A stretch of DNA of 64,000 nt. Source: Natrinema marinum. Lineage in GTDB: Archaea > Halobacteriota > Halobacteria > Halobacteriales > Natrialbaceae. Below the pieces are notes generated by a model. The model was not told the DNA's origin. It searched no databases and saw only the letters and a list, made by a program, of their open reading frames with translations. The stretch lies in assembly GCF_024296685.1 (NCBI RefSeq), contig NZ_CP100763.1:1984001-2048000 (forward strand), read 5' to 3'. Below are positions 1-64,000 of this stretch, in pieces. The translations under genes were made by a program, and so were the position numbers. Each line of letters begins with the position of its first letter. Position 1 is the first letter of the stretch.

Positions 1-582
1 GGAGGAATGGTCGTAACCGACAACGACGAACTAGCGGAGCGATGTCGTCGACTCCGATCATTCGATATGGAATACAGCCCCAGCGGTCACGACGACGAAC
101 CGTGGTATCAAGTGACTGAGGGCATCGGCTACAACTACAATGTCACCGATCTGCAGGCAGCACTCGGTCTAGCGCAGTTAGACCGTCTTGAGGTGTTCAA
201 GCACCGACGTGACGATATTATCGAGCAGTACAATAAGGCACTGGACGAGATCGATGGGATCCGGACACCGCCCGACGCGACCGAATCAGATCCGATGTAC
301 CATCTCTACGCGATCGAAGTGCGTGAGTCGTTCGGCTGTGATCGAACCGAGTTCGTGAACGCACTCCATGCAGAAAACATCGGTGTGCAAGTGCATTACG
401 TCCCCCTCCATTACCATCCGTACTTCCAGGAGGAGTTCGGGTACGAACCCGGTCTCTTCACCGAAACGGAACGAGTGTACGACGGTCTAGTGAGTCTTCC
501 GTTACACGCTGAAATGAGTGACCGAGATGTCACGGACGTCTTGACGGCAATCGAATCACTTCGCGACGCGGATCTCAAGTAG
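1..582 (+). CDS. DegT/DnrJ/EryC1/StrS aminotransferase, PseC-like (5' end off window)
   Basis: This is the C-terminal ~193 residues of a PLP-dependent sugar aminotransferase. The frame is open to base 1 (GGA GGA ATG), and the 'GGMVVT' context matches the stretch shortly after the PLP lysine in this family, so the methionine at 7 is internal and the gene starts upstream of the window. The segments 'GYNYNVTDLQAALGLAQL' and 'VHYVPLHYHPYF' are typical of PseC, which makes the 4-amino sugar intermediate of pseudaminic acid. The adjacent sialic-acid-synthase-like gene and the PseG/PseF homologues downstream support this pathway. A related legionaminic or other diamino-sugar route cannot be excluded from the C-terminus alone. 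Confidence 0.88.
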   Translation, partial: GGMVVTDNDELAERCRRLRSFDMEYSPSGHDDEPWYQVTEGIGYNYNVTDLQAALGLAQLDRLEVFKHRRDDIIEQYNKALDEIDGIRTPPDATESDPMYHLYAIEVRESFGCDRTEFVNALHAENIGVQVHYVPLHYHPYFQEEFGYEPGLFTETERVYDGLVSLPLHAEMSDRDVTDVLTAIESLRDADLK

Positions 583-617
583 GTGGGCTTATTGCTATTC
601 CGTGACGGGGTACGGAC

Positions 618-1673
618 ATGGAATCGTTCAAAATCGGAGATCGAGCAATCGGTCCCGACGAGCCGACATACGTTATCGCCGAAGCCGGTTCGAATCACAA
701 CGGTGATCTCGAGACGGCGAAGGAACTCATCGACGTTGCTGCAGACGCTGGGGCCGACGCAGTGAAGTTTCAGACCTTCCGAGCAGAGGATCTGTACGTC
801 GATGATCGCCATCTCGTCGATGATCCCCAGGACTCGACGTACTCGCTCTTGGAGAGGCTCGAGCAACCCTACACATGGATCCCAGAGCTGTCCGAACACT
901 GCCAGTTGCGAGGCATACAGTTCATGTCGTCGCCGTTTGACGAGCGATCGGCTGCAGAACTCGCGGAGTACGTGCCCGCATTCAAGGTGGCGTCGTTTAC
1001 ACTGTCGCATCATCCGTTCCTTGAGGAACTCGCACAGTATGGCAAGCCGATCATTATGTCTACCGGGGGCCACAGTATCGACGAGGTACGCGAAGCCGTC
1101 ACGGTTCTTCGTGAGAACGGCGTCGCCGATCTCGTTCTGTTACATTGTGTATCCTCGTATCCGACGCCGCTAGAGAAAATCAACGTTCAAGCCGTCCAGT
1201 CGCTACAAGACGAGTTTGAAACATTGGTAGGACTTTCCGACCACACCACGGAGCCCGCAATTTCACCAGCAGCAGCGACCGCTCTCGGAGGGACAGTCGT
1301 CGAGAAACACTTTACGCTCGATAACCAGATGGAGGGGCCGGATCATTCCTTTGCACTCGAGCCCGACGAACTAGCTGAAATGATCCAACAGGTTCGCAGG
1401 ACCGAACGGGCTTTAGGAACTGGGGAGTTAGCTGTTTCGTCTGTCGAGAGGGAATCCGTTAGTCGCGCTACCCGTAGTCTTTTTGTCGTACGTGATATCG
1501 ATGAAGGCGATATTATTACTGAAGATGCTGTTCGAGCACTCAGACCAGGCACCTTAGAACGCGAAGGTCTTGCTCCCAAATATATGACAGACGTTGTCGG
1601 AGCAACAGCAATCAACGACCTCTCCGAGGGAGATCCAGTCAACGTGGATGACGTAGACGTTCAGATCCTGTGA
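618..1673 (+). CDS. NeuB/PseI-family nonulosonic acid synthase
   Basis: This 351-residue protein is of normal length for the sialic/pseudaminic acid synthase family, which condenses phosphoenolpyruvate with a hexose derivative. Residues ~1-250 form the NeuB TIM barrel, with 'IAEAGSNHNG' near residue 20 and 'GPDHSFALEP' near 240. A C-terminal SAF (antifreeze-like) domain begins around residue 285 ('VRDIDEGDII'). It lies 35 bases after the PseC-like gene on the same strand, so the two are probably co-transcribed. Combined with PseG and PseF homologues, pseudaminate synthase (PseI) is the best guess. Whether the product is pseudaminic, legionaminic or N-acetylneuraminic acid is inference. Confidence 0.9.
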   Translation: MESFKIGDRAIGPDEPTYVIAEAGSNHNGDLETAKELIDVAADAGADAVKFQTFRAEDLYVDDRHLVDDPQDSTYSLLERLEQPYTWIPELSEHCQLRGIQFMSSPFDERSAAELAEYVPAFKVASFTLSHHPFLEELAQYGKPIIMSTGGHSIDEVREAVTVLRENGVADLVLLHCVSSYPTPLEKINVQAVQSLQDEFETLVGLSDHTTEPAISPAAATALGGTVVEKHFTLDNQMEGPDHSFALEPDELAEMIQQVRRTERALGTGELAVSSVERESVSRATRSLFVVRDIDEGDIITEDAVRALRPGTLEREGLAPKYMTDVVGATAINDLSEGDPVNVDDVDVQIL

Positions 1674-1680
1674 CTCCACT

Positions 1681-1690
1681 GTTTTTATAC
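1681..1690 (+). promoter_or_regulatory. TATA box for the sulfatase-like gene
   Basis: A T-rich box (TTTTTATAC) is centred about 27 bases before the ATG at 1713. That spacing is typical of archaeal leaderless transcripts. It argues that the TTG at 1692, which lies only a few bases from the box, is not the start codon. Confidence 0.5.
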
Positions 1691-1712
1691 CTTGAATGCG
1701 ATACTCTCCCGT

Positions 1713-2957
1713 ATGGGGACGAAGACTAAGAAGAACGTAATCTATCTTATCGCAGATTCGCTTCGAGCCGATTATCTGGGTTGCTACGGAAACGATTCCG
1801 TCCTGTCTTCGGAGATTGATGAGCTAGCTGAAAGCGGTGTTCGATTCGAAAATACCGTTTCAGCCGCTCCGTGGACGATTCCATCGGTGAAATCCCACGG
1901 GACTGGTAAGTATCCTCACGAGATCGGAATTTTTGACTCAGATGTCGACGAAGGGGAAACTGTATTTGATCAGTTCAAAGCGGACGGCTACAAGACTGCA
2001 CTCTACTACGACAGCGACCGAAGGGACGAACTCTTCTCCGAAAACGTTGATCACGACGATTGGTCGTACGATCTCGAAGCCTTACTTGATTTTATCTCGG
2101 AGAACAAGGACGAACCGTTCTTTATATACAACCTCTACCGGGGGACACACGTCCCGTACACGCTGAAATACTCGAGTGAGGCATGGCATCGAGGTAAGGA
2201 CGAGGTGATGTCTCTCATTCAGGAAGGTGGTGAAGGTCTTGAAGAGGCCAAGTATCGATACGAACGTTCGATCGAACGCTTTAGTGAGTGGTACGTCGGT
2301 GCAATTATCGATCGGCTTCGTAAAGAGGACTTGCTTGAGGATACGGCAATCGTGATCACTGGCGATCACGGCGAGAGTTGGGGAAAACGCTTCGACGATC
2401 AGTCAACGGTTGACCTCTTTGATCTCCACGGAACATTGCTGTATGACGAAGCGCTAAAAGTTCCGTTGATCCTCTACAACTTTGACATCGACTACACGGG
2501 TTCGGTCTCCGAGATGGTTCGATCTGTCGATATTCTTCCGACGATATTGGACGCCCTCGGTACCACACCGTTAAGGGATGATCTGGACGGGAGTTCCCTA
2601 CTACCCCAACTCGAACAAGGGAAGGGAGAATTTCCCGAATACGCGTTTAGTAGCACGACGACACATGATCAGTTCGGCGGAATCGGTGAAGCGGATGAAG
2701 AGTCGGTATCGACGTTCAACCGGTTCTCTGTCTCTCGTCGCGATGGCTGGAAATACATCGTCTCGGTCGACAAAGATACCCGAGAACTCTATGATACAAC
2801 ATCTGATTCTGGTGAGGAAATTAACATGATTGACAAGCGACAGGACATCGCCGAGCAAATGGACGAGCAACTAAGGGCACAGTACGGTCAGTTGCTCTCT
2901 AACGAGGAACATTCAGACGAGGTAAAACAACGACTCGAAGATCTCGGATATCTATGA
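1713..2957 (+). CDS. Sulfatase / alkaline-phosphatase superfamily protein
   Basis: This 414-residue soluble hydrolase-like protein carries a metal-binding N-terminal motif 'LIADSLRADYLGCYG', a nucleophile region 'APWTIPSVKSHGTGKYP' and a C-terminal 'ITGDHGESWG'. Threonine occupies the nucleophile position where classical sulfatases have Cys or Ser (T-x-P-S), as in Thr-type members such as phosphoglycerol transferases. It may therefore act on phosphate or phosphodiester groups rather than sulfate esters. The ATG at 1713 is preferred because a TATA box lies ~27 bases upstream. It overlaps the WbqC gene by 4 bases (ATGA). Substrate unknown; a role in modifying the cluster's glycan is inferred from context. 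Confidence 0.85.
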   Translation: MGTKTKKNVIYLIADSLRADYLGCYGNDSVLSSEIDELAESGVRFENTVSAAPWTIPSVKSHGTGKYPHEIGIFDSDVDEGETVFDQFKADGYKTALYYDSDRRDELFSENVDHDDWSYDLEALLDFISENKDEPFFIYNLYRGTHVPYTLKYSSEAWHRGKDEVMSLIQEGGEGLEEAKYRYERSIERFSEWYVGAIIDRLRKEDLLEDTAIVITGDHGESWGKRFDDQSTVDLFDLHGTLLYDEALKVPLILYNFDIDYTGSVSEMVRSVDILPTILDALGTTPLRDDLDGSSLLPQLEQGKGEFPEYAFSSTTTHDQFGGIGEADEESVSTFNRFSVSRRDGWKYIVSVDKDTRELYDTTSDSGEEINMIDKRQDIAEQMDEQLRAQYGQLLSNEEHSDEVKQRLEDLGYL

Positions 2958-3697
2958 AGGCAGTCGTCCTACAACCGATGTACCTCCCTTGGTTGGGATA
3001 CTTTGGCATGATCGATCAGGCCGATGTTTTCGTATTCTACGATGACGTCCAGTTCAGTCGTGACTCTTGGCAGCAACGAAACCGTATAAAGGTCCCAGAA
3101 GCCAGTGGACAGACCGAGTGGTTAAAAGTCCCAGTGATTGAGGACTTCGGACAGGATATTAGATCTGTTCGAATCGACCAAGCCCGAGACTGGCAACAAG
3201 AGCACCTATCAACCATCAAATCTGCGTATGGTCCAAAATCGGTTCCATATGGATCAGCAAGTGCACCATACTTCGACGACTATATCCATTTACTCAACGA
3301 TATATATAATGAGGATTGGAAGTCATTGCGAGACCTAAATATACATTTAATAAAGAAATTATATGAAGAGTTGTCCATTGACGATGTAGAATTCTGTCTC
3401 TCGTCAGATTTTGATATCGATAGTAGTGGGACAGATAAGCTTATAAAGACTTTACAGCACATCAACGCTGATGAGTACATTTCTGGCCCTGGTGCGAAAG
3501 ACTACCTAAATGTAAACCAATTTGTCGAAAATGGCATATCTCTATACTGGCACGAGTTTGATCATCCCCGCTATAATCAATTATATGGTGATTTTGTATC
3601 CCATCTTTCAATAATTGACGCACTATTCAACGTTGGTGATGAACTGACTTCTCTAATTCGGACTGGAGAAGAAAACGCATTACTACAGGAGGCCTAA
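2954..3697 (+). CDS. WbqC family protein
   Basis: This 247-residue protein has the characteristic WbqC N-terminus 'VVLQPMYLPWLGYFGMI' followed by 'FYDDVQF' and 'NRIKV'. WbqC-like proteins are found in O-antigen and nonulosonic-acid clusters. Their biochemical role is poorly defined, though some are linked to acylation or amino-acid decoration of sugars. It is translationally coupled to the upstream sulfatase-like gene through an ATGA overlap. Its second half (from about 3300) is markedly AT-rich compared with the rest of the window, consistent with imported glycan genes. Confidence 0.85.
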   Translation: MKAVVLQPMYLPWLGYFGMIDQADVFVFYDDVQFSRDSWQQRNRIKVPEASGQTEWLKVPVIEDFGQDIRSVRIDQARDWQQEHLSTIKSAYGPKSVPYGSASAPYFDDYIHLLNDIYNEDWKSLRDLNIHLIKKLYEELSIDDVEFCLSSDFDIDSSGTDKLIKTLQHINADEYISGPGAKDYLNVNQFVENGISLYWHEFDHPRYNQLYGDFVSHLSIIDALFNVGDELTSLIRTGEENALLQEA

Positions 3698-3780
3698 CTG
3701 AGAGAGAATACGTATGTATTATTAATATATTTTATATACATTATTCGTCATAAAGCCTTCATCCAGCTAAACAACCATAT

Positions 3781-4758
3781 CTAAAACGCTTCGTAAACCC
3801 GTTTCGCTCCGTCTCCATCAACAACACCAGCCATACGCTCAAATAATGTTCTTCGCTTTCCGTCATCTTTCACCAGTGATTCAACTTCGGATAGAACTTC
3901 GTCATCGGTAGTGACGATACTAGCAAGTCCGTTCCGACGCAGCACCTCGGCCCGTTGCATCTGGTTATCAACTTGCGGTATCCCAACGAAAGGGGTTTGA
4001 ACGGCGAGCAGCTCAAACACAGTTCCGCCTACAGCACTCACTGCAAGATCCGCCCGCCGCATGAGTCCTGCCATGTTATCAGGAGAGCGTAATAGATTGA
4101 ACTGGGTAGAGAGCGATTCAGTCGCTCGCTCTATTTCTTCCGTATTCGAAAAGCCTGGCCCAATGACTACATCAACGGTTCCACTGAAATTTTGGAAAGC
4201 CTTCATAATATCGGGAGTTGCGTTTGATACGTCACTCCCGCCCATCGTGATCAGGGCCCGGGTCGGCTCTTGCTTCCAATTTGTATCTTTTTGTGTGGCC
4301 TCACGGAATTGTTCACGAAGAAGTACGTAGTCGGGCCCAAGCAGGAACTCCGGTTTTGTTCCGATCCATTCGTAATCAAGAGCGGGCGCATGCAGATCAC
4401 CGTAAACGAGAGCATCACAACAGACAGTATGATTCATATAGTTATGGCGAACAACGATTCTTGAATCACTCTGAGAGAGTGTTCGCTGATATTTTGTATC
4501 TGCTTCAAATAAATCTACAAAAAGTGTATCGATGGTACATTCGTTGAGTGCCTGCACCACTTCTGTTGGATCGTCCGCGGTGTCCAGTGTTTCCATCGTT
4601 ATGGGATCCGGTAGCGTTGTCGAGACAGAGTCAGGCGTCGTAGTAAAATATACGACAGTATCTCCCCGGCGAAGACACTCCGCCGCGATAGCACCTGTTC
4701 GAACCAAATGCCCAAATCCAATGGATGGACCACCATCGGCCCGAATTCCGACTCTCAT
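3781..4758 (-). CDS. pseG: PseG-like UDP-2,4-diacetamido-2,4,6-trideoxy-altrose hydrolase
   Basis: This 325-residue GT-B-fold hydrolase removes UDP from the activated diamino sugar before condensation with PEP. The N-terminal 'IRADGGPSIGFGHLVRTGAIA' contains the glycine-rich loop and the catalytic-type His of PseG. 'ITMGGSD' (~residue 175) and 'SAVGGTVFELLA' (~residue 240) are the nucleotide-binding C-domain motifs. Its ATG overlaps the TAA of the upstream cytidylyltransferase gene by one base (4758), so both lie on one minus-strand transcript. It converges with the WbqC gene across an 83-base AT-rich gap. Confidence 0.9.
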   Translation of the reverse strand: MRVGIRADGGPSIGFGHLVRTGAIAAECLRRGDTVVYFTTTPDSVSTTLPDPITMETLDTADDPTEVVQALNECTIDTLFVDLFEADTKYQRTLSQSDSRIVVRHNYMNHTVCCDALVYGDLHAPALDYEWIGTKPEFLLGPDYVLLREQFREATQKDTNWKQEPTRALITMGGSDVSNATPDIMKAFQNFSGTVDVVIGPGFSNTEEIERATESLSTQFNLLRSPDNMAGLMRRADLAVSAVGGTVFELLAVQTPFVGIPQVDNQMQRAEVLRRNGLASIVTTDDEVLSEVESLVKDDGKRRTLFERMAGVVDGDGAKRVYEAF

Positions 4759-5504
4759 TAGACGGTCTTCTGTTCTACGTGATCATTAATCTCCACAAGT
4801 CCGTTCTTGTCGATATACTTGATCACATCAGCAATGTCAATCATTTCCTCGTACTCTACCTCGCGATACACTGTCTCGAGCAGATGGTAATCAGCCGGTT
4901 CGTCAAGCGTGAGTCGGAGATCGGTACGATCCTGCAGCCATGGTTCATCAAATACCTGGTTGGACCCTAGGTTGGACAGCTCGAACGCTTCGGGATGCTC
5001 CCGGTAGTACGGTGTGACGTGCTCGCGATGACGAGGTTCAGTCGATTTAGCATTCACTTGCTCGAACGACTCGGCTGTAAAAACCTCGCATGACACTCCG
5101 CGAGGGAATGTTCGGTCGAAACCAGCGGACACATACTCTGCATCGCTTTCCCTGATACGCTGGATACTAGCGTCAATAAATCGTGGAGAGATGAGTGGGC
5201 AATCAGCCGTCACTCGGACGACGATTTCCGGTTCGTACTGCTCGACTACCTGTTCGAACCGACTCAGTACGTTCGATTCGCTTCCTCTGATGACATCCGC
5301 GCCAAACTTGGGTGCGTACTGTTCAATTACATCGTCCTGAGGTTCTGTGGAGGTTGCGACGACGGTATCGGTTACGGCGTCCGCGTGACTGACTCGAGTG
5401 ACGACATGTTCGAGTGCTGGCTGGCCGTTAAGTGGATACATGACTTTACCCGGGAGGCGAGTAGAGCCGATTCTGGCTTGAAGAACAGCAGTTATGTTTA
5501 CCAT
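4758..5504 (-). CDS. SpsF/PseF-like cytidylyltransferase
   Basis: This CMP-sugar synthetase-type protein of 248 residues activates a nonulosonic acid with CTP. The N-terminal motif 'LQARIGSTRLPGKV' is the nucleotide-binding signature, 'VRVTADCPLI' carries metal-binding residues, and 'HREHVTPYYREHPE' is typical of the SpsF/PseF branch. I use the ATG at 5504 because the family normally starts a few residues before the signature; a GTG at 5528 would add eight residues. Together with PseG it supplies the CMP-activated donor. PseF is likely, but a CMP-sugar of another kind is possible. Confidence 0.85.
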   Translation of the reverse strand: MVNITAVLQARIGSTRLPGKVMYPLNGQPALEHVVTRVSHADAVTDTVVATSTEPQDDVIEQYAPKFGADVIRGSESNVLSRFEQVVEQYEPEIVVRVTADCPLISPRFIDASIQRIRESDAEYVSAGFDRTFPRGVSCEVFTAESFEQVNAKSTEPRHREHVTPYYREHPEAFELSNLGSNQVFDEPWLQDRTDLRLTLDEPADYHLLETVYREVEYEEMIDIADVIKYIDKNGLVEINDHVEQKTV

Positions 5505-5822
5505 CGGTCCTTGCAATGGATCATTCACGGTGTGATTTACACTTACCGGTTTATGTTATCTCACAGAATATCGAATATGGTCAGTGGAGGACTATATGAA
5601 ATAACTGTGTAGTTGACAAATTCGCCGCCCCACAGAATGGCGGCGGATTCGCCTCGACCACCAACAGAATTTTTACCAGCGCCAATACATTTTCAATGAG
5701 TTAGAACATCATGACGTATCTGTAATCATTAGTAGTTTTATCCCCTCACCGATGGATCAAGTCTTGCAGACTTATGATTGATCTATTCTTTTTAACTATT
5801 ATAATTTTCATGATGTAAAATA
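5505..5822. other. AT-rich intergenic region
   Basis: About 320 bases separate the acetyltransferase gene from the cytidylyltransferase gene, both on the minus strand. I see no convincing gene. The region is strongly AT-rich apart from one GC-rich hairpin at 5623-5645. The minus-strand promoter for the cytidylyltransferase probably lies in the first ~60 bases, but no single box stands out. Confidence 0.5.
5623..5645 (-). terminator. GC-rich hairpin, possible terminator
   Basis: A perfect 7-bp stem CGCCGCC/GGCGGCG with a 9-base loop stands in otherwise AT-rich DNA. On the minus strand it is followed by AATTTG. It lies downstream of the acetyltransferase gene, so it could end that transcript. 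Archaeal termination usually relies on T-runs, so this assignment is tentative. Confidence 0.3.
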
Positions 5823-6365
5823 CTATTGAAAATTCCCTTCTTCCTTCATTTTCTTATAATGTTCCATGTCTCGATAAGAGAATAATTCTGCTGGATGACC
5901 TCCGACGATCGCTCCCTTCGGAACATCAGATACAACGGTTGAACCAGCCTGAATAATTGCTCCTTCTTCAATATTCACTCCTGGCAAGATCATTGAATCA
6001 ACTCCCATCCAGACGTTATCTCCTACAGATACTTCTTTCCGGATATACGTGGAGTCATAGGGGATCTTAGTCCCGTTATCATAATTATGGTTCCGAGTTA
6101 AAATGCGACAGTCCGGTCCAGAGTGGAAATTATCTCCTATCGTTACTTTCCCATCGCCACGAATCTTCATCCCATTAAAATTGACATTATCTCCTAGTTC
6201 CGTATTTGCGTTCACATAGGATTTTCCATTTACTCTCAGGTCTTTGCCAGTTGATTCTGCTGTTAACTTAACTCTCATTGTATAGTACCACCTTTCTATT
6301 TTATTCATATAGTTAAATAATAATTTAGCCATCGGAACTAATACACGAGATAAGTCACCTAACAT
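5823..6365 (-). CDS. Left-handed beta-helix (hexapeptide) acyltransferase
   Basis: This 180-residue protein has hexapeptide repeats ('ELGDNVNFNG', 'VTIGDNFHSGPDC', 'VSVGDNVWMGVDSMILPGV', 'GAIIQAGSTVVSDVP') and ends in 'GAIVGGHPAELF', the maltose/galactoside O-acetyltransferase arrangement. The 'RNHNYD' segment supplies the probable catalytic His. A role in O- or N-acetylating a sugar of the cluster's glycan is likely. It is among the most AT-rich genes in the window, which suggests recent import. The first ~30 residues look like a membrane-proximal or amphipathic segment. Confidence 0.82.
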   Translation of the reverse strand: MLGDLSRVLVPMAKLLFNYMNKIERWYYTMRVKLTAESTGKDLRVNGKSYVNANTELGDNVNFNGMKIRGDGKVTIGDNFHSGPDCRILTRNHNYDNGTKIPYDSTYIRKEVSVGDNVWMGVDSMILPGVNIEEGAIIQAGSTVVSDVPKGAIVGGHPAELFSYRDMEHYKKMKEEGNFQ

Positions 6366-6443
6366 CTTTCATCTGTCCATATGAACCATTCTTCTAATAT
6401 TCTTTTGGTTATGATTGCTACGGTAGTACGTTGCATAGCGGGT

Positions 6444-7883
6444 TTAGATGTACCCCATCTCACGGAGATGCTGTTCCGTTTCTTCTGCCAGCTTCGGTTC
6501 TTTTGGCGCAGTTTCAAATGGTTTACCCTCGGTTTCTAGCCATGTATCTAAGAACGAAGTAAGTTCCTTGTATATAGATGGATAGCTATTTTTAACATCA
6601 CTATTTTCATTAGGTAACTGATAGAGTTTCTTTTCCTCTTTTGTCTGTACGAGTTTAAACTCGGTTGTCCGAGCAGTTGTAATGAGAGACCGTGGAAGAT
6701 GCGAGAGGTCGATATCAGGGTTATACTGACGGATACGTTCGTAGTTCTGAGCCTCGTTATCGTCAACTGTACCACGCAAATCTTGGCTAACTGCAACATC
6801 ACGAGACTGCTGTCGTATGTCGTACCCTTGAAACTGAGACGTGTCAGTACCGACTAATGAAAGTATGGTATTCATTATATCAATATGCTGTGTGGGTCGT
6901 TCCGCATGGTGATCCACATCGTCAAGTCCGTAGGTGATAAGTGGAACATGGATCAAACCGTCGTGAAGTACCATATGATGTCCGAGGAGGCCATATTCCC
7001 CAAATAAATCACCGTGATCCGCTGTAATGACGATGATTGTATCCTCAAATCTCTTCTGGACGAAATCGAATAACTCCCCTACACATGCGTCCGTATATTT
7101 AATCGTTGCATCGTACATCGCATATAATATCTCTCGTTTGTCGTCTGAGAGCGGCAGTGCATTCGCTATCCACTCGTACATCTCGTCGTGCATACGCTGT
7201 GCGAACGTAACAGCCTCACCTATCGTCGCATTGATCTCGTCTACGTACTCGTCACGACAGGAAACCGGCGGAATGTATGGGTGATGGGGGTCGTTGTAGT
7301 GGACGTAACAAAAGAACGGTTCATCCATCTTTGAGACGCGACGCAGTTTCCGCTTCGTGATATCTGTCGTAAAGAAGGAATTCTGTTTCCCATGTTCGCC
7401 AGCATCTAGCGTCAAGCCTGGACCGTGCTTTCGCATCTTGAGACTATACTTAAGAAAGCTAGATCTGTACTGATGCGAGAACAAGTCTCGGATGCCTGAC
7501 GGAGATGACTTAATAAAATCATCAAATCGTTCATCAATTCCTTTCGCCTCACCTGCATATCCGTTTTCAGAGATACCGATAGTCCGATAGCCTTGTTTCG
7601 AGAGTAATTCCGGAGCAGTCTTCATAGATTTGGGAAGCATATCCCCCGAACTTGTCCCAATCATTCGGTGTCGAGATGGATATAAGCCTGTGAGCATAGA
7701 CGGAACTGACACCGGTGTCCGAGTGCTATGTGCAATTCCGTGCTTGAAATTAACACTGTTTACGTCGGAGGCGATTCGAGAGAGTTCAGGCGTCGTATCT
7801 CGCCGGTACTCATGGAGAGAAGTGTGATCAGCTCGAACACTATCAAGTGTAATCCAAAGAATGTTTGGTTGAGAGCGGGTCAT
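6444..7883 (-). CDS. Sulfatase-family hydrolase
   Basis: This 479-residue protein contains 'NILWITLDSVRADHTS' (N-terminal metal Asp), 'RTPVSVPSMLTGLYPSRH' (the nucleophile position appears to be Ser in S-x-P-S) and 'VITADHGDLFGEYGLLGHH' (C-terminal metal site). It is a full-length alkaline-phosphatase superfamily enzyme. The ATG at 7883 is chosen because the signature begins eight residues later; the upstream ATG at 7913 would add ten residues. It ends in '-EQHLREMGYI', closely resembling the C-termini of the other two superfamily members in this cluster, which suggests a shared ancestry or targeting feature. Substrate unknown. Confidence 0.85.
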   Translation of the reverse strand: MTRSQPNILWITLDSVRADHTSLHEYRRDTTPELSRIASDVNSVNFKHGIAHSTRTPVSVPSMLTGLYPSRHRMIGTSSGDMLPKSMKTAPELLSKQGYRTIGISENGYAGEAKGIDERFDDFIKSSPSGIRDLFSHQYRSSFLKYSLKMRKHGPGLTLDAGEHGKQNSFFTTDITKRKLRRVSKMDEPFFCYVHYNDPHHPYIPPVSCRDEYVDEINATIGEAVTFAQRMHDEMYEWIANALPLSDDKREILYAMYDATIKYTDACVGELFDFVQKRFEDTIIVITADHGDLFGEYGLLGHHMVLHDGLIHVPLITYGLDDVDHHAERPTQHIDIMNTILSLVGTDTSQFQGYDIRQQSRDVAVSQDLRGTVDDNEAQNYERIRQYNPDIDLSHLPRSLITTARTTEFKLVQTKEEKKLYQLPNENSDVKNSYPSIYKELTSFLDTWLETEGKPFETAPKEPKLAEETEQHLREMGYI

Positions 7884-7968
7884 AGTTATCTCGCTTGTTT
7901 CTCTCCTTATCACTGTTCTGGCTTAGAGATCCAAATTACTGTCGGGTCGGTAGAAATATTTATATAAT

Positions 7969-9390
7969 CTATTCGATCGAAAGTTCATACGGTGTTCCGT
8001 TATCGGCTAAGTGTCCAATGACGTTTCTTGCTTGTTCAGTTGCCTTCAGTGCAAAGTAATATTCACGATCAAACGTTCCTTCTTCACGGCCAAGTGATGA
8101 AACAAACCCCTCGACTGAAGTCACGAGTTTGGCGGAACCTTCGTTTACCAAAGGCTCTAGTACCTCCGATCCCGGACAGTCGTAAATGTACGTTTGGAGT
8201 CCGAACGCCAATCCCTCGTAGACAGCCGTAGAACCAACGCCAATCTGTGCATCTGACTCGGCAAATAGCTTATACAATTGACGATCAGAGCTATCAACAA
8301 CCTCGATATCTGTCTCAAGCAACCACGGATATTCTGTTTCCCACCGATCGTACTCTCCCGGATGGAGTTTGTATACGATTTCGTGGTCGATTTCCGAATG
8401 TCGATCGACTTCCAGTGCGAATTTTGAGAGTTGCTCGCCGATCGTTCCTTGAGAAATGAATAGTAGCTGGTCTTTGGTTTCGACATCGTCGTACTTGTCG
8501 ATGGATTGCTCGAGATACGGATATCCAATGGGAAAGACCCGATCGTCTGGAATCGGAAACTCAACGGACTCCTTCCAGAAGTCACCGAAGGTGAGGAGAT
8601 AGTCGGGAAATGTCTCCTTCGTCCGAGGACCGCGGAACGAGTAGCCAAAGTGATGATCGTAGATGACGCCGTGTTGCAGTTCGACAACTGGAACATTTTG
8701 TTCCTTGCAGGCATCGATGAAGGTTTCTCGACAATAGCTTACGACGATGACGGCCAGTTCCGCATCGACTCGCTTGAGAAGCCATCGGTAAAGCGGAAGC
8801 GTCGTCCGTCGAACGTGAAGGGCTTCTTTCGCCATCGAAACTAGATCGACGTCGGCATCGAACCGATCTCGGATTGCGTCTTGAGCCGCCTCAAGTCGAT
8901 CTCGTTCCGCTTTCGGGATTGATGGTTCGTTCACACCTAAGAGTTGCTGGATGGTCCCACCGTGTTCTATGAGATCGAGGTAGCGAAGGTTCGACGTTCG
9001 CGCCGGACTACGGTGTTCTAACATGTGTGGTTTCTCGTAATGCACGTAGTCGTAATCACTGCACTCGTGAATCGGATCGCAGTAGATATCCCACCAATAG
9101 CCGTCGTCTCGCTTTTTCCGTCTGTGATGACCCCAGAAGAGGATATCGTGTTCCGCTGTAAGATACGGATTCTTCTGTACGATGTTTTTGAGAAACAACC
9201 CTGCCCCACGAAGGTAATCTCGCCAGTCGTCACCGACTCCGGTGTGAGCCTGTCCAGTTCCGTTTTGCTCGGCAATCTCTCTGTGGACGTGAAACCGGAT
9301 CCGTTCCCAGATTGGCACCCCATCAACGCGCAACTCGAAGAGCGAGTGCTCGAGTTCAAAGGCTTCGAAGTCGGAGTGGTCGAGACCCAT
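7969..9390 (-). CDS. Putative GT-B glycosyltransferase, capsule-biosynthesis-like
   Basis: This 473-residue protein shows no membrane segments. The C-terminal half carries 'LLFISQGTIGEQLSKFA' (~residue 300), 'HEIVYKLHPGEYDRW' and 'DAQIGVGSTAVYEGLAFG'. The KLHP and S-T-x-x-E elements are those of the CDP-glycerol glycerophosphotransferase/polysialyltransferase-like GT-B group. Such enzymes transfer sugars or alditol phosphates, and in this cluster a CMP-nonulosonic acid donor would fit. The N-terminal ~200 residues are not recognised. It stands alone between two sulfatase-like genes on the same strand. Confidence 0.6.
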   Translation of the reverse strand: MGLDHSDFEAFELEHSLFELRVDGVPIWERIRFHVHREIAEQNGTGQAHTGVGDDWRDYLRGAGLFLKNIVQKNPYLTAEHDILFWGHHRRKKRDDGYWWDIYCDPIHECSDYDYVHYEKPHMLEHRSPARTSNLRYLDLIEHGGTIQQLLGVNEPSIPKAERDRLEAAQDAIRDRFDADVDLVSMAKEALHVRRTTLPLYRWLLKRVDAELAVIVVSYCRETFIDACKEQNVPVVELQHGVIYDHHFGYSFRGPRTKETFPDYLLTFGDFWKESVEFPIPDDRVFPIGYPYLEQSIDKYDDVETKDQLLFISQGTIGEQLSKFALEVDRHSEIDHEIVYKLHPGEYDRWETEYPWLLETDIEVVDSSDRQLYKLFAESDAQIGVGSTAVYEGLAFGLQTYIYDCPGSEVLEPLVNEGSAKLVTSVEGFVSSLGREEGTFDREYYFALKATEQARNVIGHLADNGTPYELSIE

Positions 9391-9507
9391 ATAACTGGTT
9401 CCCCTATGAGACTCGGTCGGTTTAATGACTTCGCCTGATAACTGCTTCTACACTGCTGTCAGGAAACACATATTAATATAACAAAACTGATTGAATAGTT
9501 GAGGGGC

Positions 9508-10533
9508 CTACCGATAACCGAGATCCCGGAGGTGTTTCTCTAAGTCTGTTTCTTCAGCCGTGTCTGGTCCTAAGTTCGGTTTCCGTGTTTCCATATCATT
9601 TGCTGATGTCGTTATCCAGGGTACTCTCTTCACAATAGGATGAGGGAACCCTTCTGGATGACCGTACGCTCCTAACTCTCCAAACGCTTCGCCGTGATCA
9701 GCAGTAATCGCAACGGTTTCAGCATTTATGTTTTCCAAGAGGGTTTCAATGTCATCAAGGACAAAACGGAGCGTCTCTTTGTACAGTCTATAGACTTCCT
9801 CATGTTCTGCATCACCAGTTTCGAGACGCTTGTATCCATCTCTTTCAATATCGGTTGGTGGCCGTCCCTCGCATACTGATTGACCGATATATGGCAGGTG
9901 TGGCTGCATGTAGTGCACTATCAGTTTATCGGGATTGTCTTGTCGCCCAGCCTCGATTGCGTGGTCAGTCATTACCCTTGGAAGAACCACGTGATAGGTG
10001 TCGTCATGGTAGTCTCGCCAGACCATATCTACTGCGTCAAACGTTGCCAAATCGACGAGATCCCATTTCGAGAAATCTATTGGTGTCGTATTGTTCTTCG
10101 GTGGCAGATCACCGCGTTCGAACAGCTGGCTAACGTGACCGTTTCCAACCACGTAGTGTGTTTGCTCTATTTCTTCGTGGTACGTTTCGGTAAATGTATT
10201 CGCCATCCACTCGTCCGACTGACTCCCGACTGACCATATCGTATCGATATCCTCAATGAAGTCGTACTCGTCCGCAACTTCGCGAAGCGTGTCAACCCGG
10301 CATGCATCGAGGATTATCAGGATGTCCCAGTCACGTTCGTAGACGTTCGTTCCGAATGGGATTCGCGACGTAACCGCATACCAGAGGATGAGATACCATG
10401 TATAAACAACGTAAAGAGGTGCTCGAGTCGGATTCTCACGAAGTTGTTCCCGCATCTCCGAGAGCCACTCCCGGACGTTTGTCTGCATGTATTCTCCATA
10501 GCAGAACGAACGGTAATGAGATAACCGATTCAC
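9508..10533 (-). CDS. Alkaline-phosphatase-like protein, third superfamily member of the cluster
   Basis: This 341-residue protein has an Asp-centred 'ILIILDACRVDTLRE' (~residue 90), a possible nucleophile region 'SVGSQSDEWMANTF', and a metal-site motif 'ITADHGEAFGELGAYGHPEG' near 285. It ends '-LEKHLRDLGYR', like the two sulfatases. A hydrophobic stretch near residues 40-60 ('LYVVYTWYLILWYAV') could anchor it. The start at 10533 overlaps the flippase stop by 4 bases (ATGA), favouring it over the internal Met at 10488. Haloarchaeal homologues of this type are usually left as hypothetical. Activity is inferred only from fold motifs. Confidence 0.75.
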   Translation of the reverse strand: MNRLSHYRSFCYGEYMQTNVREWLSEMREQLRENPTRAPLYVVYTWYLILWYAVTSRIPFGTNVYERDWDILIILDACRVDTLREVADEYDFIEDIDTIWSVGSQSDEWMANTFTETYHEEIEQTHYVVGNGHVSQLFERGDLPPKNNTTPIDFSKWDLVDLATFDAVDMVWRDYHDDTYHVVLPRVMTDHAIEAGRQDNPDKLIVHYMQPHLPYIGQSVCEGRPPTDIERDGYKRLETGDAEHEEVYRLYKETLRFVLDDIETLLENINAETVAITADHGEAFGELGAYGHPEGFPHPIVKRVPWITTSANDMETRKPNLGPDTAEETDLEKHLRDLGYR

Positions 10534-11966
10534 TCCGGAGAGAGCACTGGGAGCCGGAACGGGAGATTATCTTCGACAGTCGTACGGAACTCTTGGGAGA
10601 GTACGAGTAGTACTGAGAAGTAGACTGTAGCGCCAACGATAACGAGTACACCGATAACCGGCAATGAATCACCGACCATCACACGCGCGACGAGAACGAC
10701 CGTAGCCATAATGCCGGCAGATAGACACTGTTTAGCGATTTCATTCACTGGAAGGATGACATCAATGACGCGATTGGCATAATGATATCCGAGCAGCAGG
10801 CCGATCCCGGCAGAAAGAGTCGTCGCTGCTGCTGCTCCATACCAGCCGAACTGCCATGTGAGTAGAATATTCAACGAGAGGTTCACCGCGACGAAAATAG
10901 CGTTGACAGAGAACGTGAGATCCGGATAATCAAGCGCGTCAATCGTGGAGAGGAATTGCCCCATATAGCCGTATAGCAGCCGAGCGAATGTAAGCACGAG
11001 AAGAATGTAATACCCCATCTCGAATCCGGAACCATAGATAGTCAGAACGATGTCGCCGACGAGAGCGGCCCCGGTCAGCCCTGGAATGATGAAGAGTCCT
11101 GAATACGCGAGACTGACGCGTAACAGCCCAGAAATTTGGTCCGCAGATTCCCCTTCCGACGATAATTTGCTCATCTCTGGAAATAACGTCTTAGAGATAG
11201 ACGACCCAAAGATGGCGAGTAGAGAGGCGAGATTCCATGCGATTTCGTAGACTGCGATGAGGCTATGTGAAACAAAGACTGCAAGGATAATCGTATCCAT
11301 CGATAAGAAGGTCCGGCCTTTGATAGAACCGAGCCACGAAAATTGCGCGTACGATTTCAATCGATAGAAGTCTCGCCGTGATGGTAGCTCATTTGGGATA
11401 GTAATGAAGTACGCCCCGATAGCGGCTGCAACGACCGTACCGAGGATGTACCCGGCAAACGCGCCGATGATACTGAATCCCGAAAGAACTAGAGCGATCT
11501 GGACGATACTACGACTCGTCCATTCAATTGGAGAGAGAATGCTTGATACGTGTACGAGGTGCTGACCGTCAAGGACCATTTGGACGAAACCGAGTGCAAG
11601 CTGTCCAGCCAACATAGCGATGAGGATCCAAGTCGCCTCAATACCCATGAAATCATTGAAGTACGGACGGGCGATCCATAGACAGATCGCTACAACCCCA
11701 TACAACGCAAATTGTACAGCCGCACCAGAAACAATATAATTGCCGTCGTCAGCCTCACTAACACGTTTTCGAACTGCTTGCGGGAGACCAAGCTGACCGC
11801 CGATCAAGACCCATGAAAGTACGGATAGCACGACAACGTACGTGCCGTACTGGCTCTGTCCGAGCGTGCGTGTAAGGACAATTGTCGCAATGAATCCCGA
11901 AAGAGACATTGCAAGCTGGGAGAAGAAATTCACCATAGAGGTGCGGCCGTATCTCATAGTAGTCAC
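10530..11966 (-). CDS. Oligosaccharide flippase, Wzx/AglR-like
   Basis: This 478-residue polytopic membrane protein has roughly 12-14 hydrophobic helices. The start 'VNFFSQLAMSLSGFIATIVL' and 'RTLGQSQYGTYVVVLSVLSW' are typical of the MATE-like polysaccharide transporter superfamily. It would flip lipid-linked glycan across the cytoplasmic membrane. It is first in a two-gene unit, overlapping the phosphatase-like gene by 4 bases. A second, GC-rich flippase of identical length lies at 31562-32998 and shares 'LGGQLG' and 'MLNALD'-type positions, so the two are paralogues with different histories. Confidence 0.88.
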   Translation of the reverse strand: MTTMRYGRTSMVNFFSQLAMSLSGFIATIVLTRTLGQSQYGTYVVVLSVLSWVLIGGQLGLPQAVRKRVSEADDGNYIVSGAAVQFALYGVVAICLWIARPYFNDFMGIEATWILIAMLAGQLALGFVQMVLDGQHLVHVSSILSPIEWTSRSIVQIALVLSGFSIIGAFAGYILGTVVAAAIGAYFITIPNELPSRRDFYRLKSYAQFSWLGSIKGRTFLSMDTIILAVFVSHSLIAVYEIAWNLASLLAIFGSSISKTLFPEMSKLSSEGESADQISGLLRVSLAYSGLFIIPGLTGAALVGDIVLTIYGSGFEMGYYILLVLTFARLLYGYMGQFLSTIDALDYPDLTFSVNAIFVAVNLSLNILLTWQFGWYGAAAATTLSAGIGLLLGYHYANRVIDVILPVNEIAKQCLSAGIMATVVLVARVMVGDSLPVIGVLVIVGATVYFSVLLVLSQEFRTTVEDNLPFRLPVLSPE

Positions 11967-11988
11967 GCGGGATTTGTGGGTCCAGTTG

Positions 11989-12180
11989 ATGTTGCTATCG
12001 TCGCCATATCAATATCTCGCCTTAGCGGGGCGCTGGTTCGTCGTATCGATTACGGGGATCGTCGCCGGTGCGCGATTGCTTTCTGACACTGTTTTTGATA
12101 CGCTGTTAGTTCATGCATGGCTCGCGCTTGCCATCGGGGGTCTGTACAGTATGCTTGTTGAACTGGAAGAAATCCTCTGA
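11989..12180 (+). CDS. Possible small two-helix membrane protein
   Basis: A 63-residue frame starts at ATG 11989, divergent from the flippase. It encodes two clear hydrophobic segments ('WFVVSITGIVAGARLL' and 'LLVHAWLALAIGGLYSMLV') separated by a short polar turn and ends in an acidic tail. I do not recognise a family. No TATA box is obvious, so it could also be the C-terminal remnant of a larger membrane protein. The in-frame extension 5' of it simply overlaps the flippase antisense. Confidence 0.35.
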   Translation: MLLSSPYQYLALAGRWFVVSITGIVAGARLLSDTVFDTLLVHAWLALAIGGLYSMLVELEEIL

Positions 12181-12294
12181 ATACTGCGGTGGAAAAATAC
12201 CTGATCGGTGGGTGTGTGAGACTCATTCAGTTGGGTTACCAATTTCAATATGTTCGGAAATATACACAGACTGATGTTCCCTGAACGAGTGTCC

Positions 12295-13479
12295 CTATTG
12301 ATCGCCTTTCTCAAACGTATCCCGATAATCCTCCCGCAGTTCTTTTGGAAAATCGCTTTCCTTCAGGTCCCGCTTAAACCGATCGTTGATTGATTGATTT
12401 GGATATTTGTTGTACGACTCCGGAGGGCTATCCGTTATCAATTGCTTTATACTCTTGAACGCCCCTTTCAGCAAGGGTTGGATGAACAGATTTTCGGAGT
12501 TCCTCTCCACCGATATAATGGCTTTTTCAGGTAGTGACTTCTCCTCCAGAAATTCTTTTATTTTCCGTATATCTCGGCCAAACGAATCGTCTGAGAGGAG
12601 ATACCATTTGAGTTCATCGTTAAATCTTTCGAGGTAGGCATCTAAACGTCGGAACAATTCATCGTCTGGCAACTCATAATCATCTAATAGCTGTTGAACA
12701 TACTCACCGTCGGTGATTCCGTAGTCCCTCAGGTAGTAGGATTGAAGAGCTTTTCCGAGCTCACTGGCGAAGTCCTCTTTAGCAATGTGGACTTGCCCGA
12801 ATGTGGGATTGTGAAACATTGGTCGGGCATCATTGGAAATCTCAGCGCTAGGTTTTCCGTCCCAGTGCTCCCGTTCTGCCCCATTTGTATACTGGTAAAT
12901 CTTCCCCCACCCAAATTTCGGGATACAGAGAAACGGGAGAATTTGGTGTATCCACGTCGGGGGTAATTCTAGAGGTGAATGCTCAAAGAGATTGACAGCG
13001 GCCGCATCTGCGGCATCAAACACCAAGAAGTTGTCTTCGAAACTACCCGGAGAGTATTTGTCCATAAATGCGCGAGTATTGCTAGGGAATGCGACAGAGT
13101 AGTTATTCTGTTCCATGTCCTGAATTAGGCTCTTGAATTCCTCTTCACTAAGCGGCCAGGCGTCGGCATGGAGATGCATTACATAATCAACATCGTCCTT
13201 AGCAAAGGCGGCTCTACAGGAGGTTCGGATCGAATCGTAGATACGAAAACTCAGGTTGTTTCTTGACCGAGAGACTGCCGAGAGATCGTCATATCGGATC
13301 TGCGCACCTTGCTCAAAGAAATCAATCTCTCCCTCAATCGCAGAGATTTTCTTGTGAGCATCAGGATGGTTTGAGCAGACCAAGATATAGTAGTCTTCTT
13401 CCCAATTATGACGGATGATATCTACCAAGACAGCTAGGTCGTCGAACTTATCGTACAGGGAGACAGCGATCGCGTTCAT
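12295..13479 (-). CDS. Uncharacterised protein, possible GT-A-type glycosyltransferase
   Basis: This 394-residue soluble protein starts 'MNAIAVSLYDKFDDLAVLVDII', followed near residue 95 by 'DVDYVMHLHADAWPLSEEEF', an arrangement reminiscent of the beta-strand and acidic metal site of GT-A transferases. No canonical family motif is recognised, so function is a guess from context. It overlaps the HAD phosphatase gene by 4 bases, making a four-gene minus-strand unit with the nucleotidyltransferase genes. It is AT-richer than the flanking core genome. Confidence 0.6.
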   Translation of the reverse strand: MNAIAVSLYDKFDDLAVLVDIIRHNWEEDYYILVCSNHPDAHKKISAIEGEIDFFEQGAQIRYDDLSAVSRSRNNLSFRIYDSIRTSCRAAFAKDDVDYVMHLHADAWPLSEEEFKSLIQDMEQNNYSVAFPSNTRAFMDKYSPGSFEDNFLVFDAADAAAVNLFEHSPLELPPTWIHQILPFLCIPKFGWGKIYQYTNGAEREHWDGKPSAEISNDARPMFHNPTFGQVHIAKEDFASELGKALQSYYLRDYGITDGEYVQQLLDDYELPDDELFRRLDAYLERFNDELKWYLLSDDSFGRDIRKIKEFLEEKSLPEKAIISVERNSENLFIQPLLKGAFKSIKQLITDSPPESYNKYPNQSINDRFKRDLKESDFPKELREDYRDTFEKGDQ

Positions 13480-13880
13480 TGATGGATTGCCTCTGCTTCT
13501 GCTTCTAAGAGTGATTCAATTTCGTCGCGGCTGTACTCCAGCAGTTCAGTCGGACGGATTGCTTTATCGTCGACATAGAAACCGTCATGTCCGCACCATG
13601 GTTTTCCGTAGTGAATCTCATCATGAGGAATTTCGTGCTCCTCCAGCCACTCTAAAAGGGTCTTCGCCGTGTCGGCGTTGATCCGCCCGAGACGGCCCTC
13701 GTGAGTATTCATATTCCGGGCTGTATAGAGAATGATGTAGTAGCCGTTTTCCTTATATTTCCGCAATTGCTCCACGACTTCTTCGTGGGGTTTTCGATCA
13801 GTATAGTCCAGTTCAGCGTCTTTTTTACAAATGACACCGTCTACATCGAATACAACCCGCTTATTCGGTCTAGGGTTCAT
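13476..13880 (-). CDS. HAD-superfamily phosphatase, capsular-biosynthesis type
   Basis: This 134-residue protein begins with the HAD motif I 'RVVFDVDGVICKKD', has motif II 'ILYTARN' and a 'HYGKPWCGHDGFYVDDKAIRP' C-terminal segment with motif III/IV residues. Small HAD proteins of this type accompany nucleotidyltransferases in capsule clusters and act on phosphorylated sugars or small phosphomonoesters. It is followed by the unknown gene with a 4-base overlap. It would act in the cytoplasm. Substrate unknown. Confidence 0.8.
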   Translation of the reverse strand: MNPRPNKRVVFDVDGVICKKDAELDYTDRKPHEEVVEQLRKYKENGYYIILYTARNMNTHEGRLGRINADTAKTLLEWLEEHEIPHDEIHYGKPWCGHDGFYVDDKAIRPTELLEYSRDEIESLLEAEAEAIHQ

Positions 13881-13918
13881 AATATCCTCTTACGACGGAG
13901 CCGTTACAAACTTACTGG

Positions 13919-15589
13919 TTACTCAAGATATGGCGCTACTTTCTCAATTCCCTGTGCAAGCATACACTGCTGCCGTGATGGACTATCTGCGTGCAACGGA
14001 ACCATGCTCAAAAATAACAAACCCTCGACCAGTTTCACCGTTTTGAGGCTAATCCCGTCACGTTCCTCAAGAAGTGCATCGAAATGCGATTTACGGGCTT
14101 TCTGACGGTCAGTGGTGTAAATCTCGTAGTCAATCGAAGCGGACTCTGGATCGTATGATGCAGAGAATCGACCATTGATAAGATGCTCGTAGTGTCCGGC
14201 GACACTATGACGCAGTTTCGCGACATCATATCGTGGATCGCCGTAGATCGTGAACTCCCCAAATTCCCCGCGTGGGTCGATGAGTTTCAGGATCCCGTTC
14301 CGAGGATCGTATAATATATTCGGGAAACAAAGATCGCCGTGGATTACGGAGAATTCTTCCTGATCGAGAAGGCCAACTGAATAGACAAGGTCCTCGATCT
14401 CCTCGAGAATCGTCGAAACATCGGGGTATGAGCGTCCATTAATGCAAACGCTTTCTGCTTCGAACATCGCGTCCGCACGACCACTATCGTGTAGCGCACT
14501 CAGCCGTCGTCGCGTTTTTGCGAGATAGATCTCCTTCAGCGAATTTTGAATGACAGACGAGGATGATTCCACCTTGAACTGTCGGAACTCGGCGAGCATA
14601 TCAAATAGCCGGTGGAATACGTTATCCCAGATATGGTCTCCGTGAGATCCGTACAGTTGTAGATCACTTAAGGACGGATAGCCGATATACTCCATCTCAA
14701 TGTAGGGGTCTTGAACGTCAGTTGACCAGTCGTAGAGACGTGGGAGATACGGCTGAAGTTGATTTGGAATCTGGTTATACCAGTTAATCTCGCTAATGAG
14801 CGTACTAGTATCGTCACTATGCTTTGCGATGACATTTTTCTCGTTGACCTCTAATTCGTTGAATTCACGGGCGTTCAGGAACTCTTTCGCCGCCCGGTGG
14901 TAGGTGTCTAGATGGCCGACATCTAACCAAACATCGGGCTCACGGAGAGAATATTGGTGGTCTGAGAGATAAGATAGTAAGCCTTGGTAGAAAGGATCAA
15001 GGCCCTGAGAATTAGTTTCAACGGCCACTTTAAGATCATCTTGAAAGGCTCTCGCATTTGTAATCCCAAACTGGCCGACGAATGTTGGGCGTGTCCCCTC
15101 ATCGACCGAGCTATACTTCTCTGTCACTGTATCGATCTCCCCACCCGAGATATCGAAAGTCGTCCATCGATAGGACCGATCTTCTTCTGTGTAAGATATG
15201 TAATCACGGCCAGAAACGCGCTGGACCGGCTCGACGAGGGTGTCTGCGAAATTGATATAAAGATCAGAATTGGCTAGCATTTCGACTGATAGGCTCTCGA
15301 GAGTTCGTAAAATAGTATCACCCACGCTGACCGTCTCGCCGACATCGATAACTTCCCACTCGTATGCACTCCGGTCGACGTACTCACGGATTAGGTCTCC
15401 CGACTCGGATACCGCAACGACCTTCGTCAAGTCGATTTCCTCATACGTGTCTGCGATTCGCTCGAGGATTGGTCGACCTTGGAGTGGAATCAGCCCCGTA
15501 GGAATCGAGCCGACGTCGAGACGCAATTCGTCAGGAACCAGCACCGCTGACGGAACGATTAAGATGTCTGTGGCGGATTGATCGAGCAT
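13919..15589 (-). CDS. Nucleotidyltransferase-like / APH-type kinase fusion (LicCA-like layout)
   Basis: This 556-residue two-domain protein has a sugar-nucleotidyltransferase-like N-terminus (~1-240), with 'GLIPLQGRPILERI' and 'SDLYINFADTLVE', but lacks the usual GxGxRL loop. From ~245 on it is an aminoglycoside-phosphotransferase/choline-kinase-type domain, with 'IHGDLCFPNILYD' (catalytic loop, ~residue 425) and 'KLIDPRGEFGEF' (metal loop). The start at 15589 lies 4 bases after the upstream nucleotidyltransferase stop. A kinase fused to a nucleotidyltransferase recalls LicC-LicA fusions that activate phosphocholine. The real substrate is unknown, and the N-domain may be catalytically weak. 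Confidence 0.7.
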   Translation of the reverse strand: MLDQSATDILIVPSAVLVPDELRLDVGSIPTGLIPLQGRPILERIADTYEEIDLTKVVAVSESGDLIREYVDRSAYEWEVIDVGETVSVGDTILRTLESLSVEMLANSDLYINFADTLVEPVQRVSGRDYISYTEEDRSYRWTTFDISGGEIDTVTEKYSSVDEGTRPTFVGQFGITNARAFQDDLKVAVETNSQGLDPFYQGLLSYLSDHQYSLREPDVWLDVGHLDTYHRAAKEFLNAREFNELEVNEKNVIAKHSDDTSTLISEINWYNQIPNQLQPYLPRLYDWSTDVQDPYIEMEYIGYPSLSDLQLYGSHGDHIWDNVFHRLFDMLAEFRQFKVESSSSVIQNSLKEIYLAKTRRRLSALHDSGRADAMFEAESVCINGRSYPDVSTILEEIEDLVYSVGLLDQEEFSVIHGDLCFPNILYDPRNGILKLIDPRGEFGEFTIYGDPRYDVAKLRHSVAGHYEHLINGRFSASYDPESASIDYEIYTTDRQKARKSHFDALLEERDGISLKTVKLVEGLLFLSMVPLHADSPSRQQCMLAQGIEKVAPYLE

Positions 15590-15593
15590 ATTG

Positions 15594-16322
15594 TTACTCA
15601 GTGCTTTCTGGATTAAAGCCGGGGTCAAACATGCGAAGGTCGTCCGGCGTTCCGAGAACGTGAACGCTCTCACTGTCGATTTGATGAGTTGTTACCTCTA
15701 GACCCTTCTCGATCAGATAGTTGTACAGCGGCGCGACGTACGTTTCGCCGTATTTTGACTTGACACTCGAGGCTGCGGCTTCGTACGCGTCGGCGAACGA
15801 GCCCCATTCTGCGAAGTGATAAAAGCCGACAGTCGCTTGGTCCGAGATCTTTTCCTTCTCTGAGACCCTGGTAACAGTTCCGTCTTCGTCTTTACGAACG
15901 AAACTCCAACGTTCGCCAGGTGTCTCGAAGACTGGGATAAACCCGTCTCCTGAAATATCGCTGGGCGAGATCTGGCCTGCCTCAATGTATGTATCGATAT
16001 TGTATATTACGACAGATTCAGAGTTGCCAATCAGCCGATCAGCGGCCATTGCCGTAGCTGCTTGGCCATTGGTATACTCATCAAGAGAGACCTCTTGGAA
16101 CGTCGAAATCCCGAGCCGATCGCACGCTTCTTCAAGGAACGATGCGGCGGCGTGTTCAGATTGCGTCACGAAGATAAACTCCGAATCAAAAAACATTTTT
16201 AAACTCTGCATCGCCCAGTCAAACATCGGTCGGCCCCTGACCGAAATCTCATGTTTCGGAATGGAGACACCGACGTTTCTGAACCGACTTCCCTTTCCGG
16301 CCATCGTAATCAGGACTTTCAC
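15594..16322 (-). CDS. Nucleotidyltransferase (NTP_transferase family)
   Basis: This 242-residue protein starts 'MKVLITMAGKGSRFRNVGVSIPKHEISVRGRPMFDW' in two recognisable blocks: the GxGSRF nucleotide loop and the P-K lysine region. 'VVIYNIDTYIE' near residue 105 supplies the metal aspartate. It is a glucose-1-phosphate nucleotidyltransferase-like enzyme of the small capsule type. Its intact loop contrasts with the degenerate one in the adjacent fusion protein, so this gene may supply the real transferase activity of the cassette. It leads the minus-strand unit. Confidence 0.78.
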   Translation of the reverse strand: MKVLITMAGKGSRFRNVGVSIPKHEISVRGRPMFDWAMQSLKMFFDSEFIFVTQSEHAAASFLEEACDRLGISTFQEVSLDEYTNGQAATAMAADRLIGNSESVVIYNIDTYIEAGQISPSDISGDGFIPVFETPGERWSFVRKDEDGTVTRVSEKEKISDQATVGFYHFAEWGSFADAYEAAASSVKSKYGETYVAPLYNYLIEKGLEVTTHQIDSESVHVLGTPDDLRMFDPGFNPESTE

Positions 16323-16652
16323 AGAACTAATAACTGGAATAGGCTAACTTAGCAGTGTCTCTTTCAACGCCTCTTCTTTAAGGCCCCAACCGAGTAGCAG
16401 TGTCACCGATCCTGCTAGGGTGGTTCATCTTATGAATAGACTCACCTCCGAATACGACCTGTGGCCTGAGGTTCTGATCAGGATCGTCCTCTTACCCTGT
16501 CTACTGTCCATACCTGCAACGGGCAATCCAAGGTTCTTCAAACTCGAGATATACCAGCAACTAATCGCACTGCCGTCGACACCGACGATTCCGGATCCAT
16601 GTACTGGTTCTGGAAAGCGAAGGGAATTGGCAAGAAATTAACTCCTGAAGAA
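16323..16652. other. Intergenic region before the nested IS elements
   Basis: About 330 bases hold the minus-strand promoter region of the nucleotidyltransferase unit and an unrecognised open frame (16420-16641, + strand) with no family resemblance or start signal. I treat it as non-coding debris at the island boundary. Confidence 0.4.
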
Positions 16653-16806
16653 GGCACTATCTAGTTCTGCACCTCCTCGATTGGCGTCTTTCTGTTGATA
16701 GTTTGATGCGGTCTCTGGCGGTTGTAGTGCATAAATTGTTCATAACCTATTTGCGTGCGCTCGGACGACTGCCCCCTCACGAATTGTTCAAGCGGTCGAT
16801 GCGCAT

Positions 16807-16814
16807 TTTGAGGG
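16807..16814. repeat. Target-site duplication, left copy (TTTGAGGG)
   Basis: The 8-bp sequence is repeated exactly at 17557-17564, flanking the inner IS6 element. Confidence 0.9.
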
Positions 16815-17556
16815 GGCACTGTCTAGTTAAGCACCTCCGCTGGCGTCTGTCCGTTAAGTGATTGGTGCGGTCGTTGTGTATTGTAGTAGTGTACGAACTG
16901 TTCAAGCCATTTTCTGACGCTCGCCCGACTGCCCACCCATGAATTATGGAAGCGGTCAACTCTCATCTTGAAGGTATGAAACCACTTTTCGATGAGGTTT
17001 CGATCAACGTAGTCGAGTTGACCGCTCAGCCCTAATCGAGAGAGGGCAGTCAGATAACCGTAGCCATCAACGAGAAACACCGTCTCGGAGAGATCGTGTT
17101 TCTCGGTCAGTTTATGCAGGAACGCAGCAGCCGGATCGGTGCCTCGTCGTCCGAACACTGCGACATCGAGAATCAGCCGCGAGTCTAGATCTATTGCAGC
17201 GTATACCCAAGACCATTTTCCGTTGATCTTGACAGCAGTTTCATCAATAGCGACCCGCGACGGCTTTGCCGTCGGCGGGTCTGGTACGCTGTCAGCCAGC
17301 CGATGTACCCAGTGCCAGATTGCTTGATGAGTGCGCTCTACGCCGATCAAGCGGAGAATTGCTTGTGTCTCTCGAAGCGAACAACCGGTCGCGTGAAGGC
17401 GGACGGCGAACACCCTAACGGGCGTCGCCGTCCGCTCACGCTCCCAACATTCATCAAATTCCGCCGCGTAGCCCTCGCTGAGCAGGTCTACGAGCATTGA
17501 TCCAAACTAACTCTACGACCTGCTCGCTTCTCAAACCGCACTAACTAGACGGTGCC
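16815..17556. mobile_element. Intact IS6-family insertion sequence (742 bp)
   Basis: Terminal inverted repeats GGCAC[TC]GTCTAGTTA mark both ends. The element is flanked by a perfect 8-bp duplication, TTTGAGGG, at 16807-16814 and 17557-17564, the usual IS6 signature. It contains one minus-strand transposase. Perfect ends and duplication indicate a fairly recent insertion. Confidence 0.92.
16823..17497 (-). CDS. IS6-family DDE transposase
   Basis: This 224-residue transposase is of normal length for the haloarchaeal IS6 group. An N-terminal helix-turn-helix region ('CSLRETQAILRLIGVERTH') is followed by the DDE catalytic core: 'VAIDETAVKINGKWSWVYAAID' (first D), 'VFLVDGYGYLTAL' (second D) and the C-terminal 'RNLIEKWFHTFKMRVDRFHNS' (E). 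It fills almost the whole element. The frame is intact, so it is probably active. Confidence 0.93.
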   Translation of the reverse strand: MLVDLLSEGYAAEFDECWERERTATPVRVFAVRLHATGCSLRETQAILRLIGVERTHQAIWHWVHRLADSVPDPPTAKPSRVAIDETAVKINGKWSWVYAAIDLDSRLILDVAVFGRRGTDPAAAFLHKLTEKHDLSETVFLVDGYGYLTALSRLGLSGQLDYVDRNLIEKWFHTFKMRVDRFHNSWVGSRASVRKWLEQFVHYYNTQRPHQSLNGQTPAEVLN

Positions 17557-17564
17557 TTTGAGGG
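17557..17564. repeat. Target-site duplication, right copy (TTTGAGGG)
   Basis: Exact copy of 16807-16814. Beyond it the older IS6 copy resumes ('tatgaagtcac...'). Confidence 0.9.
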
Positions 17565-18265
17565 TATGAAGTCACTTTTTGGCGAGGTTTCGCTCGGTGT
17601 AGTTGACCTGACCGCTCAACCCTAATCGAGCATGGCAGCCGATAGCCGAATTACTCCACGAGAAATATCATGTCATATATATTTAATTTATAGTCAAGTC
17701 CTGCAAAAACACAATTGCCGGATCGGTTCCATTCCGAGTGATAACGCGACGTCGAGTATGAGGTTCGTCTCGGTCTCTATTGCAGCGTACAGCTAAGATT
17801 ACTTGTCTTTAATATGATGGCGCTCTCGTCAATCGCAACCTGCTTCGGCTGCGCCTCAAGCGGGTCGCACCCGCTGTCAGCCAGCCGATGAACTCATTTC
17901 CAAATCACTCCATGCGAGCGTCTAACGCCTAATCCCGTCAAGGTCGTTGTTAACTCACGGAGCGAACAACCGGTTTCGTGGAGGCGAACGGCGAACATCC
18001 TGACGGGCGTCACCATCCGCTCGTTCTCCCACGATTCTTCTAAACCCGCATTATAGTGCTTGCGAGCAGATCTGTGTGAATTTTAGTCCAATTCACTCAA
18101 CGACCTGCTCGTTCCCAAACTGGGCAACTAGACAGTACCCCCGTATTCGATCTCTCCTCAGGTCAACCTGAAAGTTGAGCGGGAGTCAAGCGAAAGAACG
18201 ATCGAGAGCTCAATTTAGCTCGCGATGACACGTCCAGTAAACTCGAATCTGAATCGCTCACAAGA

Positions 18266-18273
18266 CATATAAT
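18266..18273 (+). promoter_or_regulatory. TATA box for aglF-like gene
   Basis: CATATAAT is centred ~27 bases before the ATG at 18297, the spacing expected for a leaderless haloarchaeal transcript. Confidence 0.5.
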
Positions 18274-18296
18274 CCCCGGCTGAAACCATATAGAAT

Positions 18297-19055
18297 ATGC
18301 AAGCAGTGGTTTTAGCAGCCGGAAAAGGTACTCGTCTCCGGCCGCTCACCGAAGACAAGCCCAAGGTCCTCGTCGAAGTTGACAGCAAGCCCCTCATCGA
18401 GGATGTCTTCGACAACCTGATCGACATCGGCATCACTGAATTCGTCGTTGTCGTCGGCTACCGGAAAGAGCAGATCATCGAGCGCTACGGCGACGAGTAC
18501 CGCGGCGCGCCGATTACCTACGCCCACCAGCGCGAACAGTTCGGGCTCGCCCACGCCATCCTCCAGGCCGAACCCCATATTGACAGCGACTTCGTCCTCA
18601 TGCTCGGGGACAACATCTTCCGGGCGAACCTTGGCGACGTGATCAATCGCCAGCAGGAAGCCCGCGCCGACGCCGCCTTTCTCGTCGAGGAAGTCCCGTA
18701 CGAGGAGGCCTCGAGATACGGCGTCCTCGATACCAACGAGTACGGTGAAATCGTCGAGGTCGTGGAGAAACCCGACGACCCGCCGTCGAACCTCGTCATG
18801 ACTGGGTTCTACACCTTCACGCCGGAGATTTTCCACGCCTGCCACCTCGTCCAGCCCTCGGATCGCGGTGAGTACGAACTGCCGGACGCAATCGACTTGC
18901 TCATTCAGTCCGGGCGGACGATCGACGCGATCCGCATGGACGGCAAACGGATCGACGTCGGCTATCCGGAAGACCGGGAACGCGCCGAGGAGTGGCTCGC
19001 CGAGCGGACGGCAGACCAGTCGGAAGAGCAGACGGCAGATGCGCCAGAACAGTAA
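18297..19055 (+). CDS. aglF: Glucose-1-phosphate uridylyl/thymidylyltransferase, AglF-like
   Basis: This 252-residue protein starts 'MQAVVLAAGKGTRLRPLTED' with the classical nucleotidyltransferase loop; 'KPKVLVEV' follows with the catalytic Lys, and 'FVLMLGDNIF' holds the metal Asp. In Haloferax, AglF makes UDP-glucose that AglM oxidises to UDP-glucuronate for S-layer N-glycosylation. The C-terminal remnant of an aglM gene directly behind it and an intact aglM 3.6 kb away support this role. The last ~20 residues are a Glu/Gln-rich tail outside the catalytic domain. A TATA box at -27 supports the start. Confidence 0.88.
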   Translation: MQAVVLAAGKGTRLRPLTEDKPKVLVEVDSKPLIEDVFDNLIDIGITEFVVVVGYRKEQIIERYGDEYRGAPITYAHQREQFGLAHAILQAEPHIDSDFVLMLGDNIFRANLGDVINRQQEARADAAFLVEEVPYEEASRYGVLDTNEYGEIVEVVEKPDDPPSNLVMTGFYTFTPEIFHACHLVQPSDRGEYELPDAIDLLIQSGRTIDAIRMDGKRIDVGYPEDRERAEEWLAERTADQSEEQTADAPEQ

Positions 19056-19187
19056 TCCGTCGTCACGACCAGCTGGCCCGAGTTCGATGACCGCACGTTC
19101 GACGTGATAGCCCAAGGAGCCGTCGACGGCCGGCGGATCGGCGTCAACGAGGACGTCTCCGAAGCGTACGAAGGCCTCACCTGGTAA
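19056..19187 (+). pseudogene. C-terminal remnant of a second aglM (UDP-glucose dehydrogenase)
   Basis: The last 43 codons read 'SVVTTSWPEFDDRTFD...' to 'EDVSEAYEGLTW' and stop at 19185-19187. They align with the end of the intact AglM in this window ('VVATDWPEFDDLTFE...', '-VYEGLTW'). No upstream part is left: the frame begins right after the aglF stop. It is diverged from the intact copy, so it is an older paralogue or an imported scrap rather than a fresh duplication. Confidence 0.8.
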
Positions 19188-19234
19188 CGACACGGTCGCA
19201 ATTGACTAACTAAGATCCCTCCATTCAGACGGAC

Positions 19235-19390
19235 ATGAACCACCTCGTAATCGGCGGTATAAGTTTCATTAGCCCCTCTATCGCCGAAGAACTCTTCGAA
19301 CAGGACCATGCTGTCGAGATGAGCGGCCATCCAATATCGTTCTCCGCATCTGCTTCGCGATCCGTCGGTTCAGTATTTCAGACCGCTTGA
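19235..19390 (+). pseudogene. N-terminal scrap of an NAD-dependent epimerase-like gene
   Basis: A 51-codon frame starts 'MNHLVIGGISFISPSIAEELF', which resembles the first Rossmann strand, glycine turn and helix of SDR-type sugar epimerases (usually VIGGTGFI). After about 30 residues it loses similarity and stops at 19388-19390, exactly where the VirB4-like frame opens. I read this as a junction between old chromosomal sequence and inserted plasmid-type DNA. Assignment rests on a short motif only. Confidence 0.4.
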
Positions 19391-19447
19391 ATCATCGCCG
19401 ATCTGCTCGAGGACGAACTCGTTGAGGAGGGACTCGAAGAGGGAGAG

Positions 19448-21355
19448 TTGCTCGATGATCTTACGGAACAGCACAAGCACGCAGTTGCACCGGCTGCGAT
19501 CGAGTGGGAGACCCGTACGGCACGCGTTGGCAACCAGTGGACGTCTACGCTCTACATCGCTGACTATCCCGATTATCCGAAAGACGGGTATCTCAACGAA
19601 CTGTTCGAGCTCACCGACGTTGAGTTCGACCTGACGGTTCACGTCACGCCGAAGAATCAACAGCAAGCACGCGACGAACTCCAGCGAGTCGCGGACGATC
19701 TCCGGGCCGATGCAGACCTCGAGAGAAGTGTTCGCGGTGCGTATCTCCAAGAACGAGCTGGTGAAGCGGTCTCGACCTACAAGTGCGTCGAGAACGGCAG
19801 CCGTGTGTTCGATCAGGGAACGTTCATCACGATCCGTGCGGAGTCGCGTGATCAGCTTCGAGATGCTGTCCGTACGATCAAGAGCCGACTCCGCGAGGAA
19901 CCGGCAGGGCTCACACCGAAGACGGCCATCTGTAAGCAGGACCTCGCGATCCAGGCCGCGGCACCGATCGGTCCGAATCCCTTTGGTCGGGAGGCAACGG
20001 CACTCGGCGGGGCTATTGGGGCACTGTTGGCGTCGCCGCACAACGCGACGATCCTCGAAGACGGCGGCGTCGAGTTTGGCGTCCACTGGCGGAATCAGAG
20101 CCCGGTCGTGATCGATCCCTTTGCTCGAGAAAACGGGTACGCGATGTTCACGATCGGAGATCCCGGTTCCGGGAAATCCTTCGGCTCGAAACAGAACTTC
20201 ATCCGCTCGATCGAGGATAGCGAAGATCGAATCGGGATCATCCTCGAGCCGTTGAATAACTGGGCGGGTGTTGCCGAAGCGCTCGGCGGAGAACGGATCA
20301 CGATTGGCGGGAACATGGGACTGAACCCGCTCGAGATCAAGCCCACTCCCGAACGGGTTCAGCGGGCGATGGGCGAAGACGCCAGTCCATATCGTGAGAA
20401 ACTGGACAGCGTGATGAGTTTCCTGTCAAACTACTTCGCCCTCCGCGGAATCAAACTCGGCGATCGGCGGACGACACTCGAGACGGCAATCGAGGAGGCA
20501 TACGCCCGCAAGGGAATCACCGACGATATCGCGACGCATCAAAATGAGAGTCCGACGATGCGTGACGCCCTCGATATCCTTCAGGGGATGGTCGACGACC
20601 CTGACGACTACGTCGTTCGGACACACGAAGAGATACTCAAAATCCGTGAGGACGCGACGTGGCTCATCGACCAATTACGACCGTTCGCCGAAGGCGGCCG
20701 CTATGAGAATCTCGGCCGTGAGACGGAGTTCGATATCCGTGATGAGAAGGTGATCTACTTAGATCTCGCCCAGCAGGAGGGGAGTCTCGGCGGCAGTACG
20801 AGCCTCATCATGCAACTACTGATTTCGTCGGTGTACGAACGTGCGAAAGAGACGGACAAGGAGGTCGTCTTCGTTATCGACGAGGCCCGCTACATCATGC
20901 AAGACGCAGCGAGTCTCGAGTACCTCGAGATCGTCTTCCGTCACCACCGACATCACAACCTCTCGATCCGACTCGTGACCCAGACCGTCGACGAGTTCTT
21001 CCAACATCCCGAGTCGGAAGCGATCATTGACCAGTGTGCGATCAAACAGTTCCACCATCTCGATGGAATGGACCGTGAGTGGGCCGACGAGTTCGGTCTG
21101 AACTCCGCGCAAATGCGCTTCGTCCAGGATGCGGTCCCTGGTAATGATTTAGCAGGTTATTCAGAGGCTCTCGTTGGCGTCGATGGCGAATGGCGCGGTA
21201 TAGAGATTCGGGCGTTAGCCCACGAGAAGGCGGTTATCGACTTCGATCCGAAGGTACAGTCTCGGTCCGAGTTGCCAGGTCAGTCTACTGATAGTGGTGG
21301 TGTTTCTGACCGCACCAAGGGTGGCGGTCAGAAGGGGAGACCCCTCTCTGACTGA
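19448..21355 (+). CDS. VirB4/TraC-like conjugation ATPase
   Basis: This 635-residue protein has a Walker A 'IGDPGSGKSFGSKQ' (~residue 238), a Walker B 'VVFVIDEARYIM' (~residue 473) and the helicase-like C-terminus of type IV secretion/conjugation ATPases, including the 'VTQTVDEFF' motif. Such proteins power DNA or protein export and are encoded on haloarchaeal plasmids and integrated elements. The frame is open back to 19391 with no ATG, and the start given is a TTG, so the N-terminus is uncertain and may be truncated at the junction near 19390. No VirD4, relaxase or integrase is nearby, so it is probably an orphan fragment. Confidence 0.82.
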   Translation: MLDDLTEQHKHAVAPAAIEWETRTARVGNQWTSTLYIADYPDYPKDGYLNELFELTDVEFDLTVHVTPKNQQQARDELQRVADDLRADADLERSVRGAYLQERAGEAVSTYKCVENGSRVFDQGTFITIRAESRDQLRDAVRTIKSRLREEPAGLTPKTAICKQDLAIQAAAPIGPNPFGREATALGGAIGALLASPHNATILEDGGVEFGVHWRNQSPVVIDPFARENGYAMFTIGDPGSGKSFGSKQNFIRSIEDSEDRIGIILEPLNNWAGVAEALGGERITIGGNMGLNPLEIKPTPERVQRAMGEDASPYREKLDSVMSFLSNYFALRGIKLGDRRTTLETAIEEAYARKGITDDIATHQNESPTMRDALDILQGMVDDPDDYVVRTHEEILKIREDATWLIDQLRPFAEGGRYENLGRETEFDIRDEKVIYLDLAQQEGSLGGSTSLIMQLLISSVYERAKETDKEVVFVIDEARYIMQDAASLEYLEIVFRHHRHHNLSIRLVTQTVDEFFQHPESEAIIDQCAIKQFHHLDGMDREWADEFGLNSAQMRFVQDAVPGNDLAGYSEALVGVDGEWRGIEIRALAHEKAVIDFDPKVQSRSELPGQSTDSGGVSDRTKGGGQKGRPLSD

Positions 21356-21360
21356 GAGTT

Positions 21361-22530
21361 ATGATTGACGAAACAGCAATCCCTGAGACACTGCGTTCTC
21401 GAGAGCAGTGGATCTGCTGGGAGCAAACCGAACGGGATGGAGAGACGACGAAGGTTCCGATCGACCCACAGACAGCAGAATTCGCATCGACGACGGACGA
21501 TCGAACGTGGAGCAGTCTCGAGACTGCGCTCGCGTATCTCGGGTCGAGTCCGACGGCAGCCAGTGGGATTGGATTCGTGTTTTCGAGCACTGATTCGCTT
21601 GTTGGAATCGATTTAGATGACTGTCGCGACCCAGCAACCGGTCAGCCAACAGAGCAAGCAAAGAGGATCATCAACCAGTTAGACTCGTATACCGAAATTT
21701 CACCATCAGAGACTGGCTATCACGTATTGATTCGCGGAGAGCTTCCAGCGGGTCGTAATCGACGTGGGCATGTCGAAATGTACGACCACGCCCGATACTT
21801 CACCGTCACCGGTGATCACGTATCGGGTACGCCGACACGAATCGAACACCGACAAGCTGACCTCGAGGAGATTCACGCGGCGTACGTTCGCGAAATCAAC
21901 GATGATGCCCACGAGATTCCATCACCGATGCCTTCGCCAGAGGGGGGTTCGGAACCGCTCCTTACGGACGACGAAATACTCGAGAAGGCACGAAACGCAT
22001 CGAATGGGGAGAAATTCGAGCGTCTCTGGAACGGGTCGACTGTCGGGTACGCGAGCCAGTCGGAAGCAGATATGGCGTTGTGTTGTCTCCTCGCATTCTG
22101 GACTGGTGGCCATGCTGTCCAAATGGATCGATTGTTTCGCCGATCCAGACTGGACCGTCCGAAGTGGTCTGAGGTTCACTACGCCGATGGCTCAACGTAC
22201 GGTGAGAAGACGATCGCTCGCGCAATCTCGCACACCTCTGAGTTCTACGAGCCTTCACGGACAGGCCAAGGCGAGACGAAGGGGCAGAACGGTGAGTCAC
22301 TGCGAGATCGTGAGCGTGTGTACCTCGAGGAGAAGTTCTCACTGCTTCAAAAGCAAACTACGACTCTCGAAACGCAGTTGGAGGAGAAGACCGCGCGTAT
22401 CGAGCAACTCGAGCGACGGCTCGAGATATATGAGGCAAAGCCGATGACTCGAGAAGCAACGCCTGACCCGTCGAAAGAAGATCAGTCGAAGTCTATCGTT
22501 CAGTGGATACAGAGGATTTTCGACCGATAG
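21361..22530 (+). CDS. PrimPol-like (phage NrS-1 polymerase family) replication protein
   Basis: This 389-residue protein contains an archaeo-eukaryotic primase-type core: 'VGIDLDDCRDPATGQ' (acidic motif, ~residue 81), 'SPSETGYHVLIRG' and 'HVEMYDHARYFTVTGDHV' (~residue 140-160). From ~190 a second helical domain ('ADMALCCLLAFWTGG', 'RLFRRSRLDRPKW') is typical of the plasmid/phage forms. Residues ~315-350 form a coiled coil rich in Glu and Leu. It starts 6 bases after the VirB4 stop, so the pair is one transcription unit. No helicase domain is present. Its partner and context are plasmid-type. Confidence 0.72.
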   Translation: MIDETAIPETLRSREQWICWEQTERDGETTKVPIDPQTAEFASTTDDRTWSSLETALAYLGSSPTAASGIGFVFSSTDSLVGIDLDDCRDPATGQPTEQAKRIINQLDSYTEISPSETGYHVLIRGELPAGRNRRGHVEMYDHARYFTVTGDHVSGTPTRIEHRQADLEEIHAAYVREINDDAHEIPSPMPSPEGGSEPLLTDDEILEKARNASNGEKFERLWNGSTVGYASQSEADMALCCLLAFWTGGHAVQMDRLFRRSRLDRPKWSEVHYADGSTYGEKTIARAISHTSEFYEPSRTGQGETKGQNGESLRDRERVYLEEKFSLLQKQTTTLETQLEEKTARIEQLERRLEIYEAKPMTREATPDPSKEDQSKSIVQWIQRIFDR

Positions 22531-22697
22531 TAGAAAAGAGAGAGAAGAGCGAGTGACTACTCGAGACGTGGTACGATCGGACGCCCTCGAGAGCTACGAA
22601 GACCCGACCTAGTGACGAGCTGGACACGAATCGATGGACCGAATCGGGTCCGCTCGAACCCAAAAACGTCTAACGTCCACCGCTCATCTCACGCCCT

Positions 22698-23987
22698 ATG
22701 AACGTCTCTATCGTCGGCAGCGGCTACGTCGGTACCACGATCGCCGCCTGTCTTGCGGATCTCGGCCACAACGTCATCAACGTCGAGATCGACGAGGACA
22801 TCGTCGCCAGCATCAACGCCGGCGAGGCCCCGATCCACGAGTCGGGCCTCGCCGAACGCATCGCCGCCCACGCGGGCACCACCCTCCGCGCGACGACGGA
22901 CTACGACGAAATCCGCGACACTGACGTCACGTTTCTCTGTCTCCCCACGCCTCAGACCGACGACGGCAGCCTCGACCTCGCGGTCATGCGCGCCGGCGCG
23001 GAGTCGCTAGGGCGAGCGCTGGCCGAGAAAGACGACGACCACCTCGTAGTCGTCAAGAGCACGGTCCTCCCGGGCACGACCGAGGAGGTGGTCGCGCCGA
23101 TCCTCGAGGCCGAGTCCGGCACCCCGATCGGCGAGGGGATCGAGGTCGCGATGAATCCCGAGTTCCTCCGGATGGGGACCGCCGTCGCGGACTTCCTCGA
23201 ACCCGACAAGGTCGTCCTCGGAACGGCGAGCGACGAGGCGGCCGCCACCCTCCGCGAGCTGTACGCGCCCATTCTCGACCGAGACGAAACGGACCTCGTC
23301 GAGACCGACATCCGCGAGGCCGAACTCATCAAGTACGCGAACAACGCCTTCCTCGCGGCCAAGGTCTCGCTGGTCAACGAGCTGGGCAACATCGCGACGG
23401 AGTACGACGCGGACGCCTACGAAGTGCTCGAGGCGGTCGGTCTCGACGACCGAATCTCCGAACGCTTCATGCGCTCGGGGCTGGGCTGGGGCGGCTCCTG
23501 TTTCCCGAAGGACGTCAACGCCCTGCGGGCCGGTGCGCGCGAGCAGGGATACGAGCCCGAACTGCTCGACGCGGTCGTCGACGTCAACGACGACCAGCCC
23601 CGGCGGCTGGTCGAGTTGCTCGAAGAACACGTCTCTCTCGAGGGGGCGCGCATCGCGGTCCTCGGGCTCTCGTTCAAGCCCGGCACCGACGACGTACGCA
23701 AGTCGCGCGCGCTGGACGTGATCGAGCACCTCCACGAGCGCGGCGCGACGGTCGTCGCCTATGATCCGGTCGCGATCGAGAACGTCCGACCCGACTACCC
23801 CGAACTCGAGTACGCCGACTCGGCCGACGGTGCGCTCGCGGACGCCGACGGGGCCGTCGTCGCGACCGACTGGCCCGAGTTCGACGACCTCACGTTCGAA
23901 GGGATGGCTCGCTCCGTCGTCGTCGACGGGCGCCGGATCGACGTCGACGAGGACGCCGTTGACGTCTACGAAGGGCTGACGTGGTAA
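22698..23987 (+). CDS. aglM: UDP-glucose 6-dehydrogenase, AglM
   Basis: This 429-residue UDP-glucose/UDP-ManNAc dehydrogenase has an NAD-binding 'IVGSGYVGTTIAACLADLGH' at the N-terminus, 'LVVVKSTVLPGTT', and a catalytic-Cys region 'GLGWGGSCFPKDVNAL' (~residue 258-273). Its C-terminal domain contains 'LGLSFKPGTDDVRKSRAL'. It oxidises UDP-glucose to UDP-glucuronic acid for the N-linked glycan. It is followed by AglJ on the same strand after a 132-base gap with its own promoter space. Codon use is strongly GC-rich, unlike the island on the left. Confidence 0.93.
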   Translation: MNVSIVGSGYVGTTIAACLADLGHNVINVEIDEDIVASINAGEAPIHESGLAERIAAHAGTTLRATTDYDEIRDTDVTFLCLPTPQTDDGSLDLAVMRAGAESLGRALAEKDDDHLVVVKSTVLPGTTEEVVAPILEAESGTPIGEGIEVAMNPEFLRMGTAVADFLEPDKVVLGTASDEAAATLRELYAPILDRDETDLVETDIREAELIKYANNAFLAAKVSLVNELGNIATEYDADAYEVLEAVGLDDRISERFMRSGLGWGGSCFPKDVNALRAGAREQGYEPELLDAVVDVNDDQPRRLVELLEEHVSLEGARIAVLGLSFKPGTDDVRKSRALDVIEHLHERGATVVAYDPVAIENVRPDYPELEYADSADGALADADGAVVATDWPEFDDLTFEGMARSVVVDGRRIDVDEDAVDVYEGLTW

Positions 23988-24119
23988 CGCAGCGAGACAC
24001 GTTCGATCCCTGCTGAAAATCAGTTCCCACTGATCGTCATTTCTCGCCGTATATACCGGTAAAAGCCCGACACTAGTCAATCAGTAGCCTTTTGCGGATC
24101 CGCGGGGGAGTACCTCCCG

Positions 24120-25127
24120 ATGGAAGACGACGCGGTGCGTGCGGACTCGAGCGTCCTCTCGGACGGTGGCGAGGCCGTCGCCGTGGGCGAGGAGGCCGAC
24201 GAGATCACGCCGGACGAGGTCTGCGTGCTCATCCCGACGCTCGAGGAGGCGGCCACGATCGGCGACGTGATCGAGGGCTTCTACGAGGAGGGGTACACGA
24301 ACGTCGTCGTCGTCGACGGCGACTCCTCGGACGATACCCGCGAGATCGCCCGCGAGCACGGCGCGGAGGTGTTCGTCCAGTCGGGGAGCGGCAAGGGCCA
24401 GGCCGTCCGCGAGGCCCTCGAGTACGTGACGGTGCCGTACGTCCTGATGCTCGACGGCGACGGCACCTACGATCCGGCCGACGCAGACAAGATGATCGAG
24501 CCGCTCGCGCGGGGCTACGAACACGTGATCGGCAACCGCTTCGCGGACATGGACGACGACGCGATGCGTGCGCTGAACGGGTTCGGCAACCGGATGATCA
24601 ACCGCGCGTTCGGCTTCGTCCACGGGGCCAACTATGAGGATATCCTCTCGGGCTACCGGGCCTTTACCGTCGACTCGTTCGAGCGGCTCTCGCTCGATTC
24701 GGACGGCTTCACGATCGAGACCGAGCTGGCCGTCGAGTGCGTCAAACACGGGATCGAGACGACGGTCGTCCCGGTCAGCTACCGCGCGCGCCCCGACGAG
24801 TCCGAGACCAACCTCCACCCGGTCAGAGACGGCGGGACGATCCTGCTGGCGCTGTACTCGCTGGCCAAGACGAACAACCCCCTCTTTTACTTTGGGAGCC
24901 TCGGCGTCGCCGGGATCCTCTCGGGAGCCCTCATCGCGGCCTACGTCCTCTGGGAGTGGATCCAGTACACGCAGAGCCACGAGGTCATGGCCGTCGTCTC
25001 GGCGGCCGCGATCATTCTGGGCGTCCAACTGCTCATGTTCGGCGTCCTTTCGGACATGCTCGTGACCCTCCACCGCGAGCAACGGCGCCGGCTCGAGCGG
25101 ATCGCACGCGAGGCACGCGACGATTAA
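24120..25127 (+). CDS. aglJ: AglJ-like dolichol-phosphate glycosyltransferase
   Basis: This 335-residue GT2 transferase is followed by membrane helices. 'CVLIPTLEEAATIGDVIEGF' opens the GT-A domain at ~residue 37, 'VVDGDSSDDT' and 'LMLDGDGTYDP' are the nucleotide and metal motifs, and 'LSGYRAFTVDSF' lies near 175. Two C-terminal hydrophobic segments (~255-280 and ~290-315) anchor it in the membrane. In Haloferax, AglJ adds the first hexose to dolichol phosphate in S-layer N-glycosylation. The ~30-residue acidic N-terminal extension before the catalytic domain is usual in haloarchaeal forms. Confidence 0.9.
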   Translation: MEDDAVRADSSVLSDGGEAVAVGEEADEITPDEVCVLIPTLEEAATIGDVIEGFYEEGYTNVVVVDGDSSDDTREIAREHGAEVFVQSGSGKGQAVREALEYVTVPYVLMLDGDGTYDPADADKMIEPLARGYEHVIGNRFADMDDDAMRALNGFGNRMINRAFGFVHGANYEDILSGYRAFTVDSFERLSLDSDGFTIETELAVECVKHGIETTVVPVSYRARPDESETNLHPVRDGGTILLALYSLAKTNNPLFYFGSLGVAGILSGALIAAYVLWEWIQYTQSHEVMAVVSAAAIILGVQLLMFGVLSDMLVTLHREQRRRLERIAREARDD

Positions 25128-25257
25128 CTCGAGAGACTCGGGCGATCTCCCGCTTATCGAGGGTGCTCGGCTCACGCGTAGTCGATAGCGCCGCTGGGCT
25201 CCCGGCGCGACGATCGAAAAACGAGCGAGAACAGCGGACGCGAGATCGAAGCGCGGC

Positions 25258-25587
25258 TCAGAACGGCAGCAGCGAGCGGACCTGTGCGACGACGCCGCTC
25301 GAGCTGTTCCGGCGGTACTCCTCGAACGGCTGGTGGAGCTGGTTCAGCAGTTCCTGCCGGGAGTCGAACTGGGTCGTCGGGACGCGGTCGAGCATCTCGA
25401 CGAGCGCCACGTCGTTGCCGTGAACGTCGTAGGGGATGCGCTCGTGGCCGAGCTCGGCCTTGACGTCCTCTTTCGTGGCCGGAAAGGAGAGATCGGACGC
25501 TCTGAGACGGGCGTCGACGGCGGCGATGCCGAACTCGATACTGTCGGGTTCCTCGTCGTCTCCGCTCGATGGTGGCCGGACTCCCAT
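25258..25587 (-). CDS. DUF5789-like conserved haloarchaeal protein
   Basis: This 109-residue acidic protein contains 'LSFPATKEDVKAELGHERIPYD' in two blocks, 'VALVEMLDRVP' and 'GVVAQVRSLLPF' at the end. This is the pattern of small haloarchaeal DUF5789 proteins, whose function is unknown. The ATG at 25587 is chosen because similarity begins there; the longer upstream frame is antisense to the CopG-like gene. Confidence 0.72.
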   Translation of the reverse strand: MGVRPPSSGDDEEPDSIEFGIAAVDARLRASDLSFPATKEDVKAELGHERIPYDVHGNDVALVEMLDRVPTTQFDSRQELLNQLHQPFEEYRRNSSSGVVAQVRSLLPF

Positions 25588-25758
25588 GCCTGTACCCTTG
25601 GGTACGGAGCCAAATATAAAAACGCCTGCGGAGACGACCGGCGAGAATCGACGACGACTGACACGATAGCCGCCGCCGACGGACGCAGTAGCGACCGACG
25701 ACCGCGAACCGCCGTCGTCCGTCGACACGCCTTTGGGGGCCGCGACGGAGTATGGCGT

Positions 25759-25968
25759 ATGACCGAATACACCACGGTGTCGATCCCGAAGGATCTCGCC
25801 GACCGCGTCGAGGAGACGATCGAAGGGACGAGCTTCCAGAGCACCAGCGACCTCGTTCGGTTCCTCCTGCGCAGTATCGTCATCCAGCACCAGAAAGAGG
25901 GCGAACTCACCGAGGCGGAGTTCGAAGAGATCACCGAACAGCTCCGGGGGCTTGGCTACCTCGAGTGA
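25759..25968 (+). CDS. Ribbon-helix-helix (CopG-type) small regulator
   Basis: This 69-residue protein starts 'MTEYTTVSIPKDLADRVEE', then 'FQSTSDLVRFLLRSIVIQH' forms the two helices of a ribbon-helix-helix DNA-binding fold. The C-terminal tail 'EFEEITEQLRGLGYLE' is conserved in haloarchaeal members. It probably dimerises and binds DNA. It diverges from the DUF5789-like gene with about 170 bases between them, so it could regulate that promoter. Targets are unknown. Confidence 0.85.
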   Translation: MTEYTTVSIPKDLADRVEETIEGTSFQSTSDLVRFLLRSIVIQHQKEGELTEAEFEEITEQLRGLGYLE

Positions 25969-26099
25969 CGTAGCGCCGGCTTCACGTTCCGACAGGGGCG
26001 GCTCGCAAAGGGCCACTCGCTCGACCGCGGCCGCCGAGAACCGGGGGCCAGCGCTTTTGGGCCTCGAGCCGGTTAGCTCTACGTGGAGGGTCGCCACAC

Positions 26100-26222
26100 G
26101 TGCCTCACATCCCGAAGTTTCCGTCCGACGACCGCGACGACGACGGGCGTGATCGGAGCCCGGGAGGCATCATCGACCGAATTATCGGCGACGACGAGTT
26201 CCCGGTGTCCTTCGGGGGCTGA
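26100..26222 (+). CDS. Possible 40-residue acidic protein
   Basis: A GTG-initiated frame encodes a Gly/Asp-rich peptide, 'MPHIPKFPSDDRDDD' followed by 'GGIIDRIIGDDEFPVSFGG'. The C-terminal hydrophobic/acidic pattern and the position in a gap between conserved genes suggest a real micro-gene, but there is no family match and no clear promoter. It could be chance in GC-rich DNA. Confidence 0.35.
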   Translation: MPHIPKFPSDDRDDDGRDRSPGGIIDRIIGDDEFPVSFGG

Positions 26223-26298
26223 CGCCCGACTCGAGTTTTTTCGGCCGAGCCAGACACACCGACAGCTAGCCTCGGCGCTGCTCCGAGCGCGAGCCGGC

Positions 26299-26760
26299 TC
26301 AGTCCGTCAGCGACTGGCCCGGCGGCGCGGCGTCGACGATCTCGAGGGGCTGGCGTCGGCCGCTGCGGTCGAAGGCGGCGAACGACCGCTCGTCGACCTC
26401 CCACGGCGGGACGGCGACGAAGACGATCTGGGCCAGGTCGTCCCGGCGGGTCACCTCGAGCTCGCCGACGGGGTGAGAGACGAACCGGCCCTGGGTCTGG
26501 CGGGCGGGCGTCGAGAGGTCGACGCCGAAGACGGCGTTGACGGGGTTGTCGGAGTTCGGCAGGAAGAAGTCCGTGAAGACCGGGGTGTCTGGCGGCAGCT
26601 CGCTCTCGCCCTCGAGTTCGCTCGCGGCGGTGACGGAGACGCCGGTCGTCAGCGGCGACGGATCGGCGTCGCTGGCAAGGTCCAGCAGGACGTCGACGAG
26701 CGCGCGGGTTACGTAGACCACACGGCAGTTTAGGGTGCGCGGTAGTTCAATGTATGCCAC
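26299..26760 (-). CDS. Conserved haloarchaeal hypothetical protein
   Basis: This 153-residue soluble acidic protein begins 'MAYIELPRTLNCRVVYVTRALVDVLLDLA' in two continuous blocks. It contains beta-rich segments ('VFTDFFLPNS', 'AVFGVDLSTPARQTQGRFVSHP', 'AQIVFVAVPPWEV') that loosely recall the layout of MPN/JAB-fold proteins, but I see no metal-binding JAMM motif. It is encoded just downstream of the MBL-like gene on the same strand. Function not assigned. Confidence 0.6.
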   Translation of the reverse strand: MAYIELPRTLNCRVVYVTRALVDVLLDLASDADPSPLTTGVSVTAASELEGESELPPDTPVFTDFFLPNSDNPVNAVFGVDLSTPARQTQGRFVSHPVGELEVTRRDDLAQIVFVAVPPWEVDERSFAAFDRSGRRQPLEIVDAAPPGQSLTD

Positions 26761-26802
26761 GCGTAGGGCGAGTCAGCGGTCCGGGTCTCGGCCCGCGGCT
26801 CG

Positions 26803-27486
26803 TCAGATCGGCAGCATGTCGAGTGCGGTCGAGGCGTATAGTCTGGGCGCGCCCCGCCGAGAGCGGGCGAGGGCATCCTCGAGGGCGCGCGCGCCGTGAT
26901 CCATCACGCCGGCGCCGTGGCCGACGAGAACGCGCTCCGGAGCGACCTCGCGCAGCGCTTCCCGGGGTGGTTTCAATCGCAGCGCCGGGTGGACGCCGAG
27001 TTCCTCGTCGCCCGCCAGGAAGTAATCGACGGTCCCGACGGTCTCGGGGACGACGAGGGTCCCGTCGGCCGGATTGTAGAGAGCGACCTCCTGCCAGAAC
27101 CGGTTGTCGACCACTTTCAGCGATCGGATCCCGGTGTCCGAGAGTTCCTCGTCGAACCGGGCGACCGCGGCGTCGATGTCCTCGGTGACGCCCTCGAAGA
27201 ACTCGGGGAGGTAGACCGGGACGTCGTGGCGGTCGGCGATGGCGGCGGCGTCGCGCTTGTGCCGGTCGAGGCCGACGACGACGCCGGCCACGTCGCCGAA
27301 CTCCGCGAACAAGTCGTCGAGCCCGTCGGCGTCGACGGGGTCGATCACCCAGACCTCGCCGTCGACCGCGAGGGCGTGGCTGGCGCGTTGCATCCGCTCG
27401 TCGGGGTGGGCGATCCAGCCGACGCCGCCGTCGAATCGGTCGATCTCCCGGAAATCGGTCGCACGCTCGTCGGCGCGAAATGCCAT
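26803..27486 (-). CDS. MBL-fold-like conserved haloarchaeal protein
   Basis: This 227-residue protein has the strand order of a metallo-beta-lactamase fold ('EVWVIDPVDADGLDDLF', 'DVAGVVVGLDRHKRDAAAIA', 'GTLVVPETVGTVDYFLAG', 'PERVLVGHGAGV'). The usual HxHxDH zinc motif is replaced by 'GLDRHKRDA', keeping one His and one Asp, and a late 'GHG' is present. It is probably a diverged MBL protein. The ATG at 27486 is preferred because the longer upstream frame has no similarity. Substrate unknown. Confidence 0.7.
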   Translation of the reverse strand: MAFRADERATDFREIDRFDGGVGWIAHPDERMQRASHALAVDGEVWVIDPVDADGLDDLFAEFGDVAGVVVGLDRHKRDAAAIADRHDVPVYLPEFFEGVTEDIDAAVARFDEELSDTGIRSLKVVDNRFWQEVALYNPADGTLVVPETVGTVDYFLAGDEELGVHPALRLKPPREALREVAPERVLVGHGAGVMDHGARALEDALARSRRGAPRLYASTALDMLPI

Positions 27487-27628
27487 GATCCGGGCTACGG
27501 ACGGGGTACTGATAAAATCTCGTCGACAAATCGGGGTCTCGAGGCGCCGCCGAGCGGCGCTCCGGCTCGATTCGACGGTTGGACGACAATCCTTTTTCCC
27601 GACCGAACCGTCGGTCGAATCAGACCGA

Positions 27629-27946
27629 ATGGTATCGCCGGTTTCGGGGGTCGTCGCACTGACGCTCGCCCAACAGCTCGAGCAGTCGATCAGTCTCGGT
27701 ATCTTCCTGCTGGCCGGAACGCTGGCGGCGCTCAGCCTGCTGGCGTGGCGACGGGAGCGCGACCGCCGCATGGGCGTCGTCGCCGTCGGCTATCTCATGT
27801 TCGCGGTCTACGGCGTCGTCGTCTTCCTCGAGTATTACCTCCTCCCGTACCTCTCCTTTCGGACCGTCGAGCTCATAGAACACGGCGCGGCCGCGCTCAT
27901 CCTCGTGGGACTGCTCGCCTTCTTCGTCGCGCTCTCCCGGGGCTGA
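27629..27946 (+). CDS. Small membrane protein paired with a winged-helix regulator
   Basis: This 105-residue protein has three predicted transmembrane helices: 'ISLGIFLLAGTLAALSLLAW', 'MGVVAVGYLMFAVYGVVVFL' and 'GAAALILVGLLAFFVAL'. It resembles the haloarchaeal small DUF7521-like membrane proteins that sit beside tandem winged-helix regulators; the exact family is not certain. It is separated from the regulator by 2 bases and is co-transcribed with it. Confidence 0.72.
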   Translation: MVSPVSGVVALTLAQQLEQSISLGIFLLAGTLAALSLLAWRRERDRRMGVVAVGYLMFAVYGVVVFLEYYLLPYLSFRTVELIEHGAAALILVGLLAFFVALSRG

Positions 27947-27948
27947 TC

Positions 27949-28488
27949 ATGACGGACGCCGATCCGGACCGCGAGCCGGAGCTCGAACTCCGGTCGCGGC
28001 GGGCGATCTACCAGCACGTCCGCGCCAATCCGGGTGTACACTTTCGCGGCCTGCTCGACGACCTCGAGTACGCCCAGGGAACGCTCCAGTATCACCTCCG
28101 CTGGCTGGAAAAACGCGGGCTGGTGGACGTGTCGGACGACGGGAAGTACACCCGGTACTATCCCGCGGAGGAGTTCGACGAGGCCGATCGGGCCGTGATG
28201 AACGCGTTGCGACGCGAGTACGCCCGCCGGATCGTCGCCCACCTCGCCGTCGAAGGGGCGCTGTCGACCGCCGAGCTGAGCGAGCGCCTCGACCGGTCGC
28301 CCTCGACGGTCTCGTGGCACCTCTCGAAGCTCGAGGAGGCCGACCTCGTGACCAAGGAACGGCAGGGACGCAGCGTCGCCTACGAGTTGCGCGATCCGGA
28401 GCGCGTCCAGTACCTCTACACGGTCCACCGGCGGACGTTCACCGACCGGGTCGTCGACCGGCTGTTCGACCTCTGGGACAGCTACTGA
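27949..28488 (+). CDS. Tandem winged-helix transcription regulator (ArsR/MarR-like)
   Basis: This 179-residue protein has two winged-helix domains. The first (~15-75) reads 'GVHFRGLLDDLEYAQGTLQ...HLRWLEKRGLVDV', and the second (~90-150) 'LSTAELSERLDRSPSTVSWHLSKLEEADLV'. This is the haloarchaeal double-wHTH architecture found next to three-helix membrane proteins. It probably binds DNA as a transcription factor; the membrane partner may sense a signal or sequester it. It converges with the ferric-reductase-like gene, whose stop immediately abuts its own. Confidence 0.82.
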   Translation: MTDADPDREPELELRSRRAIYQHVRANPGVHFRGLLDDLEYAQGTLQYHLRWLEKRGLVDVSDDGKYTRYYPAEEFDEADRAVMNALRREYARRIVAHLAVEGALSTAELSERLDRSPSTVSWHLSKLEEADLVTKERQGRSVAYELRDPERVQYLYTVHRRTFTDRVVDRLFDLWDSY

Positions 28489-29034
28489 CTACTGCTCCGC
28501 CGTCGCGGGCGTCGACAGCCGGCCGCTGTCCGCCAGCACGCGCAACAGCAGGACGTAGACGAGGAACACGACCGCCGGGCCGAAGACCGGCCGGATCAGT
28601 CCCGCGACGTCGGTCCCGACCGCGGCCGCGTGGACCGTGGCGAAGCCGAAGCCGCCGTAAGCGAACGCGTGGACGACCCGGGGGCCCCAAGGGCGCTCGA
28701 ACCGGCGCGCGTCCAGAAAGCCCAGGACCGCGACGACGAGCAACTGGAGCGCTCCGACGCCGACGACGACGCCGGCGAGCAGGTAAGTCGTCGAATACGC
28801 GGGCTGAGGGGCTGCCCCAGAGACGATGAACCACGTGTCGAGGACGCCGAGGACACCGTGGAGCAGCGTCACGAGCATGGCGAACACCGAGATTTCGATG
28901 TGGACCGAGCGGGCGAGGCGGTGGAGGGGACCGAACGACCGCGCACTGTAGAAGATCCCCGTCAGGACGGCCAGATACAACGCGGGATAGGCGACGAGCG
29001 CCGCCGCGCGGTCGAGATACCAGATAATCTCCAT
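28489..29034 (-). CDS. Ferric-reductase-like integral membrane protein
   Basis: This 181-residue protein has about five transmembrane helices. Paired histidines sit within or near helices ('HRLARSVHIEISVFAMLVTLLHGV' as two blocks, and 'VVHAFAYGGFGFATVHAAAV'), the spacing expected for two b-type hemes in ferric-reductase/YedZ-like domains. It is last in an operon with an ApbE flavinyltransferase and a TSP3-repeat protein, pointing to transmembrane electron transfer. Its ATG overlaps the TGA of the upstream gene by one base. Electron donor and acceptor are unknown. Confidence 0.72.
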   Translation of the reverse strand: MEIIWYLDRAAALVAYPALYLAVLTGIFYSARSFGPLHRLARSVHIEISVFAMLVTLLHGVLGVLDTWFIVSGAAPQPAYSTTYLLAGVVVGVGALQLLVVAVLGFLDARRFERPWGPRVVHAFAYGGFGFATVHAAAVGTDVAGLIRPVFGPAVVFLVYVLLLRVLADSGRLSTPATAEQ

Positions 29035-29321
29035 CACGAGGCCCCCGTCGTCGCGACGACGTCCGGACAGCCGTCGCCGTCCTGAAAGCCGTTCGTCGTC
29101 TCCGGACGCGTCGGGCAGCGGTCCGCGGCGTCGCGGATCCCGTCGCCGTCGTAATCCGCGGGCGCCTGTCTCGTCGCGACCGTCGAATCGACGAGATCCT
29201 TCTTCTCGCGGTCGACCGCCTGGGTCTCGCGCACGTCGGCGATCCCCCACGTGACCGGGAGCGCGAGGACGAAAAACACGATCGCGACGATCGCGATCGT
29301 CTGACTATGCGACGTGGGCAT
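29034..29321 (-). CDS. Membrane-anchored thrombospondin type 3-like protein
   Basis: This 95-residue protein has one N-terminal membrane helix ('IAIVAIVFFVLALPVTWGIA') followed by an exterior domain with 'DYDGDGIRDAADRCP' and 'GFQDGDGCPDV'. These Asp-rich DxDxDGxxD and Cys-containing motifs are TSP type 3 calcium-binding repeats. It overlaps apbE (17 bases) and the ferric-reductase-like gene (1 base), so translation is coupled. It may stabilise or dock the redox complex outside the cell. Confidence 0.72.
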   Translation of the reverse strand: MPTSHSQTIAIVAIVFFVLALPVTWGIADVRETQAVDREKKDLVDSTVATRQAPADYDGDGIRDAADRCPTRPETTNGFQDGDGCPDVVATTGAS

Positions 29322-30183
29322 CGAATCCCTCCGTCGCGTGGAAGATGCCGTCGTGGACCACGAACGCCTCGAGGTCGGGCCAGTCCGCCGCGAGCTCGAG
29401 CGCGTCCGACAGCGGCGCGGCGGCGAGCGTCGTCGCGAGCGCGTCGGCCTCCGTACAGTCCCGCTTCGCGATCACGGTGACCGACTCGTGGCGCGAGCCG
29501 CGCCGCTGCGTCGTCGGGTCGTAGACGTGGTCGACGCCGCCGCGCCGGCGACGGTAACCGCCGGACGTGGCGACGTTCCAGTCGGTCTCGAGGACCCTGA
29601 GCGGGCGGGCGTCCCCGTAGGGGCTCTCGACGGCGACCGGGCCGGTCGGCGGCGACATATCGCCGCCGCCGCTGACGAAACCGCGCCGGCCAGGACCCGC
29701 CGCCGCGGCGGCCGCGCGGTCGACGATGTACCCCTTCGCGAGGCCGTTGAGATCGAGTTCGACCTCGGCGTCGACGCGGTCGCCGTCGACGCCCACCGCC
29801 CCGTCCGAGTCGGTGTCGAACGACGCCGCGAGATCCGCTCGGTCACCGCGGAGGTACGCCTTCAGGTCGTGTTCGACCGCGCCCTGTCGGATATCGAAGA
29901 CGCCGCCGGTACGCTCGGCGTACTCGAGGCCGCGCCGGACGAGGCGGGCGACGTGTTCGTTCTCGACGCTGCCGGTCCGGTTGAGCCGCGCGACCGCGCT
30001 CTCGGGATCGAACGCGTCGAGTTCGGCCTCGAGCGACAGCGCGGTCCGCCGTGCGCGCTCGGCCGCGGCGTCGGCGCGGTAGCCGGTCGTCCGGACGACG
30101 AACTCCGTATCGCAACACCGGAAGGTCAGGCTCGCGTCACCGAGTCGCGTGCGGGCGGCGGTGAGGGTCTCCGCCAGGCTCAT
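29305..30183 (-). CDS. apbE: ApbE-like FAD:protein FMN transferase
   Basis: This 292-residue protein has the ApbE arrangement: 'FVVRTTGYRADAAAERA' early, 'LDAFDPESAVARLNRTG' (~residue 55), 'ELDLNGLAKGYIVDRA' (~residue 143) and 'FVSGGGDM' (~residue 170). It ends with an ATE-rich segment where the catalytic loop lies. ApbE attaches FMN to Thr/Ser of partner proteins. In this operon no flavin-acceptor protein of the FMN-bind type is obvious. It has no clear lipoprotein signal, so it may act in the cytoplasm. Confidence 0.83.
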   Translation of the reverse strand: MSLAETLTAARTRLGDASLTFRCCDTEFVVRTTGYRADAAAERARRTALSLEAELDAFDPESAVARLNRTGSVENEHVARLVRRGLEYAERTGGVFDIRQGAVEHDLKAYLRGDRADLAASFDTDSDGAVGVDGDRVDAEVELDLNGLAKGYIVDRAAAAAAGPGRRGFVSGGGDMSPPTGPVAVESPYGDARPLRVLETDWNVATSGGYRRRRGGVDHVYDPTTQRRGSRHESVTVIAKRDCTEADALATTLAAAPLSDALELAADWPDLEAFVVHDGIFHATEGFDAHVA

Positions 30184-30185
30184 AG

Positions 30186-30488
30186 CTAGTCGTCCTCCCG
30201 TTCGTCGCCGTACTCGTCTTCATCGTGTTCGTCCTCCTCGTAGTCGTCTTCCTCGTGGTCTTCGTACTCGTCCTCGTACTCACCGCCTTGCGTATCGACC
30301 GCCGGGGTGAAGTCCGCGTTCGGCGTCGGTGCGTCGCTCGCGAGCGGCGTCGACGTGGGCCCGTCGGTCGGCGCATCGCCGACGAGTCCGAGGCCGGGAG
30401 CCGCCAGCGCGAGCGCGACGACGGCGGTCAGCACCGCGCCGGCGAGCGTCAGCGAGACGAGTCTGTTGGTCGGGAGTGGTGCTCTCAT
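30186..30488 (-). CDS. Secreted or anchored protein with a Glu/Asp-rich tail
   Basis: This 100-residue protein has an N-terminal hydrophobic segment ('LVSLTLAGAVLTAVVALALA') and a Thr/Pro-rich linker. From ~residue 68 to the end it is an extreme run of Glu, Asp, Tyr and His. Such a tail could chelate metal ions (calcium or iron), in keeping with the redox genes behind it. It is separated from apbE by 2 bases and is the first gene of the four-gene unit. No family is recognised. Confidence 0.65.
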   Translation of the reverse strand: MRAPLPTNRLVSLTLAGAVLTAVVALALAAPGLGLVGDAPTDGPTSTPLASDAPTPNADFTPAVDTQGGEYEDEYEDHEEDDYEEDEHDEDEYGDEREDD

Positions 30489-30634
30489 GGGCACGTAGAG
30501 ATAGCCCAGAACCGTATCTATCGCTTCGCGTCCATCCGTCGAATGTTCGTCCAACCGTCGAATCGTCCCGCGCGAGCAGCCGGCCTCGACGCGCCGGCGA
30601 CGCTTCTATGCCGATCCCTCACGTACGAACGGCC

Positions 30635-31321
30635 ATGCTTTCCGGGCTGGCCTGGCTGGCGCTCGAGGCGAAATACCTCGAGCCGGCGAAGGCGTTCTAC
30701 GAGGAGGAATTGGGGCTGACCGTCCGCGAGCGCAGCGACGACGAGCTCGTCTTCGCGGCGGGCGAGACCGATCTGGTCCTCCGTCGTCCCGCCGGAGTCC
30801 CGCGCGGGGGTCTCCACACGCACTACGCGTTCTCGATCCCCGAGGCCGAGTACGACGACTGGTGGGACCGGCTCTCCGCGGACTACGACCTCGAGGAGGC
30901 GCGGTTCGGCCCCGCGCGGTCGCTATACCTCTACGATCCCGACGGCAACTGCGTCGAACTCGGCCAGCAGGACGTGGCCGGATCGGGGATCGACGGGATC
31001 TTCGAGGTCGTGCTCGAGGTCGAGGACCTCGACCGCGCGCAGGCGTTTTACGAGGCGCTGGGCTTCGAGACCGTCGACGAGGGCGACGACCGGAAGCGCG
31101 TGCGCCTCCACGGCCCGATGGCGCTCGAGCTGTGGGAGCCCCACCTGGGCATCGCCGACGCCCGCGGCGGCGTCCACGTCGACCTGGGATTCGAAACGGA
31201 CGAGCCGGCGGCCGCGCTCGAGGCGGTGCGCGATCGAGTGCGGGCCGTCGATCGGGAGACGGACGACGAGATCGTCGTGCGCGATCCGGACGGGCACTTC
31301 CTGACGTTCACGTCGCCGTAG
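30635..31321 (+). CDS. Glyoxalase/dioxygenase (VOC) family protein
   Basis: This 228-residue protein has two betaalphabetabetabeta VOC modules. The first begins 'LAWLALEAKYLEPAKAFYEE' and ends 'LYLYDPDGNCVEL'; the second begins 'IFEVVLEVEDLDRAQAFYEA' and ends 'IVVRDPDGHFLTF'. The DPDG-x-x-x-E/T pattern is typical of metal-dependent glyoxalase/dioxygenase folds, though the C-terminal Glu is kept only in module one. The ATG at 30635 is chosen by module position; 30608 would add nine residues. Substrate unknown. Confidence 0.8.
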   Translation: MLSGLAWLALEAKYLEPAKAFYEEELGLTVRERSDDELVFAAGETDLVLRRPAGVPRGGLHTHYAFSIPEAEYDDWWDRLSADYDLEEARFGPARSLYLYDPDGNCVELGQQDVAGSGIDGIFEVVLEVEDLDRAQAFYEALGFETVDEGDDRKRVRLHGPMALELWEPHLGIADARGGVHVDLGFETDEPAAALEAVRDRVRAVDRETDDEIVVRDPDGHFLTFTSP

Positions 31322-31561
31322 CAGCCGTCGCGAACGGAATTTCCCGTTCGACTGTCGCTTGGTCAGGTTCCGTGGTCCGTCGTTCGACGCTGCACGGCGA
31401 TACACGCGCCGCAGGCGTCGAACACCGACAGCTCGACGCCCAACTCGAGACGCAATTCGGCATCGAGGAGGAACGCTTCACAACGGATTTGTGCGACGAG
31501 AGTATCGCGGTTAGCGAAGGGGGTCGCACAGCCCTCCCAGAGAGAAGAATTTCAGAACCAT

Positions 31562-32998
31562 ATGAGAATCGGCCAGACGTCGTTCGTCGTCTTCGCCTCC
31601 AAGCTCGTCGGCTCGGCATTGGGGTTCGTCGCGACGCTGTACTTCGCACGTACGCTCGGTGCGACGGTCCTCGGCCACTACGCGATCGTCCTCGCGATCG
31701 TCGCGTGGCTCTCGCTCGGCGGCCAACTCGGAATCGCGTCGGCGGTCGTCAAACGGATCAGCGAGGGGCAGGAGCCGTCGGCGCATTTCACCGCTGGGAT
31801 GGTTATCGTCGCGGTGCTCGGACTGGGGCTTTCGCTGGGCGTACTCGCGTTCGGTGCCGTCGTGAACGGCTACGTCGGCGAGCGAGTCGCACCGTTCGTC
31901 GCAGTGCTCTTGTTGATCTCGTTGTCGTCCTCGCTCGTCACCGCCGCGCTTCAGGGAGAACGACTGGTCCACCTTTCCGGACTGCTCATGCCGATACAGA
32001 CCGGCTTCCGGAGCGTGGCCCAGATCGGACTCGTCCTCACCGGGTTCGGACTAGCGGGGATGCTCATCGGACACGCGATCGGCGCCTTCCTCGCCGTTCT
32101 CCTCGGAGCGGCGTTCCTCTCGGTCGACGTGACACGGCCGCGGAAACGCCACTTTCGGAGTCTGTTCGACTTCGCGAAGTTCTCGTGGCTCAGCGGGCTC
32201 AAATCCCGCTCGTTCAACGACGTCGACATCGTCGTGCTCGGTGCGCTCGTCCCCTCCGCGCTGGTGGGCGTCTATTCCGTCGCCTGGAGCATCGCGACGT
32301 TCCTCACGCTGTTCGACAGCGCGGTGAGTGCCACGCTGTTCCCCGAGCTGAGCCAGGCCGAAGCGTCAGCGGATCGCGATCGGATTTCGAGGTTGATCAC
32401 CGATTCGCTATCGTACGGCGGTCTGATCGTCATCCCCGGGCTCTTCGGTGGTGTCATCCTCGCCGACCGACTCCTTCGCCTGTACGGTGAGACGTTTACG
32501 CAAGGGACGGCCGTCCTCGGGCTCCTGATCCTCGCGGCCCTCATATACGGCTATCAGAAACAACTGATGAACGCCTTGAACGCGCTGGACCGACCCGATA
32601 TCGCGTTCCGAATCAATACGGTCTTCATCGTGCTGAACGCGTTACTGAACATTCTTCTCGTCTGGTGGACCGGCTGGGTCGGCGCTGCAGTCGCAACCGT
32701 CCTTTCCGCGTGTGTCGGATTGGTCCTCTCGTATCGGGCACTTCGGCAACTCGTTGCCTTCACGGTCCCCGCCGGCGAACTGGCGAGACAGTGCGCTGCT
32801 GCGGTGATGATGGCTGTCGTGGTTAAAACGGGCCGATCCCTCTTCGAAACATCCGATATCAGCCACAATGCCTTGATCGTCGTCTCCCTCGTTGCGGTCG
32901 GAGCACTCAGCTACTTTTTGACGCTGTTCGCGGTCTCCCCCCAGTTCCGAACGACTGTTACCGCTAACTCTCCGTCTTGGCTCCCGCTACGTTCCTGA
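31562..32998 (+). CDS. Oligosaccharide flippase, AglR/Wzx-like (GC-rich copy)
   Basis: This 478-residue protein has ~14 hydrophobic helices and the signatures 'YFARTLGATVLGHYAIVLAI', 'LSLGGQLGIASAVVKRISEG' and 'FSWLSGLKSRSFNDVDIVVL'. It is the same length as the flippase at 10530-11966 but follows the window's GC-rich codon use. In Haloferax, AglR belongs to the N-glycosylation gene set, and AglF, AglM and AglJ lie 6-13 kb away here, so this copy may serve the N-glycan while the island copy serves the imported glycan. That division is inference. Confidence 0.87.
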   Translation: MRIGQTSFVVFASKLVGSALGFVATLYFARTLGATVLGHYAIVLAIVAWLSLGGQLGIASAVVKRISEGQEPSAHFTAGMVIVAVLGLGLSLGVLAFGAVVNGYVGERVAPFVAVLLLISLSSSLVTAALQGERLVHLSGLLMPIQTGFRSVAQIGLVLTGFGLAGMLIGHAIGAFLAVLLGAAFLSVDVTRPRKRHFRSLFDFAKFSWLSGLKSRSFNDVDIVVLGALVPSALVGVYSVAWSIATFLTLFDSAVSATLFPELSQAEASADRDRISRLITDSLSYGGLIVIPGLFGGVILADRLLRLYGETFTQGTAVLGLLILAALIYGYQKQLMNALNALDRPDIAFRINTVFIVLNALLNILLVWWTGWVGAAVATVLSACVGLVLSYRALRQLVAFTVPAGELARQCAAAVMMAVVVKTGRSLFETSDISHNALIVVSLVAVGALSYFLTLFAVSPQFRTTVTANSPSWLPLRS

Positions 32999-33154
32999 TC
33001 GGGAGACAATACAGGTCACGAGAACGCTCTCGTCGAGCGGTCGCTCGGCGAGCGGTCCGTCGGTCCGTGCTAGTCGATTGAAGAGACAGTCCTCACGGAG
33101 AGAGGCTACCCTGAAACACTATTGTCGTCGCCGGTGAGAGACGCCAACTGCCAA

Positions 33155-34540
33155 ATGGTACGCGTGGCACTCGGGCCGATAGCAGAGCGGATAACGAGAC
33201 GGCGACTGCGTATCGTGTTTCTGACAGTGCTCGTGGTGAGCGGGGCGGGGATCGTCTACAGCGCGGTCGCCGACTCCACGGCCGGGAACACGGGGACAGT
33301 CCGCACCGTCCCGTCGACCGATAATCACACGGTCGTCACGCAGTCCGGCCGAATCGGGAACATCGTCGCGTATGCGCCGAACGGGAGCCGCATCTATTCG
33401 AACGACACCCACACGAAATACTACGACGTCGACCCCGTGGCGAACGCCTCAATGACCGTCGAGTACGCCGCGACGGACACGCTGTACGCGGAGAGTCCGC
33501 AGTGTCAGGATCCGCCCTGTGCTCGAAACGTCATCGAACGCGCGAACCTCTCGACGGGCGAGGTGACCGAGATCTACTCTCAGTACGTCTATCGAGAGAC
33601 CGCCGGCGAGTGGCACGACGCCGATCGGATCAACGACCGACACATCGTCGTCGCCGACATCGCCGCCGATCAGGTGTTCGCGGTCGACACAAAGACCGAG
33701 ATGATCGAGTGGACCTGGGACGCCCAGAGCGAGTTCCCCGTCTCCGGTGGCGGGCCCTACCCCGGCAACTGGGTCCACCTCAACGACGTGGAGTACATCG
33801 AACGGGGGCGGATGGCGGGCACCGTAATGGCCAGTCTGCGAAACCAGGATCAGGTCGTCTTCATCGACCCCGAGACCGGTATGCTCGAGGATTGGACGCT
33901 CGGCGCGGAAGACGACTACTCGATACTCAACGAGCAGCACAATCCGGACTATATCCCCGAAAGTCGGGGCGGGCCCGCCGTCGTCGTCGCCGACTCCGAG
34001 AACGGACGCGTCCAGGAGTTCCAGCGCCAAAACGGGACGTGGAACCGGAGCTGGGTCTGGTCAGACGCACAGATGCAGTGGCCCCGCGACGCCGACCGGT
34101 TGCCGGGCGGGAGCACGCTCATCGTCGACACCGACGGCGAGCGGGTGCTCGAGGTGAACGAATCCGGCGGTATCGTCTGGCAAGCCCGGTTCAAACATCC
34201 GTACGACGCCGAACGCCTCGAGACCGGCGACGAGAGCGCCGGCGGGCGAAGCGCGGCCGCGCTCGGCCTCGCGTCCCGCACGAGCAGCGCGGACGATCCG
34301 GGCGGCCGCGACATCGACCTCGGCCTCTTCGAGCCGATCGTCGACGGGTTCCGGGACCTCGTCCCGTCCCGCTTCGTCAACGCGCTCGTCCACGCCAGCC
34401 CGACGTGGCTGGGACCGTCCGACATCGGTCCGGTGATCGTCGCGCTCTCTACGGGGCTGCTCTGGGGAGCGGTCGAACTGGGATGGTTCCTTCGGGCTCG
34501 CGGCGTCGGCTTCCGCTCACCCATCTATCGAAACGACTAG
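33155..34540 (+). CDS. Arylsulfotransferase (ASST)-like membrane protein
   Basis: This 461-residue protein has an N-terminal membrane segment ('LRIVFLTVLVVSGAGIVYSA'), a large exterior beta-propeller-like domain and a C-terminal membrane helix ('VIVALSTGLLWGAVELGWFL'). The repeats 'GNWVHLNDVEYIERGRM', 'LNEQHNPDYI' and 'WPRDADRLPGGSTLIVDTDG' match the arylsulfotransferase family, with a conserved His in 'WVHLND' and 'NEQHNP'. It may transfer sulfate or have become a scaffold. It lies 156 bases after the flippase, hinting at modification of a flipped glycan. Confidence 0.72.
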   Translation: MVRVALGPIAERITRRRLRIVFLTVLVVSGAGIVYSAVADSTAGNTGTVRTVPSTDNHTVVTQSGRIGNIVAYAPNGSRIYSNDTHTKYYDVDPVANASMTVEYAATDTLYAESPQCQDPPCARNVIERANLSTGEVTEIYSQYVYRETAGEWHDADRINDRHIVVADIAADQVFAVDTKTEMIEWTWDAQSEFPVSGGGPYPGNWVHLNDVEYIERGRMAGTVMASLRNQDQVVFIDPETGMLEDWTLGAEDDYSILNEQHNPDYIPESRGGPAVVVADSENGRVQEFQRQNGTWNRSWVWSDAQMQWPRDADRLPGGSTLIVDTDGERVLEVNESGGIVWQARFKHPYDAERLETGDESAGGRSAAALGLASRTSSADDPGGRDIDLGLFEPIVDGFRDLVPSRFVNALVHASPTWLGPSDIGPVIVALSTGLLWGAVELGWFLRARGVGFRSPIYRND

Positions 34541-34563
34541 CGAGCGCCTCGCCGCCCACCGAC

Positions 34564-34854
34564 TCATAACCGTTCGGTACTCACGTCGACGCCCGGCGGC
34601 GTCACGAGCAGGAACCCCCGGAAGTGAACGAGGTTACCGCCCGACTCTTTGATATCGCGCGCGAAGCCGGAGGCCAGTTCGTTGACGTCGCCGTCGACGT
34701 TCAGGACGAGCACGTTTCCCTTGGAGATCGCTTCGAGCCACTCCTCGGCCGGCGTCTCCCCGTCGAGGACGCCGAGGACGATGCTCCCTTCGAGCTCGAG
34801 TTCGTCGTCGATGTGTTCCTCGACGGCCCGAAGGTCGAGGTCGAAATCGCTCAT
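34564..34854 (-). CDS. Conserved small haloarchaeal protein (DUF5779-like)
   Basis: This 96-residue acidic protein reads 'MSDFDLDLRAVEEHIDDEL', then 'NVLVLNVDGDVNELASGFAR' and ends 'LLVTPPGVDVSTERL'. The pattern is that of a haloarchaeal family of unknown function that I recall as DUF5779. A compact alpha/beta fold is likely. It converges with the ASST-like gene across 23 bases. Confidence 0.72.
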   Translation of the reverse strand: MSDFDLDLRAVEEHIDDELELEGSIVLGVLDGETPAEEWLEAISKGNVLVLNVDGDVNELASGFARDIKESGGNLVHFRGFLLVTPPGVDVSTERL

Positions 34855-35151
34855 ACGAGGTGGCTCGAACCGGGATTAGAAAAACGTTCGGCAACTTTTT
34901 GCGCTCCGGGCCAGTTTCGTTGGCCCTCGCAAAAGGTCGATCAAAAGCACTCCTCCCTCCGTTCCGGCCCCGAAGAGGCCTCCACATCGGTCGTCGGCCC
35001 GCTCGCTCACTGGCTCACGGTGGTTCGAGAGAGCAAAGCTCTCTCGTCATCACGAAACGTCTTCGGCGTTTCGAACGACTCCGCCGTTCGCCTTCCGGGC
35101 GCTTTGCGCCGCGCATTCGTTCGCTCGCGGAGATTATCGAATGCGGACCGA
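34855..35151. other. Intergenic region with consecutive hairpins
   Basis: About 300 bases without a supported gene contain at least four strong inverted repeats in a row: 34895-34936 (nested TTTTGCG/CGCAAAA and GGGCCA/TGGCCC), 35026-35046 (CGAGAGAGC/GCTCTCTCG, 3-base loop), 35053-35073 (CGAAACG/CGTTTCG) and 35072-35092 (CGAACG/CGTTCG). They may form cruciforms or a structured transcript. Confidence 0.6.
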
Positions 35152-35607
35152 TCAGTCCATCGGGAACTCCTTCTGGAACCCGCGGAACTCCGTCCGGTGG
35201 GCCTCCTCGTCGGAGAGGATCGTCACCGCCACGTCCTCCGTGACGGGATCGTTCGCCTCTGTCGCGGCCTCGATCAGCGACCGGTAGGTCTCGATGGCGT
35301 CCTCTTCGGCCTCGAGGACGCCCTCGATAACCGACTGGACGTCGGTCGTGTCTTCGGGCGGCTGGAGGCTGTGCTGTCTCGCCTCGAACGACTCGGAACC
35401 GGGCGGGGACTCGTCGAGCTGTTTCAGCCGGTCGCCGAGCATTCGGGCGTGGTCGAGCTCCTCCTGAATGTCCACCTCGAGGCTCTCTTTGACCTCCTCG
35501 GCGTGGATCCCGTCGAGGACGATCGCGTTCGAGAGGTAGTTCATCACGGTCTCGAGTTCGTCGTTGTACGCCTCGGTCAGTAGCCGAGTGACCTCGTCAG
35601 ATGTCAT
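35152..35607 (-). CDS. Ferritin-like (diiron-type) protein
   Basis: This 151-residue helical protein has the metal-ligand pattern of ferritin-like/rubrerythrin-like four-helix bundles: 'AYNDELETVMNYLSN' (E), 'DIQEELDHARML' (ExxH), 'LEAEEDAIETY' (E) and 'ILSDEEAHRTEF' (ExxH). It probably binds two iron atoms and acts in iron storage or peroxide defence. The ATG at 35607 is chosen since homology begins there; the longer start adds nine unrelated residues. It is monocistronic. Confidence 0.85.
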   Translation of the reverse strand: MTSDEVTRLLTEAYNDELETVMNYLSNAIVLDGIHAEEVKESLEVDIQEELDHARMLGDRLKQLDESPPGSESFEARQHSLQPPEDTTDVQSVIEGVLEAEEDAIETYRSLIEAATEANDPVTEDVAVTILSDEEAHRTEFRGFQKEFPMD

Positions 35608-35992
35608 GCGCGGTGGCGTACCACGACCCCGCATAAAATCCTGACACTCACATGTCCCACGTCGGCCGCCGGGGACGAGCGTCTCGACGGAAGCGGCGTC
35701 TCGAGCGCGCGATTCTCGACCGATCGGGGGAAGAACCGACCACTTGTCTCCGATATTCGACGAAACTGCACAATTTCGGTATCGATACGGTTTCGAAGAG
35801 TCGAGACCGACCGAACGGCCACTCTCGAGCGCGCGCCAGCGCTCGAACGAGCGAGTGCGGGTCGAATCGGGGGTGATCGCGCTGAAGTCAGGCAGTGACT
35901 ACTGCAGACGGCCGCGGTGATAAATACTGTATTAGGACGTACCCCGAACTAATAGGACGCTGCCGTCGTGCGATTTTCCACCGTTCACGAAC

Positions 35993-36005
35993 GATCATGA
36001 TGATC
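35993..36005. promoter_or_regulatory. Palindrome GATCATGATGATC, candidate operator
   Basis: A perfect 6-bp inverted repeat around a single central base lies ~36 bases upstream of the leuA-family TATA box. The position suits an activator or repressor site. No regulator gene is adjacent, so its function is inferred from position only. Confidence 0.35.
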
Positions 36006-36040
36006 AGACGGTCCGACTCTCAGTGAAGACAGCGTTAGCT

Positions 36041-36050
36041 TTATATATAT
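36041..36050 (+). promoter_or_regulatory. TATA box for the leuA-family gene
   Basis: TTATATATAT lies about 29 bases upstream of the ATG at 36075 and is the strongest A/T box in the gap. It supports a short-leader or leaderless transcript beginning at the frame that is then shifted by the G-run. Confidence 0.6.
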
Positions 36051-36074
36051 CGTCGCACCTGGGATTCAGATACA

Positions 36075-37308
36075 ATGTCTTCACAAGACAGCCCATCCTC
36101 TGACAACAGTCAGGGGGGTCGAGTTCTTCCAGGGCACGTTAGATTCCACTGACGAAATAGAGTCAGCACGTGTCTTCGATACGACCCTCCGGGACGGCGA
36201 GCAGTCGCCCGGCACTTCGTTCTCCTACGACGATAAACGGCAGATCGCGTCCGTTCTGGACGAGATGGGAACCCACGTCATCGAGGCCGGGTTCCCCGTC
36301 AACTCGGACGCCGAGTTTGAGGCCGTTCGTGATATCGCTTCGTCCACCAGTTCGACGACCTGCGGCTTAGCCCGCGTCGTCGACGCTGACATCGAAGCGG
36401 CGCTCGATTCCGGCGTCGAGATGGTGCACACCTTCGTGTCCACCAGCGATGTCCAGATCGAGGATTCGATGCACGCCACCCGCGAGGAGGTCGTCGAACG
36501 CGCAGTCGAGTCGGTCGAACGCATCAAAGAGGCGGGCGTGACCTGCATGTTCTCGCCGATGGATGCGACGCGAACCGACGAGGAGTACCTGATCGAGGTC
36601 ATCGAAGCGGTCTCCGAGGCCGGTACCGACTGGATCAACATCCCGGACACCTGCGGTGTCGCGACGCCGACCCGGTTCAAGGCCATGATCGAGAAGGTCT
36701 GTGCCCACACCGACGCGAAGGTCGACGTCCACACCCACGACGACTTCGGGCTGGCCACCGCCAACGCCTTGGCCGGCATCGAAGCCGGCGCGTCCCAGGC
36801 GCAGGTGTCGGTCAACTCCATCGGGGAGCGGGCCGGCAACGCCGCCTACGAGGAGTACGTGATGGCCGTCGAGTCGCTCTACCAGACCGATACGGGGATC
36901 GACACGACGCGCATCACCGAACTGTCGGAGATCGTCGAGGAGAAGAGCGGGATGGCGACGCCGGGCAACAAGCCCGTCGTCGGCGACAACGCCTTCTCCC
37001 ACGAGAGCGGCATCCACGCCGCCGGCGTCATCGAGAACTCCGATACCTTCGAACCCGGCGTCATGACCCCGGAGATGGTCGGCGCCGAGCGCAAGCTCGT
37101 CATGGGCAAGCACACCGGCACCCACTCGGTACGGGAACGCCTCGTCGAGCGGGGCTTCGAGCCCACCGACGAGCAGGTCAAGGCGGTCACCCGCCGCGTC
37201 AAAGACTACGGGGCAGAGAAGCGCCGCGTCACCGTCGACGTCTTGGAGCGCTTCGCCGAGGAGGCTGGCGTCGAACGCCAGCAGGAGCACGAGGAGGTGC
37301 GCGCCTGA
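36075..37308 (+). CDS. 2-isopropylmalate/citramalate synthase family, frameshifted near the N-terminus
   Basis: The main frame from 36118 encodes an HMGL-like TIM barrel: 'ARVFDTTLRDGEQSPGTSF' carries the catalytic Arg and metal Asp, 'VDVHTHDDFGLATANALAG' the metal His pair, and 'SHESGIHAAGVI' the C-domain. The only promoter-supported ATG (36075) is in another frame, which stops at 36150. Dropping one G from the GGGGGG run at 36113-36118 joins 'MSSQDSPSSDNSQG' to 'VEFFQGTLDSTDE', giving a normal ~410-residue protein. Without this, the first in-frame start (36265) loses the catalytic motif. There is no LeuA regulatory domain, so citramalate synthase is also possible. It heads the BCAA locus. 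Confidence 0.8.
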
Positions 37309-37311
37309 GGG

Positions 37312-37622
37312 ATGTCCTCCCCGTTTGCCACCGGCCGCGAGCCCCTGCTGTCGCGCTCGAGCGACCGGACTCGTAACCATTATGTCCCTCGGGGGAGCTA
37401 CATTGTCAGTAATGACGGTCAGCGCTCCCCTGTCGGCTCGCGTTCGCACGGTCGGCAACGGCGCGCTCGCTCCGATTCGTATTGTAGGGGCGTCCTAGCC
37501 CCACCCTCAGTACCTCGTAGCTTCGGACCGGAATCCGTATCGTTCTCCGAGCGATCAGCAATCCAGCAGATGACACACCACCCTACACCACCCGATCGCC
37601 GCACACCGGCGGGAGGCAATCG
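37312..37622 (+). promoter_or_regulatory. Leader region of ilvB with a possible 28-codon leader ORF
   Basis: About 310 bases precede ilvB. An A/T element near 37376-37383 sits ~30 bases before an ATG at 37412 that opens a 28-codon frame ending at 37498. Eight of its 28 residues are Val, Leu or Ile. A GGGGC/GCCCC stem overlaps its stop codon. The layout could allow translation-dependent control, but no such mechanism is established in haloarchaea. Confidence 0.3.
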
Positions 37623-39443
37623 ATGAGCGAACGCGCAGCAAAGGTCACACCGGAAGAGGAACAGGACGACGACCAGATCACCGACAGCGCCGCGCCCGAC
37701 GCGGCCACCGAGAGCGAGTCGACGACCGACGCCGACGCCGAGACGACGACCGAACCCGTCACCTCGGGCGCCGAGGCCGTCGTCCGCGCGTTAGAGAACG
37801 CGGGCGTCGAGTACGCCTTCGGCGTGCAAGGCGGGGCGATCATGCCCGTCTACGACGCCCTCTACGACTCGGACATCTACCACGTGACGATGGCCCACGA
37901 GCAGGGCGCGGCCCACGCGGCCGACGCCTACGGCATCGTCTCGGGCGAACCGGGCGTCTGTCTGGCGACCTCTGGCCCCGGCGCGACCAACCTCGTCACC
38001 GGCATCGCGGACGCCGACATGGACTCGGATCCGATGGTCGCGCTGACCGGGCAGGTCCCGACGGAGTTCGTCGGCAACGACGCCTTCCAGGAGACAGACA
38101 CCACCGGCGTCACGACGCCGATCACGAAGGACAACACCTTCTCGAGCGACTCGGACCGCGTCGGCAGCGACGTCAGCGAGGCGTTCGCGCTCGCCCGCGA
38201 AGGCCGACCGGGGCCGACCCTGGTCGACCTCCCCAAGGACGTCACCAAGGGCGAGACCGACCGCGAGCCAGACGCCCCGAAAGTGCCCGACACCTACCGC
38301 GTGCAGGAACGGGCCGACCCCGAGATCGTCGACGCCGCGGCCGAGCGGATCGAGACCTCGAACAAACCCGTGATGCTGCTGGGCGGCGGCGTCATCAAAG
38401 GCGAGGCCAGCGAGGCCTGCCGCGAGTTCGCCATCGAACACGAGATTCCGGTCATCACCACGATGCCCGGTATCGGCGCGTTCCCCGAGGACCACGAGCT
38501 GTCCCTCGAGATGGCCGGGATGCACGGCACGGGCTACGCCAACATGGCGATCACCCACTGCGACACGCTGATCGGGATCGGCACCCGGTTCGACGACCGC
38601 CTGACCGGCGGCATCGAGACCTTCGCGCCCGACGCGGAGGTCATCCACGTCGACATCGATCCCGCCGAAATCTCGAAGAACATCCACGCTGACTACCCGC
38701 TGGTCGGCGACGCCGAGACCGTCGTCGAACAGCTGGCCGACGCCGTCGACGCCTCGCCGGAGGCCAAGAAGTGGCGCGCCCAGTGCCAGCAGTGGAAGTC
38801 CGACTACTCGATGGCCTACGAGGCCCCCGAGGACGAGCCGGTCCAGCCGGAGTTCGTCGTCGAGGCGTTAGACGAGGCCACGAGCGACCGCGCGATCGTC
38901 ACGACCGGCGTCGGCCAACACCAGATGTGGGCCTGTCAGTACTGGACCTACACCGAGCCCCGAACCTGGGTCTCGAGTCACGGCCTCGGCGCGATGGGGT
39001 ACGGACTCCCGTCGGCGATCGGCGCACGACTCGCGGCCGACGACGATCAGGAGGTCGTCTGCATCGACGGCGACGGCTCGTTCCTGATGACGCTACAGGG
39101 GCTGTCGGTCGCCGTCCGGGAGAACTTAGACATCACGGTCGCCGTACTCAACAACGAGTACATCGGCATGGTCCGGCAGTGGCAGGACGCCTTCTTCGAG
39201 GGCCGTCACTCTGCCTCGGACTACCACTGGATGCCCGAGTTCGACAAGCTCGCCGAGGCCTTCGGCGCCGCCGGCTTCCGGATCGACGACTACGACGACG
39301 TCGCGGAGACGATCGAGGAAGCGATCGCCTACGACGGCCCGTCGGTGATCGACGTCCACATCGACCCCGACGCCAACGTCTACCCGATGGTGCCGAGCGG
39401 CGGCGACAACGGCCAGTTCGCGCTGACGGAGGACCAGCTATGA
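37623..39443 (+). CDS. ilvB: Acetolactate synthase large subunit
   Basis: This 606-residue ThDP- and FAD-dependent enzyme makes acetolactate or acetohydroxybutyrate in valine/isoleucine synthesis. A ~45-residue acidic Thr/Asp-rich N-terminal extension precedes the core. 'MAHEQGAAHAADAYG' carries the catalytic Glu, 'GDGSFLMTLQGLSVAVRENL' and 'VLNNEYIGMVRQWQ' form the ThDP-Mg site. The stop overlaps the ilvN start (ATGA at 39440), so subunits are translationally coupled. It belongs to the ilvB-ilvN-ilvC-leuC-leuD unit. Confidence 0.96.
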   Translation: MSERAAKVTPEEEQDDDQITDSAAPDAATESESTTDADAETTTEPVTSGAEAVVRALENAGVEYAFGVQGGAIMPVYDALYDSDIYHVTMAHEQGAAHAADAYGIVSGEPGVCLATSGPGATNLVTGIADADMDSDPMVALTGQVPTEFVGNDAFQETDTTGVTTPITKDNTFSSDSDRVGSDVSEAFALAREGRPGPTLVDLPKDVTKGETDREPDAPKVPDTYRVQERADPEIVDAAAERIETSNKPVMLLGGGVIKGEASEACREFAIEHEIPVITTMPGIGAFPEDHELSLEMAGMHGTGYANMAITHCDTLIGIGTRFDDRLTGGIETFAPDAEVIHVDIDPAEISKNIHADYPLVGDAETVVEQLADAVDASPEAKKWRAQCQQWKSDYSMAYEAPEDEPVQPEFVVEALDEATSDRAIVTTGVGQHQMWACQYWTYTEPRTWVSSHGLGAMGYGLPSAIGARLAADDDQEVVCIDGDGSFLMTLQGLSVAVRENLDITVAVLNNEYIGMVRQWQDAFFEGRHSASDYHWMPEFDKLAEAFGAAGFRIDDYDDVAETIEEAIAYDGPSVIDVHIDPDANVYPMVPSGGDNGQFALTEDQL

Positions 39444-40099
39444 AACGTGGATTAGAAGGTCCGAGTCCAGAGGAGCGCCCGACCCCGCGGGGTCGACGCA
39501 ACAAACAGGGTATCCGCATCGACCCCGAGGTCGAGGCGACCTACGAGCCACGACGTACCGTCATCTCGGCGCTGGTCGAACACGAGCCCGGCGTCCTCTC
39601 GGACGTCTCCGGGCTGTTCTCCCGGCGGCAGTTCAACATCGAGAGCCTGACGGTCGGCCCGACCGAGGACGAGGACCTCGCGCGGATCACGATCGTCGTC
39701 GAGGAGCCCGATCCCGGTATCGACCAGGTCGAGAAACAGCTGCGCAAACTCGTGCCGGTCATCTCCGTGCGCGAACTCGAGCCAGACGCGATGCGCCGGG
39801 AACTGGCCCTGATCAAGGTCAACGCCGACCGGCCCGCCGAGGTCGCCGCCGTCGCGGACATGTACGACGGCGAGACCGTCGACTCGAGTCCGGAGACGGC
39901 GACGATCGAGGTGACGGGTGCGCGCCAGAAGATCGAGGCCGCGATCGACACCTTCAGTCAGTTCGGCATTCGAGAGATTTCACGGACCGGGACGACGGCG
40001 CTGGCCCGCGGCACCGACCAGACGGCCGCGCCCGAAGCCGCACAGCCCGCCGACGGGGCGAATCAGGAGACATACACGCAGACAGCTAACGATGACTGA
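39440..40099 (+). CDS. ilvN: Acetolactate synthase regulatory subunit
   Basis: This 219-residue regulatory subunit has an ACT domain ('[20 protein letters not shown]', '[16 protein letters not shown]') at ~38-115 and a second ACT-like half ('[20 protein letters not shown]') to ~185. An acidic Ala/Gln/Thr tail follows. It would give feedback inhibition by branched-chain amino acids. It overlaps ilvB by 4 bases and ilvC by 8 bases. Confidence 0.94.
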
Positions 40100-41147
40100 C
40101 GAATTCACCACCGACATCTACTACGACGACGACGCTGACGTATCGACGCTCGACGACGAGACCGTGGCCGTACTCGGTTACGGCAGCCAGGGCCACGCCC
40201 ACGCGCTGAACCTTTCGGACAGCGGCGTCGACGTGGTCGTCGGCCTCCGCGAGAGTTCTTCCTCGCGGGACGCCGCCGAGGCCGACGGACTGACCGTCGA
40301 GACGCCCGCCGACGCGGTCGCGCAGGCCTCCTACGTCTCCGTGCTCGTGCCCGACACCGTGCAGGCTGACGTCTACGAGAACGCCATCGAGCCGAACCTC
40401 GAGGCCGGCGATACGCTGCAGTTTGCCCACGGGCTGAACATCCACTACAACCAGATCGAGCCCCCAGAGGGCGTCGACGTGACGATGGTTGCCCCCAAGA
40501 GCCCGGGCCACCTCGTCCGCCGCAACTACGAGAACGACGAGGGGACCCCCGGCCTGCTCGCGGTCTACCAGGACGCGACGGGCGACGCGGAAGAACGCGC
40601 GCTGGCGTACGCGAAGGGGATCGGCTGTACCCGCGCGGGCGTCATCGAGACGACGTTCCAGGAGGAGGTCGAGTCCGACCTCTTCGGCGAGCAGGCCGTC
40701 CTCTGTGGCGGCGTCACCTCGCTGGTCAAACACGGCTACGAGACGCTCGTCGACGCGGGCTACTCGCCGGAGATCGCCTACTTCGAGTGTCTCAACGAGC
40801 TCAAGCTGATCGTCGACCTGATGTACGAAGGCGGCCACGCCGAGATGTGGGACTCCGTCTCCGACACGGCCGAGTACGGCGGCCTCTCGCGGGGCGACCG
40901 CATCGTCGACGAGACGGTTCGCGAGAACATGGAGGAGACGCTCGAGGAGATTCAAAACGGCGAGTTCACCCGCGAGTGGATCCTCGAGAACCAGGCCGGC
41001 CGCCCGAGCTACAACCAGCTCCGGGAGGCCGAGAAGAACCACGAGATCGAGCAGGTCGGCGCGCGACTGCGCGACCTGTTCGCGTGGGCCGAGGACGAAG
41101 CGAGCGAGAACGAAGACGAGTCCGTCCAGGTGCAGGCGGACGACTGA
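40092..41147 (+). CDS. ilvC: Ketol-acid reductoisomerase
   Basis: This 351-residue class I enzyme converts acetolactate to dihydroxyisovalerate. The NADPH-binding loop '[16 protein letters not shown]' lies near residue 27, '[14 protein letters not shown]' near 137 and the catalytic '[11 protein letters not shown]' near 198. The C-terminal knotted domain has '[14 protein letters not shown]'. The last ~15 residues are an acidic tail. It overlaps ilvN by 8 bases. Confidence 0.96.
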
Positions 41148-41160
41148 GACCGAACCACCA

Positions 41161-41436
41161 ATGAGCGAAGACAATCCGACAGACACGATGGCCGACGTCA
41201 GCCACACGAACCCCCACACCGGGGAGACGGCTGGCCGGCTGTTCGATCGCGGCCCGACCGTCGCAGCCGACGGGGGGACGGACCGTAGCGAACGGACCGC
41301 AACCGATTCGAACGGGCGCACAGACGACGAACCGACCGACACGATGGCGGACGTGGATCACACGCCGCCACAGGACGCCGAGGGCGCGAACCGCGTCTTC
41401 GAGCGCGGCCGAACACCCGTAGAGGACGAGGAATGA
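41161..41436 (+). CDS. Small acidic protein with an internal duplication
   Basis: This 91-residue protein contains two copies of one motif: '[14 protein letters not shown]...RLFDRGPT' (~5-33) and '[14 protein letters not shown]...RVFERGRT' (~57-85), joined by a polar linker. I do not recognise a named family. It sits between ilvC (13-base gap) and leuC (4-base overlap), so it is expressed with the pathway. The duplicated module suggests two equivalent binding sites, perhaps for LeuC/LeuD or IlvC subunits; that is inference. Confidence 0.75.
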
Positions 41437-42854
41437 GCGAGGGCACGCTGTACGACAAGGTCTGGGATCGCCACAAGGTAACGACGCTGCCGACGGGACA
41501 GGATCAGCTGTTCGTCGGCCTCCACCTCATCCACGAGGTCACGAGTCCGCAGGCGTTCGGGATGCTCCGCGAGCGCGACCTCGAGGTCGCCTTCCCGGAG
41601 CTGACCCACGCGACGGTCGATCACATCGTCCCGACGGCCGACCAGTCTCGGCCCTACGCCGAGGACGCGGCCGAGGAGATGATGTCCGAACTCGAGGAGA
41701 ACGTCCGCGAGGCCGGCATCGACTTCTCGGACCCGACGACGGGCGATCAGGGGATCGTCCACGTCATCGGGCCGGAGCAAGGGCTGACCCAGCCCGGAAA
41801 GACGATCGTCTGTGGCGACAGCCACACCTCGACTCACGGCGCGTTCGGCGCGCTGGCCTTCGGCATCGGGACCTCCCAGATCCGCGACGTGCTCGCGACG
41901 GGCACCGTCGCCATGGAGAAACAGAAGGTCCGCAAGATTCAGGTCGACGGCGAACTCGGCGAGGGCGTCGAAGCGAAGGACATCATCCTCGAGATCATCC
42001 GCCGGCTCGGCACCGAGGGCGGCGTCGGCTACGTCTACGAGTACGCCGGCGAGGCCATCGAGTCGCTGGGGATGGAAGGCCGGATGTCCATCTGTAACAT
42101 GTCCATCGAGGGCGGCGCCCGCGCGGGCTACGTCAACCCCGACGAGACCACCTACGAGTGGCTCGAGGGGACCGACTACTTCCAGGAGAACCCCGAGAAG
42201 TTCGACGAACTCAAACCCTACTGGGAGTCGATCCGCTCCGACGCGGACGCCGAGTACGACGATATCGTCCGGATCGATGCGAACGAACTCGAGCCGGTGG
42301 TCACCTGGGGCACCACGCCCGGGCAGGGCGTCGGCGTCACCCAGCCGATCCCGGCACCCGAGGATTTACCCGAAGACAAGCAGGACACGGCCCGGCGCGC
42401 CCAGGAGCACATGCGCGTCGAGCCCGGCGAGACGATGGAGGGCTACGACATCGACGTCGCCTTCCTCGGCTCCTGTACGAACGCCCGCCTGCCGGACCTG
42501 CGACGCGCCGCCCGGATCGTCGAGGGCCGCGAGGTGGACGACGACGTGCGCGCGATGGTCGTCCCCGGCAGCCAGCGCGTCCAGACGGCCGCCGAGGAGG
42601 AGGGGCTCAAAGATACCTTCGAGGAGGCCGGCTTCGAGTGGCGCAACGCCGGCTGCTCGATGTGTCTCGGCATGAACGAAGACCAGCTCGAGGGCGACGA
42701 GGCCTGTGCCTCCTCCTCGAACCGGAACTTCGTCGGCCGACAGGGCAGCAAGGACGGCCGGACCGTCCTGATGAGCCCGCAGATGGTCGCCGCGGCGGCG
42801 ATCAACGGCGAGGTCTCTGACGTACGCGACCTGAAGGAGGTGAACCTCGCATGA
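41433..42854 (+). CDS. leuC: 3-isopropylmalate dehydratase large subunit
   Basis: This 473-residue aconitase-superfamily subunit binds a [4Fe-4S] cluster: 'GSCTNAR' (~residue 347) and 'CSMCLGMN' (~residue 409) supply the three Cys ligands. '[19 protein letters not shown]' and '[11 protein letters not shown]' are active-site segments. It isomerises isopropylmalate in leucine synthesis, and citraconate in the citramalate route. It overlaps both neighbours by 4 bases. Confidence 0.96.
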
Positions 42855-43486
42855 GCGACGAAGTCGAGATTCCCGAGGTCAACTACGTCGCCGGCTCGGG
42901 CGTCCCGATCCGCGGCAACGACATCGACACGGACCAGATCATCCCCGCGCGGTTCATGAAGGTCGTCACCTTCGACGGCCTGGGCGAGTTCGCGTTCTTC
43001 GACCTGCGCTTCGACGACGACGACAACCAGAAGGAGCACCCGTTCAACGAGGACCGCTATCAGGACTCGTCGGTGATGGTCGTCAACTCGAACTTCGGCT
43101 GTGGCTCCTCGCGCGAACACGCCCCGCAGGCGCTGATGCGCTGGGGGATCGACGCGATCATCGGCGAGAGCTTCGCCGAGATCTTCGCGGGCAACTGTCT
43201 GGCCCTCGGCATCCCGACCGTCACGGCCGACAGCGAGACGATCGGGGAACTGCAGGACTGGGTCGACGCGAACCCCGACGGCGAGATCGAGATCGACGTC
43301 GAGGCCGAGGAAGTCACCTACGGTGGGCGGACGATCGACGTCACCGTCGACGAGGCCCAGCGCAAGGCTCTGGTCGAGGGCGTCTGGGACACGACGGCGC
43401 TGATGAAGTCCAACGCCGGCGCGGTCCGAGAGAGAGCTCGAGAGCTGCCGTACGTCGAGGAAAGCGCGATTCCCGAAGCCGAGTAG
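42851..43486 (+). CDS. leuD: 3-isopropylmalate dehydratase small subunit
   Basis: This 211-residue swivel-domain partner of LeuC includes '[16 protein letters not shown]' near residue 23 and '[19 protein letters not shown]' near 80, the family signatures. It overlaps leuC by 4 bases, so the heterodimer subunits are coupled. It is the last gene of the contiguous unit; leuB follows only after 2.5 kb. Confidence 0.95.
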
Positions 43487-43663
43487 CGCGTTCCGACGCC
43501 CATTTCGCGGCTCGGTTTCGACTGTTCGTCGCGCTCGTTTCTCCAGCCGCTCGAGCGAGGCGTACCGACTCGAGCCGCGTCATGGTCCATGGTATCACGC
43601 CGGAACCGGCAGGTCCGTACCGACATCGCGAGATACTTCGGCGCCAGGCCGGTATCCTGTCCT

Positions 43664-44578
43664 ATGTCTCGGTCCTTCGACGCACCGCTTTTCGTGGTGC
43701 TCGCCGTTCTCTGGGGATTTTCCTTTCCCGCGATCTCGGTCGGTCTCGAGTCGCTGCCGCCGCTGCTCTTCGCGGCCGCCCGCTACGACATCGCCGCGGT
43801 CCTGTTGCTGGGCGCGGCCGTCGTCCGGGTCGAGCGGTGGCGACCGACGGCGCGGAAGGATCTAGCGGCCATCGCCGGCGGCGGCGTCTTCCTGATCGCC
43901 GGTAACGGCCTGCTCTTTCTCGGCCAGCAGACGGTCCCGAGCGGCGTCGCCGCGATCCTGCAGGGACTCGTACCGATCATCACCGCGCTCTGGGCGATCC
44001 CGCTGCTGGGCGAGCGCCTCTCGGGGCTCGGTGCTGTCGGCGCCGCGATCGGCTTTCTGGGCGTCGGCCTCATCGTCCAGCCCGATCCGGGGAACCTGCT
44101 GGCCGGCGACACCGCCGCGCGGCTGCTCATCGTCGGCCAGGTCTGCAGCGTCTCGCTGGGAGGGGTCCTGATACAGCGGGCCGATCCGACCCTCGAGCAG
44201 CTGCCGCTGGTCGGCTGGTCGATGCTCGTCGGCGGCCTCGTCTTGCACACGGTCAGCGCCGGGTTCGGCGAGGGACTCGGTGCGGCCGTGTTCGACCCGC
44301 TGTCGCTGGCCGCCCTGCTCTATCTCGGCGTCTTCGCGACCGCGGTCGCGTTCATGATCTACTTCGGGATCCTCGAGCGCCACGGTGCGTTCGAGGCGGC
44401 GCTGATCGGCTACCTGGTGCCGATCGTCGCGACAGTCGCCGGCGTAGTCCTGCTCGACGAGTCGATCGGCGCGCTGACGGTCGGCGGGTTCGCGCTGGTC
44501 GCCGTCGGCTTCGTCCTGCTCAAGCGCCGCGCGATCGCCGACGCGGTCGGGGTCTCGAGCGGCGTCGGCAGTCCCTGA
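43664..44578 (+). CDS. EamA/DMT-family transporter
   Basis: This 304-residue protein has ten predicted transmembrane helices in two EamA repeats; 'AVLWGFSFPAISVGLESLPP' opens the first and 'GWSMLVGGLVLHTVSAGFGEG' the second. It is probably a metabolite or amino-acid exporter in the cytoplasmic membrane. It lies between leuD and leuB, which makes export of branched-chain products conceivable. The ATG at 43664 is chosen as the position at which the first helix begins. Confidence 0.87.
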   Translation: MSRSFDAPLFVVLAVLWGFSFPAISVGLESLPPLLFAAARYDIAAVLLLGAAVVRVERWRPTARKDLAAIAGGGVFLIAGNGLLFLGQQTVPSGVAAILQGLVPIITALWAIPLLGERLSGLGAVGAAIGFLGVGLIVQPDPGNLLAGDTAARLLIVGQVCSVSLGGVLIQRADPTLEQLPLVGWSMLVGGLVLHTVSAGFGEGLGAAVFDPLSLAALLYLGVFATAVAFMIYFGILERHGAFEAALIGYLVPIVATVAGVVLLDESIGALTVGGFALVAVGFVLLKRRAIADAVGVSSGVGSP

Positions 44579-44601
44579 GCGGCGACAGACCCCGTCGTCG
44601 C

Positions 44602-45090
44602 TCATCCGCAACGGCACTCGTGACGCTTCGACGATTGGTTGACCACGTACTCGTGCGTCTCCGACGCGAGTTCGAACAACAGTTGCGCGCGTTCTCTCGC
44701 GGCGAGCCCGTCCTGGTAGTACGTCTTCGCTCGATGGTTTCGCCACAGGTCCTGCAGATTTTCGGCGACGTGTTCCGAGAGAATACCGCGTCTGGTTGCG
44801 TCCGCGTACACGCCGGGATGCGTTCCCGGCAAATCCCTCGGTTCGACACCGCCCTCGAGTAGTTTGAATTCGATGACCCGTTCGATGGCGACGAACGATG
44901 CCTCGATCACGAGCGTGTAGTATCCTTGTTCGAGAAGCGCCGCTGCTCCGGCGAGTAGTCGACATGACTTCCGGAGCTGAAGGAGGTCCGCTTCGTTCGT
45001 CTCCAACCCGGTTTCGATCTCGTCCGGTCGACGGTCGAACGCGGCCTGCACCTCATCTATCAGCGTCTCGATTCGAGTACTACTCATCAC
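44602..45090 (-). CDS. HEPN-domain protein (toxin of an MNT-HEPN pair)
   Basis: This 162-residue helical protein resembles HEPN nucleases ('GAAALLEQGYYTLVIEASFVAIERVIEF'-type core in two blocks, and 'DLWRNHRAKTYYQDG'). The active R-x4-6-H-x-Y motif is present only in altered form: the Arg and Tyr of 'RNHRAKTYY' are kept, but the His position is Thr. It overlaps the upstream MNT gene by 11 bases, the arrangement of MntA-HepT toxin-antitoxin pairs. It may be a weakened RNase. Confidence 0.72.
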   Translation of the reverse strand: MMSSTRIETLIDEVQAAFDRRPDEIETGLETNEADLLQLRKSCRLLAGAAALLEQGYYTLVIEASFVAIERVIEFKLLEGGVEPRDLPGTHPGVYADATRRGILSEHVAENLQDLWRNHRAKTYYQDGLAARERAQLLFELASETHEYVVNQSSKRHECRCG

Positions 45091-45769
45091 TCATCACTTC
45101 TTTTCTGACTCGATGGAACTCCTCACCGCCTCGGACGGTGATCCCTTCCCGAAATACTTCTCGGAGTTTTTCACCCGCGCGCTGTGCACTCTCGACGGTT
45201 TCGACGAACGGTTCGAACGTGTACCGATCGCCATCGAAGCGCTCCTCTCCAAGTTCGGTCGCGATGTGAGAGACGATACGGCGAGCGACGGTTCGGTCGC
45301 CGTCGACGAGGACGAACACATCGATGTCGCTCTTCCGGTCGGCCTCACCGCGAGCGACGCTCCCAAAGATGAGTAACCCAAGCAGCCGATCAATCTCGTC
45401 GGCTTCCTCGGCTGCATCCTCGACTCGCCGGACGAATGCTCGAACAGGTTCGTGGTATTCCGTCTGCTCGATAGCGAGAACAGGATCGTCTTTCTCGAGA
45501 TGGTTCGGATCGATGGCGACGTACTTCCGTTGTGTCGTCTCACGTATCTCGACGACATCGAGTTCTTCGAGCAGGTCGATCGCTCGCCAGACAGTCGATC
45601 GACTGTGGTCCGTTTCGCTGGCGAGCTCTGCTATCGTGAATTCCGATTCGTGGGCGTCAACGAGCAGTCGTAACAGGTCGTCCGCAGCACGAAATCTGAA
45701 TATCTTCGTATCGTCTCCGGGTTGGAGACGCAGACAAACTCGTGTTTGGTGTTTCATCTCGTCGGACAC
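45080..45769 (-). CDS. HTH-MNT nucleotidyltransferase (antitoxin of the MNT-HEPN pair)
   Basis: This 229-residue protein fuses an N-terminal winged-helix domain ('FTIAELASETDHSRSTVWRAIDLLE', two blocks, ~residues 43-70) to a minimal nucleotidyltransferase. The latter has 'IFGSVARGEADRKSDIDVFV' (~residue 133), the GSx10DxD motif of MntA. MntA proteins AMPylate the HEPN toxin; the HTH probably gives autoregulation. A TATA-like CTTTATACC at ~45790-45798 supports a start at the GTG 45769 (or the ATG 45757). Confidence 0.8.
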   Translation of the reverse strand: MSDEMKHQTRVCLRLQPGDDTKIFRFRAADDLLRLLVDAHESEFTIAELASETDHSRSTVWRAIDLLEELDVVEIRETTQRKYVAIDPNHLEKDDPVLAIEQTEYHEPVRAFVRRVEDAAEEADEIDRLLGLLIFGSVARGEADRKSDIDVFVLVDGDRTVARRIVSHIATELGEERFDGDRYTFEPFVETVESAQRAGEKLREVFREGITVRGGEEFHRVRKEVMSDE

Positions 45770-45945
45770 TGTCCTATTATCTGCAACGAGGTATAAAGAT
45801 TGGCGCGAAGAGGCCTACTTTCTGACCGAGCGCGTGACCGGTTTCGACTATCAACGCTCGCGACCGCGAGGCGCAACCGATGTCGTCGGCCGCTCCCGCT
45901 ACCGGTATCGATACGCTCTTTTCGGCCCCCCGTCGATGTTCGGGC

Positions 45946-46926
45946 ATGACTCACGAAATCGCCGTCATCCCGGGCGACGGGATCGGACAGGAAGTGACAC
46001 CGGCCGCCGTCGAGGTCCTCGAGTCGCTGGATATCGACTTCGAGTTCGTCGAAGCGGACGCCGGCGACGCGGTCGAAGCGGAGACCGGCGAAGCGCTCCC
46101 ACAGGAGACGTACGACCTCGCGGCGTCGGCCGACGCGACGCTGTTCGGCGCGGCCGGTGACTCGGCCGCAGACGTCATCCTGCCGCTCCGGGAGGCGGTC
46201 GACTCGTTCGTCAACGTCCGCCCCGCGAAGGCGTATCCGGGGATCGACGCGGTGCGACCCGAGACGGACCTAGTCTTCCTCCGAGAGAACACGGAGGGCG
46301 TCTACGCGGGCCACGAAGACCGGCTGACCGACGACGTGTCGACCCTGACCCGCGTCGTGACGGAATCGGCCTCCGAACGCCTCGCCGAGTTCGCCTGCGA
46401 CTACGTCGCCGGCGACGAGCACGACGGCTTCTCGATCGTCCACAAGGCCAACGTCATGCGCGAGACGGACGGCCTCTTCCGGGACACCGTCAAGGCGGTC
46501 GCCGACGACGCGGGCGTCGAGACGGACGAGGTGCTGATGGACGCCTTCGCGACGCGCGTCTGTCTCGATCCCGAGCAGTTCGACGTCGTCGTCTGCCCGA
46601 ACCTCGCGGGCGACGTGCTCTCGGATCTGGCCGCCGGCCTCGTCGGCGGGCTCGGCCTGCTCCCCTCGGCCAACATCGGCCCCGACCGCGCGCTGTTCGA
46701 GCCGGTCCACGGCACCGCGCCCGACATCGCCGGCGAGGGCGTCGCGAACCCGGCCGCGACGATCATCTCGGCGGCCATGCTGCTCGAGTACCTCGGCTAC
46801 GACGAACAGGCAGACGCCGTTCACGAGGCCGTCGAGGCCACGCTCGCCGAGGGGCCGCGCACGCCCGATCTGGGCGGGGACGCCTCGACCGAGGACGTGA
46901 CCGAGGCGATCATCGACCGGCTGTAA
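45946..46926 (+). CDS. leuB: 3-isopropylmalate dehydrogenase
   Basis: This 326-residue isocitrate/isopropylmalate dehydrogenase family member starts '[20 protein letters not shown]'. '[16 protein letters not shown]' and '[12 protein letters not shown]' form the substrate and metal site, and '[19 protein letters not shown]' the NAD-binding loop. It completes the leucine pathway of leuA-leuC-leuD. The ATG at 45946 fits the family N-terminus; the longer frame to 45880 does not. It is separated from leuD by the transporter and TA pair, and likely has its own promoter. Confidence 0.93.
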
Positions 46927-46960
46927 CGGCTCGCAGACCGAGACTGACCACCGTTTTCGA

Positions 46961-48217
46961 ATGGATCGAAACGACAGGGCCGTGACCGCGTTCGCCATGC
47001 TGGGCCACGCGACCTTCCACACCTACGAGCTGGTGATCCCGATCTTCGTCGTCAGCTGGCTCGAGGCGTTCTCGGCGACGCCGGCGGTTCTGGGGACCGT
47101 CGTCGGCGCGAGCTACGCCCTGATCGGGATCGGCGCGCTACCGAGCGGGCTGCTCGCCGATCGGATCGGTTCGAAGCGGCTCGTGCTGGCCTGCCTGCTC
47201 GGGATGGCCGGCTCGTTCGCGCTGGTGAGCGTCGCGCCGACGCTCGCGGTGCTCGCGGTCGGGCTGTTGCTGTGGGGCGCGGCGGCGAGCCTCTACCATC
47301 CGGCCGGACTGGCCCTGCTCAGCCGCGGCGCGAAAGAGCGAGGCGCCGCCTTCGCGTACCACGGCGCGGCGGGCAACGTCGGCGTCGCGACCGGCCCGCT
47401 GCTCGCCGCGGTCTTGCTCGCGTTCGTCGGCTGGCGGACCGTCGCCGCCCTGCTCGTCGTCCCGGTCGTCGCGGCCGCGGTCGTCGGCGCGCGCCTCGAG
47501 TTCGACGAGACAGCCGGGGCCGACGCCCGCGAGACGGGCGACGAAGCCGGCAGGGACCAGCCCGATAGCCTCGCGACGTTCGTCGCCAGTTCGAAACTGC
47601 TCTTCACCGGCGGGTTCGCGCTGGTGTTCGCGACCGGGGTCCTCTACGGGCTGTACTACCGGGCGACGTTCACGTTCTTGCCCGATATCCTGGCGGGACT
47701 CCCCCTGTTCGAGGCGGTGGCGCTGGCCGGGCGGTCGTTCGAGCCGAGCCAGTACGTCTACTCCGGGTTGCTGCTCATCGGCGGGCTCGGCCAGTACGTC
47801 GGAGGGATCATCGCCGACCGCGTCCGAGTCGAGACCGCCCTGCTCGGCGGCTACGCGGCGCTTTCGGCGATCGCGCTCGCGTTCGTGCCGGCGGCGAACG
47901 CGGGGCTCGGACCGCTGCTGGTCGTCGCCGGGCTGCTCGGGTTTCTCGCCTTCACGATCGCGCCGATCAATCAGGAAGCGATCTCGGCGTACACCCCGGC
48001 CGACGCGAGGGGACTCTCCTTTGGCTACTCCTACACGGCGATCTTCGGCGTCGGCGCGATCGGATCGGCGCTGGCCGGGCTCGTCCTGACGCGGTCGACG
48101 CCGACGACGCTGTTCGTCGTCGTCGCCGCCTTCGCAGCGGTCGCCGCCCTCATCGGCGGGACGCTCCGTCGCCGCTCCGGACTACGGTCCCCGGACGGCG
48201 TCCCTGCGAACGACTGA
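46961..48217 (+). CDS. MFS transporter
   Basis: This 418-residue protein has about twelve membrane helices with a polar loop (~185-210) between halves. 'GLLADRIGSKRLVLA' is the loop 2-3 signature, and 'LYHPAGLALLSRGAKERGAAFAYHG' is read in two blocks. Helix 1 contains 'GHATFHTYELVIP', and the overall layout recalls the fosmidomycin-resistance/FSR-like MFS group. Substrate unknown. It is the last intact core gene before the TnpB-rich region. Confidence 0.87.
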   Translation: MDRNDRAVTAFAMLGHATFHTYELVIPIFVVSWLEAFSATPAVLGTVVGASYALIGIGALPSGLLADRIGSKRLVLACLLGMAGSFALVSVAPTLAVLAVGLLLWGAAASLYHPAGLALLSRGAKERGAAFAYHGAAGNVGVATGPLLAAVLLAFVGWRTVAALLVVPVVAAAVVGARLEFDETAGADARETGDEAGRDQPDSLATFVASSKLLFTGGFALVFATGVLYGLYYRATFTFLPDILAGLPLFEAVALAGRSFEPSQYVYSGLLLIGGLGQYVGGIIADRVRVETALLGGYAALSAIALAFVPAANAGLGPLLVVAGLLGFLAFTIAPINQEAISAYTPADARGLSFGYSYTAIFGVGAIGSALAGLVLTRSTPTTLFVVVAAFAAVAALIGGTLRRRSGLRSPDGVPAND

Positions 48218-48355
48218 GCGGGCCTCAGCAGTCGATCCGGCGACCCGAGAGTTATCACCGGGGCCGTGGTACCGGGGGCCATCTTTAAACAGCGAGGGAA
48301 CCCCGGCCTTTAGGCCGGGTGGGGAATCGCGTCACTCGACTACGCTGTCCGCCGA

Positions 48356-48490
48356 TCATTCTCCTCTCTCGGAATCCAACTGTTCTTGCGCGTAGAGCAT
48401 CATTCCCTTCCAGGTCAGACCTTGGCGCTTCTTTGTCTCTTTCAATTGTTCGTACTGGTCGTCGTCTACTTCGAAATTGATGTTTGGCAC
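48356..48490 (-). CDS. Ribbon-helix-helix-like mini-protein divergent from tnpB (E1)
   Basis: This 44-residue protein starts from a GTG, 'MPNINFEVDDDQYEQLKE', followed by 'GLTWKGMMLYAQEQL'. The strand-helix-turn-helix pattern fits a ribbon-helix-helix DNA-binding fold. Homologues with the same GLTW[KR]G core lie at the same place in E2 and E3. It is transcribed away from tnpB with 66 bases between the starts. It may repress the shared promoter or act in transposition. This role is inferred. Confidence 0.72.
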   Translation of the reverse strand: MPNINFEVDDDQYEQLKETKKRQGLTWKGMMLYAQEQLDSERGE

Positions 48491-48556
48491 AAGTCATTCT
48501 TACACTCCGATATACTTAATCTCGTCTAAGATATATCTAAGTTTGCGTCCGATACG

Positions 48557-49780
48557 GTGACGAAAACGCTGCAGGCTACGCTCGCCACGCCCACTACGGG
48601 CAAAGAGCAACGCCTACGGAACCTCTTGGACACCTACCGAACTGCACTCCACGACGCTTTCGACGCTGGGGCAAACACGATGTCCGCTGTCAACGATATC
48701 GTGACGCCCTATGACCTGCCGTATCAGGCCAAAGACGCGCTCAAGTCCTACGTCCCAAAGCTTCGGGACACGTACAATGCCCGCGAGCTCGACGACGAGC
48801 ATCCACTTCGACTCGTCAACCGGGCTGCGAAGTTCGACTACTCTGATGAGCGTGAATACGGCTTTGTCTGGCAGGCTCCACAACCCGGCCGTGGGACGAA
48901 CTTCTGGATTCCGCTTCAGATCAATCCGGAACAGGAATCTCTGTGGTTCGACTTGCTCAACGACGACGCGAAAGCGGGCGAGCTTCGTCTTCAGCGTCAC
49001 CGAACGTCGTGGGAGTTGCACGTCACCGTTGAGTTCTCCGTCGACGAACCGACTGAATCGGACGATCCAACGTACATCGGTTTCGACGTCGGTGAGAGCG
49101 CGTTGATTACGGGCTGTGCCCTCAAACGCGACGTACCACGGGAGCCGATGATAGAAAGTGGCAGTCGTGCCCGACACCTCCGCAAGGAAATGTTCACGAC
49201 TCTGAAACGCCTGCAAGAGCGCGACGCCGCCGAGTGGCGGATCGACGAGCGATTCGACCACTACCAGAACGCGCTCACGGATATCATCGAGAAGGTATCT
49301 CGGTGTGCCGTCGAGTACGCTAAGTCCTTCGAGGACCCGGTAATCGTGCTCGAGGACTTGTCGTACATCCGCGAACGACTCGACTACGGCAAGTTCATGA
49401 ACCGGCGTCTCCACGCGTGGGCGTTCGCTCGACTCCAGGGCCGTATCGAGGACAAGGCGTCCGAGGCCCGGATTCGAGTTGAGTACGTCAACGCGGCGTA
49501 CACGTCGCAAATCTGCCACGCCTGCAACCGCCTCGGGCGACGAGACGAACAAGCTGAGTTCGTCTGTCCGCACGACGACTGCCACGTAACAGAGTTCCAA
49601 GCAGATATCAACGCGGCGGCGAACATCGCCGGTCGCGTAGATCCGTGGGGAGAGAGCGTTCCTTGGGAACCGGAACACGATGACTCACCTCGGAACGGGA
49701 GCGCCAGTGACAGCGCCACAGTCCACCGCGAGACGAGCGAGAAATCCTCGCAGATGACGCTCGCGGCCTACTCGGACTGA
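48557..49780 (+). CDS. TnpB RNA-guided nuclease-type protein (E1)
   Basis: This 407-residue IS1341/TnpB protein has a complete RuvC triad: 'GFDVGESALITG' (D, ~176), 'VLEDLSYIRE' (E, ~266) and 'QADINAAANIAGR' (D, ~350). A zinc finger 'CHACNRLGRRDE...CPHDDCHV' sits before the last Asp. The GTG start at 48557 follows the E3 homologue. TnpB proteins cut DNA with an omega RNA derived from the right end of their element. The reading frame is intact. Confidence 0.9.
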   Translation: MTKTLQATLATPTTGKEQRLRNLLDTYRTALHDAFDAGANTMSAVNDIVTPYDLPYQAKDALKSYVPKLRDTYNARELDDEHPLRLVNRAAKFDYSDEREYGFVWQAPQPGRGTNFWIPLQINPEQESLWFDLLNDDAKAGELRLQRHRTSWELHVTVEFSVDEPTESDDPTYIGFDVGESALITGCALKRDVPREPMIESGSRARHLRKEMFTTLKRLQERDAAEWRIDERFDHYQNALTDIIEKVSRCAVEYAKSFEDPVIVLEDLSYIRERLDYGKFMNRRLHAWAFARLQGRIEDKASEARIRVEYVNAAYTSQICHACNRLGRRDEQAEFVCPHDDCHVTEFQADINAAANIAGRVDPWGESVPWEPEHDDSPRNGSASDSATVHRETSEKSSQMTLAAYSD

Positions 49781-49841
49781 AACCTGCCAGATTGGCTTCC
49801 CCTTGTAGGGGAAGCCCCGCCGTTCACGGCTGGGAGGATGT
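49692..49841 (+). ncRNA. Predicted omega RNA scaffold of E1
   Basis: The 3' part of tnpB plus the right-end hairpin, ending at GGATGT, is where omega RNAs (sense overlapping RNAs in haloarchaeal IS1341 elements) are made. The guide would be the host sequence starting at 49842. The 5' limit is a guess. Confidence 0.35.
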
Positions 49842-50181
49842 CACCTCGCCGAAGTACTGCGACCTCGAGGCGATCACCGACATCGACCCCGACGAGAAGC
49901 CGCCGATCACGTGGATCCGCGGCGATTCGGACCAGATCGTCTCGAACGCGTCCCTGTTCGACGTCGGCACGCTCGGCCGAATGGGAGAACTACCCGGCTG
50001 GCCCGGCGAGGACGTCTTCCCGCCCCAGCCGATGGTCGATCAGACCCGCGCCGTCTGCGAGACCTACGCCGACCGCGGCGGCGAGTACGAGGAGGTCGTC
50101 TTCGGCAAGACGGGGCACGCGCCTCACATCGAGGTCCCCAGCGACTTCATGGAGCGGCTCCAGGCCGTCCTGCGCGGCTGA
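49842..50181 (+). pseudogene. C-terminal remnant of an alpha/beta hydrolase
   Basis: About 112 codons after the E1 right end read 'ITWIRGDSDQIVSNASLFD' (Asp of the triad region), 'MGELPGWPG', 'PPQPMVDQTRAVCETYADRGG' as blocks, and 'GKTGHAPHIEVPSDFME' (His of the triad). This is the last third of an alpha/beta hydrolase. The N-terminal two thirds, including the nucleophile Ser, are absent: only 73 bases separate the MFS stop from E1. E1 insertion plus a deletion, or replacement, is likely. Confidence 0.78.
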
Positions 50182-50194
50182 GGTCGCGGCGTTC

Positions 50195-50821
50195 TCAGGG
50201 CTTCGGCGGCCGCTCGGCGGCGGCTTCTTCCTCCCGTTCGTCGGTCGCGCCCTCGCTGCGCATCGATCGCAGCGTCGACAGCCCCCGCTCTCGAGTTACG
50301 CCCTTCGAGATCCTGACGCCGTCGAACGTCCCCTCCCAGCGCTCGTCGTTCGCGCCGAGGTGATCCATGTAGTACGCGAACGCCCCGAGCCACAGCAGCG
50401 CGGCGGTGAGCGCGACGAAGGCGCCGACCGAGACGAGCGTCGACGGGCCGAGCGCGCCGACCGCGATCCCGGCGACGACGTAGACGAACGCCGCGATCAC
50501 CATGAGGACGGTGATCGTCGCGAACATATCGTTGACGGCCGTCACCCGGGCGTTGTACTCGATCCACCGCCCGTAGCTTCTGAGCAGTCGCACCTCGAAC
50601 CGGTCGCCGTCGGCGGCCGGTTCGGCCCGCGCCGTCGCGAGCGCGGCCTCGACCGCGTCGCCGTCGATGCCGCCCCTGAGGTTCGACGCCGTGTACGTCA
50701 CGCCGGCGAGTCCCGTCGATACCAGCAGGAGGAACCCGCCGGCGACCGTAAAGAGGTTGACGAACGGCGCGACCGGGAAGTCGACTTGGACCACGATCGA
50801 GCCGCCGGTGACAGAAAATAA
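50195..50821 (-). pseudogene. 3' part of a membrane protein gene split by E2
   Basis: The C-terminal ~208 residues of an unrecognised haloarchaeal membrane protein carry 'FVNLFTVAGGFLLLVSTGLAG' and two further helices around 'MFATITVLMVIAAFVYVVAG' and 'TLVSVGAFVALTAALLWLGA'. On the minus strand the frame runs open into the left end of E2. Joined to 52423-52629 it makes an uninterrupted 277-residue protein. As it stands the piece has an internal GTG at 50794 but lacks its native start. Confidence 0.72.
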
Positions 50822-50882
50822 AGCGTATGCCCCCGTCTGAAGGCAGGGGGTCGAGCGGTAGGCACTACCGAACAGTCACCGA

Positions 50883-51020
50883 CTACAGGCCGTCTTCGGT
50901 CTCCAAGTCCTCGGCGGCGTGGATAAGCATCCCTCGCCACGTGAGGCCGCGCTTCTCTTTCACGTTAGAGAGCCACTCGTACTGTTCATCGTCAACCTTA
51001 ATGTGCAGGGTCCGTCCCAT
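50883..51020 (-). CDS. Ribbon-helix-helix-like mini-protein divergent from tnpB (E2)
   Basis: This 45-residue protein reads 'MGRTLHIKVDDEQYEWL' then 'GLTWRGMLIHAAEDL'. It aligns along its length with the E1 and E3 mini-proteins although the TnpB beside it is from another lineage. Its ATG is 50 bases from the tnpB start, head to head. It probably binds DNA as a dimer; possible repressor of the element. Confidence 0.75.
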   Translation of the reverse strand: MGRTLHIKVDDEQYEWLSNVKEKRGLTWRGMLIHAAEDLETEDGL

Positions 51021-51070
51021 ACCCACCTACAAAATACATACACTTATGTATGTCATGGTTGTAGAATATA

Positions 51071-52339
<1,269 letters not shown>

Positions 52340-52422
52340 GAGAAAGTCGCTCGCGTGGTGGTTCGGCATGAGCCGAGTCCCCAATGTGAGGATTCTCGCG
52401 CCCTTTAGGCGCGGGAGGATGT

Positions 52423-52629
52423 CAAGACGACCCCGATCAACAGGAGGTTCGCCTTCAGGATCTCGATCGCCTTGGCGTCGATCTCGCGGATCCGTTCGAT
52501 CTGATAGTCGAACGTCGTCCGAAGCTCCTCGCGAGCCAGTTCGATCGTCTCCCGATCGAACTCGCCCGACGCGTCGGCCGTCGCCGAGACGTCGCGGGCC
52601 GACTCGTCCGTGCCCTCCGGGCCGCTCAT
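52423..52629 (-). pseudogene. 5' part of the membrane protein gene split by E2
   Basis: The N-terminal 69 codons start at ATG 52629: an acidic segment ('MSGPEGTDESARDVS'), a helical segment ('ELRTTFDYQIERIREIDAKA') and the start of the first membrane helix ('ILKANLLLIGVVL') before E2. Rejoined to 50195-50821 it continues 'LFSVTGGSIVVQVDF'. The fusion keeps frame with no lost codon. Confidence 0.75.
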
Positions 52630-52715
52630 GCGCTACCCTTTCTCGCCCCGACCGTAAATCCCCCGGCGGTCGGATCCGCTCGAGAGGGCGCCGGCCTCGT
52701 CCGACGGTCCCCCTA

Positions 52716-53489
52716 TCAGGCGATTTCGAGGGCGTCGCGATCCGCCCCGGCCAGCTCGACCAGCGCGTCGGCCTCGAGCAGGTGACACTCCCCCGGAACG
52801 ACGAGCAGGTGCAGCGGGTCGCCGAACGTCCGGTCCGCGAGGTCGGTCATCGTCCCGGCCTCGACGAGCGGGTCGGGGCTGCCCGCGCGGGCGACGACGA
52901 CGCCGACCAGATCGGGGTACTCCTCGGCGAGGAGGTCGGCGCCGGTGTCGGCGGTCATGTACTCCTCGCGTTCGGCTTTTATATCGAGGTAGACGACCGT
53001 GTGCAGCCCGTCGGCCCGATTCGCATCGATCGTCTCGGTCACGCTCGCGGGGAGACCGTCGGCCCCGTGGGCGTAGGGAAACGGGAGCGTCGTCGCCTTC
53101 CCGAACCGGTAGTTCTGCAGCCCAGTTAGCGAACTGGTCGCCGTCTGGGCCGTGACGCCGTGGATCACCCGCGTCTCGATCCCGCGGTCGTGAGCCCGCA
53201 ACCGGAGGTCGACGTGGGTCGTCGAAATCATCGTGTCGCCCGCCGTCAGAAAGGCCACGTCCTCGCGTTCGGCCGCCTCGAGCATCTCTTCGGGGTGTTG
53301 TTCGACGCCCGCCCGATCGCGGACGTCGATCTCGATCTCGTGGGCGGACTCGAGGTCTTCGATCGTCGTCCCGATCAGCCGGCTGGTGTAGAACTCGGCG
53401 TAGACGCGGTCGGCCGCCCGGAGGGCGTCGCGGCCCTCGACGGTGATCGACCGCTCGTCGTAGAGGCCGAGACCGATGAACGTGAGCAT
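52716..53489 (-). CDS. dph5: Diphthine synthase
   Basis: This 257-residue SAM-dependent methyltransferase of diphthamide synthesis on elongation factor 2 starts 'MLTFIGLGLYDERSITVEG' and has 'VAFLTAGDTMISTTHVDLRL' and 'VIHGVTAQTATSSLTGLQNY', classic Dph5 motifs. It is a normal archaeal length. The apparent in-frame continuation upstream to 54239 is accidental, caused by a frameshift in the Rieske gene. It is a housekeeping gene and gives a core-genome anchor within the TnpB-rich region. Confidence 0.95.
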   Translation of the reverse strand: MLTFIGLGLYDERSITVEGRDALRAADRVYAEFYTSRLIGTTIEDLESAHEIEIDVRDRAGVEQHPEEMLEAAEREDVAFLTAGDTMISTTHVDLRLRAHDRGIETRVIHGVTAQTATSSLTGLQNYRFGKATTLPFPYAHGADGLPASVTETIDANRADGLHTVVYLDIKAEREEYMTADTGADLLAEEYPDLVGVVVARAGSPDPLVEAGTMTDLADRTFGDPLHLLVVPGECHLLEADALVELAGADRDALEIA

Positions 53490-53702
53490 AGCGAGTCGTA
53501 GCGGGAGCATCCGGAATATGCTTTCGAGACCGGCCGCCGCGTTCCACCGTCGAGTAACGCCGTCGGACGCCGTTCGAATCGATTTCCGGTTCTCTGCCAC
53601 GTGAGCGAGCCGGAGCCGAGGTGAAACCGTCCCGACGCGGCGATCCGCCTGCGACCGCTCGCCCTGCCGCACATTTATGTCATCTAGAAATGTAGTCTCA
53701 CT

Positions 53703-53879
53703 ATGGTCCGACGGATCATTGCCTGGCTCCGCGAACGGATCGCCGTCGAGGACGCCGAGGAGCGTATCGAGGGCACCGGCGAAGCGATCACCTCCCCACA
53801 GCACAGGCGGACGCAGGAGGCCCGACGGCTCCTCGAGCGACAGGACGAACACCCCGAGCGCCGACACGAGGAGCCGTAG
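53703..53879 (+). CDS. Small basic/acidic haloarchaeal protein (58 aa)
   Basis: A 58-residue frame starts 'MVRRIIAWLRERIAVED' and is highly charged, probably one long helix. A TATA-like ACATTTATG lies ~30 bases upstream, supporting a leaderless transcript. It diverges from dph5 and converges with the Rieske gene. No family is recognised. Confidence 0.55.
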   Translation: MVRRIIAWLRERIAVEDAEERIEGTGEAITSPQHRRTQEARRLLERQDEHPERRHEEP

Positions 53880-53925
53880 GTCGCTGTTTCGAGACGCGAA
53901 TCTCGGTTCGATCGTCGCTCTACAG

Positions 53926-54282
53926 TCAGAAGCCGATATGGGAGGTCGACGCGGGGCCGTCGTCATCGTCCTCGTCGTCGATCCGCCCTCGTGGGCGAAG
54001 CTCACGTCGCCGTCGGTGAGATAGACGACGCCGTCGTCGACGGTCACGTCGACGGCGGGCAGTGTGGTGTCGGCCGCCTCGCCGTTGTCGCAGTGGCCCG
54101 AACAGGAGTCGAACATCGAGCCGTGTTTCGGACAGATTATCTGCCCGTCGCGCATCGCCGCGCCGCGGCCCGTATCGAGCCGCTGAGCCTCGTGCGTACA
54201 CCGGTTGATCCAGGCTTCGACGCCGTCGTCGCACGGCACGAGGATGACCTCGTCTTCCTCTCCGTGCTCGTCTTCGATCGTG
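53926..54282 (-). pseudogene. 3' part of a Rieske [2Fe-2S] protein gene split by E4, with a C-terminal frameshift
   Basis: The reading frame from E4 gives 'VILVPCDDGVEAWINRCTHE' (first Cys-His pair) and 'ICPKHGSMFDSCSGHCDNG' (second pair), a complete Rieske cluster-binding domain. After 'SFAHEG' one base is missing near 53983-53988. The neighbouring frame then gives the expected acidic end 'DDEDDDDGPASTSHIGF' stopping at 53926, while the native frame runs on into dph5. The gene is thus broken twice: by E4 and by a 1-base deletion. Confidence 0.8.
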
Positions 54283-54432
54283 ACTTCCTCCCCACCCTAC
54301 TCGTTCACCGCTGACGCGGTTCGCTTCTTGAGGGTGGGGCTTCCTGCTTCCACGACGCGCTTTGCAGACACCGAATCGGTGTCCGGAGGGAGCGCAGTCT
54401 CCACAGGCGGTGATTCGGGACAGCCCGTCCCT
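54283..54432 (-). ncRNA. Predicted omega RNA scaffold of E4
   Basis: The tnpB 3' end and the right-end stem (CCCCACCCT...AGGGTGGGG) followed by GGAGGAAGT form the usual scaffold. The guide would begin with host bases below 54283, inside the Rieske gene. Length is a guess. Confidence 0.35.
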
Positions 54433-55526
54433 ACTTGTTCAAGACCGCGAGAAAGGATGTTCCACGACGCATTCGCGTCTCTGTCCGCCTCGAACCCACA
54501 CGACGGACACGAATGCTCGCGTACCCACAACGGCTTGTCCGTCTCGGTTCCGCACGACGCACACTCTTTGGTCGTGCCTCGGGGGTCCACGGCGACGAAG
54601 TGCGTTCCTTCCCGCTCGCACTTGTATTCGAGCATTCGGAGGAACGTCCCCCACGAGGCACCGGCTCGGTTCCGAGAGTTGCCCGGTAGTTCGACCAGCC
54701 CCTTCGTGTCCAAGTCCTCGACCGCTACAAGGTCGTACTCGCGGGCGTAGTACGCCGAGAGTTTGTGCAAGAAATCACGTCGCTTGCGCTTCAGGTCGGC
54801 GTGGCGTCGAGCGACCGTCTTGCGGTTTTCCTCCCAGTTGTTCGAACCGTGTTCTTTCCGCGAGAGGTTGCGTTGAGCGCGTTCCAACCGCTCGCGTTCG
54901 TCGGAAAGGTCCGGCGACTCGACGGCGGTCCCGTCGCTGTCGTGGACGTATTTCAGGATTCCCACGTCGATACCAACTGCGTCAGTCACCTCGTCGGGCT
55001 TCTCGGGTGGGTCGTCAGAGGTTTCGACGCCGAGGATGGCGTACCACGTGCCGGTGGGTTCGCGTTTGACCGTGACGGTCTTGATGGTGGCGTCGTCGGG
55101 CAGGTCGCGGTGGAACGTGATGGGGATGTCACCAATCTTCGAGAGCCACAGTCGCGTCCGACCACTCGTGTTTTTGAGTGTGAAGCCGGACTGACTGTAG
55201 GTGAACGACTGGTACTCTCTCGGTGCTTTCCACTTTAACTCCCCGACGTTGTAGCCGTTCTGCTTCCGGCCGTTGAGCGTCGAGAGGTTGTCGTACAACC
55301 GCTGGACGACTTTCTGAAGTACCTTCGAGTGAACGTCTCGCAGGCCACTCCACCAGTCTTTTAGGTCCGGTAGGCGCTTCTGCTCGGAGTACGACGAGGT
55401 ATCGTCGTGTCTATTGAGACGGTGGAGGAAATGGTTGTAGACCTGCCTACAGGTATCGACAGTCCACGCTAACCGCTCGCGGAAGTCGTCGGTCGGGTTC
55501 AGCCGATACCTGTAGTTGTAGTTCAT
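54297..55526 (-). CDS. TnpB-family protein (E4)
   Basis: This 409-residue TnpB has an N-terminal 'RLNPTDDFRERLAWTVDTCRQVYNHFLHRL' (helix-turn-helix, two blocks) and an intact RuvC set: 'VGIDVGILKYVHDSDG' (D, ~190), 'VAVEDLDTKGLVEL' (E) and 'DRDANASWNIL' (D). A zinc finger 'CASCGTETDK...CPSCGFEADR' lies between. It belongs to a third TnpB lineage. The start codon abuts the stop of the DUF2080 gene. Confidence 0.9.
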   Translation of the reverse strand: MNYNYRYRLNPTDDFRERLAWTVDTCRQVYNHFLHRLNRHDDTSSYSEQKRLPDLKDWWSGLRDVHSKVLQKVVQRLYDNLSTLNGRKQNGYNVGELKWKAPREYQSFTYSQSGFTLKNTSGRTRLWLSKIGDIPITFHRDLPDDATIKTVTVKREPTGTWYAILGVETSDDPPEKPDEVTDAVGIDVGILKYVHDSDGTAVESPDLSDERERLERAQRNLSRKEHGSNNWEENRKTVARRHADLKRKRRDFLHKLSAYYAREYDLVAVEDLDTKGLVELPGNSRNRAGASWGTFLRMLEYKCEREGTHFVAVDPRGTTKECASCGTETDKPLWVREHSCPSCGFEADRDANASWNILSRGLEQVGTGCPESPPVETALPPDTDSVSAKRVVEAGSPTLKKRTASAVNE

Positions 55527-55670
55527 CTATTCGTCGTTCGGGTCGGATGTGCGGACGACTTTCACGTCCGCGCCACGCCAGCGTTTCGGGACGTAGACGT
55601 GAGCGCCGTTACCGGTGGCTTTCACGTCGCCATCCACGACTTCGTGGCCGTTGATTGTGAACTGCCCCAT
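55527..55670 (-). CDS. DUF2080 transposase-associated small protein (E4)
   Basis: This 47-residue protein, 'MGQFTINGHEVVDGDVK' followed by 'GNGAHVYVPKRWRGADVKVV', matches the DUF2080 pattern, an AbrB-like beta-rich small protein found next to archaeal TnpB genes. Its TAG is directly followed by the tnpB ATG (zero gap), so the two are co-translated. Role in the element is unknown; DNA binding is likely. Confidence 0.82.
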   Translation of the reverse strand: MGQFTINGHEVVDGDVKATGNGAHVYVPKRWRGADVKVVRTSDPNDE

Positions 55671-55845
55671 GTACGATGTAGATACATTGTCGGGACTCAT
55701 AAACGTTCTGGTTGGCCTGTGGGCCTGTCGTTGTGGAGTGTATGTGTGACGATGACGGCGCTGTATCCCCGCCCTACTGCGCTACTCGGTCGCTTCGCTC
55801 CCTACGTTGCTTATTGAGGACGGGGCATTAGCGCCTGATTTTTAG

Positions 55846-55910
55846 GTAAACAGCCACGACCGACTCTCGTGGACCGTCTCGACGGTCGTGAGTCGCGTTC
55901 GCTCGCTCAT
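55846..55910 (-). pseudogene. 5' part of the Rieske protein gene split by E4
   Basis: The first 21-22 codons, 'MSERTRLTTVETVHESRSWLF', start at ATG 55910 and run into E4. Joined to 54282 downward, the frame continues 'TTIEDEHGEEDEVILVPC', restoring a ~140-residue Rieske protein (with the C-terminal frameshift corrected). Confidence 0.78.
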
Positions 55911-55977
55911 CGATAGCAGCCGATACGGGCGTCGAACGGAAAACGCCCCCGCCGAAGGGGCGACGCCGACGGCAGTC

Positions 55978-56820
55978 TCAGAGCGCGAACGCGAGCGGGA
56001 GGTCCGGTCGGAGCAAGAGTACGAGGAGGCCCGCGACGAGCGAGAGGACGCCGGTGCCGACCGCCAGTTCCTCGCCCCAGGTCGGAAGCCGCTCGACCGT
56101 CACGACGGCCGTCAGCGCGACCATCCAGACGAGGTTCATCTCACCGAAGAAGATCATCGCGAGGAAGAAGACGCCGAAGCAGGTGAGGATGCACTGAACA
56201 CCGTGGTGTGCTCCTGCCCGAACCGCGTCCACTGCATCGTCCGAATGCGAGCCGACGGACGCACAGCACGTCCGCAGGCGCGACCGCTTGAACCGCGAGA
56301 CCTGGTAAATCCCGGTGAGAACGAGAACGCCCCCGATGACGAAGGGCGTGTACTCGCGAGTGAGCCCGTAGATTCCGCCCGGGAGAACCGCGTTGTACAG
56401 GAGCGGCACGCAGGCCGAGGCCGCCCAGACGACGCAGTAGCCCCCGAGGAAGGCCGCCAGCGCCCGCGCCGCGCCGACGGCCGATCCCCGATACGCGGCG
56501 GTGTACTCGCGAGTGAACCGCGTCATCGCCGGTTGCATCATCGCCCACATCATCACGCCCCACATGACGGTGTACCCGGCGATCGCCTCGAGCGTCCCGA
56601 CGTGGAAGACGGCACGCTCCATCGCGCCGGGCGCGGCCATCGGGATTTCGGCCGCCATCAGCCACCGCATCCCCGGCATCGGGACGGAGCCGCCGTACAG
56701 CAGGAGCCACCAGACCGCATCGAGACCGAGCATCGCCGTCACGACGGCGGTCGTCCGATCGATTTCGATCGAGAGGTGATTGGTCGCTCCCTCGAGTGCG
56801 GATCGAAGCGAGACGGTCAT
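55978..56820 (-). CDS. DUF2182-like metal-binding integral membrane protein
   Basis: This 280-residue protein has about seven membrane helices. 'GYTVMWGVMMWAMMQPAMT' (Met-rich, ~residue 88) and 'HHGVQCILTCFGVFFLAMIF' (His-His...Cys, ~residue 205) are the hallmark motifs of DUF2182, predicted metal-binding membrane proteins often paired with DUF1326 proteins. The ATG at 56820 lies just outside the left end of E3. Joining across E3 gives a short frame that overlaps this start by ATGA. Confidence 0.83.
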   Translation of the reverse strand: MTVSLRSALEGATNHLSIEIDRTTAVVTAMLGLDAVWWLLLYGGSVPMPGMRWLMAAEIPMAAPGAMERAVFHVGTLEAIAGYTVMWGVMMWAMMQPAMTRFTREYTAAYRGSAVGAARALAAFLGGYCVVWAASACVPLLYNAVLPGGIYGLTREYTPFVIGGVLVLTGIYQVSRFKRSRLRTCCASVGSHSDDAVDAVRAGAHHGVQCILTCFGVFFLAMIFFGEMNLVWMVALTAVVTVERLPTWGEELAVGTGVLSLVAGLLVLLLRPDLPLAFAL

Positions 56821-56893
56821 CGCCTTGCGGTAGCGAAGAAACCCCGTGCCTTAGCACGGAGAGGAATCGTGTTCGTTCGTGTCTCGACTTGCC

Positions 56894-57028
56894 CTACAAC
56901 GGCCCCTCGGTGTCCAACGACTTTGCACCTTGGAGCAACACCCCTTTCCAGGTGAGACCGTGTGCGTCTTTGATCTCGCTTAGACGATCGTACTCTTCTT
57001 GATCTACTTCGATGTTCAAGTTGGGCAT
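56894..57028 (-). CDS. Ribbon-helix-helix-like mini-protein divergent from tnpB (E3)
   Basis: This 44-residue protein, 'MPNLNIEVDQEEYDRLSE' then 'GLTWKGVLLQGAKSL', aligns end to end with the E1 mini-protein. Predicted ribbon-helix-helix fold. It is head to head with tnpB, 58 bases between starts, so one protein could control both promoters. Confidence 0.75.
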   Translation of the reverse strand: MPNLNIEVDQEEYDRLSEIKDAHGLTWKGVLLQGAKSLDTEGPL

Positions 57029-57086
57029 CTATATACATGGTTAGTTTTTCGTTAGTTTTAACTATTACGCTATCGTACTCGTAGTT

Positions 57087-58322
57087 GTGACGGTAACTGC
57101 CACCAAAACGCTCGAAGCCACGCTTGCCCCGCCTACAACGGGTAAAGAGCAACGGCTCGAGCGTACTGTGGCGACCTACCGACGCGCCCTCTCGGACGCC
57201 TTCGAGAGTGGCGCGGACACGCAGACGGCGGTCAACGATGTCGTCACGCCGTACACGCTCACGTCCTACGCGAAAGACGCGCTCAAGAACTACGTCCCGA
57301 AGCTCCGAGATACGTACAATGCTTCCGAGTTGGCTGATGACCACCCGGTTCGATTCACGAACCGAGGCTTTCGGATTGACCACTCGGGCGAGCGAACGCA
57401 CGAGTTCTGCTGGCGCGTCCCGCAAGTAGGACATGGCAACGCCTTCTGGATTCCACTTCGGATCAATCCCGAACAGGAATCGCTGTGGTTCGACCTGCTC
57501 AACGAGGACGTCTCGGTCGGCGAGTTCCGACTCCAAGAACACCGCACGAACTGGGTGCTGCACATCACCGTCGAGTACGAGGTCGCCGACCCAGAGATCC
57601 CGGACGAGCCGACTCGAATTGGTTTCGATATCGGCGAATCCAAACTGCTGACGGGCTGTGCCTGTCAGAACGACACCCCGATCCAACCGTACATCTACGA
57701 CGGCGGTCGTGCGCGAGCACTTCGTAAGGAGATGTACACAACGCTGAAGCGTCTGCAAGAGCGTGACGCCGCCGAGTGGCGCGTAGATGAACGCTTCGGC
57801 CACTACCAGAACGCCCTGACGGACATCGTCGAGAAGGCGTCTCGAGAAGCCGTCGAGTACGCTAGGTCCTTCGACGACCCGGTAATCGTATTCGAGGACC
57901 TGACGTACATCCGTGAGAACGTGGACTACGGCAAGTACATGAACCGACGACTTCACGCGTGGGCATTTGCTCGGCTCACTGGCCGGATTGAGGACAAGGC
58001 GCTCGAAGCCGGTATTCCGGTCGAGTTTGTGAACCCGCGCTACACGTCTCAGACGTGCCACGCTTGTGGTCACATCGGCCGTCGTGGATCGCAAGCCGAG
58101 TTCACGTGTACGAACGCGGAGTGTCACGTTTCGACGTTTCAGGCAGATATCAACGCGGCTGCGAATATCGCCGGTCGCGTCGATCCATGGGGAGAGAGCG
58201 TTCCTTGGAAACCGGAACGCAATGACTCGCCACGGAATGGGTGCCGTTGTGACACGGCCACAGGACACCGCACGCCGAGTCGGCAATCCCGACAGACGAC
58301 GCTTGCGGCCTTCGAGTCCTGA
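57087..58322 (+). CDS. TnpB RNA-guided nuclease-type protein (E3)
   Basis: This 411-residue protein is closely related to the E1 TnpB. The RuvC triad is intact: 'GFDIGESKLLTG' (D, ~180), 'VFEDLTYIRENVDYG' (E, ~270), 'QADINAAANIAGR' (D, ~353). The zinc finger is 'CHACGHIGRRGSQAEFTC'. It starts at a GTG like the E1 copy. The frame is intact, so it may be active. Confidence 0.9.
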   Translation: MTVTATKTLEATLAPPTTGKEQRLERTVATYRRALSDAFESGADTQTAVNDVVTPYTLTSYAKDALKNYVPKLRDTYNASELADDHPVRFTNRGFRIDHSGERTHEFCWRVPQVGHGNAFWIPLRINPEQESLWFDLLNEDVSVGEFRLQEHRTNWVLHITVEYEVADPEIPDEPTRIGFDIGESKLLTGCACQNDTPIQPYIYDGGRARALRKEMYTTLKRLQERDAAEWRVDERFGHYQNALTDIVEKASREAVEYARSFDDPVIVFEDLTYIRENVDYGKYMNRRLHAWAFARLTGRIEDKALEAGIPVEFVNPRYTSQTCHACGHIGRRGSQAEFTCTNAECHVSTFQADINAAANIAGRVDPWGESVPWKPERNDSPRNGCRCDTATGHRTPSRQSRQTTLAAFES

Positions 58323-58382
58323 AACCTCCGACTTGAGGCTTCCCTTGTAGGAAGCCCCGCCCTTTAGGGCGGGTGAGGATGT
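58233..58382 (+). ncRNA. Predicted omega RNA scaffold of E3
   Basis: The tnpB 3' end and right-end hairpin CCCGCCCTTTAGGGCGGG ending in GAGGATGT. The guide would start at 58383. Limits are inferred from family behaviour. Confidence 0.35.
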
Positions 58383-58587
58383 CGCATCCGGAACCTCGAG
58401 CGTGTATTCGTCCATGCTGCAACCGGGCAACGAGCCGGCAGTACATAAGCTACCCAACCGTTGATACTTTCTGGAGTAAACGCTACCGAAGACTTGAATC
58501 GGCAGGCACGAGGAGGACCGGGAGGATCCGTCCGTCGACGGGCAGACTATCGAACGAGCCGAGGCCGAGAGACGCACTCACTGCCGT

Positions 58588-59364
58588 TCACTCCAGCCCG
58601 TGTGCCCCTTCGACGAGTTCTCGCAGCCGCTGGACGAACCGCGCGGCGGGGGCGCCGTCGACGATGTCGTGATCGAACGTCACCGTGAGACTGAGGAACT
58701 CTCTTGGCTCGATGTCACCGTCGACGAGCCCCGGCTTGCGATCGATCCCACCGACCGTCAGTTGAAGCGTGTAGTTCGTTGGGCTGAGCGCCCAGCCGCC
58801 GCCCGTACCGAACATGCCGACGGAGGTGATGGCCACGGTGCCCGCCAGCCGTTTCCAGCGCCGGGGAAACAACTGCGGCAACCGCCACAACTGCCGCCGA
58901 AGGGGTCCGGGGAGCCGGAGGGCCAACGAGGTCACTCCCGTCTGTCTGCCCTCGTCGGGGTCCGTCTGGGCAGTTCGAATCTCCTCGTGGATCGACCGGA
59001 ACGACCGTTGGTTCGCCGCTCTGACCACGTGCGGGACGGCGATCCGGCTACCGTCGATCTCCCGTTCGATCAGGACGTTCACGTCCACCTCGTCGAACCG
59101 GACGAGCCGACCCCGCCAGTCGGAGTACGCCTGGACGTGCGGGTGATCGTTGAGGGCCCGAGCCAGACAGTACGCCAGGAACGCCGTGAACGACGGCGAC
59201 TCTCCCGTGTTCTCCTCCCGGTCGCGAATGCGTCGTCTGGCCTCGGTTACGTCGAACTCCACGAGTCCGTAAACGTCGCTTCGCTTTCCGGCCATCCGCA
59301 TGTAATCGATCGTTCCCCGTCGCTGGAGCGGAATAGGCTCGGTCGCCTTCGTCCGGTCTGTCAT
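58588..59364 (-). CDS. 2-oxoacid dehydrogenase acyltransferase-like protein without lipoyl domain
   Basis: This 258-residue protein resembles the catalytic domain of E2 dihydrolipoamide acyltransferases: 'PSFTAFLAYCLARALNDHP', 'EVDVNVLIEREIDGSRIAVP', and the active-site 'FDHDIVDGAPAARFVQRL' (HxxxDG) near the end. The lipoyl and peripheral-subunit-binding domains are missing, so it is not a standard E2. Such free-standing domains occur widely in haloarchaea with unknown acyl acceptors. Confidence 0.8.
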   Translation of the reverse strand: MTDRTKATEPIPLQRRGTIDYMRMAGKRSDVYGLVEFDVTEARRRIRDREENTGESPSFTAFLAYCLARALNDHPHVQAYSDWRGRLVRFDEVDVNVLIEREIDGSRIAVPHVVRAANQRSFRSIHEEIRTAQTDPDEGRQTGVTSLALRLPGPLRRQLWRLPQLFPRRWKRLAGTVAITSVGMFGTGGGWALSPTNYTLQLTVGGIDRKPGLVDGDIEPREFLSLTVTFDHDIVDGAPAARFVQRLRELVEGAHGLE

Positions 59365-59510
59365 ACGTCCCGTACCTCAACGGCCGGCATCGTATTTGTC
59401 CCCGCACTGGACGATTCGATATATCGACTACTGGTTTATTCATGGGTTTTCCTCCTCGAGCGCGGCGACGAAAACGTCAGCGTTACGGCGACTCGTCGGC
59501 CAGTTCGCGT

Positions 59511-60500
59511 ATGGAAGTGCCGTGCGTCCGCGTCGCGCGCGAGGACGGGGAAGCGACGCGAACGACGCTCGCCGAGGCGGACCTGATCGACGACGCCTAC
59601 GAGATCGCCGTCGAAGACGGGTGGCTCTACGTTCCCGTGTCAGACCCCGACGCAGCGCGGGAGCTGCTCGAGGACGCCGCGATCGTCACCCGCACGGTCG
59701 ACGAACGCGAGACGCAGACGACGCCCGCAGACCTCCTCGCGTTCGAGCCCTCCTACGAACGACTCGGCAGGGCCGCGCTCATCGACGAGGACGACGGCGA
59801 GCGCGCACGCGAGATCGCAGACGCGATTCTCGAGTCGGATCTCCCCGTCGAAACGGTGCTGAACAAGGCCTCGAAGGTCAAAGGCGAGACTCGCGTACGC
59901 GACTGGGAGTTGCTCGCGGGCGAGGACACGGAGGTCGTCCACCGCGAGTACGGCTGTGAGTTCCTCCTCGATCTCGCGAACGTTTACTTCTCGCCGCGGC
60001 TCGCGACCGAGCGTCATCGCGTCGTCGAGCAAATCGCGTCGGGCGAGCGCACGTTCGATATGTTCGCCGGCGTCGGCCCCTTCGTCGTCCCGTTCGCAAA
60101 ACGGGGCGCCGAGTGCGTCGGCGTCGATATCAACGCCGACGCGATCGACTATCTCCGCGAGAACGCCCGCCGAAACGGCGTTTCAGAGCGCGTCACCGCT
60201 ATCAACGGCGACGTTCGCGACGTGGCATCCGATTACGAGGACTGGGCCGACCGCATCGTGATGAACCTCCCTCACAGCGCCGACGAGTTTCTCGAGTCGG
60301 CCGTCGCCATCGCCGGCGACGACTGCGTCATCCACTACTACGACATCCAGCACGAAGACGACCCCTTCGGTCCGGGCGAGCGCGCGATCCGCGCGGCCGC
60401 CGAGCCCGAATACGAGGTCACCGTCGAGACGCGCCACACCGTCCGTTCCTACGCCCCCCACGAGCTGAACGTCTGTCTGGACGTGCGCCTCGAGCGCTAG
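59511..60500 (+). CDS. trm5: tRNA (guanine37-N1)-methyltransferase, Trm5 family
   Basis: This 329-residue SAM methyltransferase has 'FLLDLANVYFSPRLATERHR' (~residue 150), the SAM-binding 'TFDMFAGVGPFVVPFAKRG' (~residue 182), 'VGVDINADAIDYLRENARRNG' in two blocks, and the catalytic 'VMNLPHSADEFL' (NLP[HP] motif, ~residue 250). It methylates G37 in tRNA to prevent frameshifting. The ATG at 59511 is chosen because homology starts there. It is followed by tRNA-Thr. Confidence 0.92.
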   Translation: MEVPCVRVAREDGEATRTTLAEADLIDDAYEIAVEDGWLYVPVSDPDAARELLEDAAIVTRTVDERETQTTPADLLAFEPSYERLGRAALIDEDDGERAREIADAILESDLPVETVLNKASKVKGETRVRDWELLAGEDTEVVHREYGCEFLLDLANVYFSPRLATERHRVVEQIASGERTFDMFAGVGPFVVPFAKRGAECVGVDINADAIDYLRENARRNGVSERVTAINGDVRDVASDYEDWADRIVMNLPHSADEFLESAVAIAGDDCVIHYYDIQHEDDPFGPGERAIRAAAEPEYEVTVETRHTVRSYAPHELNVCLDVRLER

Positions 60501-60602
60501 CCGCTCGGTCGGGACGCCATCACACGACCACACCGATTCGCAATCCTTATGGCTGGTATCGGTCCTACGAATGAATGCGCGGGACGTGAACGACGCGAGT
60601 GT

Positions 60603-60676
60603 GCCGGTGTAGCTCAGACTGGCAGAGCGAATCCTTCGTAAGGATTAGGTCGAGGGTTCAAATCCCTCCACCGGCT
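60603..60676 (+). tRNA. tRNA-Thr (CGT anticodon)
   Basis: A 74-base cloverleaf with acceptor stem GCCGGTG/CACCGGC. The anticodon stem AATCC/GGATT encloses the loop TTCGTAA (anticodon CGT), and the T arm is GAGGGTTCAAATCCCTC. No intron. CCA is not encoded. A debris zone follows its 3' end, in line with tRNA genes as integration sites. Confidence 0.95.
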
Positions 60677-60959
60677 CTTTCTGCTGCGAGCAAATTCGCG
60701 AACAGCGAATGCGCTCTGGGAGGTAGAATCGGAGCCCAATTCGTCGTGGCCGTCGTCCCACCTGCTATCACTGGTCCGGGTGGTGAAAAGTAATACTAAC
60801 TGTGAAATCGGAATAGACGGACTCGGGTGAGGCTATGGCCACATACTCCGTTATCTACAAACGTTACGTTCGATACTAACGAATCCGATTCCGGACAGCA
60901 CACAACAGATACAGGCAGTGCCTCCGGTGACTCCCGCACCGAACACAGACGTGCACACC

Positions 60960-61121
60960 CTATAACCAGCGACGTGAGGCTTCATACGCTAGCGCCACGG
61001 GACCAAGCACCCAAAGAAGAACGATGGTGATCGTCTCTACCGAGGGTGCTGAGTCGACCAATACGCTATAGAAGAGCAATGCGCCTGTGGCGATGACGCC
61101 GACAATAGTGGAAATATACCG
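60960..61121 (-). pseudogene. Remnant of a small membrane protein
   Basis: An open frame with no start codon of its own encodes 'RYISTIVGVIATGALLFYSV' and 'TITIVLLWVLGPVALAYEAS', two hydrophobic helices, then stops at 60960. An in-frame TGA lies two codons upstream. It resembles small two-helix haloarchaeal membrane proteins and appears truncated. Confidence 0.35.
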
Positions 61122-61264
61122 GGATCACGCCATGAGCTGGGTTTCTCGTCAATTCGATGTTATTGTATTATCCTCAGTTTATTAATTTATTGTCTCCTCG
61201 TAAAACATAGTATGTGCTGTTCCGGTAGACAGCTGCTGGAAACTCTTCCCATCTCGGCCGGGTC

Positions 61265-61362
61265 CTCCGCCGCGTAGCACTCGCTGAGCAGGTCTGCGAA
61301 CTGCATGTCAAACTAGCTCTACGACCTGGTCGCTTCTCAAACCGCGCTAACTAGACGGTGCC
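61265..61362. mobile_element. IS6-family right-end remnant
   Basis: Bases here match the right ~100 bp of the intact element at 16815-17556 ('gccgcgtag', 'ctcgctgagcaggtct', 'cgcttctcaaaccg', ending CTAACTAGACGGTGCC). No left end or transposase remains. It is a solo end left by deletion. Confidence 0.8.
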
Positions 61363-61401
61363 TGCCGAAGCTACTTGTCGATACGATGGTAGTGCTTGGG
61401 C

Positions 61402-62643
61402 ATGTCCGACGATGCCACGGATTACCGCGATATCGGCTGGACTGACGAGCCGACGGACGTGACCGAGCGCACGTACTACATCTCGCAGTTCAGCGCCGTG
61501 ACCGCGTTCGAGACCGATGAGGGCCTCGTGTTGGTCGATTCCGGACTCGGCGAGCTCGGTCCGAAACTGAACGACTCGCTCCGAGAGTTCACCGATCGGC
61601 CGGTCCACACGGCGGTTTTCACGCACGGACACGCCGATCACGTTCACGGTCTAGAACACTTCCTCACCGACGACCAGGAGCGACCGCGAATCATCGCCCA
61701 CGAGGCGATGCCCGACCGTTGGGCGCGATACGAGCGAACGATCGGCCACAACGAGGCGATCAATGCCCGCCAGTTCGGCGGTGCCGTGTCGGCGGCCGAC
61801 GAGTGGTACGAAGAGGACACGAACTTCCGGGCACCGGATCTCACGCCAGACACCCTCTACGAGGACGAACTCGAGATCGAAGTCGGCGAGACGACCTTCG
61901 AGATTCGCCACGGCCGCGGGGAGACCGACGACCACAGCTGGGTGTACTGTCCGGACCGAGACGTCGTCTGTACCGGCGACTTCTTCATCTCGATGTCGCC
62001 GAACGCCGGTAACCCCCAGAAGGTCCAGCGGTATCCGGAGGAGTGGGCCGAGACGCTGCGCGAAATCGCCGCCCTCGAGCCGGCCCACCTCTGCCCCGGA
62101 CACGGCAGCGCCGTCGTCGACGATCCGGCGGCGATTCGGACGCGCCTCGAGGAGACGGCAGCCTATCTGGAGTCGATCGTAGACCAGACCATCGAGGCAC
62201 TGAACGACGGCTCCCCGCCACATACCGACATCGTGCACGCTGTCGACGCGCCCGACGCGGAATCGTCCTGGCTCGAGGAGATCTACGACGAGAGCGAGTT
62301 CATCGTCCGGAACCTGATCCGGCGCTACGGCGGCTGGTGGAACGGGCGACCGAGCGACCTGAAGCCCGCCACCCGCGACGATCAGGCCGAAGAGATCGCG
62401 GCGCTGGCCGGCGGTCCGGACGCGTTGCTCGAGCGCGCCGAGGAACTGGTTTCCGACGGGGAGTACCGCCGGGCAACGCATTTCGTCGACTACGCAATGG
62501 AGGCCGCTCCGGCGGACGAATCCGTCCGGGAAGCTGCGGCCGAACTGTACGACGAACGCGCGGCCGCCGAAGAGAGTCTGATGGCGACGAACCTCTTTCG
62601 GTCCGCGGCCGCGTACGCCAGAGAGGGGCGGCCGTTTCGGTGA
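61402..62643 (+). CDS. Metallo-beta-lactamase fold protein, alkyl-sulfatase-like
   Basis: This 413-residue protein has a zinc motif 'VFTHGHADHVHGLEHF' (HxHxDH, ~residue 74), a later 'GDFFISMSPNAGNPQKVQRY' and 'LCPGHGSAVVDDPAAI', followed by the alkyl-sulfatase dimerisation-like domain ('LIRRYGGWWNGRPSDLKP', ~residue 305). The third C-terminal sterol-carrier-like domain of true SdsA enzymes is missing. It probably hydrolyses alkyl sulfates or related esters. The ATG at 61402 is preferred to the TTG at 61396. Confidence 0.86.
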   Translation: MSDDATDYRDIGWTDEPTDVTERTYYISQFSAVTAFETDEGLVLVDSGLGELGPKLNDSLREFTDRPVHTAVFTHGHADHVHGLEHFLTDDQERPRIIAHEAMPDRWARYERTIGHNEAINARQFGGAVSAADEWYEEDTNFRAPDLTPDTLYEDELEIEVGETTFEIRHGRGETDDHSWVYCPDRDVVCTGDFFISMSPNAGNPQKVQRYPEEWAETLREIAALEPAHLCPGHGSAVVDDPAAIRTRLEETAAYLESIVDQTIEALNDGSPPHTDIVHAVDAPDAESSWLEEIYDESEFIVRNLIRRYGGWWNGRPSDLKPATRDDQAEEIAALAGGPDALLERAEELVSDGEYRRATHFVDYAMEAAPADESVREAAAELYDERAAAEESLMATNLFRSAAAYAREGRPFR

Positions 62644-63099
62644 GCGAACCCGCGCACTGAGTTCGATCGCTGTTTTCCCGGTTTGCACAGTAGTCGAGCC
62701 CTCGCCGATAGCCCCTCGTGAGCGGGACGAAACAGGGATAAACCAAATACGACGATAGCAAATCCGTCGAAACGGCCGTCGAACGAGTTGCTCGGTGCGG
62801 GTCGAGGGAAACCGCACCGTCGGACTCCGGCGGAGAACGGCCGCGGACGGCGAACTGAGCGACGCCGGGGCTGCGGCGCTGAAGGTGATTGAACCGACGA
62901 GGGAGTAGGGGTACGACGGCAGGACCTTCGCGTGTATGGCCCAGGAGATTCGTGGCTTCCTGCCGTGCCCCAAGGAAGGTACGCGGTGGGCATAGCAGTG
63001 GCCCCAAACACGTTTGGAACGGCGCTGCGACTCGCCGGACGCCGGACGAAACGCCCGGGCGCCCTAACTCTTTTACCCGCCCCTGATCATTCGGGTGGC
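62644..63099. other. Intergenic region with strong stems, possible structured RNA
   Basis: About 455 bases. The right part contains two long perfect stems, CGGTGCGG/CCGCACCG (62793-62819) and ACGGCAGGA/TCCTGCCGT (62916-62966), plus a palindrome CCAAAC-AC-GTTTGG (63004-63017). No gene family is recognised on either strand. An RNA gene is possible, but I cannot match it to SRP or RNase P RNA. Confidence 0.4.
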
Positions 63100-63486
63100 A
63101 TGACTTCGAGAGAGCTAACGGTGACCGTCGACGACGTATCGGCGGCCTATGACCACGCGGGCCGACTCGAGCACGTCGACCTCCGACTCTCTTACGAGAC
63201 GAGCCACGAGACCAACGTCGGGAAAAAGCGGGTCACCTACGGTGCGCCGCGGTTTCGCTTCGCGGTCGACGGCGACGGCATCGCCCGGCTCGAGGCGATA
63301 GAGAGCCGCCGTCACGATCGAGCGGAGGAGGAGCGATTCGGCGCACAGATAGTCGATTTCCGGGCGATTCCGGCCGCCGCCGAGATCGTCACGGAGATCG
63401 GGGACATCGAACGCGTCGAACCTGTCGAAGAATCGATCGAAGATCAGATCGCGGAGATCGAGACGGTCGAGTTCGAAACGGATTAG
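63100..63486 (+). CDS. Conserved haloarchaeal hypothetical protein (128 aa)
   Basis: This acidic 128-residue protein starts 'MTSRELTVTVDDVSAAYDHAG' as two blocks and has a basic patch 'NVGKKRVTYGAPRFRF' then a Glu/Ile-rich C-terminus. I do not recognise a family. A TATA-like CTTTTACC is ~30 bases upstream of the ATG, supporting this start over the longer frame. It converges with the EcfT gene, overlapping it by 4 bases at the stops. Confidence 0.6.
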   Translation: MTSRELTVTVDDVSAAYDHAGRLEHVDLRLSYETSHETNVGKKRVTYGAPRFRFAVDGDGIARLEAIESRRHDRAEEERFGAQIVDFRAIPAAAEIVTEIGDIERVEPVEESIEDQIAEIETVEFETD

Positions 63487-64000
63487 TAGAACGTCGAAAG
63501 CGCGAGGGCGACGGCGAGGACGAGCACGGGATAGTCGAGCCACGAGAACGAAAGCGGCGGGAGCGTGGGGTTCCACGCGAAACACCGGGCTCGTAGCGCG
63601 AGCGAGAGCCGATCGGCCCGCTCGAACGCGCGCATCACGCCGAGCACCGCGATCGTGCCGGCGCGGTCGACGGCGCCGCGCTCGGTTCCCAGCCGGGCGG
63701 CCATCGCCTCGCGGATCGTCCGAAGGTCGCCGTAGAGCACGGGGAGAAACCGGAAGACGAGCCCGACGCCGACGCCGAGGAGTTGGCCCGGCTTGCCGGG
63801 GATCGTCCGCTGAATCGCCGCTCGAGAGTCCCGAACCGGCGTCGATCGGACGTAGGCGGCGCTGACGAGGAGGATGAGCAGCACCCGATAGCTCGCCAGT
63901 CCCGAGGCGACGGCGGCCGAGCGGTCGAACCAGGGCGCACCGAGGGTGACCCCGGCGAGCAGCGGCGCGAGAACGAGAAGGAGCAGTGCGAACCGGTAGG
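63483..64000 (-). CDS. Energy-coupling factor transporter transmembrane protein, EcfT/CbiQ-like (5' end off window)
   Basis: The C-terminal ~172 residues of a multi-helix membrane protein run open to the window edge. 'GQLLGVGVGLVFRFLPVLYGD' and the two Ala-Arg motifs 'REAMAARLGTERG' and 'ALRARCFAWNP' are typical of EcfT, where the ARx motifs contact the ATPases. It forms the scaffold of ECF vitamin or metal transporters. The S component and ATPases are probably outside the window. Confidence 0.82.
   Translation of the reverse strand, partial: YRFALLLLVLAPLLAGVTLGAPWFDRSAAVASGLASYRVLLILLVSAAYVRSTPVRDSRAAIQRTIPGKPGQLLGVGVGLVFRFLPVLYGDLRTIREAMAARLGTERGAVDRAGTIAVLGVMRAFERADRLSLALRARCFAWNPTLPPLSFSWLDYPVLVLAVALALSTFY

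Follow-up and report, generated by a model that had tools for sequence, protein, structure and literature searches.

The 64,000-nucleotide stretch of Natrinema marinum DNA analyzed here (hereafter, the window), which belongs to a 3.77-Mb genome assembled as one contig, carries on its minus strand three genes arranged head to tail. In minus-strand order they encode a nucleotidyltransferase (NTase), a protein in which a degenerate NTase domain is fused to a kinase domain, and a HAD phosphatase (Table 1), with gaps of 4 nt between the NTase stop codon and the fusion start and 38 nt between the fusion and the HAD gene. All three genes are present where a preliminary description of this DNA had placed them, and its reading of the loops, degenerate in the fused domain and intact in the second NTase, agrees with the sequence. 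The HAD gene is overlapped by 4 nt by a putative glycosyltransferase gene, and the unit is thus larger than the coordinates first given. The listed open reading frame of the fusion starts at 15673; homologues begin at the equivalent of the ATG at 15589, and we therefore took the fusion to be a protein of 556 residues.

Table 1. Genes, domains, and motifs of the cassette (window coordinates)
Feature	Coordinates	Strand	Basis
NTase, 242 aa, presumably the catalytically active one in the cassette	15594–16322	-	Intact loop; family and PDB matches
NTase intact nucleotide-binding loop, MAGKGSRFRNVGVSIPK	16254–16304	-	Sequence
Degenerate-NTase/kinase fusion, 556 aa	13919–15589	-	AlphaFold2 pLDDT 94.6, pTM 0.91; two-domain fold matches to phage proteins
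N-terminal NTase-like domain, nucleotide loop lost, D116 and D223 kept	14879–15589	-	Fold alignment to GlmU
Degenerate loop region, PSAVLVPDELRLDVGSIPTGLIP	15485–15553	-	Sequence and 90-locus comparison
APH-type kinase domain	13922–14878	-	Pfam APH; AlphaFold2 pLDDT 96.1, pTM 0.93; Foldseek
Kinase catalytic loop HGDLCFPN, residues 417–424	14318–14341	-	Homologue alignment
Kinase metal-site motif IDPRG, residues 437–441	14267–14281	-	Homologue alignment
HAD phosphatase, 134 aa, EcbF-BcbF type	13476–13880	-	TIGR01689; PDB 1xpj, 9iqw
HAD motif I (DVD)	13839–13847	-	Sequence
Putative glycosyltransferase, 394 aa, which likely uses the activated product	12295–13479	-	Weak Pfam match; haloarchaeal neighbors

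The setting is a glycan island, as had been proposed, and the most likely role of the unit is to activate a group destined for surface glycans. GC content is 44 to 51% at approximately 2 to 18 kb of the window versus 57 to 71% from 18 kb on, and an IS6-family transposase gene (16823–17497) lies just past the cassette, where the low-GC island meets its GC-richer flank. Positions 7–5528 hold genes for a sialic-acid-like sugar, encoding a PseC-like aminotransferase, a NeuB/PseI synthase, a PseG-like hydrolase (above cut-off), and a KdsB-like cytidylyltransferase. The same island holds three alkaline-phosphatase-superfamily proteins (1692–2957, 6444–7913, and 9508–10533), with sulfatase or weak phosphoethanolamine-transferase matches. 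At 18297–23987 are AglF (UDP-glucose pyrophosphorylase, above cut-off) and a gene that by eye resembles those for UDP-sugar dehydrogenases, and between them are open reading frames that, again by eye, resemble a conjugation-type ATPase and a primase.

Domain identities of the encoded proteins

The loop of the separate NTase reads MAGKGSRF...PK, and its residues G9, R13, P22, and K23 are invariant across 29 homologues. This protein matches the NCBIfam model Arch_glmU at E = 8e-13, with a score far below the cut-off, and the families matched by most of the 29 homologues are sugar-1-phosphate NTases (Arch_glmU, 25; rmlA_long, 17). Its nearest solved relative is PDB 4evw (E = 3e-35 with the single sequence, 4e-87 with a profile), whereas LicC (1jyk) came last of 24 entries in the profile search of the PDB (E = 7e-4). 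A match to the MurU model (E = 6.6e-5) covers 43 residues and scores 22.9 bits, short of the cut-off of 250. By these sequence matches, the NTase appears to belong with sugar-1-phosphate enzymes and 4evw.

The HAD protein matches TIGR01689, a family of capsule-biosynthesis phosphatases, over model positions 2 to 124 of 126 (E = 3e-44), and its score of 149.9 bits is under the curated cut-off of 162. Among solved structures it matches 1xpj (E = 2e-38) and 9iqw (E = 4e-8), and the latter can be assigned to the phage type because the HAD of phage JS10 matches it at E = 5e-54. The catalytic motifs are kept, with D12, D14, T53, K93, D104, and D105 invariant in seven homologues. The closest solved relatives of the window HAD and NTase, 1xpj and 4evw, are presumably both Vibrio cholerae proteins. 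The EcbF/BcbF capsule phosphatases belong to the same HAD family over the full length, and the three-gene cassette recurs in bacterial capsule and lipopolysaccharide (LPS) loci. The window version differs in that its HAD falls below the curated cut-off, its glycan context is archaeal, and its neighboring glycosyltransferase is not WavE.

That glycosyltransferase matches Pfam Glycos_transf_2 at only E = 0.019. Homologues adjoin two other haloarchaeal cassettes, in genomes G182 and G333 (45% and 36%), and in G333 (locus L143) the homologue sits within the cassette. Only a fragment is present in locus L009, from Halobacterium sp. TGN-42-S1, and no homologue lies in the stretch examined of the G056 locus, and so this gene is absent or fragmentary in two of five haloarchaeal loci. 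It is likely the best candidate user of the cassette product, and the proteins adjoining cassettes across loci are mostly glycosyltransferases. We considered WavE as a common partner and rejected it, since it accounts for 11 of 111 adjacent proteins and is unrelated to the haloarchaeal glycosyltransferase (hhalign probability 0.3).

Searches with the whole fusion by VIA-align and Foldseek mostly probed its NTase domain; the kinase domain was modeled and searched separately. The fused NTase domain has a GlmU-type fold (Z 23.9, rmsd 2.5, 223 residues aligned), and LicC is also among its fold matches. Where GxGxR...PK would be expected, it carries PSAVLVPDELRLDVGSIPTGLIP. Residues D116 and D223 are invariant in all 72 aligned sequences and, by likeness to GlmU, may be metal-site positions.

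In the kinase domain, residues H417, G418, D419, C421, and N424 of the catalytic loop and D438, R440, and G441 of the metal-site motif are present in 78 of 78 homologues, as are K256, K358, R362, K458, H461, and H533. The window kinase matches Pfam APH (E = 6e-5) and has no match to Choline_kinase (PF01633) at E 0.1. Among 72 homologues, APH is matched by 64 and Choline_kinase by four, weakly (best E = 0.0017). The top Foldseek match of the kinase model is 5-methylthioribose (MTR) kinase (E = 4e-7), an anomeric pentose kinase. VIA-align gave Z scores of 18.1 for APH(2'')-IIIa, 17.7 for MTR kinase, and 17.0 for LicA (4r77; rmsd 3.4 over 241 residues), so that LicA stands approximately 1 Z below the best matches and level with APH(4), MTR kinase, and maltokinase. 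Because all five score between 17.0 and 18.1, the fold does not name a substrate; sugar, aminoglycoside, and choline kinases as classes are not separated (Z 16 to 18). We noted no AmgK structure in the list of kinase fold matches, an absence that carries no weight. Judged from its residues rather than its fold, the kinase is a distinct APH-like branch. The preliminary description had named clustering with sugar or aminoglycoside kinases, together with the absence of such a group from glycans, as the outcome that would count against a phosphocholine role; the family matches bear out the first of these, the clustering, and the fold leaves LicA level.

Distribution of the cassette and state of the fused loop

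Scanning genome contigs with the fusion recovered at least 536 confirmed relatives, and we analyzed the loci of the best 80 of these by using partner profiles built for this study. The three functions are adjacent, in varying gene order, in 63 of these 80 genome loci; 14 others lack a recognized HAD, two lack an NTase, and in one, at a contig end, only the fusion is present. With locus L002, five plasmid loci, the window, and three phages added, the trio is adjacent in 70 of 90 loci, and the proposal that the three genes form one unit therefore cannot be put down to chance. The HAD and NTase are fused into one protein in five loci (three from Nitrososphaerota, one from Lokiarchaeota, and one from a Devosia metagenome-assembled genome [MAG]). 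A plasmid search with the fusion returned eight records. Separately, an identical copy of the fusion is present on plasmids of four of 5,426 Escherichia coli genomes (L005, which is NZ_CP103510.1; H9–H12), in a capsule-like locus, and one of the four genomes is ST131.

Within the class, full-length matches were found in five of 391 haloarchaeal genomes; 14 of 391 have a match at E 1e-3, nine of them only partial. Among the first 100 relatives, the count was two. In a quick kinase tree with many weakly supported forks, the five haloarchaeal sequences form one clade (SH-aLRT 98) that falls among lineages of bacteria and is separate from the Nitrososphaerota clade. The patchy occurrence and the placement of this clade suggest transfer, the direction of which is not given by the tree, and the cassette was probably acquired by haloarchaea in this way. 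The expectation that such a cassette would be unusual in archaea thus holds for haloarchaea, but Nitrososphaerota and a Lokiarchaeota MAG have relatives as well. No sugar-making gene is common to the five haloarchaeal loci. A distant NTase–kinase fusion with an intact loop lies beside a different HAD in the haloarchaeon G120 (L097; L144:9376–11623), with no second NTase in the stretch examined.

We compared the state of the fused loop, scored as intact if GxGxR...PK was present, with the occurrence of the second NTase in 127 loci. Intact loops are found in four loci without and none with a second NTase, degenerate loops in 89 loci with and one without, and kinase-only proteins in 18 loci with and 10 without; five further loci were set aside because contig ends lie too near the fusion (three degenerate, one intact, one kinase-only). 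The association between loop state and second NTase gives a Fisher p value of 1.6e-6 when descent is ignored. On the tree, only two changes are needed to explain the pattern, and well-supported branches yield a single independent pair, which does not suffice for an independent-pairs test; the searches, moreover, were seeded with the degenerate type. In a second, viral set of 25 loci, 21 have intact loops, representing three lineages, and none of these has a second NTase in the stretch examined. Of the other four, EcS1 and Maestro have near-intact loops, RB69 has a split gene, and the last locus lacks the full fusion. Loss of the loop from the fused NTase probably accompanied takeover by a second NTase, in few independent events. 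The fused domain was probably once the activating domain itself and became noncatalytic or regulatory after that takeover.

Relatives in phages and viral contigs

Searches by tblastn returned 253 phage records with the window fusion and 351 with the fusion of S-SRM01. In RB69, a T4-like phage, and in EcS1 and Maestro, the fusion lies in a row with genes for a SIS isomerase and a HAD of the EcbF type, and JS10 has the fusion and the HAD. By fold, the window fusion matches RB69ORF052c (E = 3e-13) and ORF053c (E = 1e-5), and homology to the HAD of the phage module is found at E = 8e-25. RB69-type modules (ORF055c, ORF53_52c, ORF051c) therefore resemble the window cassette in combining a homologous NTase–kinase fusion and a HAD in one operon. 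They differ in having an arabinose-5-phosphate-isomerase-like SIS gene, in the intact or near-intact loop of their fused NTase, in lacking, over the stretch examined, a second NTase of this family, and in placing their product on DNA. No SIS match was found in the window; elsewhere in the host genome there are eight matches in four open reading frames of 605 to 675 aa, the nearest approximately 3 kb upstream of the window start.

As described by Thomas et al. 2018 (PMC6024577), RB69 DNA is arabinosylated, and ORF53_52c and ORF055c were proposed to supply UDP-arabinose. The full arabinose pathway of RB69-type phages is still called uncharacterized in a June 2026 paper (PMC13390438). In a 2025 report on phage Thanatos, TH1_063 made UDP-xylose, and no activity was found for TH1_060, the fusion homologue (PMC12838424).

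Among 34 viral loci from IMG/VR, 15 have the kinase with both DHBP synthase (often fused to an NTase) and transaldolase, or 11 after removal of near-copies, and neither partner is present without the other. These contigs (L110, L112–L119, L121–L124, L127, and L128; for example, L112:2592–6130) mostly carry the HAD as well, and their product may be an unusual sugar. Because the viral kinase occurs either with a SIS isomerase or with DHBP synthase and transaldolase, different sugar-making enzymes appear to feed the same core, and the core trio seems to accept their various products. In a phage-like setting (L058:9977–11822), the usual NTase is replaced by a PF01467 cytidylyltransferase-like gene, which accompanies a kinase-only member and a HAD. 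Two phage genes annotated as phosphoheptose isomerase (L089:6596–6994 and L146:6186–6545) encode EcbF-type HAD phosphatases.

Proposed function of the cassette

We consider it fairly likely that the cassette serves sugar activation, in which a sugar phosphate is converted to an NDP-sugar for the neighboring glycosyltransferase and thence to a surface glycan. The cellular loci lack sugar-making genes and their neighbors are mostly glycosyltransferases, which points to a precursor from central metabolism. The HAD would dephosphorylate this sugar phosphate, the APH-type kinase domain would phosphorylate the sugar at its anomeric hydroxyl, the separate NTase would couple the resulting sugar phosphate to a nucleotide, and the adjacent glycosyltransferase would use the NDP-sugar for the surface glycan. 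We infer both the individual reactions and their order, and the HAD and kinase steps may be reversed, as in the heptose pathway. That pathway, GmhA–HddA–GmhB–HddC, comprises an isomerase, a kinase, a phosphatase, and an NTase. The window cassette follows the same logic, but by Pfam and fold its kinase is of the APH rather than the GHMP type, and it has no isomerase. Certain findings fit sugar activation less well: 14 of the 80 genome loci lack a recognized HAD, TH1_060 gave no activity in the Thanatos study (PMC12838424), the five haloarchaeal loci share no sugar-making gene, and the kinase fold scores do not favor any class. Our literature search, with subscription papers and preprints mostly outside it, found neither a tested activity for any enzyme of the cellular cassette nor a paper giving the cassette a function.

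The sugar could be guessed to be a furanose or ketose, such as fructose. Fructose is present in the V. cholerae core, E. coli K4, and Pasteurella multocida B/E. It is also found in the Campylobacter jejuni HS1 capsule, and in Table 4 of PMC7901785 the only trio-sized genes are in the HS1/8 insertion, where CJSA_1353–1355 of IA3902 are consecutive and encode 240, 507, and 132 aa, a likeness to the trio by size alone. According to that table, HS1 has fructose without trio-sized genes; NDP-fructose was therefore set aside as an established product, and fructose as the cassette sugar is only a guess. The CDP-glucitol pathway of C. jejuni HS:5 was also rejected as a template, as it has a single NTase and a reductase, unlike the trio.

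The preliminary description had likened the layout to LicCA and to the activation of phosphocholine or a similar small group. In a LicCA-like system, the kinase would act on choline or a comparable amino alcohol, CDP-choline would be made by the NTase, and phosphocholine would be placed on glycans. LicA, LicC, and LicCA do pair a kinase with an NTase for glycan decoration and have folds related to those of the window proteins, as the presence of LicA and LicC among the fold matches attests, and a few kinase homologues have the weak Choline_kinase matches given above. However, the window proteins appear to belong to other sequence families, with an APH rather than a Choline_kinase match and an NTase that came nearest 4evw in the PDB profile search. 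A search of the host genome found no Choline_kinase match and no LicD (PF04991), the latter with a search that was positive in two control genomes. The 25 adjacent-gene families listed include glycosyltransferases and no LicD, and we know of no Lic system that includes a HAD. The phage relatives are moreover tied to arabinose (PMC6024577). Collectively, these observations do not uphold the phosphocholine layout, which we regard as very improbable.

Activation of a polyol or small hydroxy acid phosphate, with transfer of the phospho-group as in teichoic-acid-like polymers, is unlikely. CDP-glycerol glycerophosphotransferase-family genes do lie near the cassette on E. coli and Phaeobacter plasmids, and L058 replaces the NTase with a member of PF01467, a family that includes glycerol-3-phosphate cytidylyltransferase; but polyol phosphate activation needs no phosphatase and kinase pair, the isomerases of the phage arm make aldose phosphates, and the NTase is nearest to sugar-1-phosphate enzymes. 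Quite unlikely, too, is a salvage route in which free sugars, taken up or recycled, are activated as by AmgK–MurU, itself an APH-type kinase paired with an NTase. The shared pairing and the MurU match speak for salvage, but that match is short and far under its cut-off, the conserved phosphatase implies a phosphorylated precursor, and the 25 adjacent-gene families listed include no conspicuous sugar transporter.

Beyond sugar activation as such, a tentative and rather doubtful extension is that archaea, many bacterial phyla, and phages have one NDP-furanose pathway in common. Its sugar would be arabinose in DNA-arabinosylating phages and, in cellular loci including the present one, a ketose, for example fructofuranose. 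The loop-less domain, its acidic metal-site positions kept, would be a regulatory pseudoenzyme partnered with the active NTase, much like GMPPA with GMPPB.

We conclude that the cassette is a real unit with broad conservation, that the haloarchaeal example is a new instance of a widespread, probable sugar-activation cassette, and that a tempting phosphocholine annotation is thereby corrected. If the proposed function is right, the cassette would account for the origin of the donors from which glycans of archaea, bacterial capsules, and LPS receive unusual sugars. It would also tie the cellular cassette to the arabinose supply of RB69-type phages, a question that could be tested with three soluble enzymes.
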